Assembly: GCA_013298845.1 (NCBI GenBank)
Contig: JAAFJN010000019.1
Coordinates: 1-64,000 of the forward strand
From: Chitinophagales bacterium
Lineage (GTDB): Bacteria; Bacteroidota; Bacteroidia; Chitinophagales; Saprospiraceae
DNA: 64,000 bases
Direction of reading: 5' to 3'
The position numbers and the translations under genes were made by a program. The notes beneath the pieces were generated by a model that saw only the letters and a list, made by a program, of their open reading frames with translations, made no database searches and had not been told where the DNA came from. Below, in pieces: positions 1-64,000 of this stretch. Each line of letters starts with the position of its first letter. Positions within the stretch are counted from its first letter, which is position 1.

Positions 1-470
1 AATTGCGACCCCGCAATGGTTGGTGTTGATACGGTAACATTAACCAATTTCGCCGGGTGCGATTCGCTGGTCGTTACCACTACCACCCTCGCGCCAACGA
101 GCCAAATTTTGCTCAATGCCACCTCTTGCAATCCCGCTTTGATTGGCGTGGATACTCTGGTTTTAAACAACTTTTGGGGTTGTGACTCTTTGGTCATTAC
201 CACCACGACATTTGACCCGGCGGCTATTACGACCACGACGCTTTTTGTCAAAAATTGCGATCCCGCTTTGGTCGGCGTGGACACGGTTATCATTACCAAT
301 AACGCGGGTTGCAGCGCGCTCATCGTGACAGTTACGGAACTGGCGCCCACCAGCCAGACCTTCCGCACCGAAACGGCTTGTGATTTTGCCCAAGTCGGCG
401 TAGACACCATTACGTTGAGTAACCAATACGGCTGTGATTCGCTCTTGATTACCAATACCACCTACGCAGG
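1..470 (+). repeat. Four in-frame coding repeats of ~123-129 bp
   Basis: The Cys codons that open the repeat units lie at about 4, 127, 256 and 379, giving spacings of 123, 129 and 123 bp. Each unit encodes C..PA.VGVDT..L.N..GC.SL followed by a Thr-rich tail. The array probably continues upstream of the window. It is a protein-level repeat, with DNA divergence between copies. Confidence 0.8.
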
Positions 471-1245
471 AATTAACGTTGCCGCCCGCGCCGAAAGCAC
501 CCGCTGTTTTGGCGAAGGCAACGGTATTATTCGGTTAGACAGTGCCTTTACGGCGTATTTGCCCGTTCAATTAACGCTGGCTAATACAAACCAAACCTAC
601 GATGGCAGCCCTGTAACGTGGAATAATTTGTCGGCGGGCGTGTACGAACTTGTGGCCACCAATGCGGAGGGCTGCACGGTTATTCGGGAAATAGAAGTGC
701 CGGAAGCCCCCGAGTTGCTGCTCAGCGCGGGAGCGGAACAAATCAATATTCATCTGGGAGATAGCAGTTGGGTTGAAATTTCGGCGAATTTCCTTCCGGC
801 GCAAGTGCAATGGTTACCCCTCGCCGATGTTACTTGCCCGACCTGCTTATCCACTTATGTGTCGCCGGTGGGTACGGCGCGTTACATTGTCAGTGCGCGG
901 GACAGCAACGATTGCGCGGTAAATACCTCGTTTATTGTGGTGGTGGCGTCGGGAATTCGGTTATTTGTACCCAATGTCCTTTCCTTGGATGCCGAAAACG
1001 CGGGCAATAAATGGACCATTTTCGCTGGTCCCGAAGTAACGTTGATTCGTTCGGCCCGCATTTTTGACCGCTGGGGCAACAAAATTTTTGAACAAACCAA
1101 TGTTTCGCCCAACAGCCCAACCAACTGGGATGGCTCGTACAAGGGCCGCCTTTTGCCGCCGGGCGTGGTGATCTGGATGTGTGAAGTAGAAACCGTGGAT
1201 GGAAAAACAACGGTTATGCAGGGCGATATTACGATTGTTCAATAA
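1..1245 (+). CDS. T9SS type B sorted repeat protein, 3' part (5' end outside window)
   Basis: The reading frame is open from base 1, so this is the C-terminal ~414 residues of a larger secreted protein. Four consecutive ~41-43 residue repeats (bases 1 to ~470) each start with a C-[DN]-P/F-A-x-[VI]-GVDT motif and contain a GC[DS]SL motif. A non-repeat beta-rich stretch follows, and the last ~95 residues (from about base 955) match the gliding-motility-associated / T9SS type B sorting domain: VPN near the start, then FDRWGN, NWDGSYKG and a final beta strand. In this family the domain directs export through the type IX system and surface attachment or release. The cargo function is unknown; the repeats look like an adhesin or filler module. 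The 3' end lies 9 bp from the convergent Nudix gene. Confidence 0.85.
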   Translation, partial: NCDPAMVGVDTVTLTNFAGCDSLVVTTTTLAPTSQILLNATSCNPALIGVDTLVLNNFWGCDSLVITTTTFDPAAITTTTLFVKNCDPALVGVDTVIITNNAGCSALIVTVTELAPTSQTFRTETACDFAQVGVDTITLSNQYGCDSLLITNTTYAGINVAARAESTRCFGEGNGIIRLDSAFTAYLPVQLTLANTNQTYDGSPVTWNNLSAGVYELVATNAEGCTVIREIEVPEAPELLLSAGAEQINIHLGDSSWVEISANFLPAQVQWLPLADVTCPTCLSTYVSPVGTARYIVSARDSNDCAVNTSFIVVVASGIRLFVPNVLSLDAENAGNKWTIFAGPEVTLIRSARIFDRWGNKIFEQTNVSPNSPTNWDGSYKGRLLPPGVVIWMCEVETVDGKTTVMQGDITIVQ

Positions 1246-1254
1246 AAACGTAAA

Positions 1255-1917
1255 TTATTTTATTTCAAAAAGGAACCCTTTTTCCTTGAGTTCCCGGTAC
1301 TTGTCTTCCTCAAAACGGAATAAGGTGCCGGGGCGGCCTTTTTGGGCACTGTGGCGAATTTGGGTTTCTTTTAAAATGCCAAAACTCAATACTTTTTTGC
1401 GGAAATTACGGCGGTCAATTTTGCGATTGAGGATGGATTCGTAGAGTTTTTCGAGTTCCGAAAACAAAAACTCGTCGTGCAACAAATGGAGGCCAATGGG
1501 TTCGTACGTGAGTTTGTTGCGGAGCCGTTGCAAGGCCGTTTGTACAATATCCGCGTGGTCAAAAGCCAGGGCGGGTAATTGGTGAACGTTGTGCCATTGC
1601 GCATCGGAGGCATCGGAGGAAGCCGAAAGTTCGAATTGATCGGGGTTGACCATGCCGAAATACGCCACCGAAATCACCCTTTGGCGCGGGTCGCGGCCCG
1701 GCTGCCCAAACGTGTACAACTGCTCCAAATAGTTAATGGCAACGCCCGTTTCTTCGCGCAATTCGCGTTCCACGGCAGCTTCCAAGGACTCATTGGGCAG
1801 GACAAAACCACCGGGCAAAGCCCATTGCCCCTGAAAAGGAGCAATGAACCGCCGGATGAGCAACAAATGCAATTGCCCTTCTTTATAACCAAATACAACG
1901 GCATCAACGGCCACCAT
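1255..1917 (-). CDS. Nudix domain protein with C-terminal winged helix (NrtR/AraR-like regulator)
   Basis: A 220-residue protein. Residues 1-140 form a Nudix fold with a complete Nudix box at 37-59 (G-x5-E-x7-REL-x-EE-x-GV: G37, E43, R51, E52, E55, E56). Residues ~150-220 look like the winged-helix DNA-binding region found in NrtR-type regulators, ending in basic and aromatic residues. In Bacteroidota, members of this family regulate NAD metabolism or arabinose/xylose catabolism, sensing a sugar or nucleotide in the Nudix domain. It is the last gene of a four-gene minus operon: its ATG overlaps the AsmA-like stop codon by one base (TAATG), implying translational coupling. The intact box means hydrolase activity cannot be excluded. 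Which operon it controls is not visible. Confidence 0.8.
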   Translation of the reverse strand: MVAVDAVVFGYKEGQLHLLLIRRFIAPFQGQWALPGGFVLPNESLEAAVERELREETGVAINYLEQLYTFGQPGRDPRQRVISVAYFGMVNPDQFELSASSDASDAQWHNVHQLPALAFDHADIVQTALQRLRNKLTYEPIGLHLLHDEFLFSELEKLYESILNRKIDRRNFRKKVLSFGILKETQIRHSAQKGRPGTLFRFEEDKYRELKEKGFLFEIK

Positions 1918-4900
1918 TAGTTGTCTTTTTTCTTTTTAAACGGATCCCATTTGTTGAGTTTATCCTGCGCCTGTTCCACCGTTTTTTTGCCTTTATCACC
2001 CATTACCTCGCCCGCTTTTTGGCTGGCACCGGTGCCTACGGCTTCGCCTACTTTTTTACCGGCTTCGGTGCCGAGTGCTTTTGTGGCTTGTTCTTTGGCT
2101 ATTTCGCCGGCCTTTTTCGAGGCTTCATCAATTTTTTGATTGGCCAATTTACTGAGGCTGTCCTGCACTTTGGCGGCCGCTTCGTTGGCTTTTTGTTTGG
2201 CCTTGTCCAACTCGCGGTTAGCGACATTAGTCAGGCTGTCTTTGGCCTTTTCGGTGTAATCGGCGACGGTGGCTTTTACCTCGTCCTGCATGGTGGCTTG
2301 TCCGTCGCTGCCGAGGACTTTTACCGCCATTTTGGGGCTAAACAACGAACCGGTGAGGTCAAAACGGGTATTGATATACTCTCCTTGCGCCACATTAACG
2401 CCCACTTTGGAGGCTTCGGCGGTGAGGAAACTAAGGCCGGAATTGGCGGCAGTACCCAAGGCTTTGCGCGGGATTTTGGTGACGATTTGGTAATTCATTT
2501 CGTTGGAAATACCGTGTGAACCACCGATGCGCATGGCCACGTCTTTTACTTTTACGTCGAAAGGTTTTAACGTTACCTGGCCGTCTTTGATTTCAAACCA
2601 GTTTTTGGTATTGGCCAATTCCAATTTTTTCAAATAAGAAATGTTCAACTTGTCGGCGATTTGGTTCATGGGTTTAAAATCATTAAACACCGCCGCAATG
2701 GTTTCGAGAAAACCCGCCGCCGACAACGTGGTGAAATCAGGTACCATGTCTTTGCCCAACAAACCACTCATGGACAACGAGGTGTTAAATTTACCGTCCA
2801 TTAATTGCGCCACGGGAGCCAGTTTTTTCACCGTTTCAAACTGCGTAAAGGCCCCTTTAAACGTCATATCCTGCAATGCCATGTCCATGTTAAACGATGG
2901 TTTGGACAGGTCGGAGGTATTGTATTCGCCCGTTAAACCAATCAAACCACCCAATACCGACGCCGTGCAATCTTTGAGTGATGCCGATTCGTTTTTCACC
3001 ACAATCGCCCCGTTGAGGTTATTGAGGTCCATATTGGTGTATTTTACTTTGGCAAAATCCGCGTTGATGGTCATGTCCATGTTTTCGGGAACGGGCAAAA
3101 CACCGGTCGCCACGGGTTCGGTGCTGGCGGCGGCGGGTTCTTCGGTCATGAACGGATTGAGGTCGAAATAATTCGATTTGAGGTTAATAACACCCTCGAC
3201 CGTTTGGTTATCAAAGAGGTAATTCCAGGCGTTGTTGATTTGGCCGCTGCCCGAAAGGTCACTTTCACCCAATTTTAACCCAAAATCACTGATGCTCATT
3301 TTATTGGGCAAAAAGTGGCCGCTCATGCGCATATCGTTGATTTTGTAATCTTGGTACAGCATTTGGCCAATTTTGCCGTTTACCGTAAAGTCCCAACGGT
3401 CAAATGCCTTTTCAGTGGCGGCGGGAACGTCGTTGGGAACGGCACTCGTAGCGGGTTCTTCCGGTCCCATTAATTCATTGGCATCCAGCAAATTTGACGA
3501 AAAATCCAATTTGCCCGTCATGGTTTTATTGGTCGAAAAATACGCCAACACATTGTCAATGGTCGCCGAACCGCTGAGGTCACTTTTGCCAATTTGCACT
3601 TTAAAATCATCCACGGTTACTTTTTGCGGCGAAAAAACGGTGTTTAACGACTGCACTTTGACCACCGGACTACCGGCAGCGGCGTAGGTCATACCGTCAA
3701 TGCCGAGGCTGCCCGCCACGTTGATTTGGTCGTATTGTTGGGCATCCATTTGGCTCATGGCCGCTTTGAGCGTAATGTCCGAACGGATGATACCAGCCAT
3801 CGTGGTTACGCCTTCCACCGGGAAGGCTTTGGACAATTCGGAAAGGTTAAGTGTGCCTTTCACTTTGGTGTCAATGGTCGGGTCGGTTACGGGTGTTTTG
3901 AGTTTAAAATAACCTTCCAGCGGGTTGGAACCCACCACCAGCGCAAACCGCGAAATATCCACCACCATCGGGTTCAGCGACGGTCCGGGCGAATTGATGT
4001 TCATATTGACGTTGATCCCGCTCAGGCCCAAAGGCAACGACGGATATTGCACGTTGCCATTGGCCACATCCAATTTTAACTGAAAAGCCGGATACGTCGT
4101 TTCGTTGTATTTGCCTTTGGCCATACCCGCAAAAGCGATGCTGCCGTCGGCTTTTACGCCCGAAAAATCCTGGGTATAAGCGCCGGGAATAATGGACAAA
4201 AAGGATTTAAAATCGTTTTGTGGCGTACCAAACGTCAGGTCCATCAACATATCGGTTTCGTTGGGCATTTCCAACCAACCGTTGAGCAAAAGGGTCAAAT
4301 CGTTCACTTTTGCCTTGTTTTCTTTAAATTCAAAACGCATTTTGGCCATATCGGCGCTGATGGTGGCATCCCAATCGGCGCGGGCGTTCCGCAGGTACTG
4401 CATGCCTTCGTAGTTCACCGACAACTGCTGGATCTTGGTTTCCATCACCAAATCGTAAATCTCCGCGCCGAGGTTACCGCTGCCATTGTGGTTGAGGCCC
4501 GCAATTTCGACCTTCATATTCAGGCCGCGATCGTCGTAGAGGAGTTTGCCGTTTTTGATTTCGTAATACTCCAATTTAATCGGGCTGCTTTCGGTCGTGG
4601 TTTCGGGAGCGGGTTTGGTAATATCGTAATTGGCCGCGCCGTTCGACAACGCGTACACTTTAAGGTCTGGTTCGTCGAGCGAAAGACCTTTTACGATGAT
4701 ATTGCCACTAATGGCCTGCATGAAGTCCACCGCCACGTCGAGGCGTTTGGTTTTGAGCAATTCCACGCCCTGAAAAGGACCGGCGCCGTTAACGATGGAG
4801 ATATTTTCGAGGCCGATGGCCAGTTTGGGAAATTCGCGGAACAAAGAAATATCCACGTCCTGAAAATCGAGGGTCGCGGTAAGTTCATCGTTGGCCATTT

Positions 4901-5006
4901 GTTTGACGGCCGCCACAATTTCATCTTTGTAAAAATAAGGAATGGCGACCATGGCGCCGAGTATTAAGACCAGGAAGAGGCCGAAGCCAATTAATATTTT
5001 TTTCAT
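1917..5006 (-). CDS. AsmA-family envelope protein
   Basis: A 1029-residue protein with one N-terminal membrane helix (about residues 4-26), then a very long beta-rich body typical of AsmA/TamB-like proteins. These span the periplasm and are linked to lipid transport between membranes or to outer-membrane biogenesis. AsmA-type signatures are the start (helix, YFYKDEI, then a segment on a short amphipathic beta strand) and repeated 'SGSG/DLSGSG' beta units around residues 480-610. The last ~120 residues are different: a Lys/Ala/Glu-rich helical tail with repeated KA..KA..A patterns, probably coiled coil, ending KKKKDN. It sits 4 bp downstream of a small membrane protein and is coupled to the Nudix gene. 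Membership is firm; the transported substrate is unknown. Confidence 0.85.
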   Translation of the reverse strand: MKKILIGFGLFLVLILGAMVAIPYFYKDEIVAAVKQMANDELTATLDFQDVDISLFREFPKLAIGLENISIVNGAGPFQGVELLKTKRLDVAVDFMQAISGNIIVKGLSLDEPDLKVYALSNGAANYDITKPAPETTTESSPIKLEYYEIKNGKLLYDDRGLNMKVEIAGLNHNGSGNLGAEIYDLVMETKIQQLSVNYEGMQYLRNARADWDATISADMAKMRFEFKENKAKVNDLTLLLNGWLEMPNETDMLMDLTFGTPQNDFKSFLSIIPGAYTQDFSGVKADGSIAFAGMAKGKYNETTYPAFQLKLDVANGNVQYPSLPLGLSGINVNMNINSPGPSLNPMVVDISRFALVVGSNPLEGYFKLKTPVTDPTIDTKVKGTLNLSELSKAFPVEGVTTMAGIIRSDITLKAAMSQMDAQQYDQINVAGSLGIDGMTYAAAGSPVVKVQSLNTVFSPQKVTVDDFKVQIGKSDLSGSATIDNVLAYFSTNKTMTGKLDFSSNLLDANELMGPEEPATSAVPNDVPAATEKAFDRWDFTVNGKIGQMLYQDYKINDMRMSGHFLPNKMSISDFGLKLGESDLSGSGQINNAWNYLFDNQTVEGVINLKSNYFDLNPFMTEEPAAASTEPVATGVLPVPENMDMTINADFAKVKYTNMDLNNLNGAIVVKNESASLKDCTASVLGGLIGLTGEYNTSDLSKPSFNMDMALQDMTFKGAFTQFETVKKLAPVAQLMDGKFNTSLSMSGLLGKDMVPDFTTLSAAGFLETIAAVFNDFKPMNQIADKLNISYLKKLELANTKNWFEIKDGQVTLKPFDVKVKDVAMRIGGSHGISNEMNYQIVTKIPRKALGTAANSGLSFLTAEASKVGVNVAQGEYINTRFDLTGSLFSPKMAVKVLGSDGQATMQDEVKATVADYTEKAKDSLTNVANRELDKAKQKANEAAAKVQDSLSKLANQKIDEASKKAGEIAKEQATKALGTEAGKKVGEAVGTGASQKAGEVMGDKGKKTVEQAQDKLNKWDPFKKKKDN

Positions 5007-5010
5007 TGCA

Positions 5011-5676
5011 TTAGATGTTTCGTAATTGATAAAGGACGGCTAACGCCAACGCCGCCACTTCTTCGTCGGCATTGAGGTCGCGTAAAAGCAATAACGCCCG
5101 TGGGTTGGGCGACGCTGGCGGCAGTTTGGGATTCGCCAAAGTTAACGCTACGTGGTTATTGATGGCGATGGGCATATTGCGCTCGTCGTTGGAGGGCTGA
5201 ATTTGCGCCAACAACTTGGAACCCCGCCCGGAAGCCAACAATGCCCCACCCGACAACACGGCGTAGGGCTGGCTGTTGAGCCAAATATCCACGTCTTTTT
5301 CGCGCATTCGGAACACCAATTCGTGTTTGCTCGTTTGCGCCACGGCCACTTTTAGTTTGCCCAAATGCACTTCGGCCAAGGCTAAGGCCGGTTCCTGAAA
5401 AATGCTGTTGATAACGCCCACCCGGATTTTACCGGATTCGAGCCAACTACTTTTATCTTTGAGTTCGGCAAACGACAACAGCGGCAACAAATCTTTCCCG
5501 TCCCACGGAATGATGGTCGTTTTAAGTGGTCGGGTGTGGTTGCGCAAACGATTGATGAGGTTATCCCAACCGGCCGTTCCCGGCTGTATCGTTCCGCCTA
5601 AAGCCCTGATAATCAGGGAAAAAATGGAGGCCATAAAGGTTACAAGTATGATGATAAAAAGCAGGAAGGTGCGCAT
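5011..5676 (-). CDS. Membrane-anchored protein of unknown function
   Basis: A 221-residue protein with a hydrophobic N-terminal helix (residues ~3-27) that could be a signal anchor, followed by a soluble domain I do not recognise. The C-terminal half contains an NNHVALTLANP segment and ends in a helix rich in Glu, Ala and Leu. It lies 3 bp after the PD40/OmpA gene and 4 bp before the AsmA-like gene, so it is almost certainly co-transcribed and probably works at the envelope with them. No catalytic motif is visible. Confidence 0.7.
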   Translation of the reverse strand: MRTFLLFIIILVTFMASIFSLIIRALGGTIQPGTAGWDNLINRLRNHTRPLKTTIIPWDGKDLLPLLSFAELKDKSSWLESGKIRVGVINSIFQEPALALAEVHLGKLKVAVAQTSKHELVFRMREKDVDIWLNSQPYAVLSGGALLASGRGSKLLAQIQPSNDERNMPIAINNHVALTLANPKLPPASPNPRALLLLRDLNADEEVAALALAVLYQLRNI

Positions 5677-5679
5677 GGG

Positions 5680-7740
5680 TTAAGGATATTGGTAACTTAC
5701 TTTTACCTCAAAACGCACGTTGGCCTTGTGCTCCTGCTCAGAACAGTTGACCCCGGCGGCGCAGCGGTTACGCGGCATCGTACCACCTTTACCCACCGCT
5801 TTGATGCGTTCTGCTTTAATGCCCCGGTGTTGGAGGTAGGCCACGGCATTATCGGCGCGTTCTTGCGAAATGGTGAGGTTTTCGGCGGCGTTCCCGCGGG
5901 TATCCGTGTGCGCGCTCAACTCGATGTTCATGTACGGGTAACGGCTCATGAGTTCAAAAATACCGTCCAAAACGTTGGTGGTACTGCTGTTCATGGTGCT
6001 TTGTTGCGGGTCGAGGTTAATTTTATCCAAAATGATCAAACTGCCCTCCTGTACGCTGTTGGCCAACGGCGACGCTGCCGCATTGGTACCAATAATTTTG
6101 GTGGGGCGCAGGCGAACTTCCTGGCGGTCGGCGCGGTCTTTTTGGGCAACAAACGAATAATTGGACGGATTAAAGCCATTTTTTTCAATGGTTACCAAAT
6201 AATCGCCCGATTCGCTCAAACAAAGATCGTATTCCCCGTTAAGGTTGGTGCGCACCGTTTGGGATTTATTGGTGGTTTTGTGCACAAATTTCAACTGCGC
6301 ATTGGCGATGCGCGTACCCAATTGATCGGTCATCACTACCCCACCCGCGCGGTGGCAATCGGGTGATTTGTTCAATTTTAACTGAATAATCACCTGGTCG
6401 TCTCCTTCTTCGATGCTCACCAACTGTTGGGTCAACAAATAATCGGGGTGACTGGCCACGAGCATATAACTGCGGTATTTCAGGAAATCGGCGTACGAGC
6501 GACCGTCGAGATCGGTGAGGTAATCCGGGGTGCGCATCCGGTCGGGATTTTTGGGTTTAAGGCTCATGCTGTACACCTCCGGGTTATCGAGCGAGGGTTG
6601 CAAATCGAGGTCGTACATGCTGCTGTCGGAATCCACAAAACCATCGCCGTAGGCTTTGAGTTTACGAATTTCGGCCCCGTACACCGGTTTGCCGGTTTTG
6701 CCATCGCTCACCACAATAATGGCTTCGCGGGTAGCGGGGCGCACCTGTTGGATACCTTTTTCGATGGTAAACATAAAAATATCGTCTTTACCCACCGAAC
6801 CTTTGAGGCCATCGCCACCGGGTTTGCGGTTACTGGTAAAAAAGCCGCTGTTGAGTTCGTCGTTGATAATAAACCCAAGGTCATCTTCGGGTGAATTGTA
6901 GGGTTCGCGCATGTTAAACACCACGTCTTCGTTGGTATCTTTGTCTTTCCCGAGGAAAAAAATGTCCAAACCGCCCAAATTGCTTTGGTAACCCGTGGAC
7001 GAAAAAAACAAGGTACCGTTCGGGTGAATAAACGGAAACAACTCCGATTTTTCGGTGTTCACCTCCGTTACGTTCACCGGCGCACCCCACGTGCCGCCCG
7101 GTTGGCGTTCGGCGTAATAGATATCAAAACCACCCGCGCCACCCGGCATATCGGACGCAAAATACATGCGTTCACCATCGGCGCTGAGCGAGGGATGGGT
7201 ACAAGAGTAATTTTCGTTGTTAAAAGGTAATTCGCCCTTGGGCATCCAGTCAATGGGGCCTTTTTGGGCTTCGTAAATTTTGAGGCGAATTTTGCCCGAA
7301 CGATCCGATTTTTGCACCCCGTCTTTTTGGTTGCCCTGGGTATAATACATGGTGCGAAAATCGCGGCTAAACGTCACCGGACCTTCGTGGAGTTTGGAAT
7401 TGCGCAAATCCAACGAAAAATCCGTTTTCGTGGTGGGCAATCCATTGGGGTCAAAGGGAGAAAAGTACAAATCGGCGAAGGTTTCGCCGGTGTTTTTGTC
7501 CACCGCGCCGTTTTTGCGCGAACTGGAAACGAATACAAAGCCATTTTGGTAATAAGCCGGGCTATAATCCGTGGATTTGGTGTTAATGGTGGTTAAATTA
7601 AGGAGTTCCACTTTGTTCACCGGGGAATCTTTTTCCCGGAAACGATCCTTCGATTTGCTCTTTGAGGATTGTTGAGCCGATACCGCCGAAGCGACAAGGA
7701 TAAAGGGGAGGATAAGGAGGGCTAAAATGTGTTTATTCAT
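5680..7740 (-). CDS. PD40/OmpA-family outer-membrane protein
   Basis: The ATG at 7740 is preferred over the in-frame one at 7803 because it places a clean signal peptide (MNKHILALL..ASAVSAQ) at the N-terminus; this gives 686 residues. Domains in order: WD40-like PD40 beta-propeller repeats (~50-330, with FVSSSR, YFASD and FFSSTGY strands), a carboxypeptidase-regulatory-like beta sandwich (~465-535) and a C-terminal OmpA peptidoglycan-binding domain (~575-684) with the HTDTRG and ISQERA signatures. Related Bacteroidota proteins tether the outer membrane to peptidoglycan, and some (PorE-like) belong to the type IX secretion machinery. It heads the minus operon that continues into AsmA and Nudix genes. 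Assignment to T9SS itself would be an inference. Confidence 0.85.
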   Translation of the reverse strand: MNKHILALLILPFILVASAVSAQQSSKSKSKDRFREKDSPVNKVELLNLTTINTKSTDYSPAYYQNGFVFVSSSRKNGAVDKNTGETFADLYFSPFDPNGLPTTKTDFSLDLRNSKLHEGPVTFSRDFRTMYYTQGNQKDGVQKSDRSGKIRLKIYEAQKGPIDWMPKGELPFNNENYSCTHPSLSADGERMYFASDMPGGAGGFDIYYAERQPGGTWGAPVNVTEVNTEKSELFPFIHPNGTLFFSSTGYQSNLGGLDIFFLGKDKDTNEDVVFNMREPYNSPEDDLGFIINDELNSGFFTSNRKPGGDGLKGSVGKDDIFMFTIEKGIQQVRPATREAIIVVSDGKTGKPVYGAEIRKLKAYGDGFVDSDSSMYDLDLQPSLDNPEVYSMSLKPKNPDRMRTPDYLTDLDGRSYADFLKYRSYMLVASHPDYLLTQQLVSIEEGDDQVIIQLKLNKSPDCHRAGGVVMTDQLGTRIANAQLKFVHKTTNKSQTVRTNLNGEYDLCLSESGDYLVTIEKNGFNPSNYSFVAQKDRADRQEVRLRPTKIIGTNAAASPLANSVQEGSLIILDKINLDPQQSTMNSSTTNVLDGIFELMSRYPYMNIELSAHTDTRGNAAENLTISQERADNAVAYLQHRGIKAERIKAVGKGGTMPRNRCAAGVNCSEQEHKANVRFEVKVSYQYP

Positions 7741-7748
7741 AATCGTCG

Positions 7749-7779
7749 CAAATATCGTATTTATACTGAGCGTAGTCAA
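7749..7779 (-). promoter_or_regulatory. Probable promoter of the OmpA/AsmA operon
   Basis: Reading the minus strand, TTG (7778-7776) is followed after 19 bases by GATATTTG (7756-7749), one mismatch from the Bacteroidota -7 consensus TAnnTTTG. It lies just upstream of the chosen ATG at 7740, which supports that start over 7803. Confidence 0.4.
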
Positions 7780-7795
7780 CATTTTACTACAAATT

Positions 7796-7843
7796 ATCGT
7801 CAAAATTTGACGGAGTCGAAGTACAAACGCAGATTTTGACGAT
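7796..7843. promoter_or_regulatory. Inverted repeat in the divergent promoter region (possible operator)
   Basis: ATCGTCAAAA at 7796-7805 is repeated in inverted orientation as TTTTGACGAT at 7834-7843 (10/10). The left arm is also part of a 15-base palindrome at 7798-7812 (CGTCAAA-A-TTTGACG). The arrangement sits between the minus OmpA operon and the plus helicase gene, where a regulator could act on both. Confidence 0.4.
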
Positions 7844-7863
7844 ATTAATTCACAAAGGGTACA

Positions 7864-7871
7864 TATTTTTG
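7864..7871 (+). promoter_or_regulatory. -7 promoter element TATTTTTG of the helicase gene
   Basis: A perfect TAnnTTTG match ends only 4 bases before the ATG at 7876. A TTTG at 7835-7838 lies 25 bases upstream, longer than the usual ~19-23. If functional, the transcript would be leaderless or nearly so. Confidence 0.45.
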
Positions 7872-7875
7872 CGCC

Positions 7876-9183
7876 ATGCAGTTAAAAACACCCTTAGTGC
7901 TCAGTGAGGACTTCAAATATGCCCTCGATTTGATTGAAAAAACAAAAACCAGCCTCTTCCTCACCGGTAAGGCCGGCACCGGGAAAAGTACGCTGCTCAG
8001 CCTGTTTAAAACCACCACCCGCAAAAAAATGGCCATTCTCGCCCCCACGGGCGTGGCCGCGCTCAACGTACAAGGGCAAACCATTCACTCGTTTTTTGGG
8101 TTTCCGCCCCGCATCATTACCCCGCAGGAAGTGGGCAGCAAAACCACCCGCAAAGACCTGCTCCGCCTCTACAAAAGTTTAGACGTACTCATTATTGACG
8201 AAATTTCGATGGTCCGCGCCGATATTCTCGACGGCATTGATATTTTTTTACGGCGCAACCGCGAAAATTCCAAACCTTTCGGCGGCGTACAAATGATTTT
8301 TGTGGGCGATTTGTTTCAATTGCCCCCCGTGGTCAAAAACGATCCGGTGGAGCGCGCCTACTTCACCGATTATTACGATTCGCCCTATTTTTTTTCGGCC
8401 AAAGTCATGCAGGAACCCGATTTTGAGATGGAGCATTTGGAATTGCGCAAAGTGTATCGGCAAGATTCGCGGCATTTTTTGCGCCTGTTGGAGGCCGTCC
8501 GGCTCAATACCGTAGATTTCGACGATTTGGAAGACCTCAACGAACGCTACACGCCTAATTTTCCCAGCACGCCCGGTTATATCACCCTCTGCGCCCGCAA
8601 CGCCACCGCCGACCGCATCAACCGGGCCGAACTCAGTCACCTGACCACCCCGGTGCACACCTACACCGCCGAAGTAAAGGGCATGTTTGACCCGGCCCTC
8701 TACCCTACCGAAGCCGAAATGACGCTCCGCCAGGGCGCGCAGGTGATGTTTATCAAAAACGACCCCGAACGCGCTTTTGTCAACGGCACCATTGGCGTTA
8801 TTGAGGAGATCAACGACGACAACATCGCGGTAAAAGTGACCGATCACAACGGCAAATCCACACTGGTGGACGTAGTAAAACACGATTGGGAAATACTGCG
8901 CTACAAAGCCAATACCAGCGGCAGTATCGAAGCCGAACCGATTGGCTCGTTCCGGCAATACCCGCTTAAATTAGCCTGGGCCATTACCATCCACAAATCG
9001 CAAGGCAAAACCTTTGACAAAGTGCTGCTCGACCTCGGCGGCGGCGCCTTTGAACACGGTCAATTGTACGTGGCCCTCAGCCGCTGCCGGACGTTGGAGG
9101 GCATTGTGCTACGCCAACCCATTAGAATGAGCGATATTATTACGGATGAACGCATTGCGGAGTATTATTTGAGGCAGTTTTAG
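7876..9183 (+). CDS. PIF1/RecD-like superfamily 1 DNA helicase
   Basis: A 435-residue SF1B helicase core. Visible motifs: Walker A GKAGTGKST (31-39), motif Ia APTGVAALN (56-64), Walker B IIDEISMV (106-113), motif III VGDLFQLPPV (143-152), and near the C-terminus the SF1 motif V/VI region (AITIHKSQGKTFDKV and YVALSRCRTLEG). Length equals a minimal PIF1-like helicase without extra domains. Bacterial PIF1 enzymes unwind 5'-3' and resolve G-quadruplexes or replication obstacles. It is monocistronic: the upstream operon is divergent and the next gene has its own promoter. Confidence 0.92.
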   Translation: MQLKTPLVLSEDFKYALDLIEKTKTSLFLTGKAGTGKSTLLSLFKTTTRKKMAILAPTGVAALNVQGQTIHSFFGFPPRIITPQEVGSKTTRKDLLRLYKSLDVLIIDEISMVRADILDGIDIFLRRNRENSKPFGGVQMIFVGDLFQLPPVVKNDPVERAYFTDYYDSPYFFSAKVMQEPDFEMEHLELRKVYRQDSRHFLRLLEAVRLNTVDFDDLEDLNERYTPNFPSTPGYITLCARNATADRINRAELSHLTTPVHTYTAEVKGMFDPALYPTEAEMTLRQGAQVMFIKNDPERAFVNGTIGVIEEINDDNIAVKVTDHNGKSTLVDVVKHDWEILRYKANTSGSIEAEPIGSFRQYPLKLAWAITIHKSQGKTFDKVLLDLGGGAFEHGQLYVALSRCRTLEGIVLRQPIRMSDIITDERIAEYYLRQF

Positions 9184-9249
9184 GAGGGCGGATGACCAAC
9201 TAGAAAAATATGTAAAAGCGGTAAATCTAAATTTACAGGCGATGGTAAA

Positions 9250-9282
9250 TTGTCAATAATAACACAGGTTTTCCTATCTTTG
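9250..9282 (+). promoter_or_regulatory. Promoter of the Rpn-like nuclease gene
   Basis: TTG at 9250-9252, 22 bases, then TATCTTTG at 9275-9282, a good Bacteroidota promoter. The ATG at 9298 is 15 bases beyond the -7 element, leaving a short leader. Confidence 0.6.
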
Positions 9283-9297
9283 CCTTAAAATTTTACA

Positions 9298-10140
9298 ATG
9301 AAATTTGCAGACGTAAAAAACGATGTAGCCTTTCGAAAGATTTTCGGCAACGAAAATCGAAAGGAATCCCTCATATCCTTCCTGAATGCCGTGCTTGATT
9401 TTCACAGCGACCAGCGAATAAAGGAAGTTACGATACTCAATCCGTATCAATTACCAAAACTCAAAGGTGGTAAGGTCACCATCATTGATGTAAAGGCGAC
9501 TGACCAACTTGGGCGAACTTACATCGTGGAGATGCAGGTTGGAGACCTTGATGGTTTCGAGAAGCGGGTGCTTTTTTACTCATCAAAAAGTTACAGCGAC
9601 CAAATCAAACGGGCAGACTTCTACCGAAAGTTGCGCCCTGTTATTTTCATCGGTATACTTGACTTCGAGCATACCGAAAACAAAAATTACATAAGCCGTA
9701 GCCAAATTCGAGACGTAGAAACGGGCGAGCAGACGATAAAAGACATGGAATTTACCTTTGTTGAGTTGCCTAAATTCAACAAGGAACTGCACGAGTTGAA
9801 GACTTTGACTGAGAAATGGGTCTATTTCATTAAAAATGCCGAAAATCTGGAAGTGACCCCTGAAAATATCAATGACGAAGGTTTGAAATCTGCCTATGAA
9901 GAAGCTAATGTACAGACTTGGACACAGGAAGAGTTGGATGCCTATGAATATGCTTTTATGCGAGAGGAAGACGAGCGGGCAAGATTGGATAAAGCAAAGG
10001 AAGAAGGGAAAGAAGAAAACAAGATTGCTACGGTTTTAAAACTTCATGATAAAGCAAAATCCATCAGCGATATCGCCGATTTGTTAGATATTTCAGAAGA
10101 CGAAGTACTACAAATCATTAAAAATCAAAAGAATAAGTAA
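9298..10140 (+). CDS. Rpn/PD-(D/E)XK nuclease family transposase-like protein
   Basis: A 280-residue protein. The opening KNDVAFRKIFG and the PD-(D/E)XK core IIDVKATD (D64) with VEMQ (E78, Q80) are characteristic of the PDDEXK_2 / Rpn group (recombination-promoting nucleases, often labelled transposase). The last ~60 residues form a charged helix (repeated KEEGKEE) plus a small helix-turn-helix-like end. Such genes multiply in Bacteroidota genomes; known relatives cleave DNA in a RecA-independent recombination pathway, and some act in phage defence. Base composition is more AT-rich than the helicase before it, consistent with acquisition. An attC-like palindrome begins at its stop codon. Confidence 0.88.
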   Translation: MKFADVKNDVAFRKIFGNENRKESLISFLNAVLDFHSDQRIKEVTILNPYQLPKLKGGKVTIIDVKATDQLGRTYIVEMQVGDLDGFEKRVLFYSSKSYSDQIKRADFYRKLRPVIFIGILDFEHTENKNYISRSQIRDVETGEQTIKDMEFTFVELPKFNKELHELKTLTEKWVYFIKNAENLEVTPENINDEGLKSAYEEANVQTWTQEELDAYEYAFMREEDERARLDKAKEEGKEENKIATVLKLHDKAKSISDIADLLDISEDEVLQIIKNQKNK

Positions 10141-10230
10141 AACCGCCCATCAAAGCATGGTCGCCAACCCGCCACAAAACCCACCCGCAAGGCTCAATAG
10201 CGGCGGGCTGCATCCATGCGGACGTTAGCC
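10137..10230 (+). other. attC-like imperfect palindrome
   Basis: A long-range palindrome follows the nuclease stop codon. AAC (10141-10143) can pair with GTT (10224-10226), GCATGG (10155-10160) with CCATGC (10214-10219), and CCCGCC (10168-10173) with GGCGGG (10202-10207). It ends GTTAGCC, close to the integron R' core GTTRRRY, and the next gene starts 16 bases later. The R'' core is weak (GTAAAAC instead of RYYYAAC), so this may be a degenerate cassette site or an unrelated structured spacer. Confidence 0.35.
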
Positions 10231-10246
10231 ACAATATGAAAAAACT

Positions 10247-10828
10247 ATGAAACAACTTTCGACTGAAATAACCGAATTGCTGAATAAGCAATCAACAATT
10301 GCCTTCTTAAACGCTGCTCGACAATTTGTAAAGTTGTTGGAAAATGATGATTTAAACCAAGAGACGTTTTACAAAGAATCTCATAAGGCATTATCAGAAC
10401 TTTATCGGACTGCATTGGAACTTGAAACGGTCGACTTAATTCATTCAGGAACTGAAAATGAATTTGACGAAATTGACAAAGATGAATTCAGGAAAATGAA
10501 TAGGAACCTGATTTCAAATCTTGGAAAGGACTGTTTTTATTGGCAAATTTTTGACCCAACTTATACAGAAGAAAATGGAAAGCCAGGTGAAGGATGGAAA
10601 ATTACAGATAGAGAACCGACACAAGGTTGGTTGGTTGACGACTTTGCAGGCATTTATGCTGATCTAAAAGAAGAATTAACCAAGATTGACCAAATTCACA
10701 CTGATGAATCAATCGAAGACGCTCTTTGGCAACTAAAATTTGGATTTAATCACCATTGGGGAAATCATTGTATTAACGCAATGCGAGCATTACACTATTT
10801 GCGGTATGACGGGAAAGTAGCAATGTGA
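10247..10828 (+). CDS. DUF5063 family protein
   Basis: A 193-residue, mostly helical cytosolic protein. The DUF5063 signature is visible: a QIFDPTY turn, the LVDDFAGIYADLKEEL helix (~130-145) and a terminal W..KFGFNHHWGNH.. INAMRALH segment. The biochemical role of the family is unknown. It has no close partner; the spacer upstream holds the attC-like palindrome and the region downstream a decayed group II intron end. Its AT-rich base use resembles the nuclease gene and differs from the helicase, suggesting it arrived with that gene. Confidence 0.8.
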   Translation: MKQLSTEITELLNKQSTIAFLNAARQFVKLLENDDLNQETFYKESHKALSELYRTALELETVDLIHSGTENEFDEIDKDEFRKMNRNLISNLGKDCFYWQIFDPTYTEENGKPGEGWKITDREPTQGWLVDDFAGIYADLKEELTKIDQIHTDESIEDALWQLKFGFNHHWGNHCINAMRALHYLRYDGKVAM

Positions 10829-10851
10829 AAAAAGAAAAAATACTGTAGCAA

Positions 10852-11000
10852 ATCGAGTAGGTACGACCAACCCATAGCCGTCCCTACCCTCTCAAACCAC
10901 CGGACATCCGAACCCCATATCCGGCGGTTCACAGAACAGCCTACTCTAAGGCGCATTGCGGCTTGCTTCACGCCACATTACCTACCCCTAACAAAAACTT
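10852..11000 (-). mobile_element. Relic of a group II intron 3' end (domains V-VI)
   Basis: On the minus strand, 10929-10895 forms a 35-base domain-V-like hairpin: AACCGCCGGA pairs with TCCGGTGGTT, with a CGC triad as in bacterial class C introns. It is followed by TTTGAGAGG and a domain-VI-like stem ending CCTACTCGAT near 10852, the usual intron 3' end. Sequence up to about 11000 resembles the region between a maturase gene and domain V. No reverse transcriptase, 5' end or domains I-III remain, so it is a dead fragment. The upper part of domain V is poorly paired. Confidence 0.55.
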
Positions 11001-11031
11001 TCCCCTCCCCACCCACCATCACAGTTTTTCT

Positions 11032-11039
11032 TATATTTG
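11032..11039 (+). promoter_or_regulatory. -7 promoter element TATATTTG
   Basis: A perfect TAnnTTTG match 52 bases upstream of the ATG at 11092. No convincing -33 TTTG is present at the normal spacing. Confidence 0.45.
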
Positions 11040-11091
11040 CTGCCCAAAATGACATTCGAGACGCGTACCAAGCAGAGCAATTTTGATTACA

Positions 11092-12621
11092 ATGACCGCA
11101 CAACTCAAATTCACACTCGCCTTTCTCCTCTTTTCGGGCAACCTATTTGGCCAACTTCTCAACAACAATTGGGTGTTCGGTGGCGCCCAACTCATCGGAG
11201 ATACTGCCACCCAAGCAGTAATGAACGTTTCCTTCTCCAACGGAGTACCCGTTGCCAGCAAATTTCCCCCCACCGATTACTACATGGATTTAGCCATTGC
11301 CACCATTTCCGATTCGTCAGGCAATCTGGTGCTGTACACCAACGGGGTACACCTGAAAAACGCTAACCACGAGATTGTTCAAAACGGTGGCTCTTTGCCC
11401 AATTCCAGTAATTGGTCGCAAGTGTTCCCAGAAAATCAAGGGGTAATGCTACTCCCACGGCCAGGATATCAGAATCAGTACTTGCTGTTCACGGCAGATA
11501 TTTTTGGATTTATCTATCCGCCAACCGGTACTTTCCGTTCCGGGTCGTCCAACCTGACCTATTCAGTGATTGATATGAACCTCAACAATGGAAAGGGAAA
11601 GGTGGTCGAGCGCAAGAAGAACATGATCCAAGACACCCTTTCCGGGGGACAGATCACCGCCGTGCGGCACGCGAACGGGCGCGATTGGTGGGTGCTCACC
11701 TCCCGGTACAATATCAACCAATACTACGCTTTTCTGGTCACGCCCGATGGCTTTGAACACCACGGGCTGCAAACCTTCAGTTCCGAAATGCGGGTGAGTT
11801 TGGGACAAGCGGTGTTCTCACCCGATGGAAATTGGTACCTGCGTTACAATACGGTCAATAATCCCTACTCCGCTTGGTTTGACGCCTATCGGTTCGACCG
11901 CTGTACGGGACTGTTGAGCGACCACCGTCATATAAAAATGGCCGATGAGGTGCAGCGCGGCGGGGTGGCCGTTTCGCCCAATTCGCGGTATGCCTATGTT
12001 GCCGTTTACGACACCATTTACCAGTTTGACCTGCAAGCACCCGAACTCGAAGACTCCAGGACGGTGGTGGCCGCCTACGATGGTTTTTTGGACAATATAG
12101 CAGAAGAAATAGGAGATACAGTGCTAATCCCGACCCGTTTTTTTAACATGCAACTGGCGCAGAACAACAAAATTTACATCTCCTGTCCCGACAACAGTTC
12201 ACATTACCTGCACTACATCAATCATCCGGATTCTGCGGGGCTTAACTGCGGGGTGGTCCGGCACGGGTTCAGGTTACCCACCCTCCATGTCTATGGTATC
12301 CCGAATGTGCCGTATTTCGGGCTGGGGAAACTTGTTGGCAGTTCCTGTGATACGATAGTGGTTTCGGGCACAGCCAGTGTCCAAGGAGGGGAAGAGATCG
12401 AGGTTTTCCCCAATCCCACAACGGGTGGACTGGTTGTGCAATCGCCCGTGCCGCTCCGAGATTTTATGGTCTATGACATTTCGGGAAAAAAAATTTCCGA
12501 AGGCTCTTTTGAGCGGGGGTACTCGGTTGATTTGAGTGATAAAGGGGCAGGGGTTTATTTTCTGCACATCAGGGCTTTGAATGGAAAGATGACGACTAAA
12601 AAAATAATTAAAACAGAGTAG
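11092..12621 (+). CDS. Secreted protein with T9SS type A sorting domain
   Basis: A 509-residue protein; the ATG at 11092 is preferred over an upstream in-frame TTG because it begins the signal peptide (MTAQLKFTLAFLLF..NLFGQ). The body has a beta-propeller-like character (NWVFGG.., SDSSGNLVLYTNG, VSPNSRYAYVAVYDTIYQFDL), as in Bacteroidota proteins that read like seven-bladed propellers. The last ~75 residues are a T9SS type A sorting domain: VFPNPTTG, MVYDISGKKI, GVYFLHI and a basic KKIIK end. It should be exported across the outer membrane and the tag removed or linked to surface lipopolysaccharide. Ligand unknown. It has its own promoter and the next gene lies 276 bases downstream. Confidence 0.85.
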   Translation: MTAQLKFTLAFLLFSGNLFGQLLNNNWVFGGAQLIGDTATQAVMNVSFSNGVPVASKFPPTDYYMDLAIATISDSSGNLVLYTNGVHLKNANHEIVQNGGSLPNSSNWSQVFPENQGVMLLPRPGYQNQYLLFTADIFGFIYPPTGTFRSGSSNLTYSVIDMNLNNGKGKVVERKKNMIQDTLSGGQITAVRHANGRDWWVLTSRYNINQYYAFLVTPDGFEHHGLQTFSSEMRVSLGQAVFSPDGNWYLRYNTVNNPYSAWFDAYRFDRCTGLLSDHRHIKMADEVQRGGVAVSPNSRYAYVAVYDTIYQFDLQAPELEDSRTVVAAYDGFLDNIAEEIGDTVLIPTRFFNMQLAQNNKIYISCPDNSSHYLHYINHPDSAGLNCGVVRHGFRLPTLHVYGIPNVPYFGLGKLVGSSCDTIVVSGTASVQGGEEIEVFPNPTTGGLVVQSPVPLRDFMVYDISGKKISEGSFERGYSVDLSDKGAGVYFLHIRALNGKMTTKKIIKTE

Positions 12622-12897
12622 AAAATACGCCCAACTTTGCATGGCTGCCAATCGCTCAAATCGTTATCATTCGGGAGTGTTGAAAATAATTGATGACATC
12701 GAAAAAGTAGCCCAACCATCTAACGTGCAAAACTAACCACGCAGCATCTACATAGTCCAAGCCACCATTAATAAACAAAACATATCATGACAGACATTGA
12801 CAAACTCTTTAGTGGTTTAAACACATTATCCTATCCCGATACGATGATAGGGATTAAAGGTGATATAAAAGGCCGTGCATTTTTTCCTGAAGGCAGC
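12622..12897. other. Spacer with cassette-like sequence, no gene seen
   Basis: Starts 8 bases after the stop with GCCCAAC (12629-12635), a perfect match to the integron R'' pattern RYYYAAC, then TTTGCATGGCTGCCAA, which resembles the start of the palindrome after the nuclease gene (about 19 of 27 positions shared with 10144-10170). No matching R' core is evident. The frame of the following gene is open from 12787 but lacks a signal peptide there. Confidence 0.3.
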
Positions 12898-14013
12898 ATG
12901 AAAATAACGATCTTATTTCCCATTTTTTTATGGGCATTTTGTGTAACGCGTACACAAGCGCAATGCACGCTGCCCATCACACATACATCTGGCACCCAGC
13001 AGGTGGGTTGTACGAGTGTGACCGTGACCTCACAGAATGGTACAATGACAAATTCAGGGTGTTCGGGTGGGACATTCCAAACAGGCCCGTACCACATAGG
13101 TCTTGGTGTGAATTCTGGCAGTTATACCTTTACCTTTTCTCCGTCTATTTCATCATTGGAGTTCGATTATCGGGCTGTAGATAACTTTCCCTGGGGGGCT
13201 GATGAAATATCCATAAATATTAACAATAGTTTCTATCCCATCACTGATGTAGGGACACCAATCGGGTGTTACCCTCTTGGTGTCATTGTTGGAGGCAAGT
13301 TGCGAGCCGTCCCTCAAACTTTTGGTGCTGGAAACACCGTTGATATCGTGGAAAATATTTCTACTATTACGATTACTACCGAACAAATATTTGGCTCTTC
13401 AGGAGGCATTATTTTTGGCTTGCGTATTTGTTGTAATACGCCTTGCACAACTGATGCTGGCAGCATCACGGCTCAGGGCTTGACCAATTACTGCACCAAC
13501 GAAACAGTGGATGCCTCCCACAATGGCAACCAAGTACTGGATGGCAACGACATCTTGCGTTATGTGCTGTTCAGCAATCCAAGTGATACAGCGGGTAGTA
13601 TAGTGGCGGTCAGCAATACACCCTCGTTTTCATTCGCGCCGCCTATGCAAACAGGTGTGACGTATTATGTGGCAGCGGTGGCGGGCAACAACCTGAATGG
13701 CAACGTGGATTTGACCGATCCTTGTCTTGATTTTTCGAACGCCAATGCGCTGATGTGGCGGCTGCTGCCGACTGTGGCATTTTCAGCCTCTAACCCTAAC
13801 GTGTGTGCGGGTGCCTGCACGGCGGTGACAGCGAATTTCACGGGCACCGCACCTTTTACCCTCACCTACACAACACCAACTTCTGGTATGGTGACGCAAA
13901 CTTTTTCTGGAAATAGCGGTACGTTTCAGTTGTGTACGGCTGCTGGTTCGCCGCCGGGGAGTTTGGAGGTGCTGGCGACGGCATTGGTGGATTCGACCTG
14001 TTCTTGCCAGTAA
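12898..14013 (+). CDS. Secreted repeat protein lacking a sorting domain (probably truncated)
   Basis: The ATG at 12898 gives a good signal peptide (MKITILFPIFLWAFCVTRTQAQ); an in-frame ATG at 12787 would add 37 residues that hide it. The 371-residue product is Cys/Thr/Gly-rich. From ~residue 180 it has an Ig-like repeat typical of large Bacteroidota surface proteins (NGNQVLDGND, SNPSDTAGSI, YYVAAVAGN). It stops at ALVDSTCSCQ without the type A or B tag such proteins normally end with, so it looks like the front part of a longer protein. No frameshifted remainder is recognisable downstream. Confidence 0.7.
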   Translation: MKITILFPIFLWAFCVTRTQAQCTLPITHTSGTQQVGCTSVTVTSQNGTMTNSGCSGGTFQTGPYHIGLGVNSGSYTFTFSPSISSLEFDYRAVDNFPWGADEISININNSFYPITDVGTPIGCYPLGVIVGGKLRAVPQTFGAGNTVDIVENISTITITTEQIFGSSGGIIFGLRICCNTPCTTDAGSITAQGLTNYCTNETVDASHNGNQVLDGNDILRYVLFSNPSDTAGSIVAVSNTPSFSFAPPMQTGVTYYVAAVAGNNLNGNVDLTDPCLDFSNANALMWRLLPTVAFSASNPNVCAGACTAVTANFTGTAPFTLTYTTPTSGMVTQTFSGNSGTFQLCTAAGSPPGSLEVLATALVDSTCSCQ

Positions 14014-14068
14014 GAAAGCACCCTGCTTGCACGAGGTAAACATGCTGGAGCGTTGGCATTAATACAAA

Positions 14069-14659
14069 ATGAAATCTATGAAAAATAAAATCCCGATAGT
14101 GCTTATTTTACTTTTCGTTAATTGCAGCGTACCCAAAAGAGACGATCAACTGTTTGATGAATTTTATAAAAATGCAACGGAAAAGTTTGCAGACTGTATT
14201 AATTTTGCGTTGATTAGACTCAACCAACCCTTAGGCATCGAAGATTGTGATCGTATGTTGAAGACTGATATTGACCGGCAATTTAACCAAAATGGCATTA
14301 ATTCAGATGGAGGCATTTTAGGAGCAACCTTAACGGCTTCAACAATTGATTCATCGACTGAATGCAGATATTCTAAAAGATTTGTTGGTCATTACGATAA
14401 ACCTCTTTTTGATAAGGAAATTTATGGCGCTGTGTCAAAAATTGATACGACAATTTTATTAAAAAATGACACGTTGTATTACAGCGCAGATATTAGAAAA
14501 ACGATGATCTTCTTTAATTGCAAAAACAAGTATTTTGAACTGCAAATGGACATAAAAATACCAGAAAACATAGATATTGCTGCCCTAAATAACATCAGCG
14601 GGTATCATCGAGGAAAAACAAATGCCTTGTTGAATAATATAAGCGTAAACCACAAGTAA
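14069..14659 (+). CDS. Putative lipoprotein of unknown function
   Basis: A 196-residue protein with a short hydrophobic signal ending in a lipobox-like LFVNC (Cys19); a second ATG at 14078 would also work. The mature part is mixed alpha/beta without a motif I recognise. AT-rich composition and an orphan position match the other short secreted genes at 14-16 kb. Confidence 0.6.
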   Translation: MKSMKNKIPIVLILLFVNCSVPKRDDQLFDEFYKNATEKFADCINFALIRLNQPLGIEDCDRMLKTDIDRQFNQNGINSDGGILGATLTASTIDSSTECRYSKRFVGHYDKPLFDKEIYGAVSKIDTTILLKNDTLYYSADIRKTMIFFNCKNKYFELQMDIKIPENIDIAALNNISGYHRGKTNALLNNISVNHK

Positions 14660-14695
14660 GGTGGGCTGCCAACTAGAATACAAAAACATAAAGCA

Positions 14696-15139
14696 ATGAA
14701 ACTAAAATACACCATCATCAGCCTACTTCTCACGCTAGGATGTTCAAAAAACGGCAACAAAACCGATTCTTGCGTTGAAATCAACCAGGATGCTGCCTTA
14801 AATTGTCAGAATACGCTTTGTGCGCCCATTCTGTTGGAGCCGGAAAACTGTTCGATTTTTGATGTCTTCCCCCGAACAATCAATTACCGGTGGACGAGTA
14901 ACTCGACGCTGGATTCTATTCAGTACGAATTAGATACGCATTATTCATGGGGCGACACCGATAACTTTGGCTCATGGGATGATAATGGTTCCAAGGGTTT
15001 TGCATCCGTTTTTGTAAAAGATACGTTTACTACCGGAGCATTTGTTGGTGCACAACCGGGCAGGTGGCGCGTACGGGCAATTTCCGGACAAGATACAAGC
15101 GCATGGTCTTCCTGGTGTTATTTTAAATTTCTTAGGTGA
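14696..15139 (+). CDS. Putative small lipoprotein with fibronectin-like fold
   Basis: A 147-residue protein with a lipoprotein signal (MKLKYTIISLLLTLGC, Cys16). The mature region reads like a single fibronectin type III / Ig sandwich: 'P..I.YRW' strand, 'D.IQYELDT' strand and a C-terminal PGRWRVRAIS..DTSAWSSW pattern. It probably sits on the periplasmic or surface face as a binding module. The spacing to neighbours (36 and 24 bases) allows co-transcription with the genes on either side. Confidence 0.65.
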   Translation: MKLKYTIISLLLTLGCSKNGNKTDSCVEINQDAALNCQNTLCAPILLEPENCSIFDVFPRTINYRWTSNSTLDSIQYELDTHYSWGDTDNFGSWDDNGSKGFASVFVKDTFTTGAFVGAQPGRWRVRAISGQDTSAWSSWCYFKFLR

Positions 15140-15163
15140 ACTTACAACACTACGACACAAACA

Positions 15164-16003
15164 ATGAAACAAATAGCGCTATTCTTCTTAGCAATACTCC
15201 TGACTCCATCTTTAAGTGGGCAAGAGAATAGTGCCTTTGTTGACAGTATTTTAAGTTTGGTGGTCAGTCATCAAATTCCCGTATTTAACGGCGCCTTTAA
15301 ACCACTCGATAACGGCAAAGTAGTTGTCATAAGGTATGATACCGTTATCAATGATCAATGGACAAGGCCTAAATTCATCAACAATATACTCCATGAATCT
15401 TTTGACGGCGTAGCAGTGGGGATCGTTGTTATTTACGATACGGCGACGAACACTACCAACAATGGATATTTAGAATTCCGCAATGCCGAACGGGATATGG
15501 AGGGGAATTTCATGGATAATGAAGTTGCCTTTTTAATCAACAAATCAATTCAGCCCCGCCGATTGAACGGCATCGTTCCTCCGGCATTGATTACGTCCGA
15601 GGGTGGGTTTTGGCAAAATTCGGAAATTCAAATTTCCAATGAACCATTTCCTTTGGATAGTTGTAATGCGCTGTACCGGCTGGAATTCAACAAAGATTTC
15701 ACATTTAAACAGTATTACAACCAAAATGAGTGCGCATGCTATTCGGCGGAAATGGGGCACAACATTGAAGTTGGCGTTGAAGGAGATGCCGAAGAGTTTT
15801 TCGAATATTACAATAAACTTCAGGGGTATTACATTGACCCTCCAACGGGGTTTTGGCGCATAGAAAAGGGTAATCTTGTCCTGAAAAACCGGGAAAAAAG
15901 GGAAAGCACTACGTACCGCATCATCAACTTAACGGACAATGAAATGTTTCTGGAATTAGCCGGTACTACTTTCAGGGTAAAGTTAAAAAAAGTCAGTCGC
16001 TAA
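15164..16003 (+). CDS. Secreted protein of unknown function
   Basis: A 279-residue protein with a type I signal peptide (MKQIALFFLAILLTPSLSGQ). The C-terminal ~120 residues contain a stretch resembling lipocalin-like or copper-resistance-type beta sheets (YRLEFNKDFTFKQYY, PTGFWRIEKGNLVL), a pattern seen in small Bacteroidota secreted proteins with unknown ligands. It starts 24 bases after the small lipoprotein gene, so the two may form one transcript. Confidence 0.6.
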   Translation: MKQIALFFLAILLTPSLSGQENSAFVDSILSLVVSHQIPVFNGAFKPLDNGKVVVIRYDTVINDQWTRPKFINNILHESFDGVAVGIVVIYDTATNTTNNGYLEFRNAERDMEGNFMDNEVAFLINKSIQPRRLNGIVPPALITSEGGFWQNSEIQISNEPFPLDSCNALYRLEFNKDFTFKQYYNQNECACYSAEMGHNIEVGVEGDAEEFFEYYNKLQGYYIDPPTGFWRIEKGNLVLKNREKRESTTYRIINLTDNEMFLELAGTTFRVKLKKVSR

Positions 16004-16079
16004 ACCTCTACCCTATTTTTTAAATCCGGCCAGGTTTGTGCCACTGTTATCTCTAAACACAAACATAAAATTCTAAGTC

Positions 16080-17207
16080 ATGAAAAATAAAACGCTACTA
16101 TTGCTACTCAGTTTTTTACTATTGAATGCATCATCTTGTCAGGAAGAAGAAGATATAATTATTAACTCAAAGGAAGAACTTGAAGAAGCCCTGAATGCCG
16201 AATTTACCAATAAAAATAGTACTTCAATTTCTTATTGCGTGGTAAAAAACGACCAAATACTCCATAGCGGGGCTTGGGGATTGGCGGACAAAAGCAACAA
16301 CAAGTTAGCAACCGACCAAACAAGGTATTTGGTTGCATCCGTTTCCAAAACAATCACCGCTGTGGCTGCGATGCAACTGGTAGAGCAAAATTTAATCGGA
16401 TTGGATGATGATATTAATCAATACCTTCCTTTTTCCGTTCGAAATCCTAATTTCCCGAACGATAAAATAACGCTGAGAATGTTACTAAGCCACAGATCAA
16501 CCATTTCCGATGAATTTCAGGAAACCTTGACCTTGGATTGCTACGGTACCGATTGCCCCATGACTTTAGAAGACTATTTTAAAGCCGTTTTTGTTAGTAC
16601 AGGCCAATATTTTTCTCCCGACAACTTCTCCAATGACAGGCCGTCTAATGCCGAAGATTACAGTAATTTGGGTTCTGCCCTCATTGGGTATTTGGTGGAA
16701 AGAGTGGCCCAAACCCCATTTGATATTTATTGCAAAAACAATATTTTCGCTCCCTTGGGAATGAGCAAAACGGAATGGCGGCTTGCCAATACGGACCTTT
16801 CGGAATTAGCAATTCCTTATTCCGATGAAATTACCGGCCCCAATCCGCATTACACTTTTCCAGACTATCCCAATGGCGGACTTCGGACCAACGTTTTAGA
16901 TTTATCCAGGTTTTTAAGAATGGTTATCCAAAACGGTAGTTTTAACGGAACCCAAATATTAACAACCGCCAGTATGACAGCCATGAAAACCTTTCAGTTT
17001 GGAAGTTCCGAATTTGGCTTGTCTTTTTATTACGATACCATAAAGGGAAGAAAAGTGTTAGGGCACAGTGGCGGGGAAAAAGGCGTCACTGCGGAAATGT
17101 TTTATGATACCGGCAATAATGTCGGGGTTATCGTTTTCAGCAATGAGGAAGATGCTGATTTGGAAAATATCATGTCACTTTTATTTAATTGGGGAGAAAA
17201 ACAATAG
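16080..17207 (+). CDS. Serine hydrolase of the beta-lactamase/D-Ala-D-Ala carboxypeptidase fold
   Basis: A 375-residue lipoprotein: signal with LNASSC (Cys20), then the class C beta-lactamase-like domain. Catalytic motifs are complete: SVSK (Ser87, Lys90), YSN (Tyr194-Asn196) and HSGG (329-332), which stands for the KTG motif. This family (PF00144) includes penicillin-binding proteins, esterases and D-aminopeptidases, and the sequence alone does not say which substrate is used. The HSGG box is more typical of esterase/peptidase members than of true beta-lactamases. It lies 65 bases upstream of the LuxR-type regulator. Confidence 0.85.
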   Translation: MKNKTLLLLLSFLLLNASSCQEEEDIIINSKEELEEALNAEFTNKNSTSISYCVVKNDQILHSGAWGLADKSNNKLATDQTRYLVASVSKTITAVAAMQLVEQNLIGLDDDINQYLPFSVRNPNFPNDKITLRMLLSHRSTISDEFQETLTLDCYGTDCPMTLEDYFKAVFVSTGQYFSPDNFSNDRPSNAEDYSNLGSALIGYLVERVAQTPFDIYCKNNIFAPLGMSKTEWRLANTDLSELAIPYSDEITGPNPHYTFPDYPNGGLRTNVLDLSRFLRMVIQNGSFNGTQILTTASMTAMKTFQFGSSEFGLSFYYDTIKGRKVLGHSGGEKGVTAEMFYDTGNNVGVIVFSNEEDADLENIMSLLFNWGEKQ

Positions 17208-17272
17208 GGAAACAGTCATCGCACACGTTTATCTGTCGAAGACAAATTTTAAATAACACGCAGCAAATACAC

Positions 17273-18037
17273 ATGGACAACAGCATCCAAGAAATCTTTT
17301 TTAAATTCCTGAACCAGTTCACTTTTGACGAAAATGATTTGGATTATACGCTGATTCCAAAGTATGCACAATCGTTGCAGGCTTTGGCGGAGGTGAGCAA
17401 TTCCGGCGTGCAGGTTTTTGACATCAACAAAAAACAAATGGTATTTTTCTCTTCCAATATAGGGAAAGCGCTGGGTTACGCGCCCGCCGATTACGAAGAC
17501 CTTAACTATAAGTTTTTTGAAACCAAAATGCACCCCGAAGAGCAATATCAACTGGCGCTGAAAGGTGCTTCGGCACTCAAACTGTTTAACGCCTTTTCAA
17601 AAGATGAAAAACTCAACCATAAAGCCATCTACGAATTCCGGATGCTCAATGCCGAGGGGAAATACATTCGCGTCATTGACCAGTATCAAGTATTGGAATT
17701 GGACAAAAAAGGCCAGATTTGGCTCATGCTGAGTATGGTGGATGTTTCACCCAACCAGGAATCGGACAGCCCGATAAAGTGCCAGATCCTGAATTTCAGG
17801 ACGGGAAATTTTATCGCTTTCGATACCGAAGAACAACCGGAATTAGAACTGACCAAACGGGAACTGGAAATTCTGAAATTGGTCAAACAAGGCTACCTGA
17901 GTAAAGAAATATCGGACAAACTATCCATCAGTGTGCACACCGTAAATACACATCGCTACCGGGTTTTGGAAAAATTGGGGGCCAATAATTCATTTGAAGC
18001 CGTGGTTTTTGCCTCAAAATACGGGCTTTTGGACTAG
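17273..18037 (+). CDS. LuxR-type transcriptional regulator with PAS-like sensor
   Basis: The ATG at 17273 (MDNSIQEIFF) is used; an in-frame ATG at 17189 would start inside the preceding gene. The 254-residue product has an N-terminal PAS-like fold (~40-150: VFDINKKQMVFFSSN, LGYAPADYEDL, EDEKL..YEFRMLNAEGKYIRV) and a C-terminal LuxR/NarL helix-turn-helix (~190-252) with LTKRELEILKLVKQG and SVHTVNTHRYRVLEKLG. It probably senses a small signal and controls nearby transcription; the TonB-receptor gene 101 bases downstream is the obvious candidate. Confidence 0.85.
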   Translation: MDNSIQEIFFKFLNQFTFDENDLDYTLIPKYAQSLQALAEVSNSGVQVFDINKKQMVFFSSNIGKALGYAPADYEDLNYKFFETKMHPEEQYQLALKGASALKLFNAFSKDEKLNHKAIYEFRMLNAEGKYIRVIDQYQVLELDKKGQIWLMLSMVDVSPNQESDSPIKCQILNFRTGNFIAFDTEEQPELELTKRELEILKLVKQGYLSKEISDKLSISVHTVNTHRYRVLEKLGANNSFEAVVFASKYGLLD

Positions 18038-18138
18038 TTTAGGTTAGGTAGCGCACAACGGTACTAATAAATCAGTATTGTAAGGGTTTGGGATCGGGAG
18101 GACTTTTGCGCCTTCTTTATTTCAAATTTCTAACAACG

Positions 18139-20478
18139 ATGATTCGTACAGTTTTTTTTATTTTTAGTGTTGTATGCGCGGGGATACCATTATTCGCCCA
18201 ACCCACCCAAACCATTCGGGGGAATGTTATTGACGAGGCTTCCAACACCCCCGTTGCGTTTGCTTCAGTCGTTTTACGCAATACCGCCCCCGTCATCGCC
18301 ACCATGGCCGATTCGCTGGGCCATTTTGCCCTGTCCGGGGTACCGATGGGGCGCTACGATCTGCAAGTTACGTTTATGGGTTACGAACCTTCCATTGTGC
18401 GGGAGGTGACCGTTGTGTCGGGTAAACAAACTTTTTTGACCATTCCATTGAAAGAAAACGCGACTTTGTTAAAGGAATTGGTTGTAAAACCGAGGATTAA
18501 TAAAGAACAACCCCTCAATACAATGGCCACGTTGAGCGCTAAAATGCTGAGCGTGGAAGAAGCCAAACGTTACGCCGGGGGCTTTGATGATCCGGCCCGA
18601 TTGGCCGCTACGATAGCGGGTGTAGCCAGCAATACGGGCGATAACGGTATTATCGTGCGGGGCAATGCGCCCAAGTTTTTGCAATGGAAAATGGAGGGTG
18701 TCGAAATTCCTACGCCCAATCACTTTGGCGACCTCAACTATCTCGGCGGCGGAGTACTGACGGCTTTGAGCAGCCAAATGCTGGCCAATTCCGATTTCTT
18801 CACGGGGGCTTTTCCCGCCGAGTACAACAATGCGTTGTCGGGTGTTTTTGATATGGCCATGCGAACCGGCAATAACCAAAAACGAGAAACCACCGTCCAA
18901 CTGGGGATCGTAGGTTTAGAAAATGCCTCGGAAGGGCCGTTTAAAAAAGGCGGACGCGCTTCTTATTTGTACAATTACCGGTATTCTACTTTGGCGCTAT
19001 TAACGCCCCTGTTGCCCGAAGGTGCCGGTAGTATCCGGTACCAGGATCTTTCGTTTAAATTAAATTTCCCGACGCGCAAAGCGGGTATTTTTTCGGTTTG
19101 GGGGGTAGGTTTTTTGGATGGTGCCCGTTCAAAACCCAAAAAAGACCCGGCCGAATGGACATACGCCGACGACGATCAGGACGATGTCATTGAGCAATCC
19201 ACCGGTGTGGCGGGTATTAGTCACAAATACTTTTTATCCAATAACGCTTTTTGGAAAACAACGCTGGCCGCCACGGTAAATGACGTGAATTGGACCTCCC
19301 AAAAAATGAATAACAATTTGGAACTGCGTCCGTACAGCAAAATCACCAATACAAACTGGAATTTTATGCTGTCGTCGTACTTCAACAAAAAATATAGCGC
19401 CAGACACACCCATCGAACGGGCATTTTAATCAATGGCATGAGATACGACATCCTACTCAACAAAGCCATCAATCCGGGTGAGATACCCCGGGAAGTGGTG
19501 AAAGCCGATGGGCAAAGTGCCCTGATTTCGGGTTATAGCAGTTCATCGGTTAATCTGACCCCTAAATTACTGATGAATATCGGGGTCAATGCTCAGGTTT
19601 TTACGCTCAACAAGCAGTACACCATCGAACCAAGACTTGGACTGTGCCAGCAACTCCACGAAAAGCACGCCATTGGCATTGCTTATGGTTTGCACAGCCG
19701 TTTGGAAAAACTGAATTACTACTTGAACAATTCACTGTCCACCGGCGAAAAAGCCGTGAACAAAGATCTTGATTTTTCAAAAGCGCACCATCTGGCATTG
19801 AGTTACGATTGGAATGTGGCCGAACTCATCCACGTCAAAGTAGAGCCGTACTACCAAAGGCTGTTTTCGATTCCCGTTATCCCGGATAGTTCATTTTCGT
19901 TGATCAACCTTCAGAGTGACCTGTTTTTTGGCGAAAAACTACAAAACACCGGTGCCGGTAGAAATTACGGTATTGACGTGACGCTGGAAAAATACGTATC
20001 AAAAGGTTTTTATTATTTGTTTTCGGGGGCATTATTTCGGGCGGAATACAAAGGTGGCGACGGAATTTGGCGAAATACCCGCTTCAATCGCCATTATGTA
20101 TTTAATTTTTTAGCGGGAAAAGAATGGCAAATTGGCCAAAACAACCAGAATACGTTTAGTCTAAATGCACGATGGAGTTATCAGGGCGGAAACCGGTATT
20201 CGCCGGTCAACGAAACTGCTTCCCAATTAAAAAAAGAAGTTGTTTATGATGAATCTGCCGCCTTTTCGTTACAATCCGATCCCATGTTGAACGTTCATTT
20301 GACGGTCATTTACAAAATCAATAAACCAAAAAGGTCCAGCGAAATTGCCCTGAAAATATTGAATTTGACCCAACAACCGGATTTCAGGGGGCATTTGTAT
20401 AACCGGCTTACTCATACCGTGGATGAAGAATTACCTTCGCTGATGATTCCGAACCTAAGTTACAAAATTGAGTTTTAA
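18139..20478 (+). CDS. TonB-dependent receptor with carboxypeptidase-regulatory-like domain
   Basis: The ATG at 18139 gives a signal peptide (MIRTVFFIFSVVCAGIPLFAQ) and 779 residues. A regulatory-like beta sandwich (~25-110; IRGNVIDEASNTPVAFASV) precedes a plug domain (~115-230; GIIVRGNAPKFLQWKMEGVEIP) and an outer-membrane beta barrel ending in an aromatic strand (NLSYKIEF). It is too short and lacks the neighbour to be a SusC-type glycan importer; siderophore, metal or peptide uptake is more likely. It is followed after 21 bases by a small membrane protein and preceded by a LuxR-type regulator. Confidence 0.88.
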   Translation: MIRTVFFIFSVVCAGIPLFAQPTQTIRGNVIDEASNTPVAFASVVLRNTAPVIATMADSLGHFALSGVPMGRYDLQVTFMGYEPSIVREVTVVSGKQTFLTIPLKENATLLKELVVKPRINKEQPLNTMATLSAKMLSVEEAKRYAGGFDDPARLAATIAGVASNTGDNGIIVRGNAPKFLQWKMEGVEIPTPNHFGDLNYLGGGVLTALSSQMLANSDFFTGAFPAEYNNALSGVFDMAMRTGNNQKRETTVQLGIVGLENASEGPFKKGGRASYLYNYRYSTLALLTPLLPEGAGSIRYQDLSFKLNFPTRKAGIFSVWGVGFLDGARSKPKKDPAEWTYADDDQDDVIEQSTGVAGISHKYFLSNNAFWKTTLAATVNDVNWTSQKMNNNLELRPYSKITNTNWNFMLSSYFNKKYSARHTHRTGILINGMRYDILLNKAINPGEIPREVVKADGQSALISGYSSSSVNLTPKLLMNIGVNAQVFTLNKQYTIEPRLGLCQQLHEKHAIGIAYGLHSRLEKLNYYLNNSLSTGEKAVNKDLDFSKAHHLALSYDWNVAELIHVKVEPYYQRLFSIPVIPDSSFSLINLQSDLFFGEKLQNTGAGRNYGIDVTLEKYVSKGFYYLFSGALFRAEYKGGDGIWRNTRFNRHYVFNFLAGKEWQIGQNNQNTFSLNARWSYQGGNRYSPVNETASQLKKEVVYDESAAFSLQSDPMLNVHLTVIYKINKPKRSSEIALKILNLTQQPDFRGHLYNRLTHTVDEELPSLMIPNLSYKIEF

Positions 20479-20499
20479 CCAATCAAACATTTTCAAAAA

Positions 20500-20889
20500 A
20501 TGATACCAAAACTATCACTTCGACAAGTTTTTTTGTTAGACGGCATTGGCGCCGCGCTGACGGCGATTTCGCCCTTTGCCATACGGGTCATTTTTGGCGA
20601 TATTTTCAAAATGCCCATAAACATCCTCTTCGTTTTATCGGGTATTGCCGCTGTGTACGCGTTGTACTCGCTGACCTGTTATGTGCTCCCATTGAACAAC
20701 CGAAAACCTTTTTTACGCGGTATTATGGTTGCTAATCTCGCTTATTGCGGCCTAACCCTCAGCCTGGTATTGTATTATTGGTCAACGCTGACGTGGTTAG
20801 GTATCGCTTATTTTTTAGGAGAAATAGGTATTGTTCTTATGGTAGTAATGCTGGAAAAAAGTATATTTGCGGGTTCAAAGGCTATTTAA
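20500..20889 (+). CDS. Small four-helix membrane protein
   Basis: A 129-residue very hydrophobic protein with four predicted membrane helices. I do not recognise a named family. It lies 21 bases after the TonB-dependent receptor and 36 before the next gene, so it is likely co-transcribed with the receptor. Confidence 0.65.
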   Translation: MIPKLSLRQVFLLDGIGAALTAISPFAIRVIFGDIFKMPINILFVLSGIAAVYALYSLTCYVLPLNNRKPFLRGIMVANLAYCGLTLSLVLYYWSTLTWLGIAYFLGEIGIVLMVVMLEKSIFAGSKAI

Positions 20890-20925
20890 ACAATAGGCAA
20901 AATTTTTACAAAAAATACAAATAGT

Positions 20926-21585
20926 ATGCTTTCTTTCTTTAAAAAACAAAAACCAACGATCAACTCGTTGGTAATTCCAAATTTTAACTGGGACGAAGAA
21001 CAGAATACAGATTCAATAATTCTGTGGACTAATCCCGAACAAACAATGGTGTTATCACTAAACTATATAGATTCACCGCCCAATATACCAACGATTTCAC
21101 AGGTAGAAACACTTAGGAATTATTACAGAGAGATGCTCAAGCCTCTTAATAGTGCACTCGTGGAAGTGGATATTTTAAATATAAAAAATATAGACGCGTG
21201 TAAATTAATTATGAAAGTACCGCAAAAACCAAGTGGAATGACTTATCTCGCTTCATTAACATTTCCCTTCAAAAAATGTCATTTTGTTGTTAAAATCCAA
21301 TGTGCCGAAGTGGGCACAACCGGAGTACGAGAGGCTGTTGTTTTAGATAGGTTAATTTCTAATAAAGAACTCATCATTGGTGAAAATGGCTTTGAAGATT
21401 TTTATTCAGATCCCTACGACAAAACAATTAAAGGGGGCTTATTGAGGAATAAATCAGAAGATATAATTTATGATGATAAATTCCCCAATCACCCTTTAAC
21501 GCAAGCAAGGCGAATCATAAATAAAATTATCGAAGAAATAGAATTTAAGCCTGAAATAAACAAATTAGAGCCTTTTGGCAAATAA
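20926..21585 (+). CDS. Hypothetical cytosolic protein
   Basis: A 219-residue AT-rich gene product without signal peptide or membrane helix. It begins MLSFFKKQKPTINSLVIPNF and has a WTNPEQTMVLSLNY segment; the pattern resembles small immunity-like or housekeeping DUF proteins but no family is recognised. It is the last gene before a strong terminator, so it ends the TonB-receptor transcription unit. Confidence 0.6.
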   Translation: MLSFFKKQKPTINSLVIPNFNWDEEQNTDSIILWTNPEQTMVLSLNYIDSPPNIPTISQVETLRNYYREMLKPLNSALVEVDILNIKNIDACKLIMKVPQKPSGMTYLASLTFPFKKCHFVVKIQCAEVGTTGVREAVVLDRLISNKELIIGENGFEDFYSDPYDKTIKGGLLRNKSEDIIYDDKFPNHPLTQARRIINKIIEEIEFKPEINKLEPFGK

Positions 21586-21621
21586 TTCAATTGATTGCTC
21601 TTAGCGAAGAAAGACAATTTA

Positions 21622-21665
21622 CCAAACCCAAATGACCAAATTGGGTTTGGTTTCTCTTTTTTCAT
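21622..21665 (+). terminator. Rho-independent terminator
   Basis: A perfect 10-bp stem (CCAAACCCAA at 21622-21631 with TTGGGTTTGG at 21641-21650), 9-base loop, then a T-rich tract TTTCTCTTTTTT. It closes the unit that starts with the TonB-dependent receptor. Confidence 0.85.
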
Positions 21666-21829
21666 TTTAGGATAAAAAAGTAGCATATTAGATGGCATTA
21701 CGCAAATCTAGACGCAAGTGAATTTGGTAAACTCTTGAATAATAGCAACAAATAAGCAAACGCACACGCCTTTAGCCGCCGCCGCTCCTACCCCGCCCAA
21801 CAATTCTCCAACAAAGGCAAAAAATCAGT

Positions 21830-21862
21830 TTTGTTAATTCATCAGTCTTATAGTACATTTGT
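21830..21862 (+). promoter_or_regulatory. Promoter of the fucosidase locus
   Basis: TTTG at 21830-21833, 21 bases, TACATTTG at 21855-21862: one of the best Bacteroidota promoter matches in the window. Transcription from it would give a ~110-base leader before the ATG at 21980. The remaining 394-base gap holds the terminator at 21622 and nothing else I can name. Confidence 0.6.
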
Positions 21863-21979
21863 CAGTCTGCCGTAATGGTAACGGAACAAGCCCTAATTAA
21901 CACGCGATTATCGTACTCGAAAAACCCTTTTTTCAACTGGACAACGCGGGTGTCCGAAGCCTAATACTCATTTCTAAAC

Positions 21980-23413
21980 ATGAAAAAATTATTGATTTTC
22001 AGCCTCGTTCTCAGCATTTTCACGACGTTACACGCCCAACAACACAGTGAACAAAGCCACAAAGGTTATATCTCCCCCACCGATCCGTTGGTACAAGCCA
22101 AACTCGGTACCTGGAGCAACCGCAAATTTGGACTGCTGATGCACTGGGGAACGTACAGCCAATGGGGCATTGTGGAAAGTTGGAGCCTTTGCCCCGAAGA
22201 CGAAGGCTGGTGCGAACGGCGCGGCCCCTACAAAGACAATTGGTACGAGTACAAAAAAGCATACGAAGCCCTGCAATATACCTTCAATCCGACCCAGTTT
22301 AAGCCCGAAAAATGGGCCACTGCCGCCAAAGGCGCGGGCATGAAATACGTCGTGTTCACCACCAAACACCACGACGGATTTTGTATGTTCGACAGCAAAT
22401 ACACCGACTATAAAATTACCAATTCGCCTTTTCGGAGCAATCCGCGCAGCAATGTAACCAAAGAGATATTCACGGCCTTTCGCAAAGAGGGTTTTATGAC
22501 CGGCGCGTATTTCTCTAAACCGGACTGGCATTGCCCCGATTATTGGTGGTCGTACTTTCCGCCCAAAGACCGAAATTCCACTTATCCGCCCAAAAAATAC
22601 CCCGAAATATGGAATAGGTTCAAACAATTTACCTACAACCAAATCGAGGAATTGATGACCGATTACGGCAGCATTGACATTCTTTGGCTCGATGGCGGCT
22701 GGGTGCGGCCGTTTAGCACCATTGATACGTCCATTTCCTGGCAAAAAACCATTCCCTTCGACCAGGACATTGATATGGCGCGGATTGCCAAACGCAGCCG
22801 GGAACTACAGCCCGGACTGATTGTGGTGGATCGTACGGTGACGGGCGAATTTGAAAATTACGTCACCCCGGAACACCAAATACCTGATGGTTACATGGCA
22901 ATTCCGTGGGAAACATGTATGACCTTGGGCGATTCGTGGAGTTATGTACCCAAAGAAAATTACAAATCGGCGCGCACCATTATTCACCTGTTGGTGGACA
23001 TTGCTTCCAAAAATGGCAACTTACTGCTCAATGTCGCCCCCAGCCCCGAAGGCGATTTTCACGCGGAAGCCTACACCCGTTTGGCCGAAATCGGGCAATG
23101 GATGGACCTCAACGGCGAAGCGATTTATGGCACCGTGGGAGACAATAAAATCGGCAAACAGGGCAAATTGGAGTTCACCCACAAAGGCGCTACCACTTAT
23201 GCCATTTACCGCGCCGACGAAGGCGAACAATTGCCTAAATCGGTTGAAATCAGCCGTCTGCAACTCAATAAAAACGCTAAAATTAGTTTGATCGGTGCCA
23301 CCGAAAACCTGAAATGGGCGGAAAAAGACGGTAAAATAAACATTGAAATACCTGCCAATACCAACAAACAAAAATTGGTCAATTACGCTTGGGTTTTTAA
23401 AATCAGTCAATAA
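21980..23413 (+). CDS. GH29 alpha-L-fucosidase
   Basis: A 477-residue secreted enzyme (signal MKKLLIFSL..TTLHAQ). GH29 signatures: GLLMHWGTYSQWG (51-63), the TKHHDGFCMFDSKYTDY loop (128-144) and the nucleophile motif DILWLDGGW with Asp238. A conserved C-terminal catalytic-domain segment (NGNLLLNVAPSPEGDF) is present, followed by a short beta sandwich. It hydrolyses terminal alpha-L-fucose from oligosaccharides or glycoproteins by a retaining mechanism. It opens a same-strand locus and is followed after 11 bases by the DUF1549/DUF1553 cytochrome gene, so they are likely co-transcribed. Confidence 0.92.
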   Translation: MKKLLIFSLVLSIFTTLHAQQHSEQSHKGYISPTDPLVQAKLGTWSNRKFGLLMHWGTYSQWGIVESWSLCPEDEGWCERRGPYKDNWYEYKKAYEALQYTFNPTQFKPEKWATAAKGAGMKYVVFTTKHHDGFCMFDSKYTDYKITNSPFRSNPRSNVTKEIFTAFRKEGFMTGAYFSKPDWHCPDYWWSYFPPKDRNSTYPPKKYPEIWNRFKQFTYNQIEELMTDYGSIDILWLDGGWVRPFSTIDTSISWQKTIPFDQDIDMARIAKRSRELQPGLIVVDRTVTGEFENYVTPEHQIPDGYMAIPWETCMTLGDSWSYVPKENYKSARTIIHLLVDIASKNGNLLLNVAPSPEGDFHAEAYTRLAEIGQWMDLNGEAIYGTVGDNKIGKQGKLEFTHKGATTYAIYRADEGEQLPKSVEISRLQLNKNAKISLIGATENLKWAEKDGKINIEIPANTNKQKLVNYAWVFKISQ

Positions 23414-23424
23414 ATACCGACGCC

Positions 23425-25734
23425 ATGACAAATAAATTAATCATATTCGCCGTTACGCTTGCCGCCTTTTGGTATGCGTGTAGTACCAACATGGGTGCTA
23501 CCGAGGCCATACCGGACAAGATCAGTTACAATTTTCACGTTCGGCCCATTTTATCGGACAAATGCTTCGCTTGTCACGGCCCCGACGCCGGGAAACGCCA
23601 GGCCGATTTGCGGTTGGACTTGGAAGCATCGGCGTTTCAACCTTTAAAGGAAACCAAAGGGGCATTTGCCATTGTGAGCGGCAAACCCGAAGAGTCGGAA
23701 GTGTACAAGCGCATCACGTCAAAAGAACCCGATTATATGATGCCCACCCCCGAATCACACCTGGGCGCATTGAGCGAATATGAAATCAAAATTATTGAAA
23801 AATGGATTCAACAGGGGGCTAAATACGAAAAACACTGGGCTTTTACCAAACCCGAAAAAGCGCCTTTACCCAATGTTAAGGACAAAAATTGGGTTAAAAA
23901 TGAAATAGATTATTTTACCCAGGCCAAAATGACCGAACACGGCCTGACGCCCAATAAAGAAGCCGAAAAGGAGTACCTTTTAAAACGGACCGCTTTGGAT
24001 ATTACCGGTTTATTGCCTTCGTTGGAATTGATGGAATCTTTTACCGCCGATAACGGGCCGGATGCCTACGAAAAAGCCATTGACCAACTTTTAGCCACCC
24101 CGCAGTACGGCGAAAAAATGGCCCTGTACTGGCTCGACATCGCCCGTTACGCCGATAGTTATGGTTACCAGGACGATAATATCCGTACGCAATGGGCCTG
24201 GCGCGACTGGGTGATCCACGCTTTTAACCAAAATATGCCTTACGATAAATTTATCACGTGGCAATTGGCGGGCGATTTGGTACCCGATTCGAGCAAAGAA
24301 AGCATTTTGGCGACCGCTTTTTTGCGCAACCATAAATACACCGAAGAAGGCGGTATTATCGAAGAGGAGTACCGGATTGAGTACAATTTGGACAAAACAA
24401 AAACCTATACCAAAGGCGTTTTGGCGCTCACCGCCGAGTGCGCCCAATGCCACAGCCATAAATACGACCCCATTTCGCACGAGGAATATTACCAAATGTT
24501 TGCTTTTTTCAACAACAGCAAAGAAGTGGGTTTTGAGGGCGATGTGAGCCAATCGCTGCCCGCCAAAAAACCTAAACTGACCCTTACTGAACCTGAAATA
24601 AAAAGCATTTTTAATTTTATCAATAAAAAAGATACGGGTTCGATCACCATATCGGTCATGGGCGAATTGGATACCGTACGCCCCACCTATATCCTCGAAC
24701 GCGGGGCCTACGACAAACCGACGAAGCGCGTACAACCGCTGGCTTTTGCCGCCGTTATGCCCTTTGATACCATAAAATTGCCCCGCAACCGGCTGGGTTT
24801 GGCACAATGGACGGTGGATAAAAACAACCCTTTGACCGCCCGCGTTTTTGTCAACCACATGTGGCAGGAGTTTTTCGGCAACGGCATCGTGAGCACAACG
24901 GGTGATTTTGGAATGCAGGGTAATTTACCGACCCATCCCGAACTGTTGGACTGGTTGGCCGTGGATTTTATGGAGCACAAGTGGGATATTAAACGCCTCG
25001 TCAAACAGATATTATTATCGGCCACTTACCGCCAATCGGCGATAGTCAGCGATGAGCATTTGGCCGTTGATCCCGATAATATTTGGTTGGCCCGCTATAC
25101 CCGCACCCGGGTAAAGGCCGAGTTTGTCCGCGATATTGTGCTCAGCAGCAGCGGTTTGTTGCACAAAGAAATTGGTGGTCCCAGCGTAAAACCCTACCAA
25201 CCCAAAGGTTTGTGGGAGAAAGCCACTTCGGGCCGGGGTGTTTTGGCCAAATATGAATTAGACGAAGGCGAAGCACTGTATCGCCGGGGCATGTACACCT
25301 TTATCAAACTGACCGTCCCTCCCCCTTCGATGGTCATGTTCGATGCCAGCAACCGCGACCAATGCGAGGTCAAACGCTCCAAAACCAATACCCCGTTACA
25401 GGCGCTCATTATGCTGAACGACCCCACCGTTTTGGAGGCATCCCGGGGTTTTGCCCAGCGGCTGTTGACCGAACAAAATACGATGGACGACAAAATCACG
25501 AAAGCCTTTCAAACGATTATTTGCCGAAAACCCTCCCAAAAAGAAAAAGAGATTTTAACGACCTATTTCAGGGATCAATTAACCCTTTTTCAAAATAAAA
25601 AATTGGACGCTGCCAAAACACTCGCCATTGGTGCATCGGAGGTGAATAAAGCCCTTGATGTGAACGAATCAGCCGCCCTGATGAAGGTGGTCAGCACGAT
25701 TTATAACATGGAAGAGGCCATTACAAAAACGTAA
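23425..25734 (+). CDS. DUF1549/DUF1553 protein with N-terminal cytochrome c domain
   Basis: A 769-residue protein of a type common in Planctomycetes and Verrucomicrobia. After a lipoprotein-like signal (LAAFWYAC) comes a PSCyt1-type heme domain with CFACH (Cys47, Cys50, His51), then DUF1549 (~155-355) including the second conserved cysteine pair and His at CAQCH (339-343), and DUF1553 (~450-710) with an HPELLDWLAVDFMEH segment. The family's reaction is not established; it is usually beside DUF1501 and polysaccharide or sulfatase genes. Here it lies between a GH29 fucosidase (11 bases) and DUF1501 (12 bases), which supports a role in breaking down fucose-containing glycans. Confidence 0.9.
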   Translation: MTNKLIIFAVTLAAFWYACSTNMGATEAIPDKISYNFHVRPILSDKCFACHGPDAGKRQADLRLDLEASAFQPLKETKGAFAIVSGKPEESEVYKRITSKEPDYMMPTPESHLGALSEYEIKIIEKWIQQGAKYEKHWAFTKPEKAPLPNVKDKNWVKNEIDYFTQAKMTEHGLTPNKEAEKEYLLKRTALDITGLLPSLELMESFTADNGPDAYEKAIDQLLATPQYGEKMALYWLDIARYADSYGYQDDNIRTQWAWRDWVIHAFNQNMPYDKFITWQLAGDLVPDSSKESILATAFLRNHKYTEEGGIIEEEYRIEYNLDKTKTYTKGVLALTAECAQCHSHKYDPISHEEYYQMFAFFNNSKEVGFEGDVSQSLPAKKPKLTLTEPEIKSIFNFINKKDTGSITISVMGELDTVRPTYILERGAYDKPTKRVQPLAFAAVMPFDTIKLPRNRLGLAQWTVDKNNPLTARVFVNHMWQEFFGNGIVSTTGDFGMQGNLPTHPELLDWLAVDFMEHKWDIKRLVKQILLSATYRQSAIVSDEHLAVDPDNIWLARYTRTRVKAEFVRDIVLSSSGLLHKEIGGPSVKPYQPKGLWEKATSGRGVLAKYELDEGEALYRRGMYTFIKLTVPPPSMVMFDASNRDQCEVKRSKTNTPLQALIMLNDPTVLEASRGFAQRLLTEQNTMDDKITKAFQTIICRKPSQKEKEILTTYFRDQLTLFQNKKLDAAKTLAIGASEVNKALDVNESAALMKVVSTIYNMEEAITKT

Positions 25735-25746
25735 AAAACAACGATC

Positions 25747-27189
25747 ATGGAAAAAGAAATCTTAGAGCACGGTCTCAACATCAACCGTCGAAAATTTCTC
25801 TCAAAACTCGGCATTGGGATTGGCAGTGCGGCCCTTGGTTCGCTGTTGATGCCTGATCTGTTTGGGAGCGATGAAGAAGCCATTATGGCGGGTTTGCCGC
25901 ATTTTGCACCGAAAGCCAAACGGGTGATTTACCTGTTTCAAAACGGTGCGCCTTCCCAATTGGATTTGTTTGATTACAAACCCAAATTGAACGAAATGTT
26001 TGGGCAGGAGTTGCCCGCCTCCATTCGAATGGGGCAACGGCTGACCGGCATGACCTCCGGCCAAACCAGTTACCCGCTGGCCGGTTCGGTGTTCAAGTTC
26101 AATCAATACGGCCAACACGGTACCTGGTTGAGTGAAATCCTTCCTTATACCTCAAAGATTGTGGACGATATCTGCGTGATTAAAACCATGCACACCGAAG
26201 CCATCAACCACGATCCGGCGTTAACGTTTTTCCAAACCGGCGCCCAAGTGGGCAACCGCCCCAGTTTTGGCTCGTGGCTGAGTTATGGTTTGGGTAGTGA
26301 AAATAAAAACTTACCTGCTTTTTGTGTGCTTTTATCGCAAGGTAAAGGCAATGGGCAGGGTGTGTATTCCAAACTCTGGACCAATGGCTTCCTGGATGCC
26401 ACGCACCAGGGCGTACAATTTAGCAGCGGCGAAAATCCGGTGTTGTACCTCAACAACCCCGATGCCATTGACAAAGAAGACCGCCGCAAAATGCTCGATC
26501 AGGTAGCGGCCCTCAACAGTGAAAGTTATCAGGTGTTCGGCGATCCCGCCATTCAGGCCAAAATCCAGCAATACGAAATGGCCTTTCGGATGCAAACGGC
26601 CGTGCCCGAAATCACGGATTTGCGCAACGAACCCAAAGACGTGATTAAAATGTACGGACCCGATTGCCTCGTTCCCGGCACGTACGCCGCCAACTGCCTG
26701 TTGGCCCGCAAACTCTCCGAAAATGGGGTGCGTTTTGTGCAACTTTACCACCAGGGTTGGGACGGACACGGCAACCTGCCCGGCGAAATCAGGGGGCAAT
26801 GCTTAGATACCGACCAGGCATCCGCGGCCTTAATCACCGACCTCAAACAACGCGGCTTGTTGGATGAAACCCTCGTGATTTGGGGGGGAGAATTTGGGCG
26901 CACCAACTTCTGTCAGGGACCTTTCTCCCGAGAAAATTATGGTCGCGACCACCACCCGCGTTGCTTCTCCATTTGGATGGCCGGTGGCGGCATTAAACCG
27001 GGTGTTTACGGCGAAACGGACGAATTTGGTTACAATATTGCCGAAAACCCCGTTCACGTCAACGATTTTCACGCCACTGCCCTGCATTTGATGGGGCTTG
27101 ACCACGAAAAATTGACGTACAAACATTTAGGTCGCCGGTACCGGTTAACGGACGTGGCGGGTAAAGTGGTGAAGGGAATTTTGGCGTAA
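25747..27189 (+). CDS. DUF1501 protein with Tat-like signal
   Basis: A 480-residue protein. The N-terminus carries a twin-arginine-like motif (NRRKFLSKLG, Arg14-Arg15) followed by a hydrophobic stretch, so it is probably exported folded. The core has the alkaline-phosphatase/sulfatase-like fold of the DUF1501 family: KAKRVIYLFQNGAPSQLDLFDYKP, LYHQGWDGHGNLP, VIWGGEFGRTNF, HHPRCFSIWMAGGGI and HATALHLMGLDHEKLTYKHLGR, which include likely metal ligands. The family occurs in a fixed pair with DUF1549/DUF1553, as here (12-base gap). Activity is unproven; a hydrolytic or transfer reaction on an ester-substituted sugar is an inference. Confidence 0.88.
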   Translation: MEKEILEHGLNINRRKFLSKLGIGIGSAALGSLLMPDLFGSDEEAIMAGLPHFAPKAKRVIYLFQNGAPSQLDLFDYKPKLNEMFGQELPASIRMGQRLTGMTSGQTSYPLAGSVFKFNQYGQHGTWLSEILPYTSKIVDDICVIKTMHTEAINHDPALTFFQTGAQVGNRPSFGSWLSYGLGSENKNLPAFCVLLSQGKGNGQGVYSKLWTNGFLDATHQGVQFSSGENPVLYLNNPDAIDKEDRRKMLDQVAALNSESYQVFGDPAIQAKIQQYEMAFRMQTAVPEITDLRNEPKDVIKMYGPDCLVPGTYAANCLLARKLSENGVRFVQLYHQGWDGHGNLPGEIRGQCLDTDQASAALITDLKQRGLLDETLVIWGGEFGRTNFCQGPFSRENYGRDHHPRCFSIWMAGGGIKPGVYGETDEFGYNIAENPVHVNDFHATALHLMGLDHEKLTYKHLGRRYRLTDVAGKVVKGILA

Positions 27190-27553
27190 GATAATCAAGT
27201 GATTGGTGAAAAATTTGTTCTTTTAGGCCAACTTCCTACTTTTTGAGGCCAAAAAGTAGGCAAAAAGCCCGCGGCTGACGAAAAATCCTACGATTTTGCT
27301 TTCCGTTTCCGGCCGCGCCAAAAAAACTCGCCGGTCGCCCTCACGGGGGCTTTTGCCCCGCCAATGACGTTTGGCTCAAACAGTTTTTGGCTTCATCGGC
27401 CTCCAACGGAGCAAAATCGGGATTTTTCTAAGGCCGCACCGGCAAAGGACGGAAGAATGGGGATTGGAGATACTGCCCGATTTTGTCACGCACTAAGACT
27501 TTGGGAAAGATTATTGCTTGGGTCAAATTTACTGAGCACAAAAAAAGCATTTC
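27190..27553. other. 364-base intergenic region with structured repeat-like sequence
   Basis: Separates DUF1501 from the membrane cytochrome gene. It contains the hairpin at 27235-27260, further short inverted pieces and a GC-rich block (GGCCGCGCC...CGCCGGTCGCCC) unlike coding DNA. Small open frames here lack signals or family resemblance. The mosaic resembles dispersed intergenic repeats of Saprospiria, but no second copy is in this window. Confidence 0.45.
27235..27260 (+). terminator. Hairpin after the DUF1501 gene, possible terminator
   Basis: A perfect 11-bp stem (CCTACTTTTTG with CAAAAAGTAGG) around a 4-base loop, 46 bases after the stop codon. The following sequence is A-rich, not T-rich, so termination on the plus strand is uncertain; it may instead be the edge of an intergenic repeat. 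Confidence 0.4.
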
Positions 27554-29695
27554 ATGAAAAACACCGTTTATAATATCACTTTCGGCATCAATTGCCTGTT
27601 GCTTTTTCTTGTTTTGGTGGGCAAAACCTTAGCCATACCAACGATGCTGCAAGTGGTCGGGCGAATGCACCCTTTGTTGCTGCATTTCCCCATTGTTTTA
27701 TTGGTCATGACGCTGGTCTGGGAGTTGTTTTTGCGCAAAAAAAACGCCGCCGGGACAGCATCGGCCAACCCCGACATTGGTGACTATTTATTGCTGTCCG
27801 CTGCTTTTACGGCGGCTTTATCGGCTTTGATGGGCCTGTTTTTGTCGCAGGAAGAAGGGTACAATGCCGAGGCGATTGCGTGGCATAAATGGACGGGCAC
27901 CGCCGTTTCGTTGCTGTCATTGGGTTGGTATGCTTTTAGAGACGCCATTCGGTCCACGTACACGCGTTGGGTGAGCGGAGCGAGTTTGGTGGCCCTCGTA
28001 ATGGCGGGTCATCAGGGTGCGAATATCACCCACGGCGAAGACTTTTTAACCGCCCCGCTGCATTCCAAAACCGAGGCCGCCACCGTATCCGCCGAAGACG
28101 CGATGGTTTTTGACGATGTGGTAAAACCCATTTTAGAAAAAAAATGCGTCAGTTGCCATAACAGTAAAAAATCGAAAGGCGAATTGCGGATGGAGACCGC
28201 CGAACAATTGCTAAAAGGGGGTAAACACGGCAAATTATGGGATGTTAATGCGGCTGATTTGGGGTTGCTGGTACAACGGATACATTTGCCCATGGAAGCC
28301 AAGGAACACATGCCACCCGCCGGGAAACCTCAATTAAGCGGCGATGAAATGGCTATTTTACGCCATTGGATCAAGGGCGGGGCTGATTTCAAACTAAAAG
28401 TAAAAGATTTGGCGGATGCGGATACCCTAAAAATATTGGCCCAAGCCCTGCTCAAAACGAACGAGACCGAAACCTTCACCTTCAAAGCCGCAGACGAAGG
28501 AACCATTAAAAAATTGACAACCAACTACCGGGTCATTACCCCTTTGTCTTTGGGTTCACCGGCATTAAGCGTTGATTTTTTTGGGGCTTCCCAGTTTAAC
28601 AACGCACAATTGAACGAATTGCAGGCCATTAAAGCACAAATTGTTCAGTTGAATCTCAATAAAATGCCCGTAAAAGACGAAGACCTAAAAACGATTGCGG
28701 GTTTTGAAAACTTGAGAAAACTCAATTTGTCCTTTACCCAAATCACCGGTGCCACCCTAAGTGAACTAAAAAAACTCAAATTCCTGCGCACGTTGTCGCT
28801 CTCCGGTACCAGCATCAAAAGTGCTGATCTGGCAACGTTAAAAGACCTGCCCGCCCTGCGCGCACTGCAATTGTGGAATACAAATATCCCTAAAAACGAT
28901 CTAACAGCCTTAAAATCAACCTTGAGCGGAACAGCCATTGAGACGGGTTTTGAGGGCGATACCATCGTTGCCAAATTAAGTATGCCCATATTGGTGGACG
29001 ACGAAGTTCAGGTTTTTCAGCAAGATGCCACCATCAGGCTCAAGCACTACGTCAACGGAGCGGTTATTCGCTACACCTTAGATGGCACGCCGCCCGACAG
29101 CCTCACATCGCCCGCTTACACCGACGGAGGTATCCTGATTGATAAAACCGCCGTTTTGAAAGCAAAAGCGTATCTCGACGGCTGGTTGAGCAGTGATACC
29201 TTGACCCAACAGTTTTACCGCGCCGGTTTTATGACCGATTCCGTACGTTTGGGATACCTGCCCAATCCCCAATATTCGGGCAAAGGACAAATGTTGTTTG
29301 ACGGTAAATTGGGCGGTAAAAACTTTAAAAGTGGCAAATGGCTGGGCTTCAAAGAAACCTTTTTGGAGGGTTATGCTTATTTTGAACAACCAGTTCTTAT
29401 TTCAAAAGTCACGTTTAGCACCTTAATTGACATTGGCAGTTACATTATGCCGGCCCAGGAATTGCAGGTCTGGGGCGGTAATAGTGTCTCGGATTTGGTG
29501 TTGTTACAAAAGATCAACCCCAAACAACCCACTCAAATTACATCATCGGGTTTACAGGGTTTTGAATGCACTTTTCAGCCAAAACAAGTAAAAATATTAA
29601 AATTGGTGGGCAAATCGGTCCAAAAACTACCGCCTTGGCATCCGGGCAAAGGAGAAAAAGGCTGGCTGTTTGTGGATGAGGTGTTTGTGAATTAG
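27554..29695 (+). CDS. Membrane cytochrome c-type protein with leucine-rich repeats and chitobiase-like domain
   Basis: A 713-residue mosaic. Residues ~10-155 form four membrane helices of the DUF2231-like type (GRMHPLLLHFPIVLLV). Next come a PSCyt1-like heme c domain with CVSCH (198-202), a stretch of ~4 leucine-rich repeats (~355-455: LRKLNLSFTQI, LRTLSLSGTSI), a chitobiase-like C-terminal Ig domain (~485-560; IRYTLDGTPPDSLTSPAY), and a C-terminal discoidin-like domain ending W.FVDEVFVN. The same C-terminal module occurs in the fucosidase 18 bases downstream. The design suggests an inner-membrane or envelope electron carrier tied to glycan handling. Confidence 0.8.
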   Translation: MKNTVYNITFGINCLLLFLVLVGKTLAIPTMLQVVGRMHPLLLHFPIVLLVMTLVWELFLRKKNAAGTASANPDIGDYLLLSAAFTAALSALMGLFLSQEEGYNAEAIAWHKWTGTAVSLLSLGWYAFRDAIRSTYTRWVSGASLVALVMAGHQGANITHGEDFLTAPLHSKTEAATVSAEDAMVFDDVVKPILEKKCVSCHNSKKSKGELRMETAEQLLKGGKHGKLWDVNAADLGLLVQRIHLPMEAKEHMPPAGKPQLSGDEMAILRHWIKGGADFKLKVKDLADADTLKILAQALLKTNETETFTFKAADEGTIKKLTTNYRVITPLSLGSPALSVDFFGASQFNNAQLNELQAIKAQIVQLNLNKMPVKDEDLKTIAGFENLRKLNLSFTQITGATLSELKKLKFLRTLSLSGTSIKSADLATLKDLPALRALQLWNTNIPKNDLTALKSTLSGTAIETGFEGDTIVAKLSMPILVDDEVQVFQQDATIRLKHYVNGAVIRYTLDGTPPDSLTSPAYTDGGILIDKTAVLKAKAYLDGWLSSDTLTQQFYRAGFMTDSVRLGYLPNPQYSGKGQMLFDGKLGGKNFKSGKWLGFKETFLEGYAYFEQPVLISKVTFSTLIDIGSYIMPAQELQVWGGNSVSDLVLLQKINPKQPTQITSSGLQGFECTFQPKQVKILKLVGKSVQKLPPWHPGKGEKGWLFVDEVFVN

Positions 29696-29712
29696 ACAGT
29701 AAATTTAAAAAA

Positions 29713-31740
29713 ATGATAAAAAACACTTCAATAACCCTGACAATACTCCTTTGGGTATCTATCATATTTGCCCAACAACCGGGCAACTACACCCCCATTT
29801 TGCCCACCGACCAACCAAAAGACATCATCCGGAAAGCGGCGAATATTACCCCCTCGCCCCGGCAACTCCGCTGGCAGGAATTGGAACTGACCGCCTTTTT
29901 TCACTTTGGGATGAACACGTACACCAATCGGGAATGGGGAAAAGGGCACGAGGCCGAAACGCTGTTCAATCCGACCGAATTGGACGTGGATCAATGGGTG
30001 CGGGTCTGCCAACAAGCCGGGATAAAACAAGTGATTTTGACCGCCAAACACCACGATGGGTTTTGCCTGTGGCCAAGCCAATACACCGAACATTCGGTGA
30101 AAAGCAGTCCGTGGAAAGCCGGAAAAGGCGACGTGATGAAAGACCTGTCCGCCGCCTGCAAAAAATACAACATCGGTTTTGGTTTTTACCTGTCGCCCTG
30201 GGATATAACAGAAGCCACCTACGGCACGGACGCCTACAACGACTTTTTTGTGCACCAATTGACCGAATTATTGACCAATTACGGGCAAATTGACGAAGTA
30301 TGGTTCGATGGTGCCTGCGGCGAAGGCCCCAACGGCAAAAAACAAGTGTATGATTTTGATCGCTATTACCAACTGATTCGCGAACTTCAGCCCACGGCGC
30401 TCATTGCCATTATGGGACCGGATGTGCGTTGGGTAGGTACGGAATCGGGTTATGGCCGGGAAACCGAATGGAGCGTGATGCCGGTGGATGCCCAACTACA
30501 AGAAAGTATTTCAAAAAATTCACAAACCGACGTGACATTTGCACCCATGGGCGACATGACCGATTCGGATTTGGCCAGCCGTTCCAAGATCCTGGGTGCA
30601 AAAGGTTTAATTTGGTACCCTTCGGAAACCGATGTTTCGATTCGGCCGGGTTGGTTTTATCACCAGGAAGAAGACCATCGGGTAAAAACGCCGGAAAAAC
30701 TATTTGATATTTATTGCAGTTCCGTCGGGCGAAACAGCGTGTTATTGCTCAACCTGCCCCCCGACCAACGCGGCCTGATCCACGAAAACGACGTAAAAAA
30801 CCTGCTGGCCTGGCGTAAATTATTAGACGAAACCTTTCAAACCAACCTGGCGACTGGCGCATCGGTAAAATCCAGGAATGGCAAACATCCGCAGCATATC
30901 CTCGACGGCAAAAACACCACCCATTTTACCACCAAAGGAACCGACACCACAACGGTCATTGATATCCAATTAAAAAAACGCCAAACCTTTGATGTGTTGC
31001 AATTGCAGGAAAATATCAGCATTGGGCAACGGATCGAGGCGTTCCGATTGGAGTATTGGGACAAAACGGGCTGGAAAGAAGTGGCAACCGGCACAACAGT
31101 TGGTTACAAACGGATACTGCGTTTTGAACCCATCACCACCAATAAAGTCCGGTTGCACATCCTGTCTTCCCGCTTAAATCCGACCATCGCGGAGTTCGGT
31201 TTGTACAAATTACCTCCTTCGGTAGTATTCAAAGTGAACACCCTTGAAAAACTCCGAAAACCCAACCCCAACAACAAGGCCATTGGCAAACCCACTCAAC
31301 TCAAAACCCTCCCCGATCCTAAATACAACAAGAGCGGCAACGCGGGCTGGAACAACGGCATTTTTGGCAGCAATACCGCCTTCAATGACGGCGAATGGCT
31401 GGGCTGGAGTGGACAGGATTTTGAAGGCACCATAGATTTGCAAAAAACAGAGGCCCTGAAAACGGTCAGTATTGACTTTTTCAACCTGCCCCAAAGTTGG
31501 ATTTACATGCCCTCGGAAGTGACCTTATCTGCCTCCGACGATGGTGTACATTTTAAAACAATGGAAACGCAAAGTAATTTCAGCATTGCCGAAGAAGGTG
31601 TGCGGCGGGTTAGTTTCAAAGCCGATATTCGGGCAAAACACCTCAAAATCACCGCAAAACACTACGGTTTAATCCCAAAAGGGTATGAAGGTGCTGGTTC
31701 GCCCGCGTGGTTGTTTGTGGATGAGGTCGTGGTGGAATAA
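29713..31740 (+). CDS. GH29 alpha-L-fucosidase with C-terminal binding domains
   Basis: A 675-residue secreted enzyme (signal MIKNTSITL..IIFAQ). The GH29 catalytic domain (~40-360) has FFHFGMNTYTNREWG, TAKHHDGFCLW and IDEVWFDGACG with nucleophile Asp199. A discoidin-like (F5/8) domain follows (~375-500), then a second one (~535-675) ending PAWLFVDEVVVE, which closely matches the end of the upstream cytochrome protein. The extra binding domains distinguish it from the shorter GH29 at 21980 and suggest attachment to a polymer. It lies 18 bases after the cytochrome gene, and the next gene starts 45 bases after its stop. Confidence 0.9.
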   Translation: MIKNTSITLTILLWVSIIFAQQPGNYTPILPTDQPKDIIRKAANITPSPRQLRWQELELTAFFHFGMNTYTNREWGKGHEAETLFNPTELDVDQWVRVCQQAGIKQVILTAKHHDGFCLWPSQYTEHSVKSSPWKAGKGDVMKDLSAACKKYNIGFGFYLSPWDITEATYGTDAYNDFFVHQLTELLTNYGQIDEVWFDGACGEGPNGKKQVYDFDRYYQLIRELQPTALIAIMGPDVRWVGTESGYGRETEWSVMPVDAQLQESISKNSQTDVTFAPMGDMTDSDLASRSKILGAKGLIWYPSETDVSIRPGWFYHQEEDHRVKTPEKLFDIYCSSVGRNSVLLLNLPPDQRGLIHENDVKNLLAWRKLLDETFQTNLATGASVKSRNGKHPQHILDGKNTTHFTTKGTDTTTVIDIQLKKRQTFDVLQLQENISIGQRIEAFRLEYWDKTGWKEVATGTTVGYKRILRFEPITTNKVRLHILSSRLNPTIAEFGLYKLPPSVVFKVNTLEKLRKPNPNNKAIGKPTQLKTLPDPKYNKSGNAGWNNGIFGSNTAFNDGEWLGWSGQDFEGTIDLQKTEALKTVSIDFFNLPQSWIYMPSEVTLSASDDGVHFKTMETQSNFSIAEEGVRRVSFKADIRAKHLKITAKHYGLIPKGYEGAGSPAWLFVDEVVVE

Positions 31741-31785
31741 ATGCGACGGTCTTCGACTTCATCAATAATACTAAAAAACACAAAC

Positions 31786-33456
31786 ATGAATCTTAAATAC
31801 GCATCGCACCAGGTTTTCACTGGCCCACCGGCTCCAAAATTGACGTTCATAAAAGCCTTATTCATTGGCCTATTTTTCTCCTGTGCAGCCGCCAGCGTTG
31901 CCCAAGATATTACTTACTTGACCGGGAGCGGCAATTTTACCAATGGTGAAACCACCGAACGGGAAATACACCAGATTAATGCCTTGAACTACTGTGGTGC
32001 CAAAAGAACCAGGGTTAGCGTATACCCCTCGTACTATTACAATTCAGATACTCAAATGGGTAATCCATCTTCCATTGACAGCATCATGATTTTATTGCAC
32101 CAGGGAGGCATTACCCCCATGATTCTTTTTGAATATTATGGTTGGTACAATGCGTTGGGATCATATGATAAATGGTATGAAATCGGCAGAAGTTTTGCGG
32201 AGCGGTGGAGACCCAATTCCCCATACCTGCTTTCCAAAAACATAACAAACTGGGGTATTTCGGTGTATTCGGCGATTAATGAGCCTGACATTAATACGCC
32301 ATACGTCCCCAGAACGATTGCCGATGGCCCCGAAAATTATCACGACGCCTTAGAAGGATTGGCTGATGGTATTCATGCTGTTGATACCAGTTTGAGCGCC
32401 ATACCCGGAGGCTGGGCATCACAAAATGCGTTTAGTTGGAATGATGCCAATGGCTATGGTACTGCCATTGTAGATTTGATCAACAATGGAAAACTGGCCG
32501 GTTTTGATATTCATACGTACAATGACAATACTTTTGCTCCTATTGTAGATCAGCAAAATGAATTTTATTGGCGTTATTCGGCCCAAGCGGATTTTAATGA
32601 AATTCAAGAAGAAATCGGGATTACGAGACCGGTCAAATTTTATGCAACCGAATTCAGTTATAAAGCAAATATCCTGGGAATTAGTGAGGAAGAATCCGCG
32701 AAAAGACATTTTACGTGTATTTGGAACAATATAGGCGCTGTAAAAAGTGATGGTTCTACTCCTGCAACAAAATTCGCATTGGTTTGGAATTTATTTCACA
32801 CGGTTGAATTTGATTCCGTGTATGGAATGTGCCATCAATTATTTCCATATACCCCTAATCTCAAAGGGCAAGCCTTTAAACTTGTAATGGATCTTGGCGC
32901 CGGAATGAATTTCACCTACTTGGATCCTAATAATTCAGGTATTTATAAACTTACCGATGGCGAAAAAGAGATGTGGGTATGGCAAAATTATTACCGTTGG
33001 AGTAATATTGAAGGAACGTCATTTACCATTGATCTGCCAGAAGATGCTTCCAAAATATTGTTGTATAATTACAGTGGTTTGCTCGATTCGGTAGCAGTGT
33101 CCGGCTTGCAAAATTATACATTTACCCAACTGCCGGAAAGCGAAACATTAGTATTTGTCATTCTAAAACAATCCCCTGTTTCGGTGGATAAAGACTTGCA
33201 ACCACAGGTTGATTTCCCGTGGACAGTATCGCCCAATCCTGCGACGGGTATTGTTTCAGTTGCGTTTCAGGGCAACCCGATTTCATTGAACAGCAACATC
33301 GTGCACATTAAAGATATGGTGGGCAACCTGCTATTGGAAAAATCAGTAGATCAGGGTGATTTCTCCATTGATATGACTAATTTTAACGCCGGTGTTTATG
33401 TGATGACCATCGCAAATGGTGATGTACAAACGAGTATCAAAGTTGTCAAAATTTAA
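31786..33456 (+). CDS. Clan A (GH5/GH39-like) glycoside hydrolase with T9SS type A tag
   Basis: The ATG at 31786 is used; an in-frame ATG immediately at the preceding stop would add 15 residues before the signal-like segment. Of 556 residues, ~42-440 look like a TIM-barrel glycosidase with the clan-A pair: NEP at 165-167 (acid/base Glu166) and ATEF with Glu289 as likely nucleophile. The C-terminal ~75 residues are a type A sorting domain (VSPNPATG, VHIKDMVGNLLLE, GVYVMTIANG). It should be secreted through T9SS. The substrate (xylan, agarose-like or another galactan) cannot be told from sequence. Same strand as the fucosidases and probably in one transcript. Confidence 0.8.
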   Translation: MNLKYASHQVFTGPPAPKLTFIKALFIGLFFSCAAASVAQDITYLTGSGNFTNGETTEREIHQINALNYCGAKRTRVSVYPSYYYNSDTQMGNPSSIDSIMILLHQGGITPMILFEYYGWYNALGSYDKWYEIGRSFAERWRPNSPYLLSKNITNWGISVYSAINEPDINTPYVPRTIADGPENYHDALEGLADGIHAVDTSLSAIPGGWASQNAFSWNDANGYGTAIVDLINNGKLAGFDIHTYNDNTFAPIVDQQNEFYWRYSAQADFNEIQEEIGITRPVKFYATEFSYKANILGISEEESAKRHFTCIWNNIGAVKSDGSTPATKFALVWNLFHTVEFDSVYGMCHQLFPYTPNLKGQAFKLVMDLGAGMNFTYLDPNNSGIYKLTDGEKEMWVWQNYYRWSNIEGTSFTIDLPEDASKILLYNYSGLLDSVAVSGLQNYTFTQLPESETLVFVILKQSPVSVDKDLQPQVDFPWTVSPNPATGIVSVAFQGNPISLNSNIVHIKDMVGNLLLEKSVDQGDFSIDMTNFNAGVYVMTIANGDVQTSIKVVKI

Positions 33457-33475
33457 TCATTGGTCTCTACCTTTG
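33443..33475 (+). promoter_or_regulatory. Promoter of the fatty acid hydroxylase gene
   Basis: TTG at 33443-33445, 22 bases, TACCTTTG at 33468-33475. The -33 element lies inside the 3' end of the preceding gene. It leaves a leader of ~80 bases. Confidence 0.55.
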
Positions 33476-33563
33476 CGATGGAAAACATTCATTAGTTTTT
33501 CAGAATATAAACGATAGTTTGGCTGGCGCTCAATGGTAAACTACAGCGTTGCAACTTCAAAAC

Positions 33564-34271
33564 ATGCTGGATAAAATAGTTTTTATTTTCACGTTAACCT
33601 TTGTGCATTATTTTGGCTTTGCGGCCTTATTGTACTGGTTTTATTACGTTTTTGGCCGCGAGCGGTTTACGCAAATCAGGATACAGCAGCGCGTTGCCAC
33701 CAGAAAGGATTTTCGGCGGGAATTTTTGCTTTCTTCGGTATCGGCCAGTATTTACGCAATGGTGTTGTACCTGTGCTTGTACGCTCCTTTTTTCCAACCC
33801 TATTCGAGGATGTACCACTCGGTGGCCGAATTTGGGGTGTTGTATTGGGTTTTATCCGGGGTGGGTTTGTTGGTTTTGCACGATACCTGGTTTTATTGGA
33901 CCCACCGTTTGTTACACACGCCATATTTACTAAAAACGGTCCACGCATACCACCACCGTTCCCTTGCCCCTACCCCATTTTCGGCCTTTGCGTTTCACCC
34001 CGTTGAAGCCCTAATCACGGTGGCGGTTTACCCACTGGCTTTGCTCTTATTTCCCGTGCATTTGTACCTGTTTATGGGCTGGTGGCTGGTGATCGTGGTG
34101 GGTAATATGTTTGGGCATTTGGGTTTTGAACCTTTACAACGCTGGATACACACCAAACTGTTTGGGTATTTTTTAGGTTCTACCCATCACAATCTGCACC
34201 ACCAAAATGGCCGGATTTGGTTTGGGTTTCTTTTTGCGTTTTGGGATCGCAGGATGGGGACGGGGAAGTGA
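33564..34271 (+). CDS. Sterol desaturase / fatty acid hydroxylase superfamily membrane protein
   Basis: A 235-residue integral membrane protein; the ATG at 33564 is used rather than an upstream TTG. It carries the histidine clusters that bind a di-iron centre in this superfamily: HDTWFYWTHRLLH (His106, His114, His118), HAYHH (127-131) and HHNLHH (208-213). Four to five helices precede and separate them. Family members hydroxylate or desaturate fatty acids, carotenoids or sterol-like lipids. In Bacteroidota a role in carotenoid or sulfonolipid hydroxylation is possible, but no pathway neighbour points to a substrate. Confidence 0.85.
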   Translation: MLDKIVFIFTLTFVHYFGFAALLYWFYYVFGRERFTQIRIQQRVATRKDFRREFLLSSVSASIYAMVLYLCLYAPFFQPYSRMYHSVAEFGVLYWVLSGVGLLVLHDTWFYWTHRLLHTPYLLKTVHAYHHRSLAPTPFSAFAFHPVEALITVAVYPLALLLFPVHLYLFMGWWLVIVVGNMFGHLGFEPLQRWIHTKLFGYFLGSTHHNLHHQNGRIWFGFLFAFWDRRMGTGK

Positions 34272-34311
34272 GTTTTTTTGTGCGGCTGTTTTAAAATGTA
34301 AAAATATACGG

Positions 34312-34319
34312 TATATTTG
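34312..34319 (+). promoter_or_regulatory. -7 promoter element TATATTTG
   Basis: A perfect TAnnTTTG match 27 bases upstream of the small membrane protein ATG at 34347. A TTTT 19 bases further upstream (34289-34292) could serve as a weak -33. Confidence 0.45.
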
Positions 34320-34346
34320 CGCGTTAAAACAAATCAACTACTTACA

Positions 34347-34559
34347 ATGAAAATTTACAAAACAGGGCTTATTCTTACCATTTTAAGTTGGCTTGCTTCC
34401 TTAAATCCTTTCTGGATCATGTACACCGGCCCAGCATTTATATACAAGTTTCATACCATGTCGGTTAATTCATGGGACAGTTTAAGGGCGCAAAAAACAG
34501 GAGCCTTGACTGACAGATTATTTGATAGTTTATTATACGAATGTAGGCAAAAGAGATAA
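34347..34559 (+). CDS. Small protein with one hydrophobic segment
   Basis: A 70-residue product (MKIYKTGLILTILSWLASLNPFWIMY...) with a hydrophobic stretch near its N-terminus and a basic, polar C-terminus. No family is recognised. It has a credible promoter element just upstream, which raises the chance that it is real. The ATG at 34347 is preferred over an upstream TTG at 34317, which would lie inside the promoter. Confidence 0.45.
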   Translation: MKIYKTGLILTILSWLASLNPFWIMYTGPAFIYKFHTMSVNSWDSLRAQKTGALTDRLFDSLLYECRQKR

Positions 34560-34603
34560 AAAATACTCGCCAGCGTGAATTTAAACTATTTACACCACAC
34601 CAC

Positions 34604-35452
34604 GTGAATATAACACAAATACAACACGAACCCATCGAAAAATACCCCTATTGGATTGTTCAAACCGGCGGTAGGGATATTGGCGGCAATCGGGTCATTG
34701 AACAGGTTGATTTGCCCATTTTTTGGGGCCAAATAACGGGCCTTGGGCATCATCTCGATGCCATTATTGCCACCTCCGATTTGCAAGGCACCGTTAAAGA
34801 CGGCGAAAACGAGTATCTTTTGGGCGAAAAATTGCCGGAATTTTTGTCCATGTTTATCGCCCTCGAATTCCCACACCTCGATCCCAAAAGGATTGGAGTT
34901 GTGCTTTGCGGGGACTTGTACGCAAATCTGGAAAAAAGAGGCGGCCGGGGCGATGTAAAAGACGTTTGGCGAACCTTTAACCAATATTTCAAATGGGTAG
35001 TGGGTGTTGCCGGTAATCACGACGATTTTGGCGACAAAAAAACCTTGGAAAGTTTTACCCGAGAGCCGGGTATTCATTACCTGCACCGGCACATAAAAGA
35101 ACTTGATCAAATAAAAGTGGGCGGCATCAGCGGTATTATTGGCCGGGCCGATAAGCCACAAAGAGTAGAAGAAAACGAATATCTTTCCGCCCTGAAAAAA
35201 TTGCTGCTCCAACAACCTTCCATGATTTTACTCCACCAAAGTCCGGGTATTCCGCAAAATAACCTGCAAGGCAGCGAAGAAATAATGAATGTGTTGGAAA
35301 AATCGCCGCCTAACCTGGTATTTTCTGGGCACTCGCACTGGGACACGCCGCTGGCTACGCTTCATAATGGTACCCAGGTGGTTAATTTGGATGGCCGGGT
35401 TTTGATATTGGTAAATGATCAGAAGTTCCGCGAATTAAAACAAACCAAATAG
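34604..35452 (+). CDS. Calcineurin-like metallophosphoesterase
   Basis: A 282-residue cytosolic protein read from a GTG codon at 34604; the next in-frame ATG is 82 codons later and would remove the first metal motif. Binuclear-metal motifs are present: SD-L-QG (Asp59), CGDLY (Asp104), GNHDD (Asn138, His139), LLHQSPG (His211) and SGHSHWD (His243, His245). The spacing fits phosphodiesterases/phosphatases of the calcineurin fold. The substrate is unknown. Confidence 0.82.
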   Translation: MNITQIQHEPIEKYPYWIVQTGGRDIGGNRVIEQVDLPIFWGQITGLGHHLDAIIATSDLQGTVKDGENEYLLGEKLPEFLSMFIALEFPHLDPKRIGVVLCGDLYANLEKRGGRGDVKDVWRTFNQYFKWVVGVAGNHDDFGDKKTLESFTREPGIHYLHRHIKELDQIKVGGISGIIGRADKPQRVEENEYLSALKKLLLQQPSMILLHQSPGIPQNNLQGSEEIMNVLEKSPPNLVFSGHSHWDTPLATLHNGTQVVNLDGRVLILVNDQKFRELKQTK

Positions 35453-35518
35453 CCAACAACGCGTGAATTATACAACTTATTGATTCAATTGTGTAACGAC
35501 CGAGAATGATACAGTAAG

Positions 35519-35526
35519 TAGTTTTG
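35519..35526 (+). promoter_or_regulatory. -7 promoter element TAGTTTTG
   Basis: A perfect TAnnTTTG match 13 bases before the ATG at 35540. The nearest TTG (35489-35491) is 27 bases upstream, longer than ideal. Confidence 0.4.
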
Positions 35527-35539
35527 TGAATTCCACCTA

Positions 35540-36016
35540 ATGAACCAAACACACATTCACATTATAATTACCCATCTTCCCATTTTCGGTTCCATTTTGG
35601 GTGGCCTTGTTCTTATGTATGGGCTTTGGAGCAAAAGTAACGACACAAAAGTTGCCGCTTATTTGCTCTTCATACTTTCGGCGCTTGGTGCCGGTATTGC
35701 TTATTTGACGGGTGAAGCCGCCGAGGAAACCGTTGAAAATATTCAAGGGGTTGTTGAAGCAACGATAAAACGTCACGAAGAATTTGCGCTTTTTGCGTTA
35801 ATATCATTAATTATTTTGGGCGTTACTTCTATTCTGGGCCTGGTTCTGACTTTGAAAAAATCACGACTGACCAGGACAACCGCGTTTGTGATTTTAGTTA
35901 TTTCTCTAATTGGCTTTGGGCTGGTGGCAAGAACGGGTTACCTGGGTGGCCAAATAAGGCACACAGAAATTTCAAATGGTGCGACAGTGCCAATGGAAGA
36001 TTCGGAAAAGGAATAA
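35540..36016 (+). CDS. DUF2231-like four-helix membrane protein
   Basis: A 158-residue protein with four membrane helices. The opening HIHIIITHLPIFGSILGG resembles the DUF2231 family start, and helix pairs are separated by a GEAAEE..EATIKRHEEFA loop. The role of the family is unclear; some members are fused to c-type cytochromes, as in the 27554 gene of this window. Monocistronic with its own promoter element. Confidence 0.65.
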   Translation: MNQTHIHIIITHLPIFGSILGGLVLMYGLWSKSNDTKVAAYLLFILSALGAGIAYLTGEAAEETVENIQGVVEATIKRHEEFALFALISLIILGVTSILGLVLTLKKSRLTRTTAFVILVISLIGFGLVARTGYLGGQIRHTEISNGATVPMEDSEKE

Positions 36017-36148
36017 TGCAACTATATCAATAATTGGGTCACTTCGAGGTATTCGGGGTGGCCCATTTTTTTTGCGTTCATTGGATGATGTGGGTGCGTC
36101 AAGCGCCGTAAACGCACAACACTCAACAAAAAAAATACTTCCAAATTA

Positions 36149-36179
36149 TTCGCAAATAATAAAACGTAGTGTATGTTTG
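36149..36179 (+). promoter_or_regulatory. Promoter of the response regulator gene
   Basis: TTCG at 36149-36152, 19 bases, TATGTTTG at 36172-36179 matches the Bacteroidota promoter with one -33 change. It leaves a ~70-base leader before the ATG at 36256. Confidence 0.5.
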
Positions 36180-36255
36180 CAGGACAAAAATCAATGACTT
36201 TACACAGTACCTTATTCAACGATTTGCAAATTTTCAATAAAAAAACATAGTATCT

Positions 36256-36615
36256 ATGAGGGTTTTAGTTGTAGATGAATACAAAACCATGCAGCGTATA
36301 ATACGCCACTTCTTGAAACAGATTAATATCATAGAAGTAGATGAAGCGGAAGATGGCCCAACCGCTTTGCAACGGCTACGCGAAAGCAGGTATGATCTGG
36401 TTATTTGTGATGAAAAAATGGACCCCATGTCAGGTTTAGACCTACTCAAAGAAATCCGCTCTGATAGCCATCTTGGACGTACACCATTTATCATGATGTC
36501 GGCTGAAAATGACCCTGACAAGGTCAAGGCGGCAAGAGATGCCGGGGTAAGTAATTACATCATCAAGCCTTTTGATGCAGATACACTGCAAAAAAAGATA
36601 GAGGATGTTGTGTGA
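36256..36615 (+). CDS. Stand-alone CheY-like response regulator
   Basis: A 119-residue receiver domain without output domain. Acidic pocket Asp7-Glu8, phospho-acceptor Asp52 in VICDEKMDPMSG, the Thr/Ser position in MMSAEND and Lys in IKPFDA are all present. Single-domain receivers act as phosphate shuttles or bind a partner directly. No histidine kinase is encoded in the window, so its partner is elsewhere. Confidence 0.88.
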   Translation: MRVLVVDEYKTMQRIIRHFLKQINIIEVDEAEDGPTALQRLRESRYDLVICDEKMDPMSGLDLLKEIRSDSHLGRTPFIMMSAENDPDKVKAARDAGVSNYIIKPFDADTLQKKIEDVV

Positions 36616-36728
36616 TGCACGCACAACGCGTAAATTATGTAACATTTTAAAAAATTGTGTAACATTTTTGGCTTCTAAAGTATAGACCTTTCCGGGTGAA
36701 AATTTTTTCACAATCAAATATTCAATTG

Positions 36729-37034
36729 ATGAAAAATAGGAAAGGTTGTATCGAAGCGTGTTTGGCCTGTTTGGTGGAATGTGAAAAGTGTTGCACCATG
36801 TGTAGCACCATACAGGGACACGAAAATTGCGTCAAAACATGCCGTGATTGCGCCGATATCTGCGCCCTTTGTGCCCGGTTATGCGCCCGCGATTCCCAAT
36901 ATTCGGACGCACTCTGTGCACTTTGTGTAAAATGTTGTGAAGATTGCGCCGCCGAATGTGGCAAATACGACGACGCTTGCTGCAAGGCGTGCGCCGAGGC
37001 TTGTAAAAAATGTGCCGAAGCCTGCAAAATGTAA
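36729..37034 (+). CDS. Four-helix bundle copper-storage-like protein
   Basis: A 101-residue protein of the Csp/DUF326 type with 25 cysteines (for example Cys7, 11, 14, 18, 21, 22, 25, 34, 38, 41, 45, 48, 52 and a second set from 63 to 99), spaced as C-x2-3-C along four helices so they line the bundle core. There is no signal peptide, so it is cytosolic; cytosolic Csp proteins bind many Cu(I) ions through these thiolates. The ATG at 36729 is preferred over a GTG at 36696. It is followed by a strong hairpin. No copper pump or regulator is adjacent. Confidence 0.85.
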   Translation: MKNRKGCIEACLACLVECEKCCTMCSTIQGHENCVKTCRDCADICALCARLCARDSQYSDALCALCVKCCEDCAAECGKYDDACCKACAEACKKCAEACKM

Positions 37035-37041
37035 GTTTCCG

Positions 37042-37084
37042 AACGCCAGCGAGGTTCGGTTCACAACCTTGCTGGCGTTATTTC
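37042..37084 (+). terminator. Rho-independent terminator after the copper-storage gene
   Basis: Stem AACGCCAGCGAGGTT (37042-37056) with AACCTTGCTGGCGTT (37065-37079), 15 bp with one G-T pair, loop of 8 bases, followed by ATTTC. It begins 7 bases after the stop codon. Confidence 0.75.
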
Positions 37085-37096
37085 CCAAACATCCTG

Positions 37097-37104
37097 TATA
37101 TTTG
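37097..37104 (+). promoter_or_regulatory. -7 promoter element TATATTTG of the desaturase gene
   Basis: A perfect TAnnTTTG match 43 bases upstream of the ATG at 37148, just after the preceding terminator. A TTG 25 bases upstream lies within the terminator arm. Confidence 0.5.
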
Positions 37105-37147
37105 CACATCGAAAATTATTCACTACTCACAACGACAGTGCATCCAT

Positions 37148-37930
37148 ATGACACAGCAGGAAATACTACAAAAAGTGGAATGGAAAGACCTCAGAACTTT
37201 GTCTTTCAAAGAAATGCTCATCGAAAATAACCTGACCATCCCCTGGTTTATCATCTCCCTAACCCTCGCCTATTTTGGTTATTACATCCTGGCCTTGCCC
37301 TTTTCCGCGTTTTTCTTTTTAACGGGCCTGCGGCAGGTTCACAACGGTTTTCACAATTCACTCGGTACCAATAAATTTTTGACCTGGTTGTCGCTGTACA
37401 TCAACAGCATTTTGATGATGGTATCCATTCACGCCGTGAAATTCAACCACATCAGGCACCATAAATACTGTTTATCGGACGAAGATTATGAAGGTAAATC
37501 GGCCGGAATGACCTGGTACGGAGCCATTTTATACGGGCCAATCCACATGTTCCTGATCCACAAGGTAACCCTGGAATTGGGCAATAAAGACTACAAACGA
37601 AACGTCATTTTGGAACTTTTTTCGATTGCTGTTTTTGCCACGATAGTGTTCTATTATCAAATCAACTTTTTGATGTACCACATCGCTATCATGATGATTG
37701 GCGAATTCCTAATGGCGTTTTTTGCGGTATGGACCGTGCACCACGATACGCACGACAGCCCGGAATTTGCCAGAACCCAAAGAAGTGGGTGGAAAAATAA
37801 AATCACCTTTAGCATGTTTTATCATTTAGAACACCACCTATTTCCGGCGGTTCCAACCATTAAATTACCCGAACTGGCCAAACGTATTGACGAGGCGTTG
37901 CCGGAAATAGAGAAAAAACAAACGTTTTGA
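37148..37930 (+). CDS. Membrane fatty acid desaturase
   Basis: The ATG at 37148 gives 260 residues; the frame is open further upstream but that part overlaps the preceding gene's stop, terminator and promoter. The three histidine boxes of membrane di-iron desaturases are visible: HNGFH (65-69), HIRHH (101-105) and HLEHH (226-230), with an additional HHDTHD at 198-203. Helices flank the boxes. Family members introduce double bonds into acyl or carotenoid chains; the substrate is not evident. 17 bases separate it from the DUF4279 gene. Confidence 0.85.
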   Translation: MTQQEILQKVEWKDLRTLSFKEMLIENNLTIPWFIISLTLAYFGYYILALPFSAFFFLTGLRQVHNGFHNSLGTNKFLTWLSLYINSILMMVSIHAVKFNHIRHHKYCLSDEDYEGKSAGMTWYGAILYGPIHMFLIHKVTLELGNKDYKRNVILELFSIAVFATIVFYYQINFLMYHIAIMMIGEFLMAFFAVWTVHHDTHDSPEFARTQRSGWKNKITFSMFYHLEHHLFPAVPTIKLPELAKRIDEALPEIEKKQTF

Positions 37931-37947
37931 TTCGATGCCGAATTAAC

Positions 37948-38370
37948 ATGAAAAACTGCAATACTTACGTATATTTTGCATTAACAGGCGATAATTTTGA
38001 CCCGCAAATGATTACGGAGCGCATTGGTATTCGTCCAACGGAATCCTGGATGACCGGTGATAAAGGAAAGTACAAGCAGCGCCTCAATTACTCCCTTTGG
38101 GAATTATCCACCTTAAAAGGAAGGGAATATCTTTTTATTGGCTCTCTGGTAGAAGAGTTGATAAGTTCGCTATATGACAAAATTGACATTATAAATACTT
38201 TAAAAAGTGAATTTAAATTGAACTCGGTGCTTCAAATCGTATTGGATGTGGATACTAATGAAGAACAATCAACTCCTGCGTTGGGATTTGACCTGAAGAC
38301 CATTGAATTCCTTTTTAAAACGGGAACTACAATTGATGTTGATATTTACCGGTTCAATTCGGCGATTTAA
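37948..38370 (+). CDS. DUF4279 family protein
   Basis: A 140-residue cytosolic protein; the ATG at 37948 is used rather than an upstream TTG. DUF4279 pattern: TYVYFALTGDNFDP near the N-terminus, IGIRPTESW, a WELSTL strand and a terminal region of beta strands. The function is unknown; members are often found near toxin/immunity or regulatory genes. Two bases of the stop/start arrangement with the next gene are not overlapped; 45 bases separate it from DUF6958. Confidence 0.75.
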   Translation: MKNCNTYVYFALTGDNFDPQMITERIGIRPTESWMTGDKGKYKQRLNYSLWELSTLKGREYLFIGSLVEELISSLYDKIDIINTLKSEFKLNSVLQIVLDVDTNEEQSTPALGFDLKTIEFLFKTGTTIDVDIYRFNSAI

Positions 38371-38415
38371 TCGTAAATCAATACCATGCAATAACGTAGC
38401 CTGAAATAAACAAAC

Positions 38416-38694
38416 ATGGAACATATTCAAACCTTACACCCTCACCCCGGAAAAACCAATAAAAAAATTGCTTTGGACAAGTATAACTACATCAAAGCGC
38501 ATTTATTGGTTATTTTGTCCGAGCGAGAACTGACGCACACCGACCTTATGGAAGCGCTGTACGCCAGGGTAAAAGATGAATTTGAGGGCGGGGTTCAATG
38601 GTACGGACAAACCGTAAAACTGGACCTGGAGGCGCGGCAAATTATTGAACGGACCACGGAAAAACCTGAAAAGTATAAACTTACCATCTCATGA
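38416..38694 (+). CDS. DUF6958 family small protein
   Basis: A 92-residue cytosolic protein with the DUF6958 pattern: HIQTLHP at the start, NKKIALDKYNYIKAHLL, L..TELTHTDLMEALYA-like helix and VQWYGQTVKLDLEARQIIER near the end. The function is unknown. Its stop codon overlaps the start of the next gene by four bases (ATGA), so the two are translationally coupled. Confidence 0.72.
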   Translation: MEHIQTLHPHPGKTNKKIALDKYNYIKAHLLVILSERELTHTDLMEALYARVKDEFEGGVQWYGQTVKLDLEARQIIERTTEKPEKYKLTIS

Positions 38695-40094
38695 AACAAT
38701 TCCTAACACTTGCACTCTTACAACTACTCGCCCAATTTTTGCCCGCTCAAAAATTCAGTGAAACGCTCGTTTGTGAAAACAAAGACATTAAGGTCGTCAT
38801 TGTTTGCCGGGACACGGCCAGCACAAGCCAAACGAATTGGGTGAAATTAGTTATTAGGAACAAAACGCCGCATGAAGTGACGGTTTATGACGCGGGTTTC
38901 GACTTTGTCCGAGAAAAACAAACGCCAAGCAATGACGCTTACCAACGGCGGTATAAACAAGGCCGAAAATATGATTTACTCGACATTCCCTACGAGCGTC
39001 GCGGCTTGTCGGAGGGCGTCAGTATCGCGCCTTACAAAGAACTGGTTTCTTCAGAATACCTGACCAGAAATGAAACCTATTCGCTAAGATCCCGGGAAAC
39101 AGGAAACGACATATGCGCCTATTTTCGACTCAAACTCACCTTTCATACCAATGGCGTTTCCGAAACACTAGAGAGCGACTATGCCAAATTTTGCTATTAT
39201 TGGAAACCAGATCCTCAAATTGACCCGGTCGAACTCGCAAAAAAGTTAAAAAATGCTTTGACGGATGTACAATTTCGCCAAGAAAACACCGTCGAATATT
39301 TGATGGGCAAACCCGAAGTCCTTCGCCAAATTTCAACTGAGGAATTGGAGAATGCCTTAATACTACGAACTTCGGAAGTAACATGTACGGGAAATGCGCT
39401 TCTTTTTAAGGAGTTGAGGACTCGACAGGTCATTCCCAACGACCGTTTAACCGAATTTTACCACAAAGAACTCAAGAACCCGAAAAGTGGTATCCATAAA
39501 GACCTGATCCATTATTGGGACAATAGTTTATTTGAAGACTTATTAAAAAGCACCTTAAACATGGACCAGGTATGTGCAATACTCGACGTACACGCCGATT
39601 CCTGGTCAAGCGATTCCACCAACCGAAAAAAAGTGTATGATTACCTTTCCAATAAAATGACTTTCACCCAAGAATTATCTATTCAGGAGAACTATGCACA
39701 ATGGTCGAATCTCGTAAAATTAATGTCCATTTCGAGGGACAAAAAAATCATAGACTACTTAGTGACCTTTCTCGACAACGAGCAAACTTTTTTGATCGAA
39801 GATTGGAGCAAACACAGTTTTACCAGTAGAATACCAACAGACCCCGACACCATTGAGGTCAGGGTATGTGACGTGGCATTTGTTAGTCTTCTAAGGGCCA
39901 CCGGGCATACAAGTTATAGACAGGGGTATGGACTCACCTTTGATGAAAACCTGCTTGAAAAACCAGATGAACGGAGGAGCACTTTTGGGGATAACAGGCA
40001 CAGTTTTGGACTCACTTTATCCGAAAAATACATCAAACTATCGCCCGGATCCAAACAAAAAATCCAAAACGAAATAGCCGCACGCAAAAACTAA
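38691..40094 (+). CDS. Secreted protein of unknown function, paralogue of 40141-41571
   Basis: A 467-residue protein with a signal peptide (MKQFLTLALLQLLAQFLPAQ) and a mature part rich in Glu, Lys and Tyr. It shares a common plan with the convergent gene at 40141-41571: [KE]ETLVCE.K..VK near residue 25, RDTAS, W..LVI+NKTP, DAG[FY], a C.(F/Y)(R/Q)(L/F)KLTF strand, (F/Y)CYYWKPD, RH(L/L)MG.P.(V/I)..Q(I/F)ST, and YYWDN. It ends without the C-terminal membrane helix present in its relative. No catalytic motif is recognised. Coupled to DUF6958. Confidence 0.65.
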   Translation: MKQFLTLALLQLLAQFLPAQKFSETLVCENKDIKVVIVCRDTASTSQTNWVKLVIRNKTPHEVTVYDAGFDFVREKQTPSNDAYQRRYKQGRKYDLLDIPYERRGLSEGVSIAPYKELVSSEYLTRNETYSLRSRETGNDICAYFRLKLTFHTNGVSETLESDYAKFCYYWKPDPQIDPVELAKKLKNALTDVQFRQENTVEYLMGKPEVLRQISTEELENALILRTSEVTCTGNALLFKELRTRQVIPNDRLTEFYHKELKNPKSGIHKDLIHYWDNSLFEDLLKSTLNMDQVCAILDVHADSWSSDSTNRKKVYDYLSNKMTFTQELSIQENYAQWSNLVKLMSISRDKKIIDYLVTFLDNEQTFLIEDWSKHSFTSRIPTDPDTIEVRVCDVAFVSLLRATGHTSYRQGYGLTFDENLLEKPDERRSTFGDNRHSFGLTLSEKYIKLSPGSKQKIQNEIAARKN

Positions 40095-40140
40095 AACAAC
40101 CCAATACTCCGGCTTTATCTTTCATTCCGTATGTTTTAAT

Positions 40141-41571
40141 TTAAGATGTAAAACGCACGATGTACAATTTACGAAGTTTTTGTAATAAAAACCATAATCC
40201 ACCAACCAAAAGCAGCAAAAGCCAGCCTCGGCGCGGGTTATTTTCTTTTTTCTTTGAAGAAATTTCCTGCATGATACTTTCTTTTCCTTCCGGAGTCATT
40301 TTACCATTTAAAATGCCCGTTTTCTGCTTATTCAACGCTATTAATACATTTTTGTAAGCCACATCACAAAGCCTTACGTAAAGTGTATCCGGCGTTTGAT
40401 TTCTGGGCATACTGCTGCTCATGTAATTCTTACTATAATCATATACCACATAAACCTGTTCGTTATTGAGCAGCGGGGCTAAATAATCTACAACGCGTTC
40501 GTCCCTCGAAAATGCCAACAATTGTACGTTTGTTGACCACTGTTTAAAGTTCTGATTGGTAGGTAATTCTAGTTTAAAAGCCGTTTTTTCCAAAAAATAA
40601 TCGTAAATATCTGCGCGGTATCGAAGGTTCGAAGACCAAGAATCAGCATTGGTTTGAAGTATATGGGACACTGACCAAAAATCCACCTGACTTTTTAACA
40701 AATCTTGCAGTAACTCATTGTCCCAATAATATCGCAATTCTTCGGCGAACATACTTTTCGTTTTTGCCAGATCATTCCGGTAATGCTCGGTTAATCGCTT
40801 ATTCGGGGTAGCGCCTCGATTTTTCAACGCTGTTAATATAATCACTCTTTCGTTTAGATGTGCTGAAGCATTACGCAGCATTATGGCATCTATAAATTCA
40901 TCGGTTGAAAATTGCTGAACGATTCGAGGGCTTCCCATTAAATGCCTGAGCATAGAATGATGAACGGGCTGAACATGGACTTCTTTTAAAATTGATTTTA
41001 GTCTTCGGGCCAGTTGCTCCGTTTCGATCAGGGTATCTGGCTTCCAATAAAAACAAAACCTGGTGTCACTGATCTCACATGTTTCAGTTTCTTTATGGAC
41101 GGAAAATGTAAGTTTAAATTGAAAACTATGGCACAATGTACTTCCCTCTTTCCGGGAACATTCCATTGTACTCGCATGGTTTGTCAAATATTGCCACGAA
41201 ACCAGTTCACCATGAGGTGCAATCTCCACTGCATCACCTTTAAATTCGTGGCGGAGTACTTTATAATATTGGTGAAACAGGTAATATTCATCAACATCAG
41301 GGTCAAAACCATACTTGGGCCGATGTGCATTGTTAGCAGTCGAGTCATTTTGAAAAATGGAATAACCAGCATCGTTGATAATAAACGGATAAGGCGTTTT
41401 GTTTTTTATCACCAGTTGCAGCCAATTGGGCTGATCAACACTGGCGGTGTCCCGATGCTTCAAAAAAACTTTAACATTTTTATCTTCACAAACGATGGTC
41501 TCCTTCCATTTTTGCGCCCATAGGAATGTGGCAAGTAGTTGACAAACGACGATTATTGCGATTTTTTTCAT
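40141..41571 (-). CDS. Membrane-attached secreted protein, paralogue of 38691-40094
   Basis: A 476-residue protein with a signal peptide (MKKIAIIVVCQLLATFLWAQ) and a C-terminal transmembrane helix (GWLLLLLVGGLWFLLQ) followed by basic residues (KLRKLYIVR). This topology would put the body in the periplasm and anchor it at its C-terminus. The body parallels the convergent 467-residue protein across nearly its full length. The two genes end 46 bases apart on opposite strands, so the pair is a convergent duplication in which only this copy keeps a tail anchor. Function unknown. Confidence 0.7.
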   Translation of the reverse strand: MKKIAIIVVCQLLATFLWAQKWKETIVCEDKNVKVFLKHRDTASVDQPNWLQLVIKNKTPYPFIINDAGYSIFQNDSTANNAHRPKYGFDPDVDEYYLFHQYYKVLRHEFKGDAVEIAPHGELVSWQYLTNHASTMECSRKEGSTLCHSFQFKLTFSVHKETETCEISDTRFCFYWKPDTLIETEQLARRLKSILKEVHVQPVHHSMLRHLMGSPRIVQQFSTDEFIDAIMLRNASAHLNERVIILTALKNRGATPNKRLTEHYRNDLAKTKSMFAEELRYYWDNELLQDLLKSQVDFWSVSHILQTNADSWSSNLRYRADIYDYFLEKTAFKLELPTNQNFKQWSTNVQLLAFSRDERVVDYLAPLLNNEQVYVVYDYSKNYMSSSMPRNQTPDTLYVRLCDVAYKNVLIALNKQKTGILNGKMTPEGKESIMQEISSKKKENNPRRGWLLLLLVGGLWFLLQKLRKLYIVRFTS

Positions 41572-41612
41572 TAATTTTAATTTTTAGAAAGAAATGTAGG
41601 TGATACAATATG

Positions 41613-41620
41613 CAAATGTA
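41613..41620 (-). promoter_or_regulatory. -7 promoter element (minus strand) of the tail-anchored paralogue
   Basis: CAAATGTA on the plus strand reads TACATTTG on the minus strand, a perfect TAnnTTTG match 41 bases upstream of the ATG at 41571. No clear -33 at normal spacing. Confidence 0.4.
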
Positions 41621-41754
41621 AGCAACCAATCCACTAAACGTTATGTGACTCTTCTTTTGGCGAAAATTATCTGATAAGAAAGTTTTGGAAAAGTAAAATG
41701 AATCACTAAAAATTTCAGAATATCGTTTAGCAAATAAAACGGCGGATGATCATG

Positions 41755-41811
41755 TTCCACTTTCCTCCGCAGCGAGGCGTTTCAAACGCCTTGCTACGGA
41801 GGAAAGTGGAA
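41755..41811. repeat. 57-base near-perfect palindrome
   Basis: Stem 41755-41782 pairs with 41784-41811 around one base (28 bp with two mismatches). The arms carry a TTCCACTTTCCTCCG block and an inner GAGGCGTTT. It lies in a 318-base gap before the TPR gene and is followed by TTTAATT, so it could also act as a terminator. The rest of the gap holds only the -7 element at 41842. Confidence 0.75.
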
Positions 41812-41841
41812 TTTAATTACCCAACGGGATTTGACGGGTGT

Positions 41842-41849
41842 TATATTTG
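41842..41849 (+). promoter_or_regulatory. -7 promoter element TATATTTG
   Basis: A perfect TAnnTTTG match 40 bases upstream of the TPR gene ATG at 41890. The -33 region carries no clear TTTG. Confidence 0.4.
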
Positions 41850-41889
41850 CCCCCGCAACGCCAGGAAAAACGGCAGAATCAATACATAA

Positions 41890-43485
41890 ATGTCTTCAAA
41901 TATTTTACTAACCCTCAAAGCCTCGGCGATTTGGCTGTATAAAAACCTGAGTCTCAAACAAACCGAAAGCCACATTGGCCTGCTTGTTTCCTTGGTAGTG
42001 CGTCTCGCGGGCCTCATTTTGTTGGTATTTGCCTGTATGCTTATCTGGCGGCTGTTCAAAAGCGACGAATACTCGCTGGAAGCCTTCGTGGTGCCCAAAC
42101 AATTGGATGAAAATGGATACTCCGGGGTGTTCATGGCTCAATCCGTTCAAGATGCCCTCCTCCACTTAAAAACCGAAGCCGGACAAGCCAAAACCGACTC
42201 TTTGCACGTGGGGAACGCCGCCGATTCCGATTTTAATGTCAACGTGATGGGGCTTGATTTGAGCATCAAAACCATTGCGCACCAGATCAAACAATTGTTC
42301 GGCCGACCCGCCAAAACCATTCGCGGCGAAATCACCCAATCGGGTAATGAACTGTACATGGTGCTGCGCGTTAGCAAATTTGACCCCATTTTTTTGCAGC
42401 AACCCATCGAAAGCGGCCTGCACAATGCCGTGCAAAAAATGTGTACCCAGGCCGCCGAATCCCTGCTCGAACTCACCGATCCTTACCGGCTTGCCGTGGT
42501 TTGTTACCGCAGCAAACGGTTTGACCAATCCATTGCCCTGGTCCGAAAAATCATCAAAGAACGCCCGCACGAAAGGGTTTGGGCCTATTTGGCGTGGGCC
42601 GCGGTATTGGAAGAGCAAAAACAAGTGGACATGGCCCTCTCCAAATACCAACGCGCCGTTGAACTGGATTCCACCTCCGCATTTGCCTGGCGGCGTTGGG
42701 GGTCTTGTCTGAATCGGCAAAAAGACAACTCGAATGCACTGCTCAAATTTGAAAAATCTTTGCAACTTCAACCCGATAACCCCAACCTTTGGAACCAATT
42801 GGCCACCTTGTATTCGGAACAAAAGCGAATCGCCGACAGCCACGCCGCCGTCCAAAAAGCGATTGAGTACGCGAAGAACGACCCGATGGTCTTTATCACC
42901 GCCGCTCAAATAAAACTCCAGTTGAACAGCATGGAAGACGCCCGGCAACTGGCCCAAAAAGCGGCCGATATCGCCGGAGAAAGCGCCAATGGTTACCTCG
43001 CCAAAGTGTTTATTTCGTACATTGATAAAGACACGCAGGGCATGATTAACAACGGTTTATACGCCTCCGAATTGGATCCCAAAAATTTTACCAATTCCTA
43101 CATGGCCATGAGCGCGGCGGCCATTCAACGCAACTTTGTTAAAGTGATTGAGATTGGAGCCAACTTAGACTTCACCGGCATCCCCCCCGAATACCAATTG
43201 TTGACCTACAACTACATCGCTACGGCGTACAACATCATCGGCAAACGCGATTCAGCGGTGGCTTTTGTGAACCGGGCATTGGTTATTGACTCTTCGTTTT
43301 CGTATACCTATGCCACCCTGGGGGAAATATTTGCCCTGAATGGACGCAAAGATTTGTTTTATAAAAACCTCGAAAAAGCCCTGCAAATGGGCATGCCCCC
43401 CATGTTTGATTTTTCCAGCGAACCTTATAAAAGTGAAAAAGACACCCCAAAAATGAAGGCGATTTTGGCAAAATATGCCCAATAA
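41890..43485 (+). CDS. TPR protein with N-terminal membrane helix
   Basis: A 531-residue protein. One membrane helix at ~31-50 (LVSLVVRLAGLILLVFACMLIW), a soluble region to ~190 I do not recognise, and then at least seven tetratricopeptide repeats (~195-510) with A-x3-Y/W and P-type spacing (for example YLAWAAVLEEQKQVDMALSKY, WRRWGSCLNRQKDNSNALLKF). The repeats would face the cytosol or periplasm and act as a protein-binding scaffold. It ends 48 bases before the GH3 gene, so co-transcription is possible. Confidence 0.75.
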   Translation: MSSNILLTLKASAIWLYKNLSLKQTESHIGLLVSLVVRLAGLILLVFACMLIWRLFKSDEYSLEAFVVPKQLDENGYSGVFMAQSVQDALLHLKTEAGQAKTDSLHVGNAADSDFNVNVMGLDLSIKTIAHQIKQLFGRPAKTIRGEITQSGNELYMVLRVSKFDPIFLQQPIESGLHNAVQKMCTQAAESLLELTDPYRLAVVCYRSKRFDQSIALVRKIIKERPHERVWAYLAWAAVLEEQKQVDMALSKYQRAVELDSTSAFAWRRWGSCLNRQKDNSNALLKFEKSLQLQPDNPNLWNQLATLYSEQKRIADSHAAVQKAIEYAKNDPMVFITAAQIKLQLNSMEDARQLAQKAADIAGESANGYLAKVFISYIDKDTQGMINNGLYASELDPKNFTNSYMAMSAAAIQRNFVKVIEIGANLDFTGIPPEYQLLTYNYIATAYNIIGKRDSAVAFVNRALVIDSSFSYTYATLGEIFALNGRKDLFYKNLEKALQMGMPPMFDFSSEPYKSEKDTPKMKAILAKYAQ

Positions 43486-43533
43486 TGTATTTGGTCGCCG
43501 CGACCCCGAACTTACACTATTAACTATTGATAA

Positions 43534-46173
43534 ATGCGCACACGCTGTATTCTCTTTTTAATGCTTTTGGCCGCCACCGTGCAGGCCCAAAACCAACCAC
43601 TTTACAAAAATGCAACCGCTCCCGTCGAACAACGGGTGAACGATTTGCTTCGCCGCATGACACCCGAAGAAAAATTCTGGCAACTGTTTATGATTCCCGG
43701 CGATTTGGACCAGGCCGAACCCAACCAATACCGCAACGGCATCTTTGGGTTTCAGGTCAGCGCGGGTAACCGGGGCGACGTGGGTGGACAAATGTTGCAA
43801 TACAACACCAGTGAATCGGCGGTGGCATTGGCCAAAAAAATCAACGGAATTCAGCGGTATTTTGTGGAAAATACGCGCCTCGGTATCCCCATTATCGCCT
43901 TCGACGAAGCCCTGCACGGTTTGGTCCGCGACGGCGGCACCGCATTCCCGCAATCCATCGCCCTGGCCGCCACCTGGGACACCGCGCTCATGTCGCAGGT
44001 CGCCAACGCCATTGCCACCGAAACCCGCCAACGGGGTATTCGGCAAATATTATCGCCCGTGGTGAATATCGCCAGCGACGTACGTTGGGGTCGAACCGAA
44101 GAAACCTACGGCGAAGATCCGTTTTTATCGTCGGTGATGGGCGTTCATTTTGTACGGGCTTTTGAACAAAAAGGCATCATCACCACGCCCAAACATTTTG
44201 TCGCCAACGTGGGCGACGGCGGGCGCGACAGTTATCCCATTCAGGCCAACGAACGTTTGCTGGAGGAAATCTATTTCCCACCGTTTAAAGCCTGCATTGA
44301 ACAAGGGGGCAGCCGTTCGGTCATGACGGCCTACAATTCTTTGGATGGCGTTGCGGCTTCGTCGAATCATTGGTTATTGCTCGAAAAACTAAAAAAACAG
44401 TGGGGTTTTGAAGGTTTTGTTATTTCGGATGCCAATGCCGTGGGCGGCGAAGTGGTGCTGCACAACACCGCCCGAGATTACGCGGAAAGCGGCCAACACG
44501 CCATCAACGGTGGCTTAGACGTTATTTTTCAAACCGAATACAAACACCACCAATTGTTTATGGCACCGTTTCTGAACGGCAACATTGACACCAACCGCAT
44601 CAACAACGCCGTGGCGCGGGTATTGAAGGCCAAATTTGAACTCGGTTTGTTTGAACAGCCCTACATTTCAGAAGATATTCCGGCGAACAACCAACACAAA
44701 AACATTGCCCAACAAGCCGCGTTGGAATCGTTTGTTTTGCTCAAAAACGAACGCCAAACCCTGCCTTTTTCCAAAAAAATCCGCACCATTGCCCTCATCG
44801 GCACCGAGGCACAGGAAGCGCGATTGGGCGGTTACAGCGGCCCGGGCAACGGCAAAATCAGTATCCTCGATGGTTTTAAAGAAAAAATGGGCACGACAAC
44901 CAAGGTACTTTTCGCCCCCGGACCGGGCCGAAACAGCCCCGAATACGTGGTCATTCCGACGGCACAATGGAGCAGCAACGGCGCCAAAGGATTGCAAGCC
45001 GAATATTTCAACAACGTAACGTTAAGTGGGCAGCCCTTCCTCCGCCGCACCGATGCCGCCGTTGATTTCCGCTGGACGCTTTTTGGTCCCGCCGAAGGCA
45101 TGGACGCTGACTTTTATTCCGCCCGCTGGACCGGAAAACTAACGGCCCCCGCCACGGGAAAATACAACATCGGAATCGAAGGAAACGACGGTTTTCGGTT
45201 GTATATCAACAACAAAATGGTTATTGACCAATGGGAAAAACAGTCTTACCGCACGGTTTTGGTGGATTATTCCTTCGTAAAAGGGCAACAATACGACGTT
45301 AAAGTGGAGTTCTACGAGCCTAAAGGCAACGCGACGGTTAAATTAGTGTGGAGCGTAGGCGCCGATGCGGGCTGGCGGCAACAAATCAAAACAGCCGTGG
45401 CAACCGCCCAACGCGCCGATGTGGCCGTGGTCACGGTGGGCATTACCGAGGGTGAGTTCCAGGACCGGGCCTTACTGTCGCTGCCCGGCCATCAGGAGGA
45501 ACTCATCCGGGCGGTGGCGGCCACGGGTAAGCCGGTGGTGGTGCTACTCGTGGGCGGCAGTGCCGTTACCATGAGCAATTGGATCAACGACGTGGATGCC
45601 ATTGGGGCGGTGTGGTACCCCGGCGAAGAAGGTGGTCGCGCCATTGCAGATATTTTAACGGGCAATTACAACCCCGCCGGGCGTTTGCCCATTACGTTTC
45701 CACTGCACGAGGGGCAAGTTCCGCTGGTGTACAACCACAAACCCACCGGGCGCGGCGACGACTACAACAACTTGTCGGGGTTGCCGCTTTTCCCCTTTGG
45801 TTACGGTTTGAGTTACACGAATTTTGCGTACAGCGACGTACAACTTTCCCAAAACACCATCTCCAAAAACGCATCCACAAGGGTCTCTTTTACCGTAAAA
45901 AACACTGGAGCCGTGGATGGCGACGAGGTGGTACAACTCTACCTGCGCGACGTATTGTCGTCGGTGGCGCGGCCGGTGATGGAACTAAAAGGATTCCAAC
46001 GCGTGCGCCTGAAAGCCGGAGAGACCCGGACCCTGTCGTTTGTGATTACGCCAGAAATGCTTTCCATGTTAGATATTAACCTCCAACGCGTGGTAGAACC
46101 CGGCGTTTTTCAGGTCATGATTGGGGCTTCTTCGACGGATATTCGGTTGAAGGCGAAATTAATGGTGGAGTAA
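43534..46173 (+). CDS. GH3 beta-glucosidase-type enzyme with PA14 domain
   Basis: An 879-residue secreted protein (signal MRTRCILFLMLLAATVQAQ). GH3 N-terminal TIM barrel (~30-390) with DEALHGL, the K-H-F motif (KHFVANVGDGG, 220-230) and nucleophile Asp299 in VISDANAVGG; the usual W after SD is A here. The C-terminal GH3 domain is interrupted by a PA14 domain (~480-615; AEYFNN, DGFRLYINNKMVID), a known substrate-recognition insert in beta-glucosidases and xylosidases, and ends with a fibronectin III-like domain (~770-870). Likely substrate is a beta-glucan or xylo-oligosaccharide; exact specificity is undecided. Confidence 0.9.
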   Translation: MRTRCILFLMLLAATVQAQNQPLYKNATAPVEQRVNDLLRRMTPEEKFWQLFMIPGDLDQAEPNQYRNGIFGFQVSAGNRGDVGGQMLQYNTSESAVALAKKINGIQRYFVENTRLGIPIIAFDEALHGLVRDGGTAFPQSIALAATWDTALMSQVANAIATETRQRGIRQILSPVVNIASDVRWGRTEETYGEDPFLSSVMGVHFVRAFEQKGIITTPKHFVANVGDGGRDSYPIQANERLLEEIYFPPFKACIEQGGSRSVMTAYNSLDGVAASSNHWLLLEKLKKQWGFEGFVISDANAVGGEVVLHNTARDYAESGQHAINGGLDVIFQTEYKHHQLFMAPFLNGNIDTNRINNAVARVLKAKFELGLFEQPYISEDIPANNQHKNIAQQAALESFVLLKNERQTLPFSKKIRTIALIGTEAQEARLGGYSGPGNGKISILDGFKEKMGTTTKVLFAPGPGRNSPEYVVIPTAQWSSNGAKGLQAEYFNNVTLSGQPFLRRTDAAVDFRWTLFGPAEGMDADFYSARWTGKLTAPATGKYNIGIEGNDGFRLYINNKMVIDQWEKQSYRTVLVDYSFVKGQQYDVKVEFYEPKGNATVKLVWSVGADAGWRQQIKTAVATAQRADVAVVTVGITEGEFQDRALLSLPGHQEELIRAVAATGKPVVVLLVGGSAVTMSNWINDVDAIGAVWYPGEEGGRAIADILTGNYNPAGRLPITFPLHEGQVPLVYNHKPTGRGDDYNNLSGLPLFPFGYGLSYTNFAYSDVQLSQNTISKNASTRVSFTVKNTGAVDGDEVVQLYLRDVLSSVARPVMELKGFQRVRLKAGETRTLSFVITPEMLSMLDINLQRVVEPGVFQVMIGASSTDIRLKAKLMVE

Positions 46174-46209
46174 AATAACAACATGCCCGGCGAAAAAAAC
46201 TTAAAAACT

Positions 46210-46251
46210 CTCCTTGCCCACATGGAGCAGGTGCTTCATGTGGGCAAGGAG
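46210..46251 (-). terminator. Hairpin between convergent genes, terminator for the minus gene
   Basis: CTCCTTGCCCACATG (46210-46224) pairs perfectly with CATGTGGGCAAGGAG (46237-46251), and the loop can extend the stem. Read on the minus strand it is followed by a T-rich tract (TTTTTAAGTTTTTTT), so it should terminate the gene at 46269-47798. It also lies just after the GH3 gene, which may use it too. Confidence 0.7.
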
Positions 46252-46268
46252 GGGTTCGTCCCTGATAC

Positions 46269-47798
46269 CTAATTTTTTACTATCTTTCCGGTGTAAACAT
46301 AACGCGATGTTGTAAACTGGTATATATAAACACCGGAAGCAACCTGGCTCAAATCACATTTCACTCCAATAAGTGTTGAGGACTTTTGCTGCTCTTTCAC
46401 TAATTTACCGTTTAAATCAAATATCTTCAAACGGCCTTCGATGTAATTGGAGCACTCCAAATAAACAACGTCACTGATCGGATTGGGAAATAATTTAAGC
46501 GTTGGAACGAGTTCCTCATCCACACTCACCGGGATGTTCATTGGTCCGGTTTTGGCAACATAAAAATGATTTGTTGAAGTAGAATCCGCTACAAGATATG
46601 GTCCTCCTAAAAGAAATGTGCTGTCGGTAGCCCTGCACATAAAATCAACGTAAGATAGTTTTCCAACTGTAAATTTTTGAAAACCAGTACCTCCGTAAGT
46701 CATATCCAGTTTTCCGTTTTCGTCATACCGGGCAATGAGCGAAGAAACCGCAAAAGATTGCCCGGGCACATCTTCTGTAATTACCCCAGTAGCCAGCAAA
46801 GAACCATTGGGGAGAAGTGCAATTTTATGAATATTAGCACTCAGATCAAACTCCGTGTAAGTCATTCCGTTGGTGCCAAAACTTTCGTCCAGGCTACCGT
46901 CACTATGGTACTGCACCAGGATAAACTTATTTTTTAGGGGATCGGCCCACCCTCCAAGCACAATTTTACCATTGGGACGTACGACCAACGAAATAGCAAA
47001 CTCGGTTTCCATTTCAAAATAGTCGTTGATCTTGCCATTGACGGCAAAAGAAGGGTCTAAACTACCGTTATCCAAATGTTTGGACAAGGCTAACCTGATA
47101 TTTGGAAAACCGCCGCCTCTGCCACCGGTCGAAAGTATTTGACCGCCCGGTAGTGTTTCCATGGCCGTTGGAAAATCCATGTGGGCCAGTGTAACCCCAT
47201 TGGTCCCAAAGGTGCTATCAACGCTGCCATTGGGGTAAAATCGCGTAAGAACACCTTTTTGTCCATCTCTAAACCCTAAAACCACTATTTTCCCGTCATC
47301 CTGAACCGCCATATCCCGTACGGCTCCGGTATTGCCCACGATACAGTATGTTTTACCGCCGTTACCAAAAATTGTATCCAAATCTCCATTTATATGATGA
47401 CGAGTTACGCCAAATCCCGTTTCTGGAATAAATGACCCTTCAGAATACAGACGGAGTGCCAAATATTTATTGTCAGGCAACACAATAATATCTAGCGGAA
47501 AAGAAAATTTTGGAATTATCTCGCTCTGAATTCCATTTACACCAAAACTTGGGTCTAAATCCCCGTTTGGTAATAAGCGAATTTGAAAAGTAGTATCGGC
47601 CCAATAAGCGTACAACATGATTTTGTCTTCGGGTAAAAGAGCCATACTATACAATGAACTCCCGAAATGTTTTTGGAATGTCACTACCCCGTTGTTGCCA
47701 AAACTACTGTCAAATGGTACGTTCTGTGAGCGGGTTAAAACCGGCCAGAACAATAAAAGATAAAGCCCAACATTCGAAAAAGTGTGAAAGAATCGCAT
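46269..47798 (-). CDS. Delta-60-repeat secreted protein with T9SS type A tag
   Basis: A 509-residue protein with a signal peptide (MRFFHTFSN..LTRSQ). The body is built of about seven delta-60 repeats, each with D-x-(S/T)-(F/Y)-G-x-N/G-G, e.g. DSSFGNNGV, DPSFGVNGI, DTIFGNGGK, DSTFGTNGV, DESFGTNGM and DMTYGGTGF, which fold as a beta propeller. The last ~75 residues are a type A sorting domain (LFPNPISD, LKIFDLNGKLVKEQ, GVYIYQF). It should be surface-exposed; the ligand is unknown. It is convergent with the GH3 gene. Confidence 0.88.
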   Translation of the reverse strand: MRFFHTFSNVGLYLLLFWPVLTRSQNVPFDSSFGNNGVVTFQKHFGSSLYSMALLPEDKIMLYAYWADTTFQIRLLPNGDLDPSFGVNGIQSEIIPKFSFPLDIIVLPDNKYLALRLYSEGSFIPETGFGVTRHHINGDLDTIFGNGGKTYCIVGNTGAVRDMAVQDDGKIVVLGFRDGQKGVLTRFYPNGSVDSTFGTNGVTLAHMDFPTAMETLPGGQILSTGGRGGGFPNIRLALSKHLDNGSLDPSFAVNGKINDYFEMETEFAISLVVRPNGKIVLGGWADPLKNKFILVQYHSDGSLDESFGTNGMTYTEFDLSANIHKIALLPNGSLLATGVITEDVPGQSFAVSSLIARYDENGKLDMTYGGTGFQKFTVGKLSYVDFMCRATDSTFLLGGPYLVADSTSTNHFYVAKTGPMNIPVSVDEELVPTLKLFPNPISDVVYLECSNYIEGRLKIFDLNGKLVKEQQKSSTLIGVKCDLSQVASGVYIYQFTTSRYVYTGKIVKN

Positions 47799-47911
47799 TT
47801 TGTATGATATTTGTTTAATAAATCAAGAAGAAGTAAAAAATAAATCGCGGTTAAAGATACCCAAAAAAGCCCTTCTCTTGTCTTTTATTTCCCCTACTCC
47901 CCTTGTTAAAA

Positions 47912-47939
47912 TTTCACTTTCCCGGTTTCGCGCGTTCGC
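47912..47939 (+). promoter_or_regulatory. 28-base upstream motif shared with 51486-51513
   Basis: This stretch and 51486-51513 share 24 of 28 bases (TTTyACTTTCCCGGTTTyGnnCGTTCGC), and both lie upstream of a promoter -7 element and the next gene start. A shared operator or a small dispersed repeat are both possible. Confidence 0.4.
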
Positions 47940-47956
47940 CAAGCGTAATTTTTAAA

Positions 47957-47964
47957 TATCTTTG
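47957..47964 (+). promoter_or_regulatory. -7 promoter element TATCTTTG of the GH95-like gene
   Basis: A perfect TAnnTTTG match 23 bases upstream of the ATG at 47988. A degenerate TTCG 18 bases upstream (47935-47938) could be the -33. Confidence 0.45.
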
Positions 47965-47987
47965 CCGAATACATTGGCGCTTTATTT

Positions 47988-50213
47988 ATGAAAAAAGAAC
48001 AGTTATCAACGTACATCTTCGCTCTTTTTACCGGTTGGATGATGGTTACGTGCGCGGCCTGCACCCATAAGATGCCTTTGCCGCGCACAGCCGCCGACAA
48101 CGTGGGTATCCCCTTTGAAAAAAGCCTGCAAGCCGCCAACGTATCCCTGCCGCGCATCAGCAACGGCCAGGAACAAGGTATGCTCATTGGCAACGGCGAT
48201 ATGTACGGACTGGTGTGGCAATCGGGAAAACACCTGCACATCCGCATCACAAAAAATGACATTTGGGACGCGCGCGTCAACACCGAAAACGATGGCCCAT
48301 TACCCAAAGTAGATATTGCGCGGGGTACCGTCATCGGCCCCGAAGGAGCACCACCGAGTTACGACCTACCCTATCCACAACCCAAAATTGCCGCCACCTT
48401 GCAAATGGAAATACCGGCCACTGCCGAATGGAGCGGCCACTTGGACATTGGCAAGGCCGTAGCATCCGTATGGACGGGCAAGCGGGAACTGGCTCAATGC
48501 CGCATCTTACCCGATGACAATGTTTTACTGGTGCAATCGCCCTACCCCATCCGAATTGTTGCCGAAGGCGTACACGGCTCTACCAACGGCGTTCAATGGG
48601 TAAAAACAACCTTGCCGGGCGATCTGGATTATCCGGGTATGACCCACGTGGTTGCCCTGGCCCGCAAAAACAACCGGCATTGTATCGCGGTGGTCACCTC
48701 TTTTGACGTTAAAAAGGGCGATATATTGGAACACGCCATTGCTTTGGCCCAAAAAACCGTTCAACAACGGGAAGCGACATTAATCAACCACCACGAAAAA
48801 ACCTGGACGCAGTTTTGGTCGCGCAGCGGTATTCAATTAGAAGACAAAGTGATGGAACGCTGGTGGTACCGCATGTTGTATTTTGCCAAAACGGTGTGCA
48901 AACCGGGTGCCGCTCCGGTGGGCCTAATGCCCCCACTCGCCACCGATGAAACACCCTGGCACGCCGATTTTCACCACAATTACAACGCATGGCAGGCGTT
49001 TTGGCCTTTACCGGCGGCCAACCATCCCGAACTCACCGACCCGTGGATCAGTTATAACAATCAAATGATACCACGGTACAAGTTTTTGGCCAACGCCACC
49101 TACGGCATTGAGGGCTTGCACGTGCCCATTTCTTCGTTTCTGCACGAACCCGATCCGGCCTTGTGCAACAGCAAAAACAACCGGCAAATGTCCATGAACC
49201 CCTGGGGCCTCACCATTGGGCTGCAAGCAATGACGCTCCAAAGCATGTGGCAAAAGTATCTGTGCGATCAGGACATCGCGTACATGAAAGAAAAAATCTA
49301 CCCTTTTGCCAAAGAAGTAGCGCTTTTTTACACTGCTTTTATGGAACAATGCACCACGGATGAACAAGGTAAAATCCGGTTGGGTCCCTCGTACAGCCCG
49401 GAACACGGGGCATGGGGCATTTACAACTGTCCATTTGATATTGCCTACGTACACTACGCCTTTGATGCTTTCATCGAGGCTTCGACGGAACTGGGAACCG
49501 ATCAGGCGTTAGCCGAAAAATGTTTAAAATACAAGGCACTTTTGGCCGATTATCCGACCAACACCCATAAAAACGGCCAAAAAATTGTGGTAGATTGGGC
49601 AGGTGCCACCCCCATCGAAGAGCACAACATTACGGTGCCGGCCGCGCCGGTATTTCCCGCCGACCAAATCACCTGGTTTTCCCCCGAACCCAAAAAGCAA
49701 CTTTTTGAACAAACCATAAAAGCCACGCATTTTAACGGGAACAATGCGCACGTGATGTTCAATATTGCCAAAGCGCGTTTGTCCATGCCGGAAGGTTACA
49801 CCGACGGGAGAAAATGGTTTTCGGAACGAGAATTACCCAATGGCTTTTTTGTTTGGCAAGGCCACAAGCACGGTACCTACATGTCCGAAATGATTGGGGT
49901 GGCGGGTTTAATCAACGAATACCTGTTGCAAAGCGTTGGTAATAAAATACGTTTGTTTCCGGGTTGGCCCACCGATAAAAACGCCCGGTTTGCGGGTTTG
50001 CGCGCGCAGGGCGGGTTTATGGTGTCCGCCGAATGGCACAACGGGCGCGTGGTTTCCGCCACGATCCGCAGCGTTGCCACCAAACAATTACAACTGGTAA
50101 GCCCGTGGAAAACCATGTACGTCAACGGAGCACCAGTCGTTATTAATGCAGATGGACTGGTAACCATCCCAACCGTGGCGGGCCAGGTTTTTAGATGTAC
50201 GGAAACCAAATAA
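47988..50213 (+). CDS. GH95-like glycoside hydrolase lipoprotein
   Basis: A 741-residue protein with a lipoprotein signal (VTCAAC, Cys25). The N-terminal beta domain (IGNGDMYGLVWQSG) and the alpha/alpha toroid (~275-560) match the GH95 plan. Asn331 and Asn333 in HHNYNAWQAFWP align with the catalytic asparagines described for the Bifidobacterium 1,2-alpha-fucosidase, and Glu472 in GPSYSPEHG is a candidate general acid. A C-terminal beta domain closes the protein. GH95 enzymes invert and release alpha-L-fucose or alpha-L-galactose. The product would sit in a membrane facing outward. The 11-base gap to the SH3-domain gene implies co-transcription. Confidence 0.78.
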   Translation: MKKEQLSTYIFALFTGWMMVTCAACTHKMPLPRTAADNVGIPFEKSLQAANVSLPRISNGQEQGMLIGNGDMYGLVWQSGKHLHIRITKNDIWDARVNTENDGPLPKVDIARGTVIGPEGAPPSYDLPYPQPKIAATLQMEIPATAEWSGHLDIGKAVASVWTGKRELAQCRILPDDNVLLVQSPYPIRIVAEGVHGSTNGVQWVKTTLPGDLDYPGMTHVVALARKNNRHCIAVVTSFDVKKGDILEHAIALAQKTVQQREATLINHHEKTWTQFWSRSGIQLEDKVMERWWYRMLYFAKTVCKPGAAPVGLMPPLATDETPWHADFHHNYNAWQAFWPLPAANHPELTDPWISYNNQMIPRYKFLANATYGIEGLHVPISSFLHEPDPALCNSKNNRQMSMNPWGLTIGLQAMTLQSMWQKYLCDQDIAYMKEKIYPFAKEVALFYTAFMEQCTTDEQGKIRLGPSYSPEHGAWGIYNCPFDIAYVHYAFDAFIEASTELGTDQALAEKCLKYKALLADYPTNTHKNGQKIVVDWAGATPIEEHNITVPAAPVFPADQITWFSPEPKKQLFEQTIKATHFNGNNAHVMFNIAKARLSMPEGYTDGRKWFSERELPNGFFVWQGHKHGTYMSEMIGVAGLINEYLLQSVGNKIRLFPGWPTDKNARFAGLRAQGGFMVSAEWHNGRVVSATIRSVATKQLQLVSPWKTMYVNGAPVVINADGLVTIPTVAGQVFRCTETK

Positions 50214-50224
50214 AAATGTAGCAA

Positions 50225-51157
50225 ATGAACATCACAAAAGCAATTTATAGCACCACTACCCTATTCTTCCTCTGCGCTTTGGGGTTAAAAGCCACGGTAG
50301 TTCACTTGCCCCGCGACACTTCGTGGGTGTACCCGGGCGAACCCGTGCCGGAGCGAATTAATCCCGGCTTTGTCACCGCCATATTCGGAAGTGATGTAAA
50401 CGTTCGGGCGAATCCTTCGCCAAGTGCCACGGTGTTGCAAACATTACCCATTGGTCAACCTGTGCGGGTGGTGGCCGTTGATACCGCCCGACTCACCCTC
50501 AACGGGCGGACGGCTTGCTGGCATTTGGTGGATTGGACCAACACAGCCAAAGAACTAAAACAAGGCTGGGTATGGGGCGGTTACCTGTCGCTGGGTGTTG
50601 GCATGTCGGGTAACGATATTTTTTTATTGGGTTGTACGCAGGCCAAAAAACTAAAAAACGACCCCAGAATCATCAATTATACCCACGAAATAAAAGTAGT
50701 GCGGGATTCCAGATTATTGGCCAAAGTCAATCTGCCGGAGGTGATGCAACATGAAGCGCAAATTTTTAGTTTCGCCATAGATTCGTCGAGGGGCGTTACC
50801 AAAGTCAAAAATGTGGTGCGTTTTCATTGGGCCTCAGCCACTTGCGGCGGTATACAGCAGGATTTTTACGCATTATGGACCTTGGATGAAGCCTTGGAAT
50901 TACTCCCACCCTTAACGATAATGGGCGAAGCCGGGGCTTATTCGGATCTGGAAATCTATATTTTTCCCGATGAACGCAACGCCGTGGAATACCAATACCC
51001 TTTGTTGTATTTTTACGAAAAACCCGAAAACGCAGGGGCTATCCTTTACATGAAAGAAAAAAGTGGCGGCGACGAAAACGGGGCCGACATTTCCATCAAA
51101 ATTAATAAAATGATTTTTGACGGAAAAAATTGGAAAAAAACCGGCGTCAAAAACTAA
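50225..51157 (+). CDS. Secreted protein with bacterial SH3 domain
   Basis: A 310-residue protein with a signal peptide (MNITKAIYS..LGLKA). An SH3b domain lies at ~45-120 (DVNVRANPSPSATVLQTLPIGQPVRVV, GWVWGGYL), a fold used to bind cell wall peptides or other polymers. The C-terminal ~170 residues contain a beta-rich region not recognised. It starts 11 bases after the GH95-like gene and is followed by a gap rich in palindromes. Confidence 0.7.
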   Translation: MNITKAIYSTTTLFFLCALGLKATVVHLPRDTSWVYPGEPVPERINPGFVTAIFGSDVNVRANPSPSATVLQTLPIGQPVRVVAVDTARLTLNGRTACWHLVDWTNTAKELKQGWVWGGYLSLGVGMSGNDIFLLGCTQAKKLKNDPRIINYTHEIKVVRDSRLLAKVNLPEVMQHEAQIFSFAIDSSRGVTKVKNVVRFHWASATCGGIQQDFYALWTLDEALELLPPLTIMGEAGAYSDLEIYIFPDERNAVEYQYPLLYFYEKPENAGAILYMKEKSGGDENGADISIKINKMIFDGKNWKKTGVKN

Positions 51158-51294
51158 AAAAAACGTGGCTTCGTTGGCTTGCGGAGAAACCTTCGTTATT
51201 GCAAAAACAAAATTCAGGATTTTTGACAAAGAGGTTTTTAGAGATGTAAATCTTTGCATTACGGGCACGTACAGTATTGAAACGGTTAAATATT

Positions 51295-51444
51295 AACCCA
51301 CGACTTCAGTCGTGGACAGGCGCATCTTCGATTCGTTTGTCAAACGGTTTTAACCGTTTCCAAGTACGATCTCGCAATAAAAACCGATAAATCGGTTTGG
51401 TCCAATAGGATATCGCCTATGCCCCACGACTGAAGTCATGGGTT
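51295..51444. repeat. 150-base nested palindromic element
   Basis: Ends are inverted repeats of 21 bases with one mismatch (51295-51315 and 51424-51444; AACCCA-GACTTCAGTCGTGG). Each end is itself a short hairpin (CCACGACT-TC-AGTCGTGG). Between them are two further perfect palindromes, AAACGGTT-TT-AACCGTTT (51342-51359) and AAACCGAT-AA-ATCGGTTT (51381-51398). It occupies most of the 393-base gap between the SH3 gene and DUF3179 and is non-coding. Such elements are typical of dispersed intergenic repeats in Bacteroidota. Confidence 0.75.
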
Positions 51445-51485
51445 GATACGGTCACTGGTGCGGCGTCAAACATGGCCCGTTGCCA

Positions 51486-51531
51486 TTTTACTTTCCCGGT
51501 TTTGTCCGTTCGCAGATTATGTTTAATTTTG
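51486..51531 (+). promoter_or_regulatory. Promoter and shared upstream motif of the DUF3179 gene
   Basis: TTTG at 51501-51504, exactly 19 bases, TAATTTTG at 51524-51531: the best-spaced promoter in the window. It leaves a 19-base leader before the ATG at 51551. The 28-base block 51486-51513 matches 47912-47939 at 24 of 28 positions. Confidence 0.6.
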
Positions 51532-51550
51532 CCTGAAAGATTTAAATTCC

Positions 51551-52684
51551 ATGAAAAAACTATTTTACGCGGGCATTATTGGTTTTATTTTATTTGAAAT
51601 CGCCAACGTCTATTTCATCATGCCCATGCCCGGTGGCAGCCAGGAAATCAGCAGTATTGACCTGGCTTACACCTTGCACCACTGGCGTTGGGTATTCCGG
51701 GGATTGGGGGCGTTGTTGCTACTGGTGGGCGCAAAATCGGCTTTTGCGCGCCAAAAGTGGTTACCGACGGCGGCTCTGCTGTTGCTGGGCGGGATCATAT
51801 ACACCACCAATTTTTTTATGGCCGCGGATAGTATGTTTTATCAACCCCAAACACTGCATTTGAAAAACGCGGCAGATAACAGCGTTGAAAAAGACCGGTT
51901 GGTGATCGGAGTCGTGCACGAAGGACAAGCCAAAGCCTACCCGATTCAATATTTGGGCTACCACCATCAGGTGCGCGATAGCATTGGTCATCAACCGATT
52001 ATGGTAACCTATTGCACCGTTTGCCGAACAGGACGGGTTTTTGAACCCATCGTGAACGGCAAAGTGGAAGATTTCCGCCTCGTGGGTATGGATCATTTTA
52101 ATGCCATGTTCGAAGACCAAACAACCAAAAGTTGGTGGCGGCAAGCCACCGGTGAGGCCATTGCAGGGACGTTAAAAGGGCACCAACTGCCGGAATTTCC
52201 ATTTGTCCAAACTACTTTGGACAAATGGATCGAACTGTATCCCCATACGTACATCATGCAACCCGACCAACATTTTCAGGTGGAATACGATAGCATGCGC
52301 ACCTACGAAAAAGGCCGTTTAAAGGGCACTCTTACCCGCAAAGACACGGCCTCGTGGCAAAAGAAATCGTGGGTAGTGGGTGTCGAAACTGGAGCGGCCA
52401 ACAAGGCTTACGACTGGAATTTGTTGCAAAAAGAGCGCATTTTGTACGATGTACTCGACAATAAGCCGATTGTGGTTGTGCTTTCCAGGGACAGCAGCAG
52501 TTTTGTGGTGCTGGAAAGGACCCACCGCGACCAGTTGTTTACGTTGAAAAACGACACCTTAATCAGCGGTAACAACCAATACAATTTTTTGGGAATAAAC
52601 ATTCAGGGCGACGGAAATGACCTGAAAAAAATGGCGGCGTACCAGGAATATTGGCACAGTTGGCAGGCGTTCCACCCGCAATAG
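51551..52684 (+). CDS. DUF3179 membrane protein
   Basis: A 377-residue protein with an N-terminal membrane helix (~5-24), two more hydrophobic stretches (~50-61, 72-92) and a soluble DUF3179 domain. The DUF3179 core shows VVHEGQAKAYPIQYLGYHHQVRD, the conserved YCTVCRTGRVF (Cys155, Cys158) and GMDHFNAMFEDQTTKSWW. The domain is thought to bind a ligand through the cysteine pair; its reaction is unknown. It is the first gene of a trio with a Crp-type regulator and a small membrane protein. Confidence 0.83.
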   Translation: MKKLFYAGIIGFILFEIANVYFIMPMPGGSQEISSIDLAYTLHHWRWVFRGLGALLLLVGAKSAFARQKWLPTAALLLLGGIIYTTNFFMAADSMFYQPQTLHLKNAADNSVEKDRLVIGVVHEGQAKAYPIQYLGYHHQVRDSIGHQPIMVTYCTVCRTGRVFEPIVNGKVEDFRLVGMDHFNAMFEDQTTKSWWRQATGEAIAGTLKGHQLPEFPFVQTTLDKWIELYPHTYIMQPDQHFQVEYDSMRTYEKGRLKGTLTRKDTASWQKKSWVVGVETGAANKAYDWNLLQKERILYDVLDNKPIVVVLSRDSSSFVVLERTHRDQLFTLKNDTLISGNNQYNFLGINIQGDGNDLKKMAAYQEYWHSWQAFHPQ

Positions 52685-52687
52685 TGT

Positions 52688-52695
52688 TACTTTTG
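52688..52695 (+). promoter_or_regulatory. -7 promoter element TACTTTTG
   Basis: A perfect TAnnTTTG match 20 bases before the regulator ATG at 52716. The nearest TTG is 24 bases upstream. Confidence 0.35.
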
Positions 52696-52715
52696 GGCTT
52701 ATATTTTATTAGCGC

Positions 52716-53285
52716 ATGATCAACGTTTTACGCCAGCACATCACGAACCGGCTCGGAGATGATATTCAGAACCTGGACCAGGTGCTTTTGGCATTTAAAC
52801 CCATAAAAGCCAAAAGAAACGAACACTTGTTACGGCAGGGTGATACTTGTAAATACGTTTATTTTATCGCAAAAGGTTGTTTGCAAGTGTACGTGTACGA
52901 CAATGACTTTAACGAAAGCACCCGCGATATTGTCACGGAGGACAACTGGTGTTCCGATTTGTTGAGTTTTGGCAGCGGCAACCCCTCCTCCGAAAACATC
53001 CGGGCGGTGGAGCCTTGCGAACTGTTTGCCGTCGACCGGGAAAACTTTCAAAAAATGACCGAAACCATTCCGCAATTTGACAAAGTGTACAAACAAATTC
53101 TGGAAGCCTCTTACGCCAATTCCGTTTACCGGATCAATACGCTGGTGTCGCTAACTGCCCTGGAACGCATCAAATGGTTAATGGAGTACCGGCCCACCCT
53201 GATGACGCGTTTGTCCAGCAAACTCATCGCCTCTTATTTGGGTATTCACAAAGACGTGTACAGCCGACTCAAGGCCAAACTCTAA
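52716..53285 (+). CDS. Crp/Fnr-family transcriptional regulator
   Basis: A 189-residue protein. The cyclic-nucleotide-binding-like domain (~20-130: KPIKAKRNEHLLRQGD, KYVYFIAKGCLQVYVYD) lacks the Arg-Ser pair that binds cAMP in E. coli Crp. The short C-terminal helix-turn-helix (~140-188; SLTALERIKWLMEYRPTLM, IASYLGIHKDVYSRLK) is of the reduced type common in Bacteroidota. It may respond to a small signal or to redox state. Probable targets include the DUF3179 gene and the following membrane gene. Confidence 0.82.
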   Translation: MINVLRQHITNRLGDDIQNLDQVLLAFKPIKAKRNEHLLRQGDTCKYVYFIAKGCLQVYVYDNDFNESTRDIVTEDNWCSDLLSFGSGNPSSENIRAVEPCELFAVDRENFQKMTETIPQFDKVYKQILEASYANSVYRINTLVSLTALERIKWLMEYRPTLMTRLSSKLIASYLGIHKDVYSRLKAKL

Positions 53286-53361
53286 AACGTAGACTTTTAT
53301 CATCGTTCACGGATGGAGATTGACGGAATTTTGCCCCGTCATTCACTAAACATTGTTGAAC

Positions 53362-53781
53362 ATGGATAAAATTTTAAACGCCGGGAAGTACATTTTTCCC
53401 CTTTCATTTTTATTGTACGTTGGCTTGCACCTCGGAAAACCCGAAGTAGGGGCCTCATTTGTGCCTGATTACATTCCGTTCCCGTATTTCTGGAATTACT
53501 TTACGTTGGTTTGTATCGTGCTGTTTATTGTCAGCGCGGTTATCGGGAAATACGACAAACTAGCCTATACTTTGATGGCGTTATACGTTATTTTAATGGG
53601 ACTGTTGGTGCATTTGCCCCGAGCAATGGGCAACGATATCGGCATTGACCCCATGACCGCCGATGCAGCCCGGGAGCAGGAACTCGAAATGGTTAATTTT
53701 TTCAGAAATATAATGGTAACGGGTGCTTTGTTGGCTTTCGCCAAATACGTGGCCAAAGACCAGCGGATGATTGGAGGTTAA
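53362..53781 (+). CDS. Four-helix membrane protein
   Basis: A 139-residue hydrophobic protein starting at the ATG at 53362 rather than an upstream TTG. It has four membrane helices and a conserved-looking LPRAMGNDIGIDPMTADAAREQEL loop. It matches the DoxX-like size and helix count, but the fit is weak. It ends just before the 102-base palindromic element and is convergent with the minus membrane gene. Confidence 0.6.
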   Translation: MDKILNAGKYIFPLSFLLYVGLHLGKPEVGASFVPDYIPFPYFWNYFTLVCIVLFIVSAVIGKYDKLAYTLMALYVILMGLLVHLPRAMGNDIGIDPMTADAAREQELEMVNFFRNIMVTGALLAFAKYVAKDQRMIGG

Positions 53782-53883
53782 GTACAGCCGAACCCCGTTC
53801 GGCTACGATTGAGCACATAATTTCCGAAGAAGTAATTACCGTGATGCCCTCCGTAGCGTGAGCCGAACGGGGTTCGGCTGTAC
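53782..53883. repeat. 102-base palindromic element between convergent genes
   Basis: Perfect 23-base inverted repeats end the element (53782-53804 and 53861-53883). Each arm contains a smaller hairpin, AGCCGAAC-CCC-GTTCGGCT on the left and AGCCGAAC-GGG-GTTCGGCT on the right. It exactly fills the space between the two converging stop codons and could terminate both transcripts. Confidence 0.8.
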
Positions 53884-54327
53884 CTACTCCGTACTTCTTT
53901 TGGAGTCCAATTCCTCAAATTCGGCGTATTCGGTGTCTTTGGAGGCATTTACCTGCGAAGGGTCAAAGGAACCAAATCCCCAGGTTGTACCAAAACTTTG
54001 TTGCATTTTGGTGATTTGGTTCATGCCCAAAGCACCCAATACCCAACCCATTGAGATAAACGGCAACAATAAAGCCGCCACAATAACGGATAATATGCCC
54101 CGGATGGGATTGCGAACAATCATCCCCCAATACCGTTGGAGCGAACCCGTCACCACACGCCAGTTGATGAGCAACGCCAGCAGAATAAAAACCGGGGTGG
54201 CGTACCATAATTTGAAGTATAACCAATTGAGGAAAAAAAACAGCCCCACCATCACCAAGCCGGTGATGATAAGACAACCAAGGCCATTCGTTGGGCTAGA
54301 GGGTTTATTACCTGAAACGTGAAGCAT
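53884..54327 (-). CDS. Membrane protein of unknown function
   Basis: A 147-residue protein with three to four hydrophobic segments (LIITGLVMVGLFFF, TPVFILLALLI, GILSVIVAALLLPF) and an acidic C-terminus (AEFEELDSK). No family is recognised. It is the last gene of the minus operon, 6 bases after the EVE gene. Confidence 0.55.
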   Translation of the reverse strand: MLHVSGNKPSSPTNGLGCLIITGLVMVGLFFFLNWLYFKLWYATPVFILLALLINWRVVTGSLQRYWGMIVRNPIRGILSVIVAALLLPFISMGWVLGALGMNQITKMQQSFGTTWGFGSFDPSQVNASKDTEYAEFEELDSKRSTE

Positions 54328-54333
54328 ATTGCA

Positions 54334-54747
54334 CTAAATGGTTGTTTTGCAAAGGTCTAAAATAATAAAAAATTCGTCGGAACTAACGGGCATTACCGAA
54401 AGCCGCGGGTTGCGCACCAACCCCAGTTGATCCAACATGGGATGTTGTTTAATGGTCGCGAGGGTTAAAGGCTCCTGAACGGCCTTGTAGGGTTGCAATT
54501 CTACCACCGACCAGTCGCCTTTTTCGGCGGTTGGGTCCGGGTAATACTCTTTGGATACTTTTGCAATTCCCACCACGGCCAACCCTTCGTTGCTGTGGTA
54601 AAACAGGCATAAATCGCCTTCTTTCATCGCCCTAAGGTTGTTGCGGGCCTGGTAATTCCGAACGCCATCCCAACGGGTAACTCCGTCGCGCACCAGATCA
54701 TCGTAACTAAACACAAATGGCTCAGACTTTACTAACCAATAATTCAT
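54334..54747 (-). CDS. EVE-domain protein
   Basis: A 137-residue protein consisting of a single EVE domain (relative of the YTH and PUA folds). The characteristic start MNYWLVKSEP, the GVTRWDGVRNYQARNNLRAM segment, and LCLFYHSN are present. EVE domains bind modified bases in DNA or RNA, and stand-alone bacterial members are linked to modified cytosine. It overlaps the OmpA-like gene by four bases and lies 6 bases before the last gene of the operon. Confidence 0.87.
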   Translation of the reverse strand: MNYWLVKSEPFVFSYDDLVRDGVTRWDGVRNYQARNNLRAMKEGDLCLFYHSNEGLAVVGIAKVSKEYYPDPTAEKGDWSVVELQPYKAVQEPLTLATIKQHPMLDQLGLVRNPRLSVMPVSSDEFFIILDLCKTTI

Positions 54748-55442
54748 TGTTGTTGTTGTTTGTATTTCATCATTACCCGATTATTCCACTGTTGGTTTTG
54801 CGGCAACTCCTTACCCTGGGCGTCGCGGTTGGGGTACCACGGCTCCGATTCGCCGTACGATTCCACAAACAACCTGATTGCATTAACGCCTTTATTGATA
54901 AAATAGTTGCGCACCGCGCGGGCACGTTGACTGGATAATTCCATGTTGTCTTCGGCGGCACCTTTATTATCGGTAAAACCCATAATAATCAATTCTTTTT
55001 TCGCGTCGGATTTTAGTTCGGCGTATACTTTATCCAGTATTTTACGGTCTCGCTCGTCAAAAACAGATTTTGCATCGTCAAAAAAAACAATGTAAATAGG
55101 ACCGGGCAACTCATCGGGGGCTTGCGCAAAACCCGAAGTATAGCCGCAATTGCGCTCCGACAAGGCTTCTTCCACGGCCATATCAATAATGACGGGACGC
55201 GGAAAACCACGGTCAATCAATTGTTCCTGAATGGATTCGGCCTCCTGGCGGGTGTAATAGTACCCGATAAAATATTGCCACAAGCCACCGGCGGTGTGGT
55301 TGACCGTAACCCCTTCGATGCCCCGGTCAACAAATTCACTGGCGGGAACCGAATCGGCGTAGGCCGCAATTTGAATTTTAAAATCCTGAGCCGATACGGT
55401 AAAAACGAATACCAAAAACAGACCCGAAAAAAAACATTTCAT
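54744..55442 (-). CDS. OmpA-family protein with SPOR-like N-terminal half
   Basis: A 232-residue secreted protein (signal MKCFFSGLFLVFVFTVSAQ). Residues ~22-90 resemble a SPOR-type peptidoglycan-binding fold (FKIQIAAYADSVP, YYYTRQEAESIQEQL), and ~110-228 are an OmpA C-terminal domain (IMGFTDNKG, LSSQRARAVRNYFINKGV). Both halves would bind the cell wall. It sits 12 bases after DUF4292 and overlaps the EVE gene start by four bases, as part of a five-gene minus operon. Confidence 0.8.
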   Translation of the reverse strand: MKCFFSGLFLVFVFTVSAQDFKIQIAAYADSVPASEFVDRGIEGVTVNHTAGGLWQYFIGYYYTRQEAESIQEQLIDRGFPRPVIIDMAVEEALSERNCGYTSGFAQAPDELPGPIYIVFFDDAKSVFDERDRKILDKVYAELKSDAKKELIIMGFTDNKGAAEDNMELSSQRARAVRNYFINKGVNAIRLFVESYGESEPWYPNRDAQGKELPQNQQWNNRVMMKYKQQQQ

Positions 55443-55454
55443 GGGGCAAATGTA

Positions 55455-56264
55455 TTAATTTTTAGAGTAGTGATCGGGGATTTCAAATTTATACGACGGT
55501 TTGGTATTTACCTGTACGTCGTCCATTTCAATGTCTACCCCCATCCGCCCCTGCTCGGGACTAACGGCATTGACGCGGCGGTGCAGCGAAAACATACCGG
55601 TCATTTGCGGCACTTTTTGGTGGCGATCAAAATCGAGGCGCACCGTGGTATTGTCCGCTTTTTTGACAAAAGTTTCTCCTTTTAACAAAAAAGAACCTTC
55701 TTCAATGCGGTATTCACCCGAAAAAACACCCATATTGGTGACCAAACGGTGTAATTCCTGGTTAATATCGCTTTTGGTATCGCCCGATTTAAACGGAATG
55801 GCGGGTAAACCCAACAAGGTATTTTGCAACAATTGAAAAACATCACCTTCGGGCAAGGCAAACTGTCGGCGCAGGGTTTCCAAACCATCGGCCTGGTATG
55901 ACTTTTCGAGGCGATTGAGCACAAACACCGAATCTTTGGTCACCAGAACGCGCAGGGCTTCCAAACCAAATTTTTTGGCGTTCATCCAAATGATGCTGTC
56001 GCGAATCCAAATGATATTGGCGCTGGCCGAAATAGCCATGCCGTCACCTTCGCTAAAAACCTTGGCGCGGGCGGTGATGGATTGTACCTCCTGCATTTCG
56101 TTTTGGCGATTTTGCAGTTTTTTTTGCAAAAAATCCACCGAACGCACTTCGGTTGCGGGTCTTGGCGGACCGTCGGCGGCGGATTTGCCGGAACAACCTT
56201 TTTGGTAAGCGGCGGTGGTGGCCAACCAAAGTACGGTGGCTACTAAGTATACGGTGTGTTTCAT
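55455..56264 (-). CDS. DUF4292 lipoprotein
   Basis: A 269-residue protein with a lipoprotein-like signal (LATTAAYQKGC). The mature part is the LolA/LolB-like DUF4292 fold common in Bacteroidota, with the ITARAKVFSEGDGMAISASANIIW region, RDSIIWMNAKKFGLEALRV and an LL..LLGLPA pattern. Such proteins are thought to carry lipids or lipoproteins through the periplasm. It begins 1 base after the TsaC-like gene's stop. Confidence 0.82.
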   Translation of the reverse strand: MKHTVYLVATVLWLATTAAYQKGCSGKSAADGPPRPATEVRSVDFLQKKLQNRQNEMQEVQSITARAKVFSEGDGMAISASANIIWIRDSIIWMNAKKFGLEALRVLVTKDSVFVLNRLEKSYQADGLETLRRQFALPEGDVFQLLQNTLLGLPAIPFKSGDTKSDINQELHRLVTNMGVFSGEYRIEEGSFLLKGETFVKKADNTTVRLDFDRHQKVPQMTGMFSLHRRVNAVSPEQGRMGVDIEMDDVQVNTKPSYKFEIPDHYSKN

Positions 56265-56265
56265 T

Positions 56266-56838
56266 TTATTCCCGGATAAATTCTAATTCCTGAAATTGAT
56301 CCAACCGAGCCAACGGTGAAGGCTCATTTGTACGTTTATCATCTTGCCGGTGTTTTACCACGTAATCGGCGCTGCCCAAAATACTGCTGCTTACGCCGCC
56401 AAAATTAGCCGGATGGGGCGCACCGTGCATGGCGGCAATGGTAGAAACGATGGGGCCACCGGCAATGTCAATTAAGGTAGCGCAAAATTCGTCGTTGGTA
56501 AAGCGAATGGCCACGGTACCATCTTCGGCGCAAACATTTTGGGACAACCCGCCTTTGAGTGTGTACACCAAAGTAAAGGGTCGGTGGTGCAGTGCCAGCA
56601 GCGTTTCAATGCGGGGTGGTATCTCCTCGACGAGGCTTTTGAGCATGTCAATACTGTTGACCAGTACCACAAGTCCTTCGGTGTCGGGGATGTTTTTAAT
56701 GGATCTAATGGCCTGAACGGCGGCAGAGTTGGTGGCATCACAACCCAAAGCCCAAACGGTATCCGTGGGATAACAAATGATTTTACCCGCCTTTATCATG
56801 GCTCCAATCTCATTTATGTCGTCTCTTAGCAAGAACAT
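56266..56838 (-). CDS. TsaC/YrdC-like threonylcarbamoyl-AMP synthase
   Basis: The ATG at 56838 (MFLLRDDINEIG) is used; an in-frame ATG at 56940 would add 34 residues without family resemblance. The 190-residue protein has the YrdC fold: PTDTVWALGCDATN, SIKNIPDTEGLVVLV and TVAIRFTNDEFC, IVSTIAA. It makes the threonylcarbamoyl adenylate used for t6A modification of ANN-decoding tRNAs. Start of a five-gene minus operon (TsaC-like, DUF4292, OmpA-like, EVE, membrane protein). The plus-strand CAAATTTA at 56842-56849 reads TAAATTTG and is a possible -7 element, though very close to the start. Confidence 0.85.
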   Translation of the reverse strand: MFLLRDDINEIGAMIKAGKIICYPTDTVWALGCDATNSAAVQAIRSIKNIPDTEGLVVLVNSIDMLKSLVEEIPPRIETLLALHHRPFTLVYTLKGGLSQNVCAEDGTVAIRFTNDEFCATLIDIAGGPIVSTIAAMHGAPHPANFGGVSSSILGSADYVVKHRQDDKRTNEPSPLARLDQFQELEFIRE

Positions 56839-57013
56839 TTCCAAATTTATTTTATTAGTACAACAGAATTGATGTATTTTTGAACGGCAAAAGTCCAACT
56901 TTTTTTCGATTACATCAAAATTTAGCCAATTTAGGTGCAAAATTTGACATTTTTATGCTTAATCCATCCATGAATAATAGCAAACAGCATTCCTGCTCAA
57001 ACCATAATCTATT

Positions 57014-59293
57014 ATGCTACACAAAAACACAATAACAACCTGCGGAATAATCACAGTATTGTTCTTCTGCCTTTGCTCTTTATCTCTTTCCGCCCGGCAC
57101 ATTATCGGGGGCGAGGTAACGTATGAATGTTTGGGCGTATCTACGGTGGACCCAACGGCCAATACCTATTTTGTCACCATGAAGATTTTTCGCGATTGTG
57201 ACCCTACTACCGGGGGCGCCTTCTTCGATGATCCAGCCATTATTGGTATTTATCGCGGCTCCATCAACGATAATTATCTGGAACAAACGTTATTTGTCAA
57301 CGTATTATCCATCACCAATATCATCCCCGACACGCCCCAGTGTATTCAAAACGTACCTTACGCGTGCGTGGAAGAAGGTATTTACACCTTTACCATTGAC
57401 CTGCCACGGCTTACCAACGAAAGTTATTACATTATCTATCAACGATGTTGCCGAAATAACAGCATTATTAACATTTATAACCCCGAAGACATTGGGGCTA
57501 CTTATTACGTTGAACTGACCCCGGTGGCGCAGGCCGCCTGCAACAACACCCCGGTGTACAACGAATTTCCGCCCATTATTATTTGTAAAGGTGTCCCACT
57601 GGTGTTTGACCATTCGGCCATTGACATGGATGGCGATCAACTGGTGTACAGTTTTTGTGCCCCTGAAAACGGCGGCGGCATGGGTTTTAGCGGCGACCCC
57701 TGCGAAGAGATTGTGCCCAACCCGCCCTGCGGTCCGCCATTTATCCCGGTGCCGTTTATTCAGCCCCAGTATTCGCCGGGAAACCCGATGGGTGGCAACC
57801 CCCAAATTACAATTAACCCGGTAACGGGGGTTATTGAGGGCACGCCCGACAAAGTGGGTCGTTTTGTGGTGGGTGTTTGTGTGGATGAATACCGCAACGG
57901 CGTCAAATTTTCCACGGTTAAACGCGATTTTCAGTTCAATGTAACCGATTGTGACCCTACGGTTTTGGCCCAAATTGACGGTGGCGATACCTTGTTTTTT
58001 TCACAGGGCGCTTATTACCTGAGTACCTGCGGCGGTAAAGAATTATACATCGAAAATAAAAGTATCGACATCAACTATATCGAGACGTTCGAGTGGCGGT
58101 TTAATTTGTTGGGAACACCTTATTTTAACAACTCGGACTGGAGTCCAACCATTAATTTCCCCGAATCGGGGCGGTATTTGGGTCAATTGTTGCTTAACCC
58201 CGACGCGGGAATTTGTTCCGATACGGCCAATATTATCGTGGATATTTACCCCGAAGTATTCGCCAATTTTTCGTTTGTGTACGATACCTGCGTGGCCGGG
58301 CCGGTGTCTTTCACCGATTTAAGCCTTTCCGAAACGGGTATTGAAACGTGGCAATGGCAGTTTGGGGTGGCCAATGGTATTGCCTCAGCGCAAAACCCGG
58401 AGTTTACCTACGGCATTCCCGGTGAATTTCCGGTTCGGTTAAAAGTAATTGATAAAAACCTCTGCGAAGACGTTATTAATAAAACCATCACGTATTACCC
58501 CGCTCCGCCGTACGTTATTATTCAACCCAACAAATACGACGGTTGCATTCCGGCCGATATGCTATTCACCAACCTGTCCAGCCCCATTGACAGCACTTAC
58601 GATATAAAATGGTATTTTGGTGATGGTACCGAATCGGAAGGGATTATCAGTCCCAGCCATACGTACAACGAAGCGGGAGTATTTGACGTAAAAGTGGAAA
58701 TTACGTCGCCGTTGGGTTGTTTTGTTTCTGACTCATTTCCCAGTTTGATCAAAACCTACGAGCCGCCGGTGGCCAATTTTTCGTTTACGCCCGAATCACC
58801 CGATGTACTGAACCCCACCGTTAATTTCACCGATTTATCCACCGATGCCGAACGTTGGTTTTGGAAATTTGACCGTTTCACGACCACCAACCAACAAAAC
58901 CCGACGTTTGTATTCCCCGACACGGGCCTCATGCGGATTTTATTGGTGGTTACCCACCCGGAGGGCTGCAAAGATTCGATGGTGCAATTTATTGACGTTA
59001 AACCCGTTATCACCTGGTTCATGCCCAATGCCTTTACGCCCAACGGCGACGGTGTCAACGACGGATTTTTTGGAAAAGGACTAATGCGCGGTGCCACTAA
59101 CTTTAACATGAGCATCTGGAATCGTTGGGGAGAGCAGGTTTTTGAAACCAATGACCCCACTGAAGAATGGACGGGGCGTGCGCAACAAACAGGCGGCATG
59201 TCACCCGCCGGTGTGTATGTATATATGGTGTCGTTTATGGGGCCACGGGGCGAAAAATTTGAATACAAAGGATACGCCACGTTGGTACGATAG
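57014..59293 (+). CDS. Large PKD-domain surface protein with T9SS type B tag, first tandem copy
   Basis: A 759-residue secreted protein (signal MLHKNTIT..LSLSA). The first ~320 residues form a domain shared with many Bacteroidota surface proteins (HIIGGEVTYECLG, FRDCDPTTGGAFFD, CCRNNSIINIYNPE, PQITINPVTGVI), then about three PKD/Ig-like domains (~410-660: W.FG..NG, P+FTY, VRL) and a type B sorting domain (~665-759) with MPNAFTPNGDGVNDGFFGKG, WNRWGEQVFE and SPAGVYVYMV. It is probably exported to the cell surface. The next gene encodes a closely related protein, so the pair is a tandem duplication. Confidence 0.88.
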   Translation: MLHKNTITTCGIITVLFFCLCSLSLSARHIIGGEVTYECLGVSTVDPTANTYFVTMKIFRDCDPTTGGAFFDDPAIIGIYRGSINDNYLEQTLFVNVLSITNIIPDTPQCIQNVPYACVEEGIYTFTIDLPRLTNESYYIIYQRCCRNNSIINIYNPEDIGATYYVELTPVAQAACNNTPVYNEFPPIIICKGVPLVFDHSAIDMDGDQLVYSFCAPENGGGMGFSGDPCEEIVPNPPCGPPFIPVPFIQPQYSPGNPMGGNPQITINPVTGVIEGTPDKVGRFVVGVCVDEYRNGVKFSTVKRDFQFNVTDCDPTVLAQIDGGDTLFFSQGAYYLSTCGGKELYIENKSIDINYIETFEWRFNLLGTPYFNNSDWSPTINFPESGRYLGQLLLNPDAGICSDTANIIVDIYPEVFANFSFVYDTCVAGPVSFTDLSLSETGIETWQWQFGVANGIASAQNPEFTYGIPGEFPVRLKVIDKNLCEDVINKTITYYPAPPYVIIQPNKYDGCIPADMLFTNLSSPIDSTYDIKWYFGDGTESEGIISPSHTYNEAGVFDVKVEITSPLGCFVSDSFPSLIKTYEPPVANFSFTPESPDVLNPTVNFTDLSTDAERWFWKFDRFTTTNQQNPTFVFPDTGLMRILLVVTHPEGCKDSMVQFIDVKPVITWFMPNAFTPNGDGVNDGFFGKGLMRGATNFNMSIWNRWGEQVFETNDPTEEWTGRAQQTGGMSPAGVYVYMVSFMGPRGEKFEYKGYATLVR

Positions 59294-59367
59294 CGATTTT
59301 GACCTGAATTTTACGAGCGACGGGCAGCCATCTGCTACCGACAGCCGTCATTTTATTTTGAATAACT

Positions 59368-59375
59368 TACATTTG
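59368..59375 (+). promoter_or_regulatory. -7 promoter element TACATTTG of the second PKD gene
   Basis: A perfect TAnnTTTG match 59 bases upstream of the ATG at 59435. It suggests the second copy is expressed separately from the first. Confidence 0.45.
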
Positions 59376-59434
59376 CCCGTTCAACGCAACATAACGAGCC
59401 TGATTTTGTTTGGGCATCAATTAAGACTTGACCA

Positions 59435-61699
59435 ATGATAAAATATTTGCGAATCACTCTTTTCCTCATAACGGGCCTCATTGCGCCCCATATCTCCTTT
59501 GCCAAACACATTATTGGCGGCGAAGTCACGTATGAATGCCTGGGTCCGGCCTCCGGTGGCCAAAACTACCGCATTACCATGCGCATTTACCGCGACTGTG
59601 ACCCAACCACCGGTGGTGCTGATTTTGATAACCCGGCGTATTTTTCCATTTATCGGGGTACCGAAAACAACAATAGCCGTTTTAGTACCTTGCAGGTGCC
59701 ATATCAGGGCGATTTCCGAATTATTCCCGACACCCCGGCTTGTATCAAAAACGTACCTTTTGTTTGCGTGGAACAGGCCACGTACGTTTTTGAGGTGGTG
59801 TTACCCGTATCCGCAAGCGACAGTTATTTTATCGTGTACCAGCGTTGCTGCCGCAACAACAGTATCGTAAATATCTACGATCCCGAGTCTGTGGGGGCTA
59901 CTTACGCCGTCGAAATTACGCCGAATGCGCAGACATTTTGCAATGATTCGCCCACTTTTTCGGAATTTCCGCCCATTATCATCTGTAAAGATGCGCCCCT
60001 GATTTTCGATCACTCCGCCACCGATGTCAACGGTGATCAACTTGTATATTCGTTTTGTGCCCCCGAAGTAGGCGGTGGCCCAATCCTGACCAACCCGGGT
60101 TATACGGAATGCGAAGGTGCGCAGCCACAACCGCCCTGCGCGCCCCCGTTCGCCCCCGTTCCGTTTATTCAACCCCAATATTCGCCGGGCAATCCGATGG
60201 GCGGCAACCCACAAATTACCATTAACCCCGTTACCGGTGTCATTACCGGGATTCCCAATAAAGTAGGTCGTTTTGTGGTGGGTGTATGCGTGGATGAATA
60301 CAAAGCCGGGGTTAAATTATCCACAATCAAACGCGATTTTCAGTTTAATGTAACCGATTGTGATCCTTCGGTACTCGCCCTCATTGACGGTGGTGATTCA
60401 CTCGTTTACACCCAAACCGGGTACTACATGAGTTCGTGCGGGCAGCAAAACTTATTTATCCAAAACAACAGCGTTGACCAGCAATTTATCACGGAATTTG
60501 AATGGCGGTTCAACCTGAATGGCACGCCTTACGTGAACAACAGCGATTGGAGTCCAACGATCCAATTCCCCGAACCAGATCGTTATTTGGGGCAATTATT
60601 GCTGAATCCCGGCAAAGAATGCGCCGATACCGCCAATATCATCGTGGATATTTTTCCCGGTGTAAACGCCGATTTCTCTTACGAATATGATACCTGCGTG
60701 GCGGGTCCGGTGGCATTTACCAATTTAACCCAAGCCGAAATCCCCATTAAAAGTTACGCCTGGAGTTTTGGGGTGCCCAATGGCACTTCGGACGAAGAAA
60801 ATCCCGAATATACTTATCTGATTCCGGGCGAACACCCCGTGCGATTGATCGCCACGGATTCTAACAATTGCCGGGACGTTATTGTAAAACCCATTCAATA
60901 TTTACCGGCACCGCAGTTTATCATCATACAGCCCAGTAGTTTTATCGGATGTTCACCGGGAATCATCACGTTTAATAACTTATCGGTCCCGATTGATTCG
61001 ACGTATAATATTGTGTGGCACTTTGGCACCGGAGACTCCATTGTAAACGTGATTAGTCCCACGTATACCTACATTGAACCGGGATTATACACGGTGAGCG
61101 TTGCCATTACTTCGCCCATTGGGTGTTTTGCATCCGACACATTTACGAACTTGATTCGGGTGGTCCCTTCCCCGACGGCGGACTTTTCGTACAACCCCGA
61201 AAAAGTGAGCAATATTGCCCCCACTGTTACCTTCACCGATAACTCGAAGGATGCCGACCGCTGGTTTTGGCAATTTGACCGCTTTGGTACGTCCAATCAA
61301 ATCAACCCGGTCTTTACCTTCCCCGATACCGGCCTGATGCGGGTATTATTGGTGGTAACGCACCCGGAAGGTTGTAAAGACACCCTCGTTAAATTCATTG
61401 ACGTTGTCCCGGAAATTACCTGGTTTATGCCCAATGCTTTTACGCCCAACGGCGACGGGGTCAACGACGGATTTTTAGGCAAAGGTTTTTTGGAGGGTAT
61501 GCAAAACTTCAACATGACGATTTGGAACCGTTGGGGCGAACTGGTATTTGAAACCAGCAACCCATCGGAGTCCTGGAGCGGCCGCGCCCAACAAAATGGC
61601 GGCATGTCGCCCGCTGGCGTGTACGTCTATATGGTCAGTTTTACCGGCCCACGAGGACAAAAATTTGAGTATCGGGGGTACGCAACGCTGGTACGGTAG
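59435..61699 (+). CDS. Large PKD-domain surface protein with T9SS type B tag, second tandem copy
   Basis: A 754-residue secreted protein (signal MIKYLRITL..HISFA) matching the upstream one over its full length: HIIGGEVTYECLG, CCRNNSIVNIYDPE, PPIIICK, NPQITINPVTGVI, GRFVVGVCVDEYKAGVKLS, and the same type B sorting domain. The N-terminal domain has small insertions relative to copy one (for example around residue 225). Surface localisation through the type IX system is expected. The two genes are separated by 141 bases with their own promoter for this copy. The stop is followed directly by a heptamer repeat array. Confidence 0.88.
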   Translation: MIKYLRITLFLITGLIAPHISFAKHIIGGEVTYECLGPASGGQNYRITMRIYRDCDPTTGGADFDNPAYFSIYRGTENNNSRFSTLQVPYQGDFRIIPDTPACIKNVPFVCVEQATYVFEVVLPVSASDSYFIVYQRCCRNNSIVNIYDPESVGATYAVEITPNAQTFCNDSPTFSEFPPIIICKDAPLIFDHSATDVNGDQLVYSFCAPEVGGGPILTNPGYTECEGAQPQPPCAPPFAPVPFIQPQYSPGNPMGGNPQITINPVTGVITGIPNKVGRFVVGVCVDEYKAGVKLSTIKRDFQFNVTDCDPSVLALIDGGDSLVYTQTGYYMSSCGQQNLFIQNNSVDQQFITEFEWRFNLNGTPYVNNSDWSPTIQFPEPDRYLGQLLLNPGKECADTANIIVDIFPGVNADFSYEYDTCVAGPVAFTNLTQAEIPIKSYAWSFGVPNGTSDEENPEYTYLIPGEHPVRLIATDSNNCRDVIVKPIQYLPAPQFIIIQPSSFIGCSPGIITFNNLSVPIDSTYNIVWHFGTGDSIVNVISPTYTYIEPGLYTVSVAITSPIGCFASDTFTNLIRVVPSPTADFSYNPEKVSNIAPTVTFTDNSKDADRWFWQFDRFGTSNQINPVFTFPDTGLMRVLLVVTHPEGCKDTLVKFIDVVPEITWFMPNAFTPNGDGVNDGFLGKGFLEGMQNFNMTIWNRWGELVFETSNPSESWSGRAQQNGGMSPAGVYVYMVSFTGPRGQKFEYRGYATLVR

Positions 61700-61702
61700 T
61701 TA

Positions 61703-61779
61703 GTGAAGAGTGAAGAGTGAAGAGTGAAAAGTGAAAAGTGAAGAGTGAAGAGTGAAGAGTGAAGAGTGAAGAGTGAAGA
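61703..61779 (+). repeat. Heptamer satellite, left array
   Basis: Eleven copies of a 7-base unit GTGAA(G/A)A begin five bases after the TAG stop of the second PKD gene. The variants are nine GTGAAGA and two GTGAAAA. It has an inverted partner at 61884-61932. Confidence 0.9.
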
Positions 61780-61883
61780 GTGGAATTTTTTTAAAAAAAT
61801 TGAAAATAAACACTTTACGCTTAGAATTTCTTAGTTTACTTACTCCCTTAGTTTTGAAAATGAGTACGCTACGACGGGCAAAC

Positions 61884-61932
61884 TTTTCACTCTTCACTTT
61901 TCACTCTTCACTCTTCACTTTTCACTTTTCAC
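61884..61932 (-). repeat. Heptamer satellite, right array (inverted)
   Basis: Seven units of T(C/T)TTCAC, the reverse complement of the left array, ending at the TAG stop codon of xylA. The left and right arrays can pair over tens of bases across a ~104-base centre (61780-61883), giving a very long hairpin between the converging genes. No gene is seen in the centre. Confidence 0.9.
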
Positions 61933-63266
61933 TAATAAACGAATCGGCTGATCAAATTTTCGAACAACTCCTGACGGCCGCTTTTTGGTTCCGGCTCACC
62001 TTTTTGTTGCGCGATTTTGTGCAAATCTTTCAGTTTTAACTTGCCCATTTCGAACAACAAGCCATCTTCCTGGTCAAAAGAAGCGTAACGATCTTTGCGC
62101 AATTGGACATAATCCGAATTGGTCAAAATTTCGTGTGCCGCCAACAAAGACCGCGCAAACGTATCCATACCACCAATGTGCGCGTAAAAAATATCTTCCA
62201 AATCGGTGGAATTACGGCGCGTTTTGGCGTCGAAGTTGATGCCCCCGCCCTGAATACCGCCCGCTTCCAAAATCACGAGCATGGCTTCCGTTAATTCATA
62301 GACGTTGTTGGGAAACTGGTCGGTATCCCAGCCGTTTTGGTAATCGCCGCGATTGGCGTCAATGGAACCAATCATATTGGCGTTGGCGGCCACCTGCAAT
62401 TCGTGTTGGAAGGTGTGCAAAGCCAGGGTTGCGTGGTTCACCTCAATGTTTAATTTGAAATCTTTGTCCAAACCGTATTCGCGCAAAAAACCAATCACCG
62501 TCGCCGAATCAAAATCGTATTGGTGTTTGGACGGCTCCATCGGTTTAGGTTCGATAAAAAACGTGCCTTTAAAACCCTGTTTGCGGGCGTAGTCTTTGGA
62601 CAGGTGCAAAAAACGCGCCATGTGATCGAGTTCGCGTTTCATGTTGGTATTCAGTAAACTCGCGTAGCCTTCGCGGCCGCCCCAGAACACGTAATTTTCG
62701 CCGCCCAATTTGATGGTGGCATCCAAGGCATTTTTTACCTGCGCACCGGCGTAGGCCACCACCTGAAAATCGGGGTTGGTCGCGGCGCCGTTCATGTAGC
62801 GCGGGTTACTGAACAAATTTGCCGTTCCCCACAAAAGTTTCGCCCCGGATTCTTTTTGTTTTTCCAATGCGTAATCGGTGATTTTGACCAAACGGCGTTC
62901 GCTTTCGCGGAGCGTTGGGCCTTCCTGAATCAAGTCAAAATCGTGAAAACAGTAATAATCCAACCCGATTTTGGTCATAAATTCAAAGGCTGCGTCCATT
63001 TTGTCTTTGGCCTGTTGCAAAGGGTTGTTGGAGGTCAACCACGGAAACGCCTTGGTGCCGGGGCCAAAGGGATCGCCGCCGGTGCCGCACAAAGTATGCC
63101 AATAAGCCATGGCAAACTTAAAATGTTCGCTCATGGTTTTGCCGCCCACTTTTTGGTCGGCGTTATACCAGCGAAACGCCAGCGGGTTGTCGGATTTTGG
63201 GCCTTCGTACTTAATTTGGCCTACGTTTTTAAAATAAATTTTTTCGCCAGTAACAACTTTAGTCAT
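61932..63266 (-). CDS. xylA: Xylose isomerase
   Basis: A 444-residue cytosolic enzyme of the longer class II type. It interconverts D-xylose and D-xylulose. Catalytic His108 and Asp111 in CFHDFD, the metal ligands in FFIEPKP (Glu), EVNHA (Glu, His), SIDANRGD (Asp) and INFDAKTRR (Asp) are all present. Length and the [17 protein letters not shown] and [12 protein letters not shown] motifs fit the family. It is 40 bases downstream of the xylulokinase gene on the same strand, so the order is xylulokinase then xylose isomerase, as in typical pentose operons. Its stop codon is the first base of the heptamer array. Confidence 0.96.
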
Positions 63267-63306
63267 AGTAAATAAGGTGTTGATGAATTCTTGTACACAA
63301 ATATGA

Positions 63307-64000
63307 TTACTCCGCGCTGGTCTGATTTAAATCCTTCAGCCAGGCGTTATAAGCGTTTTGATAAGCCTCTTTGTGGGCAAACGGGTGAAATTCGCGGACA
63401 ACCTGTTGGGTTTTCATGGCTTCCGACAAGTTTGCAAATTGACCGGTAGCCACCCCGGCGGCCCGTGCCGCACCGGCCGCGCCGTTGGTGTCCATCATTT
63501 GGATCTGGCTATTGGTTAACGTAGCCAAGGTTTGGGAAAAAATCGCCGATTCAAACAAATTGCCACTGCCGACCTTCATGGTGTGCAAAGTAACATTGTT
63601 TTCCCGTAAAATGTTTGCGCCGTACACAAACGCAAAAGCGATACCTTCTAAAGCCGCCCGGAACAGGTGGGCTTTGCCGTGCAGGTTAAAATCCAGGTGA
63701 TAAATGCCGCCCTGCACGTTGCGGTTGTTGAGCATCCGCTCGGCACCGTTACCAAAGGGCAAAATGGTTAACCCCTCGCAACCCGGCATAACGGAGGCCG
63801 CAGCGCGTTCCATATCGGGGTACGACATACCCGCATCGGCCATTACCGACCGCGCCCAGCGGTATTGGATGCCCGCCCCGTTGATGCACAACAAAACCCC
63901 GGTATACGGGGTTTCGGGCGTATAATTGACGTGGGCAAAACTGTTCACGCGGCTTTGCGAGTCGTACACCGGTTGCCCCGAAACGGCGTAAATTACCCCG
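63307..64000 (-). CDS. xylB: Xylulokinase, 3' part (start outside window)
   Basis: The frame stays open to the right edge of the window (residues before the visible Met read [15 protein letters not shown]), so the N-terminal half is missing. The visible ~230 residues are the FGGY kinase C-terminal domain, with [46 protein letters not shown] and the [16 protein letters not shown] and [15 protein letters not shown] motifs. Together with the adjacent xylose isomerase this supports ATP-dependent phosphorylation of D-xylulose. The gene symbol rests on the neighbour as much as on the fold, because other FGGY kinases look alike in this half. Confidence 0.85.

Follow-up and report, generated by a model that had tools for sequence, protein, structure and literature searches.

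A conserved cytochrome-DUF1501 gene trio found beside fucosidase genes in a Chitinophagales bacterium may couple sugar breakdown to respiration

In metagenome-assembled genomes (MAGs) of Verrucomicrobia, PSCyt2 genes adjoin a family of unknown genes and sulfatases are often found near PSCyt genes, the function of these PSCyt/PSD genes being stated as unknown in the accessible part of that report (PMC5615132). 41 copies of DUF1549 and of DUF1553 are given for Rhodopirellula baltica in the available portion of another study (PMC2754498). No job has been assigned to the abundant families DUF1501, DUF1549 and DUF1553, and Bacteroidota provide simpler cases, since exactly one copy was present in 18 of the 42 genomes with a DUF1553 match among 100 sampled from the family of the bacterium analyzed here.

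The DNA under study is a stretch of 64,000 nucleotides from this uncultured Saprospiraceae-type bacterium (contig JAAFJN010000019.1; hereafter the window), in which six genes lie in a row on the plus strand between 21980 and 33456. Both the gene coordinates and the domains assigned to the first five genes in the original prediction, as well as the T9SS tag of the last, were borne out by the ORF list and by Pfam. The features are as follows:

21980..23413, plus strand: GH29a, alpha-L-fucosidase (PF01120, E 7.8e-97, and PF16757, Fucosidase_C; closest PDB entry 6gn6)
23425..25734, plus strand: CYT1, PSCyt1-DUF1549(PSCyt2)-DUF1553(PSD1) protein with two CxxCH heme sites (Pfam)
25747..27189, plus strand: DUF1501 protein (PF07394, E 1.7e-151)
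27203..27494, plus strand: 5'-truncated copy of a ~363-base dispersed inverted-repeat (MITE-like) element (genome matches, alignment)
27554..29695, plus strand: MEMC, with DUF2231, PSCyt1 heme c, LRR, CHB_HEX_C/Fn3_assoc and a C-terminal domain (Pfam)
29713..31740, plus strand: GH29b, alpha-1,3/4-fucosidase type with an F5/8 type C domain (Pfam; PDB sequence matches)
31786..33456 (ORF opening at 31741), plus strand: last gene, secreted, with a T9SS type A sorting domain (PF18962, TIGR04183)

The spacers between the six genes measure 11, 12, 364, 17 and 0 bases, the final one becoming 45 when the start of the last gene is placed at the second Met, in agreement with the earlier description of gaps of 11-45 bases with a single one of 364. 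Promoter-like sites numbered 20 (17.6 in shuffles) and terminator-like sites 12 (21.1 in shuffles). As had been predicted, Pfam detected neither SusC or SusD nor a sulfatase family in the nine proteins spanning 20926-35449, and the cluster does not contain the SusC and SusD pair by which a canonical polysaccharide utilization locus (PUL) is recognized; SusD gave 13 match rows in the host genome, all on contigs other than that of the window. Two genes ahead of GH29a, at 18139-20478, a TonB-receptor-like protein of ~780 aa is encoded, which is shorter than SusC, has a weak PDB match to a TonB-dependent receptor and is 36% identical to a plug-domain protein of a related locus (L082).

The middle trio of CYT1, DUF1501 and MEMC is a real conserved unit, whose order was kept in 48 of 51 Bacteroidota loci (full-length MEMC and at least 6.5 kb of upstream sequence, with the window included and near-identical loci unmerged). 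The trio is present in cultured Dyadobacter, Flavihumibacter and Jiulongibacter, and beta-propeller and Fn3-associated proteins are often added to it in relatives. This constancy upholds the association of the DUF1501 protein with the heme proteins, whereas the broader proposal that all six genes are linked holds for the trio and fails for the glycosidase genes, which relocate or are replaced by other families. No description of the trio was found in a literature search that had subscription papers mostly outside its range, nor in the accessible parts of PMC11495043, PMC5673643 and PMC12078418.

The neighbours of the trio were surveyed in the related loci (same strand, no more than 200 b away, 150 aa or longer, window excluded and near-identical loci merged). 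Glycosidases made up 7 of 42 first neighbours and 0 of 30 genes drawn at random from the same genomes' contigs (p = 0.018 in a one-sided Fisher test, with small numbers), and the families involved differed between genomes. The trio often, though not mostly, adjoins changing glycosidases, which may serve as a list of candidate substrates for it. For 25 of the 42 neighbours, our own sorting revealed no evident sugar link, such non-sugar genes including those for DnaE, triosephosphate isomerase, an ornithine-decarboxylase-like protein, an ABC transporter, a pseudouridine synthase, a caspase-like protein and others, some of them without a family. Further neighbours included an FGGY kinase, altronate/galactarate dehydratase with tagaturonate reductase, SusD, a TonB receptor and an HTCS-like regulator. 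A link of the trio to glycans is supported by these data, yet it is not specific to fucose. The trio might instead be a redox module of general use in respiration or the envelope, with fucosidases nearby only by chance or co-expression, as is suggested by the majority of loci without a glycosidase beside the trio, by the many housekeeping neighbours and by the treatment of the Rhodopirellula DUF1549/DUF1553 gene RB10051 under the common stress response in the available portion of PMC2754498. We consider this explanation possible but somewhat unlikely, because glycosidases were enriched over random genes, their families vary by genome and both fucosidases recur with the trio.

Such recurrence, which supports the earlier fucosidase link, was observed in L051, where a GH29a ortholog (89% identical) follows the trio with one GH31 gene between them, and in one relative (L171/L172/L053) whose orthologs of GH29a (86%) and GH29b (78%) occupy the same contig and strand as the trio, 20-37 kb upstream of MEMC. 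The latter stretch also holds GH18, a PNGase-F-like protein, GH20 and a sulfatase, the last in L172. Within the stretches around the trio, GH29 relatives were detected in only 4 of 68 non-window loci (L051, L061, L081 and L114), being five genes off in L081 and on the opposite strand in L114, a scarcity that favours a general redox module. A conserved six-gene unit was rejected, as the fucosidases move and the last gene clustered with none of the proteins from the 68 other loci.

The layout had also been called uncommon for this phylum, a statement that needs care: a MEMC profile match (E <= 1e-60, short forms counted, two best candidates scored per genome) was present in 177 of 398 genomes of the window's family and in 45 of 395 of the phylum. 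The CxxCH residues of MEMC are invariant in all 69 aligned sequences, as are His39, His44 and His111, and His153 and His160 are kept in 68 of 69. Upstream of MEMC, the structure of the 364-base gap (z = -4.0 for the RNA fold) is explained by a dispersed inverted repeat within it. This element has inverted ends and 9-base direct repeats and gave 26 match rows in the host genome, its own copy counted, so that a structured RNA function is unnecessary as an explanation of the fold. A regulatory RNA or attenuator was rejected on this ground and because the whole window had no Rfam match at gathering score. In L051-L053, a beta-propeller gene and an Fn3_assoc gene are found where the window has the repeat, and the gap marks the loss of these two genes.

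CYT1 combines PSCyt1, PSCyt2 and PSD1 with CxxCH and is of the Planctomycete PSCyt/PSD type. Its heme sites lie at residues 47-51 and 339-343, and the motif residues of both are invariant in 49 of 49 aligned sequences. An apparent lipoprotein signal was noticed by eye. Comparison of its predicted model with PDB by fold gave nothing below E 1, and a sequence search of PDB returned only a kinase at E 0.8; the first heme site falls in a stretch of the model with pLDDT < 50. The DUF1501 protein carries a Tat-like RR-x-F signal, with R14, R15 and F17 invariant in 53/53 aligned sequences. Its model had 125 PDB matches at E <= 0.001 (Foldseek; best 1.5e-6, prob 1.00), and the 50 matches listed were, so far as their titles reveal, sulfatases, LtaS/LtaP or related enzymes, at low TM-scores by query (0.27-0.37). 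Together with an hhalign match (prob 89, E 2e-6), the model predicts a sulfatase/alkaline-phosphatase superfamily fold. No confident profile alignment with sulfatases was obtained for the N-terminal half, and global hhalign was without result. E382 lies opposite an invariant Asp of sulfatases, a metal ligand, in the profile alignment. A formylglycine sulfatase was rejected, since [CS]xPxR, the nucleophile motif of S1 (formylglycine) sulfatases (CxPxR/SxPxR), is missing from 52 of 53 rows, including the window copy. Six polar residues (H155, D339, H341, E382, R385 and H403) are kept in 53/53. The lack of this motif and the richness of MEMC in binding domains would suit a non-enzymatic role, in which the cytochromes and DUF1501 act as a heme-based sensor or as a scaffold, retaining glycans at the inner membrane through LRR, Fn3 and chitobiase-type domains, but the strictly kept heme motifs and polar residues look catalytic, which makes this role very doubtful.

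With regard to substrates, GH29b matched 4zrx (E 1.8e-154) and 3mo4/3ues (E about 8e-141) in a PDB sequence search, and its D199 and E244 align with the catalytic Asp and Glu of Blon_2336-type alpha-1,3/4-fucosidases, as the candidate nucleophile and acid/base, respectively. Such residues point to Lewis/N-glycan-type substrates rather than fucoidan, and the relative stretch with GH18, PNGase-F-like and GH20 genes suits the same glycans. Fucoidan-degrading loci are marked by fucoidanase (GH107/GH168) and S1 sulfatases, and neither was detected among the nine window proteins (Pfam and NCBIfam, libraries that may not cover fucoidanase families). The fucoidan-like substrate put forward in the original prediction draws on the two GH29 genes, and both the sulfatase-type fold of DUF1501 and the sulfatase of L172 would agree with it; given the alpha-1,3/4 type of GH29b, the lack of a fucoidanase or S1 sulfatase among the nine proteins scanned, the rarity of [CS]xPxR in DUF1501 (absent from 52 of 53 rows) and the gene content of the relative locus, it is highly unlikely. 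The last gene had been named a clan-A glycosidase, a name without profile support: it had no GH match in Pfam or NCBIfam, its sole Pfam domain being the T9SS sorting tail, and a PDB sequence search gave only a beta-glucuronidase at E 0.78 and, at the C-terminus, a weak match to 5jvk. By eye, an N-E-P motif with a Glu further downstream can be made out, and by motif only it is a putative glycosidase.

We tentatively propose, with somewhat less than even confidence, that the cluster is a glycan-use operon built around a conserved periplasmic redox-hydrolase module through which the quinone pool would receive electrons drawn from glycan sugars. Secreted or periplasmic fucosidases would trim fucosylated oligosaccharides of Lewis/N-glycan type, and DUF1501, with its altered active site, might bind or hydrolyse a substituent on the released sugar. 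The two c-type hemes of CYT1 could then draw electrons from the sugar to the heme c of MEMC, which would deliver them to the quinone pool via a heme/metal site formed by the five conserved His on the outer face of the membrane domain. Substrate binding would be the task of the partner propeller and Fn3 proteins found in relatives, which were probably lost in the window after insertion of the mobile repeat. In this way, the trio may couple sugar breakdown to respiration. Alternatively, the trio would serve a keto-sugar route in which the sugar ring is oxidized by Gfo/Idh/MocA enzymes, the cytochromes recycling the cofactor of these or oxidizing a keto product. A Gfo/Idh/MocA gene adjoins the trio in L079 (best curated match the glycoside 3-dehydrogenase family BT_2158, 142 bits, far under the cut-off of 750) and another is the second gene upstream of CYT1 in L172, but these are the only two among the loci with scanned neighbours and none was present in the nine window proteins scanned, so that this route appears quite improbable. 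Returning to the operon that feeds the quinone pool, a bolder version, which as a whole we regard as unlikely, is that the trio is a periplasmic machine for glycan processing that belongs to a new class, joining a two-heme redox enzyme of unseen fold to a sulfatase-fold DUF1501 that uses another nucleophile, perhaps the invariant His155. If so, electrons from sugar cleavage would go straight to respiration and exchangeable glycosidases would set the substrate. No biochemical characterization of the three trio families was found in the literature searched, and we are aware of none.

Compared with known systems, the window resembles SusC/SusD-type PULs of Bacteroidota in its clustered glycosidases, its T9SS-tagged protein and the TonB-receptor-like gene 1.5 kb upstream, whereas it has a heme module in place of SusC/SusD; in the relative locus L103, SusD does lie upstream of the trio. 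GH29b is similar to GH29 subfamily B alpha-1,3/4-fucosidases (3mo4/3ues, 4zrx) over about 450 residues, including both catalytic residues, but its residues 528-674 form an extra C-terminal region akin to the one at the end of MEMC. DUF1501 shares its predicted fold with S1 sulfatases and the alkaline phosphatase superfamily, about 100 C-terminal residues being alignable, but differs in the nucleophile motif and in the set of conserved polar residues. Finally, CYT1 has the PSCyt1, PSCyt2 and PSD1 domains in common with the PSCyt/PSD genes of Verrucomicrobia MAGs as presented in the accessible part of PMC5615132; in contrast to what is described there, the trio of the window occurs in Bacteroidota, has a DUF2231 membrane cytochrome as its fixed third partner and is often accompanied in this phylum by a propeller and an Fn3 protein.

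The conserved unit of the fucosidase locus in the window is a trio of genes that encode a cytochrome (CYT1), a DUF1501 protein and a membrane cytochrome (MEMC), flanked here by two GH29 fucosidases. ORF calls confirmed the six genes of the original prediction on one strand, and Pfam assigned most of the domains below:

18139-20478, TonB-receptor-like protein of ~780 aa, two genes upstream of the first GH29
21980-23413, plus strand, first GH29 fucosidase (GH29a)
23425-25734, plus strand, CYT1 (PSCyt1-DUF1549-DUF1553)
25747-27189, plus strand, DUF1501 protein
27203-27494, copy of a ~363-base MITE-like element, right end kept, left end missing
27554-29695, plus strand, MEMC (DUF2231, PSCyt1, LRR, chitobiase/Fn3-associated)
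29713-31740, plus strand, second GH29 fucosidase (GH29b)
31741-33456 (31786-33456 from the second Met), plus strand, last gene, with a T9SS tail

The last gene had been described as a clan-A glycosidase with a T9SS tag; the tag was recovered, whereas the clan-A part consists of motifs read by eye, with no recognised catalytic family in Pfam, NCBIfam and PDB sequence searches. As predicted, neither SusC nor SusD occurred among nine proteins scanned around the operon. On other contigs of the genome, SusD gave 13 match rows; the organism is therefore able to make ordinary Sus-type loci.

A contig scan of genomes with MEMC as query yielded 12 loci. Each of them had CYT1, DUF1501 and MEMC in that succession on a single strand, with between zero and five other genes interspersed. 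Within the family, 177 of 398 genomes had MEMC-type profile matches (E <= 1e-60), as did 45 of 395 within the phylum; these counts take in shorter forms, with only two candidates scored per genome. Sixty further stretches were fetched (loci are given L-numbers) and four dropped as repeats of contigs already present, so that 69 loci were compared, window included. CYT1 and DUF1501 lay upstream of MEMC on the same strand in 48 of the 51 loci with full-length MEMC and at least 6.5 kb of upstream sequence, a count that includes the window, leaves near-identical loci unmerged and, as loci were picked by MEMC, says nothing on CYT1 or DUF1501 copies elsewhere. The exceptions were L093 (CYT1 only, its DUF1501 probably concealed by the ORF caller), L100 and L107. 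The gene order to be looked for in other genomes is kept for the trio, but not for the six genes as a whole. Among 63 loci with full-length MEMC, 25 (window included) had the bare trio, 12 had a beta-propeller and an Fn3-type gene between DUF1501 and MEMC, eight had the propeller without the Fn3-type gene, three had both downstream of MEMC, and 15 showed other arrangements, many interrupted by contig ends. The window's genome had nine DUF1501 and two DUF1553 matches; around its second DUF1549/DUF1553 paralog (916 aa; L017:9026-11776, G000:C89), DUF1501 and a full MEMC homolog were not detected within the 20-kb stretch. A shorter MEMC form of ~475 aa was observed in L117:340-5083 and L120 in a similar block (~910-aa gene, DUF1501, ~310-aa gene), directly upstream of which L117 carries three sulfatase-cluster genes with CxPSR.

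The 364-base gap before MEMC, originally called structured, does fold strongly (z -4.0), because a repeat inside it folds that way. The MITE-like element, with 21-base inverted ends, gave 26 match rows across the window's genome, window copy included. In ten of the 17 copies examined (window 27203-27494 and L135-L150), 352-365 bases separated the best-scoring inverted ends, in which 0 to 9 of 21 bases were mismatched. Exact 9-base direct repeats flanked two of the 17 (L137 and L141); others were truncated, or their divergence prevented scoring. The nearest relatives, L051-L053 (DUF1501 91-95% identical), have propeller and Fn3-type genes at the position of the gap, L053 with one extra small gene between DUF1501 and MEMC. 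In the simplest history, the element would have inserted and a deletion would then have removed these two genes and its left end. Another copy (L145, L174; G000:C9:90230-90525) lies ~200 bases upstream of a 1435-aa GH29-containing frame in the same genome.

Neighbours of the trio were surveyed as the first same-strand gene on each side of the core, at most 200 bases away and at least 150 aa long, without the window and with near-identical loci merged (L054/L075, L073/L074, L090/L091, L111-L113). Counting started from CYT1 in L053 and passed over a spurious 90-aa ORF in L079. L069, whose contig stops next to MEMC, was included, but a truncated propeller in it was excluded, as was L100, in which a sulfatase adjoins MEMC while CYT1 and DUF1501 do not. 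Glycoside hydrolases (GH31, GH3, GH20, GH29, GH130, GH18 and GH78; ADP-ribosylglycohydrolase not tallied) made up seven of 42 first neighbours versus none of 30 random genes (one-sided Fisher p = 0.018). To obtain the random genes, a single stretch was taken from each of 20 genomes that carry these loci, on the contig of the trio and more than 20 kb off (the 20 genes nearest the stretch centre plus 10 of 20 second genes); they included a PNGase-F-like protein not tallied as a glycoside hydrolase. L061 has an FGGY kinase on one side and the GH29, assigned by BLAST, on the other. Besides this kinase, further sugar-linked neighbours were a sugar isomerase-like gene (L073), Gfo/Idh/MocA (L079), the pair of galactarate/altronate dehydratase and tagaturonate reductase (L108), an HTCS-like regulator (L115), SusD (L103) and a TonB receptor (L082). 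By our own sorting, 25 of the 42 were without obvious connection to sugars (DnaE, triosephosphate isomerase, ornithine-decarboxylase-like, ABC transporter, pseudouridine synthase, caspase-like, thioredoxin-like, SelR, Uma2 and others). The association of the trio with glycan genes is visible in the counts, but modest. In two genomes (L051:311-4925; L093, assigned by clustering only), an ASPIC/UnbV FG-GAP protein and a PAP2-family protein were noted upstream of CYT1, the latter being the neighbour counted for L093. The window's TonB-receptor-like gene (18139-20478) is 36% identical to the gene immediately downstream of the trio in L082.

Only four of the 68 non-window loci had a GH29 relative detected within their fetched stretch, and of 53 genomes with MEMC, 47 carry GH29 in some place; fucose is therefore one cargo among several. 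In L051, a GH29a ortholog (89% identical) lies downstream of the trio, after a GH31. The contig of L053 (L171, L172, assigned to it by length) has a ~45-kb stretch, nearly all on one strand. In it, a TonB-receptor-like protein, GH18, the ortholog of GH29a (86%), metallophosphoesterases, PNGase-F-like and DUF4838 proteins, an esterase, the ortholog of GH29b (78%), a GDSL esterase, a sulfatase, a T9SS protein, Gfo/Idh/MocA and GH20 precede the trio. GH29b matches Bifidobacterium-type alpha-1,3/4-fucosidases and 4zrx, and the catalytic Asp and Glu of these enzymes find aligned counterparts in it. Judged from gene content and GH29b type, fucosylated N-glycans or Lewis structures would suit as substrate (fucoidan-like glycans in the original prediction). 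Three genes within this stretch (L171:16476-19730, L172:1823-2581) resemble, by eye, ethanolamine permease and ethanolamine ammonia-lyase subunits. The C-terminal ~145 aa of MEMC (29243-29689) and GH29b (31294-31734) are related (25.7% identity, E 4.8e-9), which suggests a common binding domain within the operon; this part of GH29b also matches the beta-hexosaminidase 6q63.

Both CxxCH sites of CYT1 were invariant in 49 of 49 sequences. Its model (pLDDT 83, pTM 0.86 overall; pLDDT below 50 at residues 49-55, the first heme site) had no fold match in PDB below E 1. The DUF1501 model (pLDDT 76, pTM 0.81) gave 125 PDB matches at E <= 0.001 (best 1.5e-6), with sulfatases, lipoteichoic acid synthases and related enzymes among the matches listed and low TM-scores by query (0.27-0.37 among the best 50 of 125). 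The DUF1501 profile also aligned with five sulfatases from fetched loci over 100 C-terminal columns (probability 89, E 2e-6), where E382 falls on an invariant sulfatase Asp, which serves those enzymes as a metal ligand. H155, D339, H341, E382, R385 and H403 were conserved in 53 of 53 DUF1501 rows, and the CxPxR/SxPxR motif was absent from 52 of 53. A sulfatase fold is thus predicted for DUF1501; within the scanned stretch, the earlier statement that no sulfatase is present holds as far as S1 enzymes are concerned. All 69 MEMC sequences contain one CxxCH, and each of five His is conserved in at least 68 of them. With a cytoplasmic N-terminus and five membrane segments, all five His would face the periplasm; in a hydropathy scan of this region, only three segments came out as strong.

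Beyond the module, motifs, predicted fold and neighbours documented here, released sugars would be oxidised in the periplasm, with electrons passed on to the quinone pool, and DUF1501 may have a hydrolytic or binding role. The portions of the literature searched did not yield any account of a Bacteroidota trio that includes the membrane partner. For Verrucomicrobia, the idea that PSCyt genes, whose function is unknown, mirror glycoside hydrolase functions has already been published (PMC5615132).
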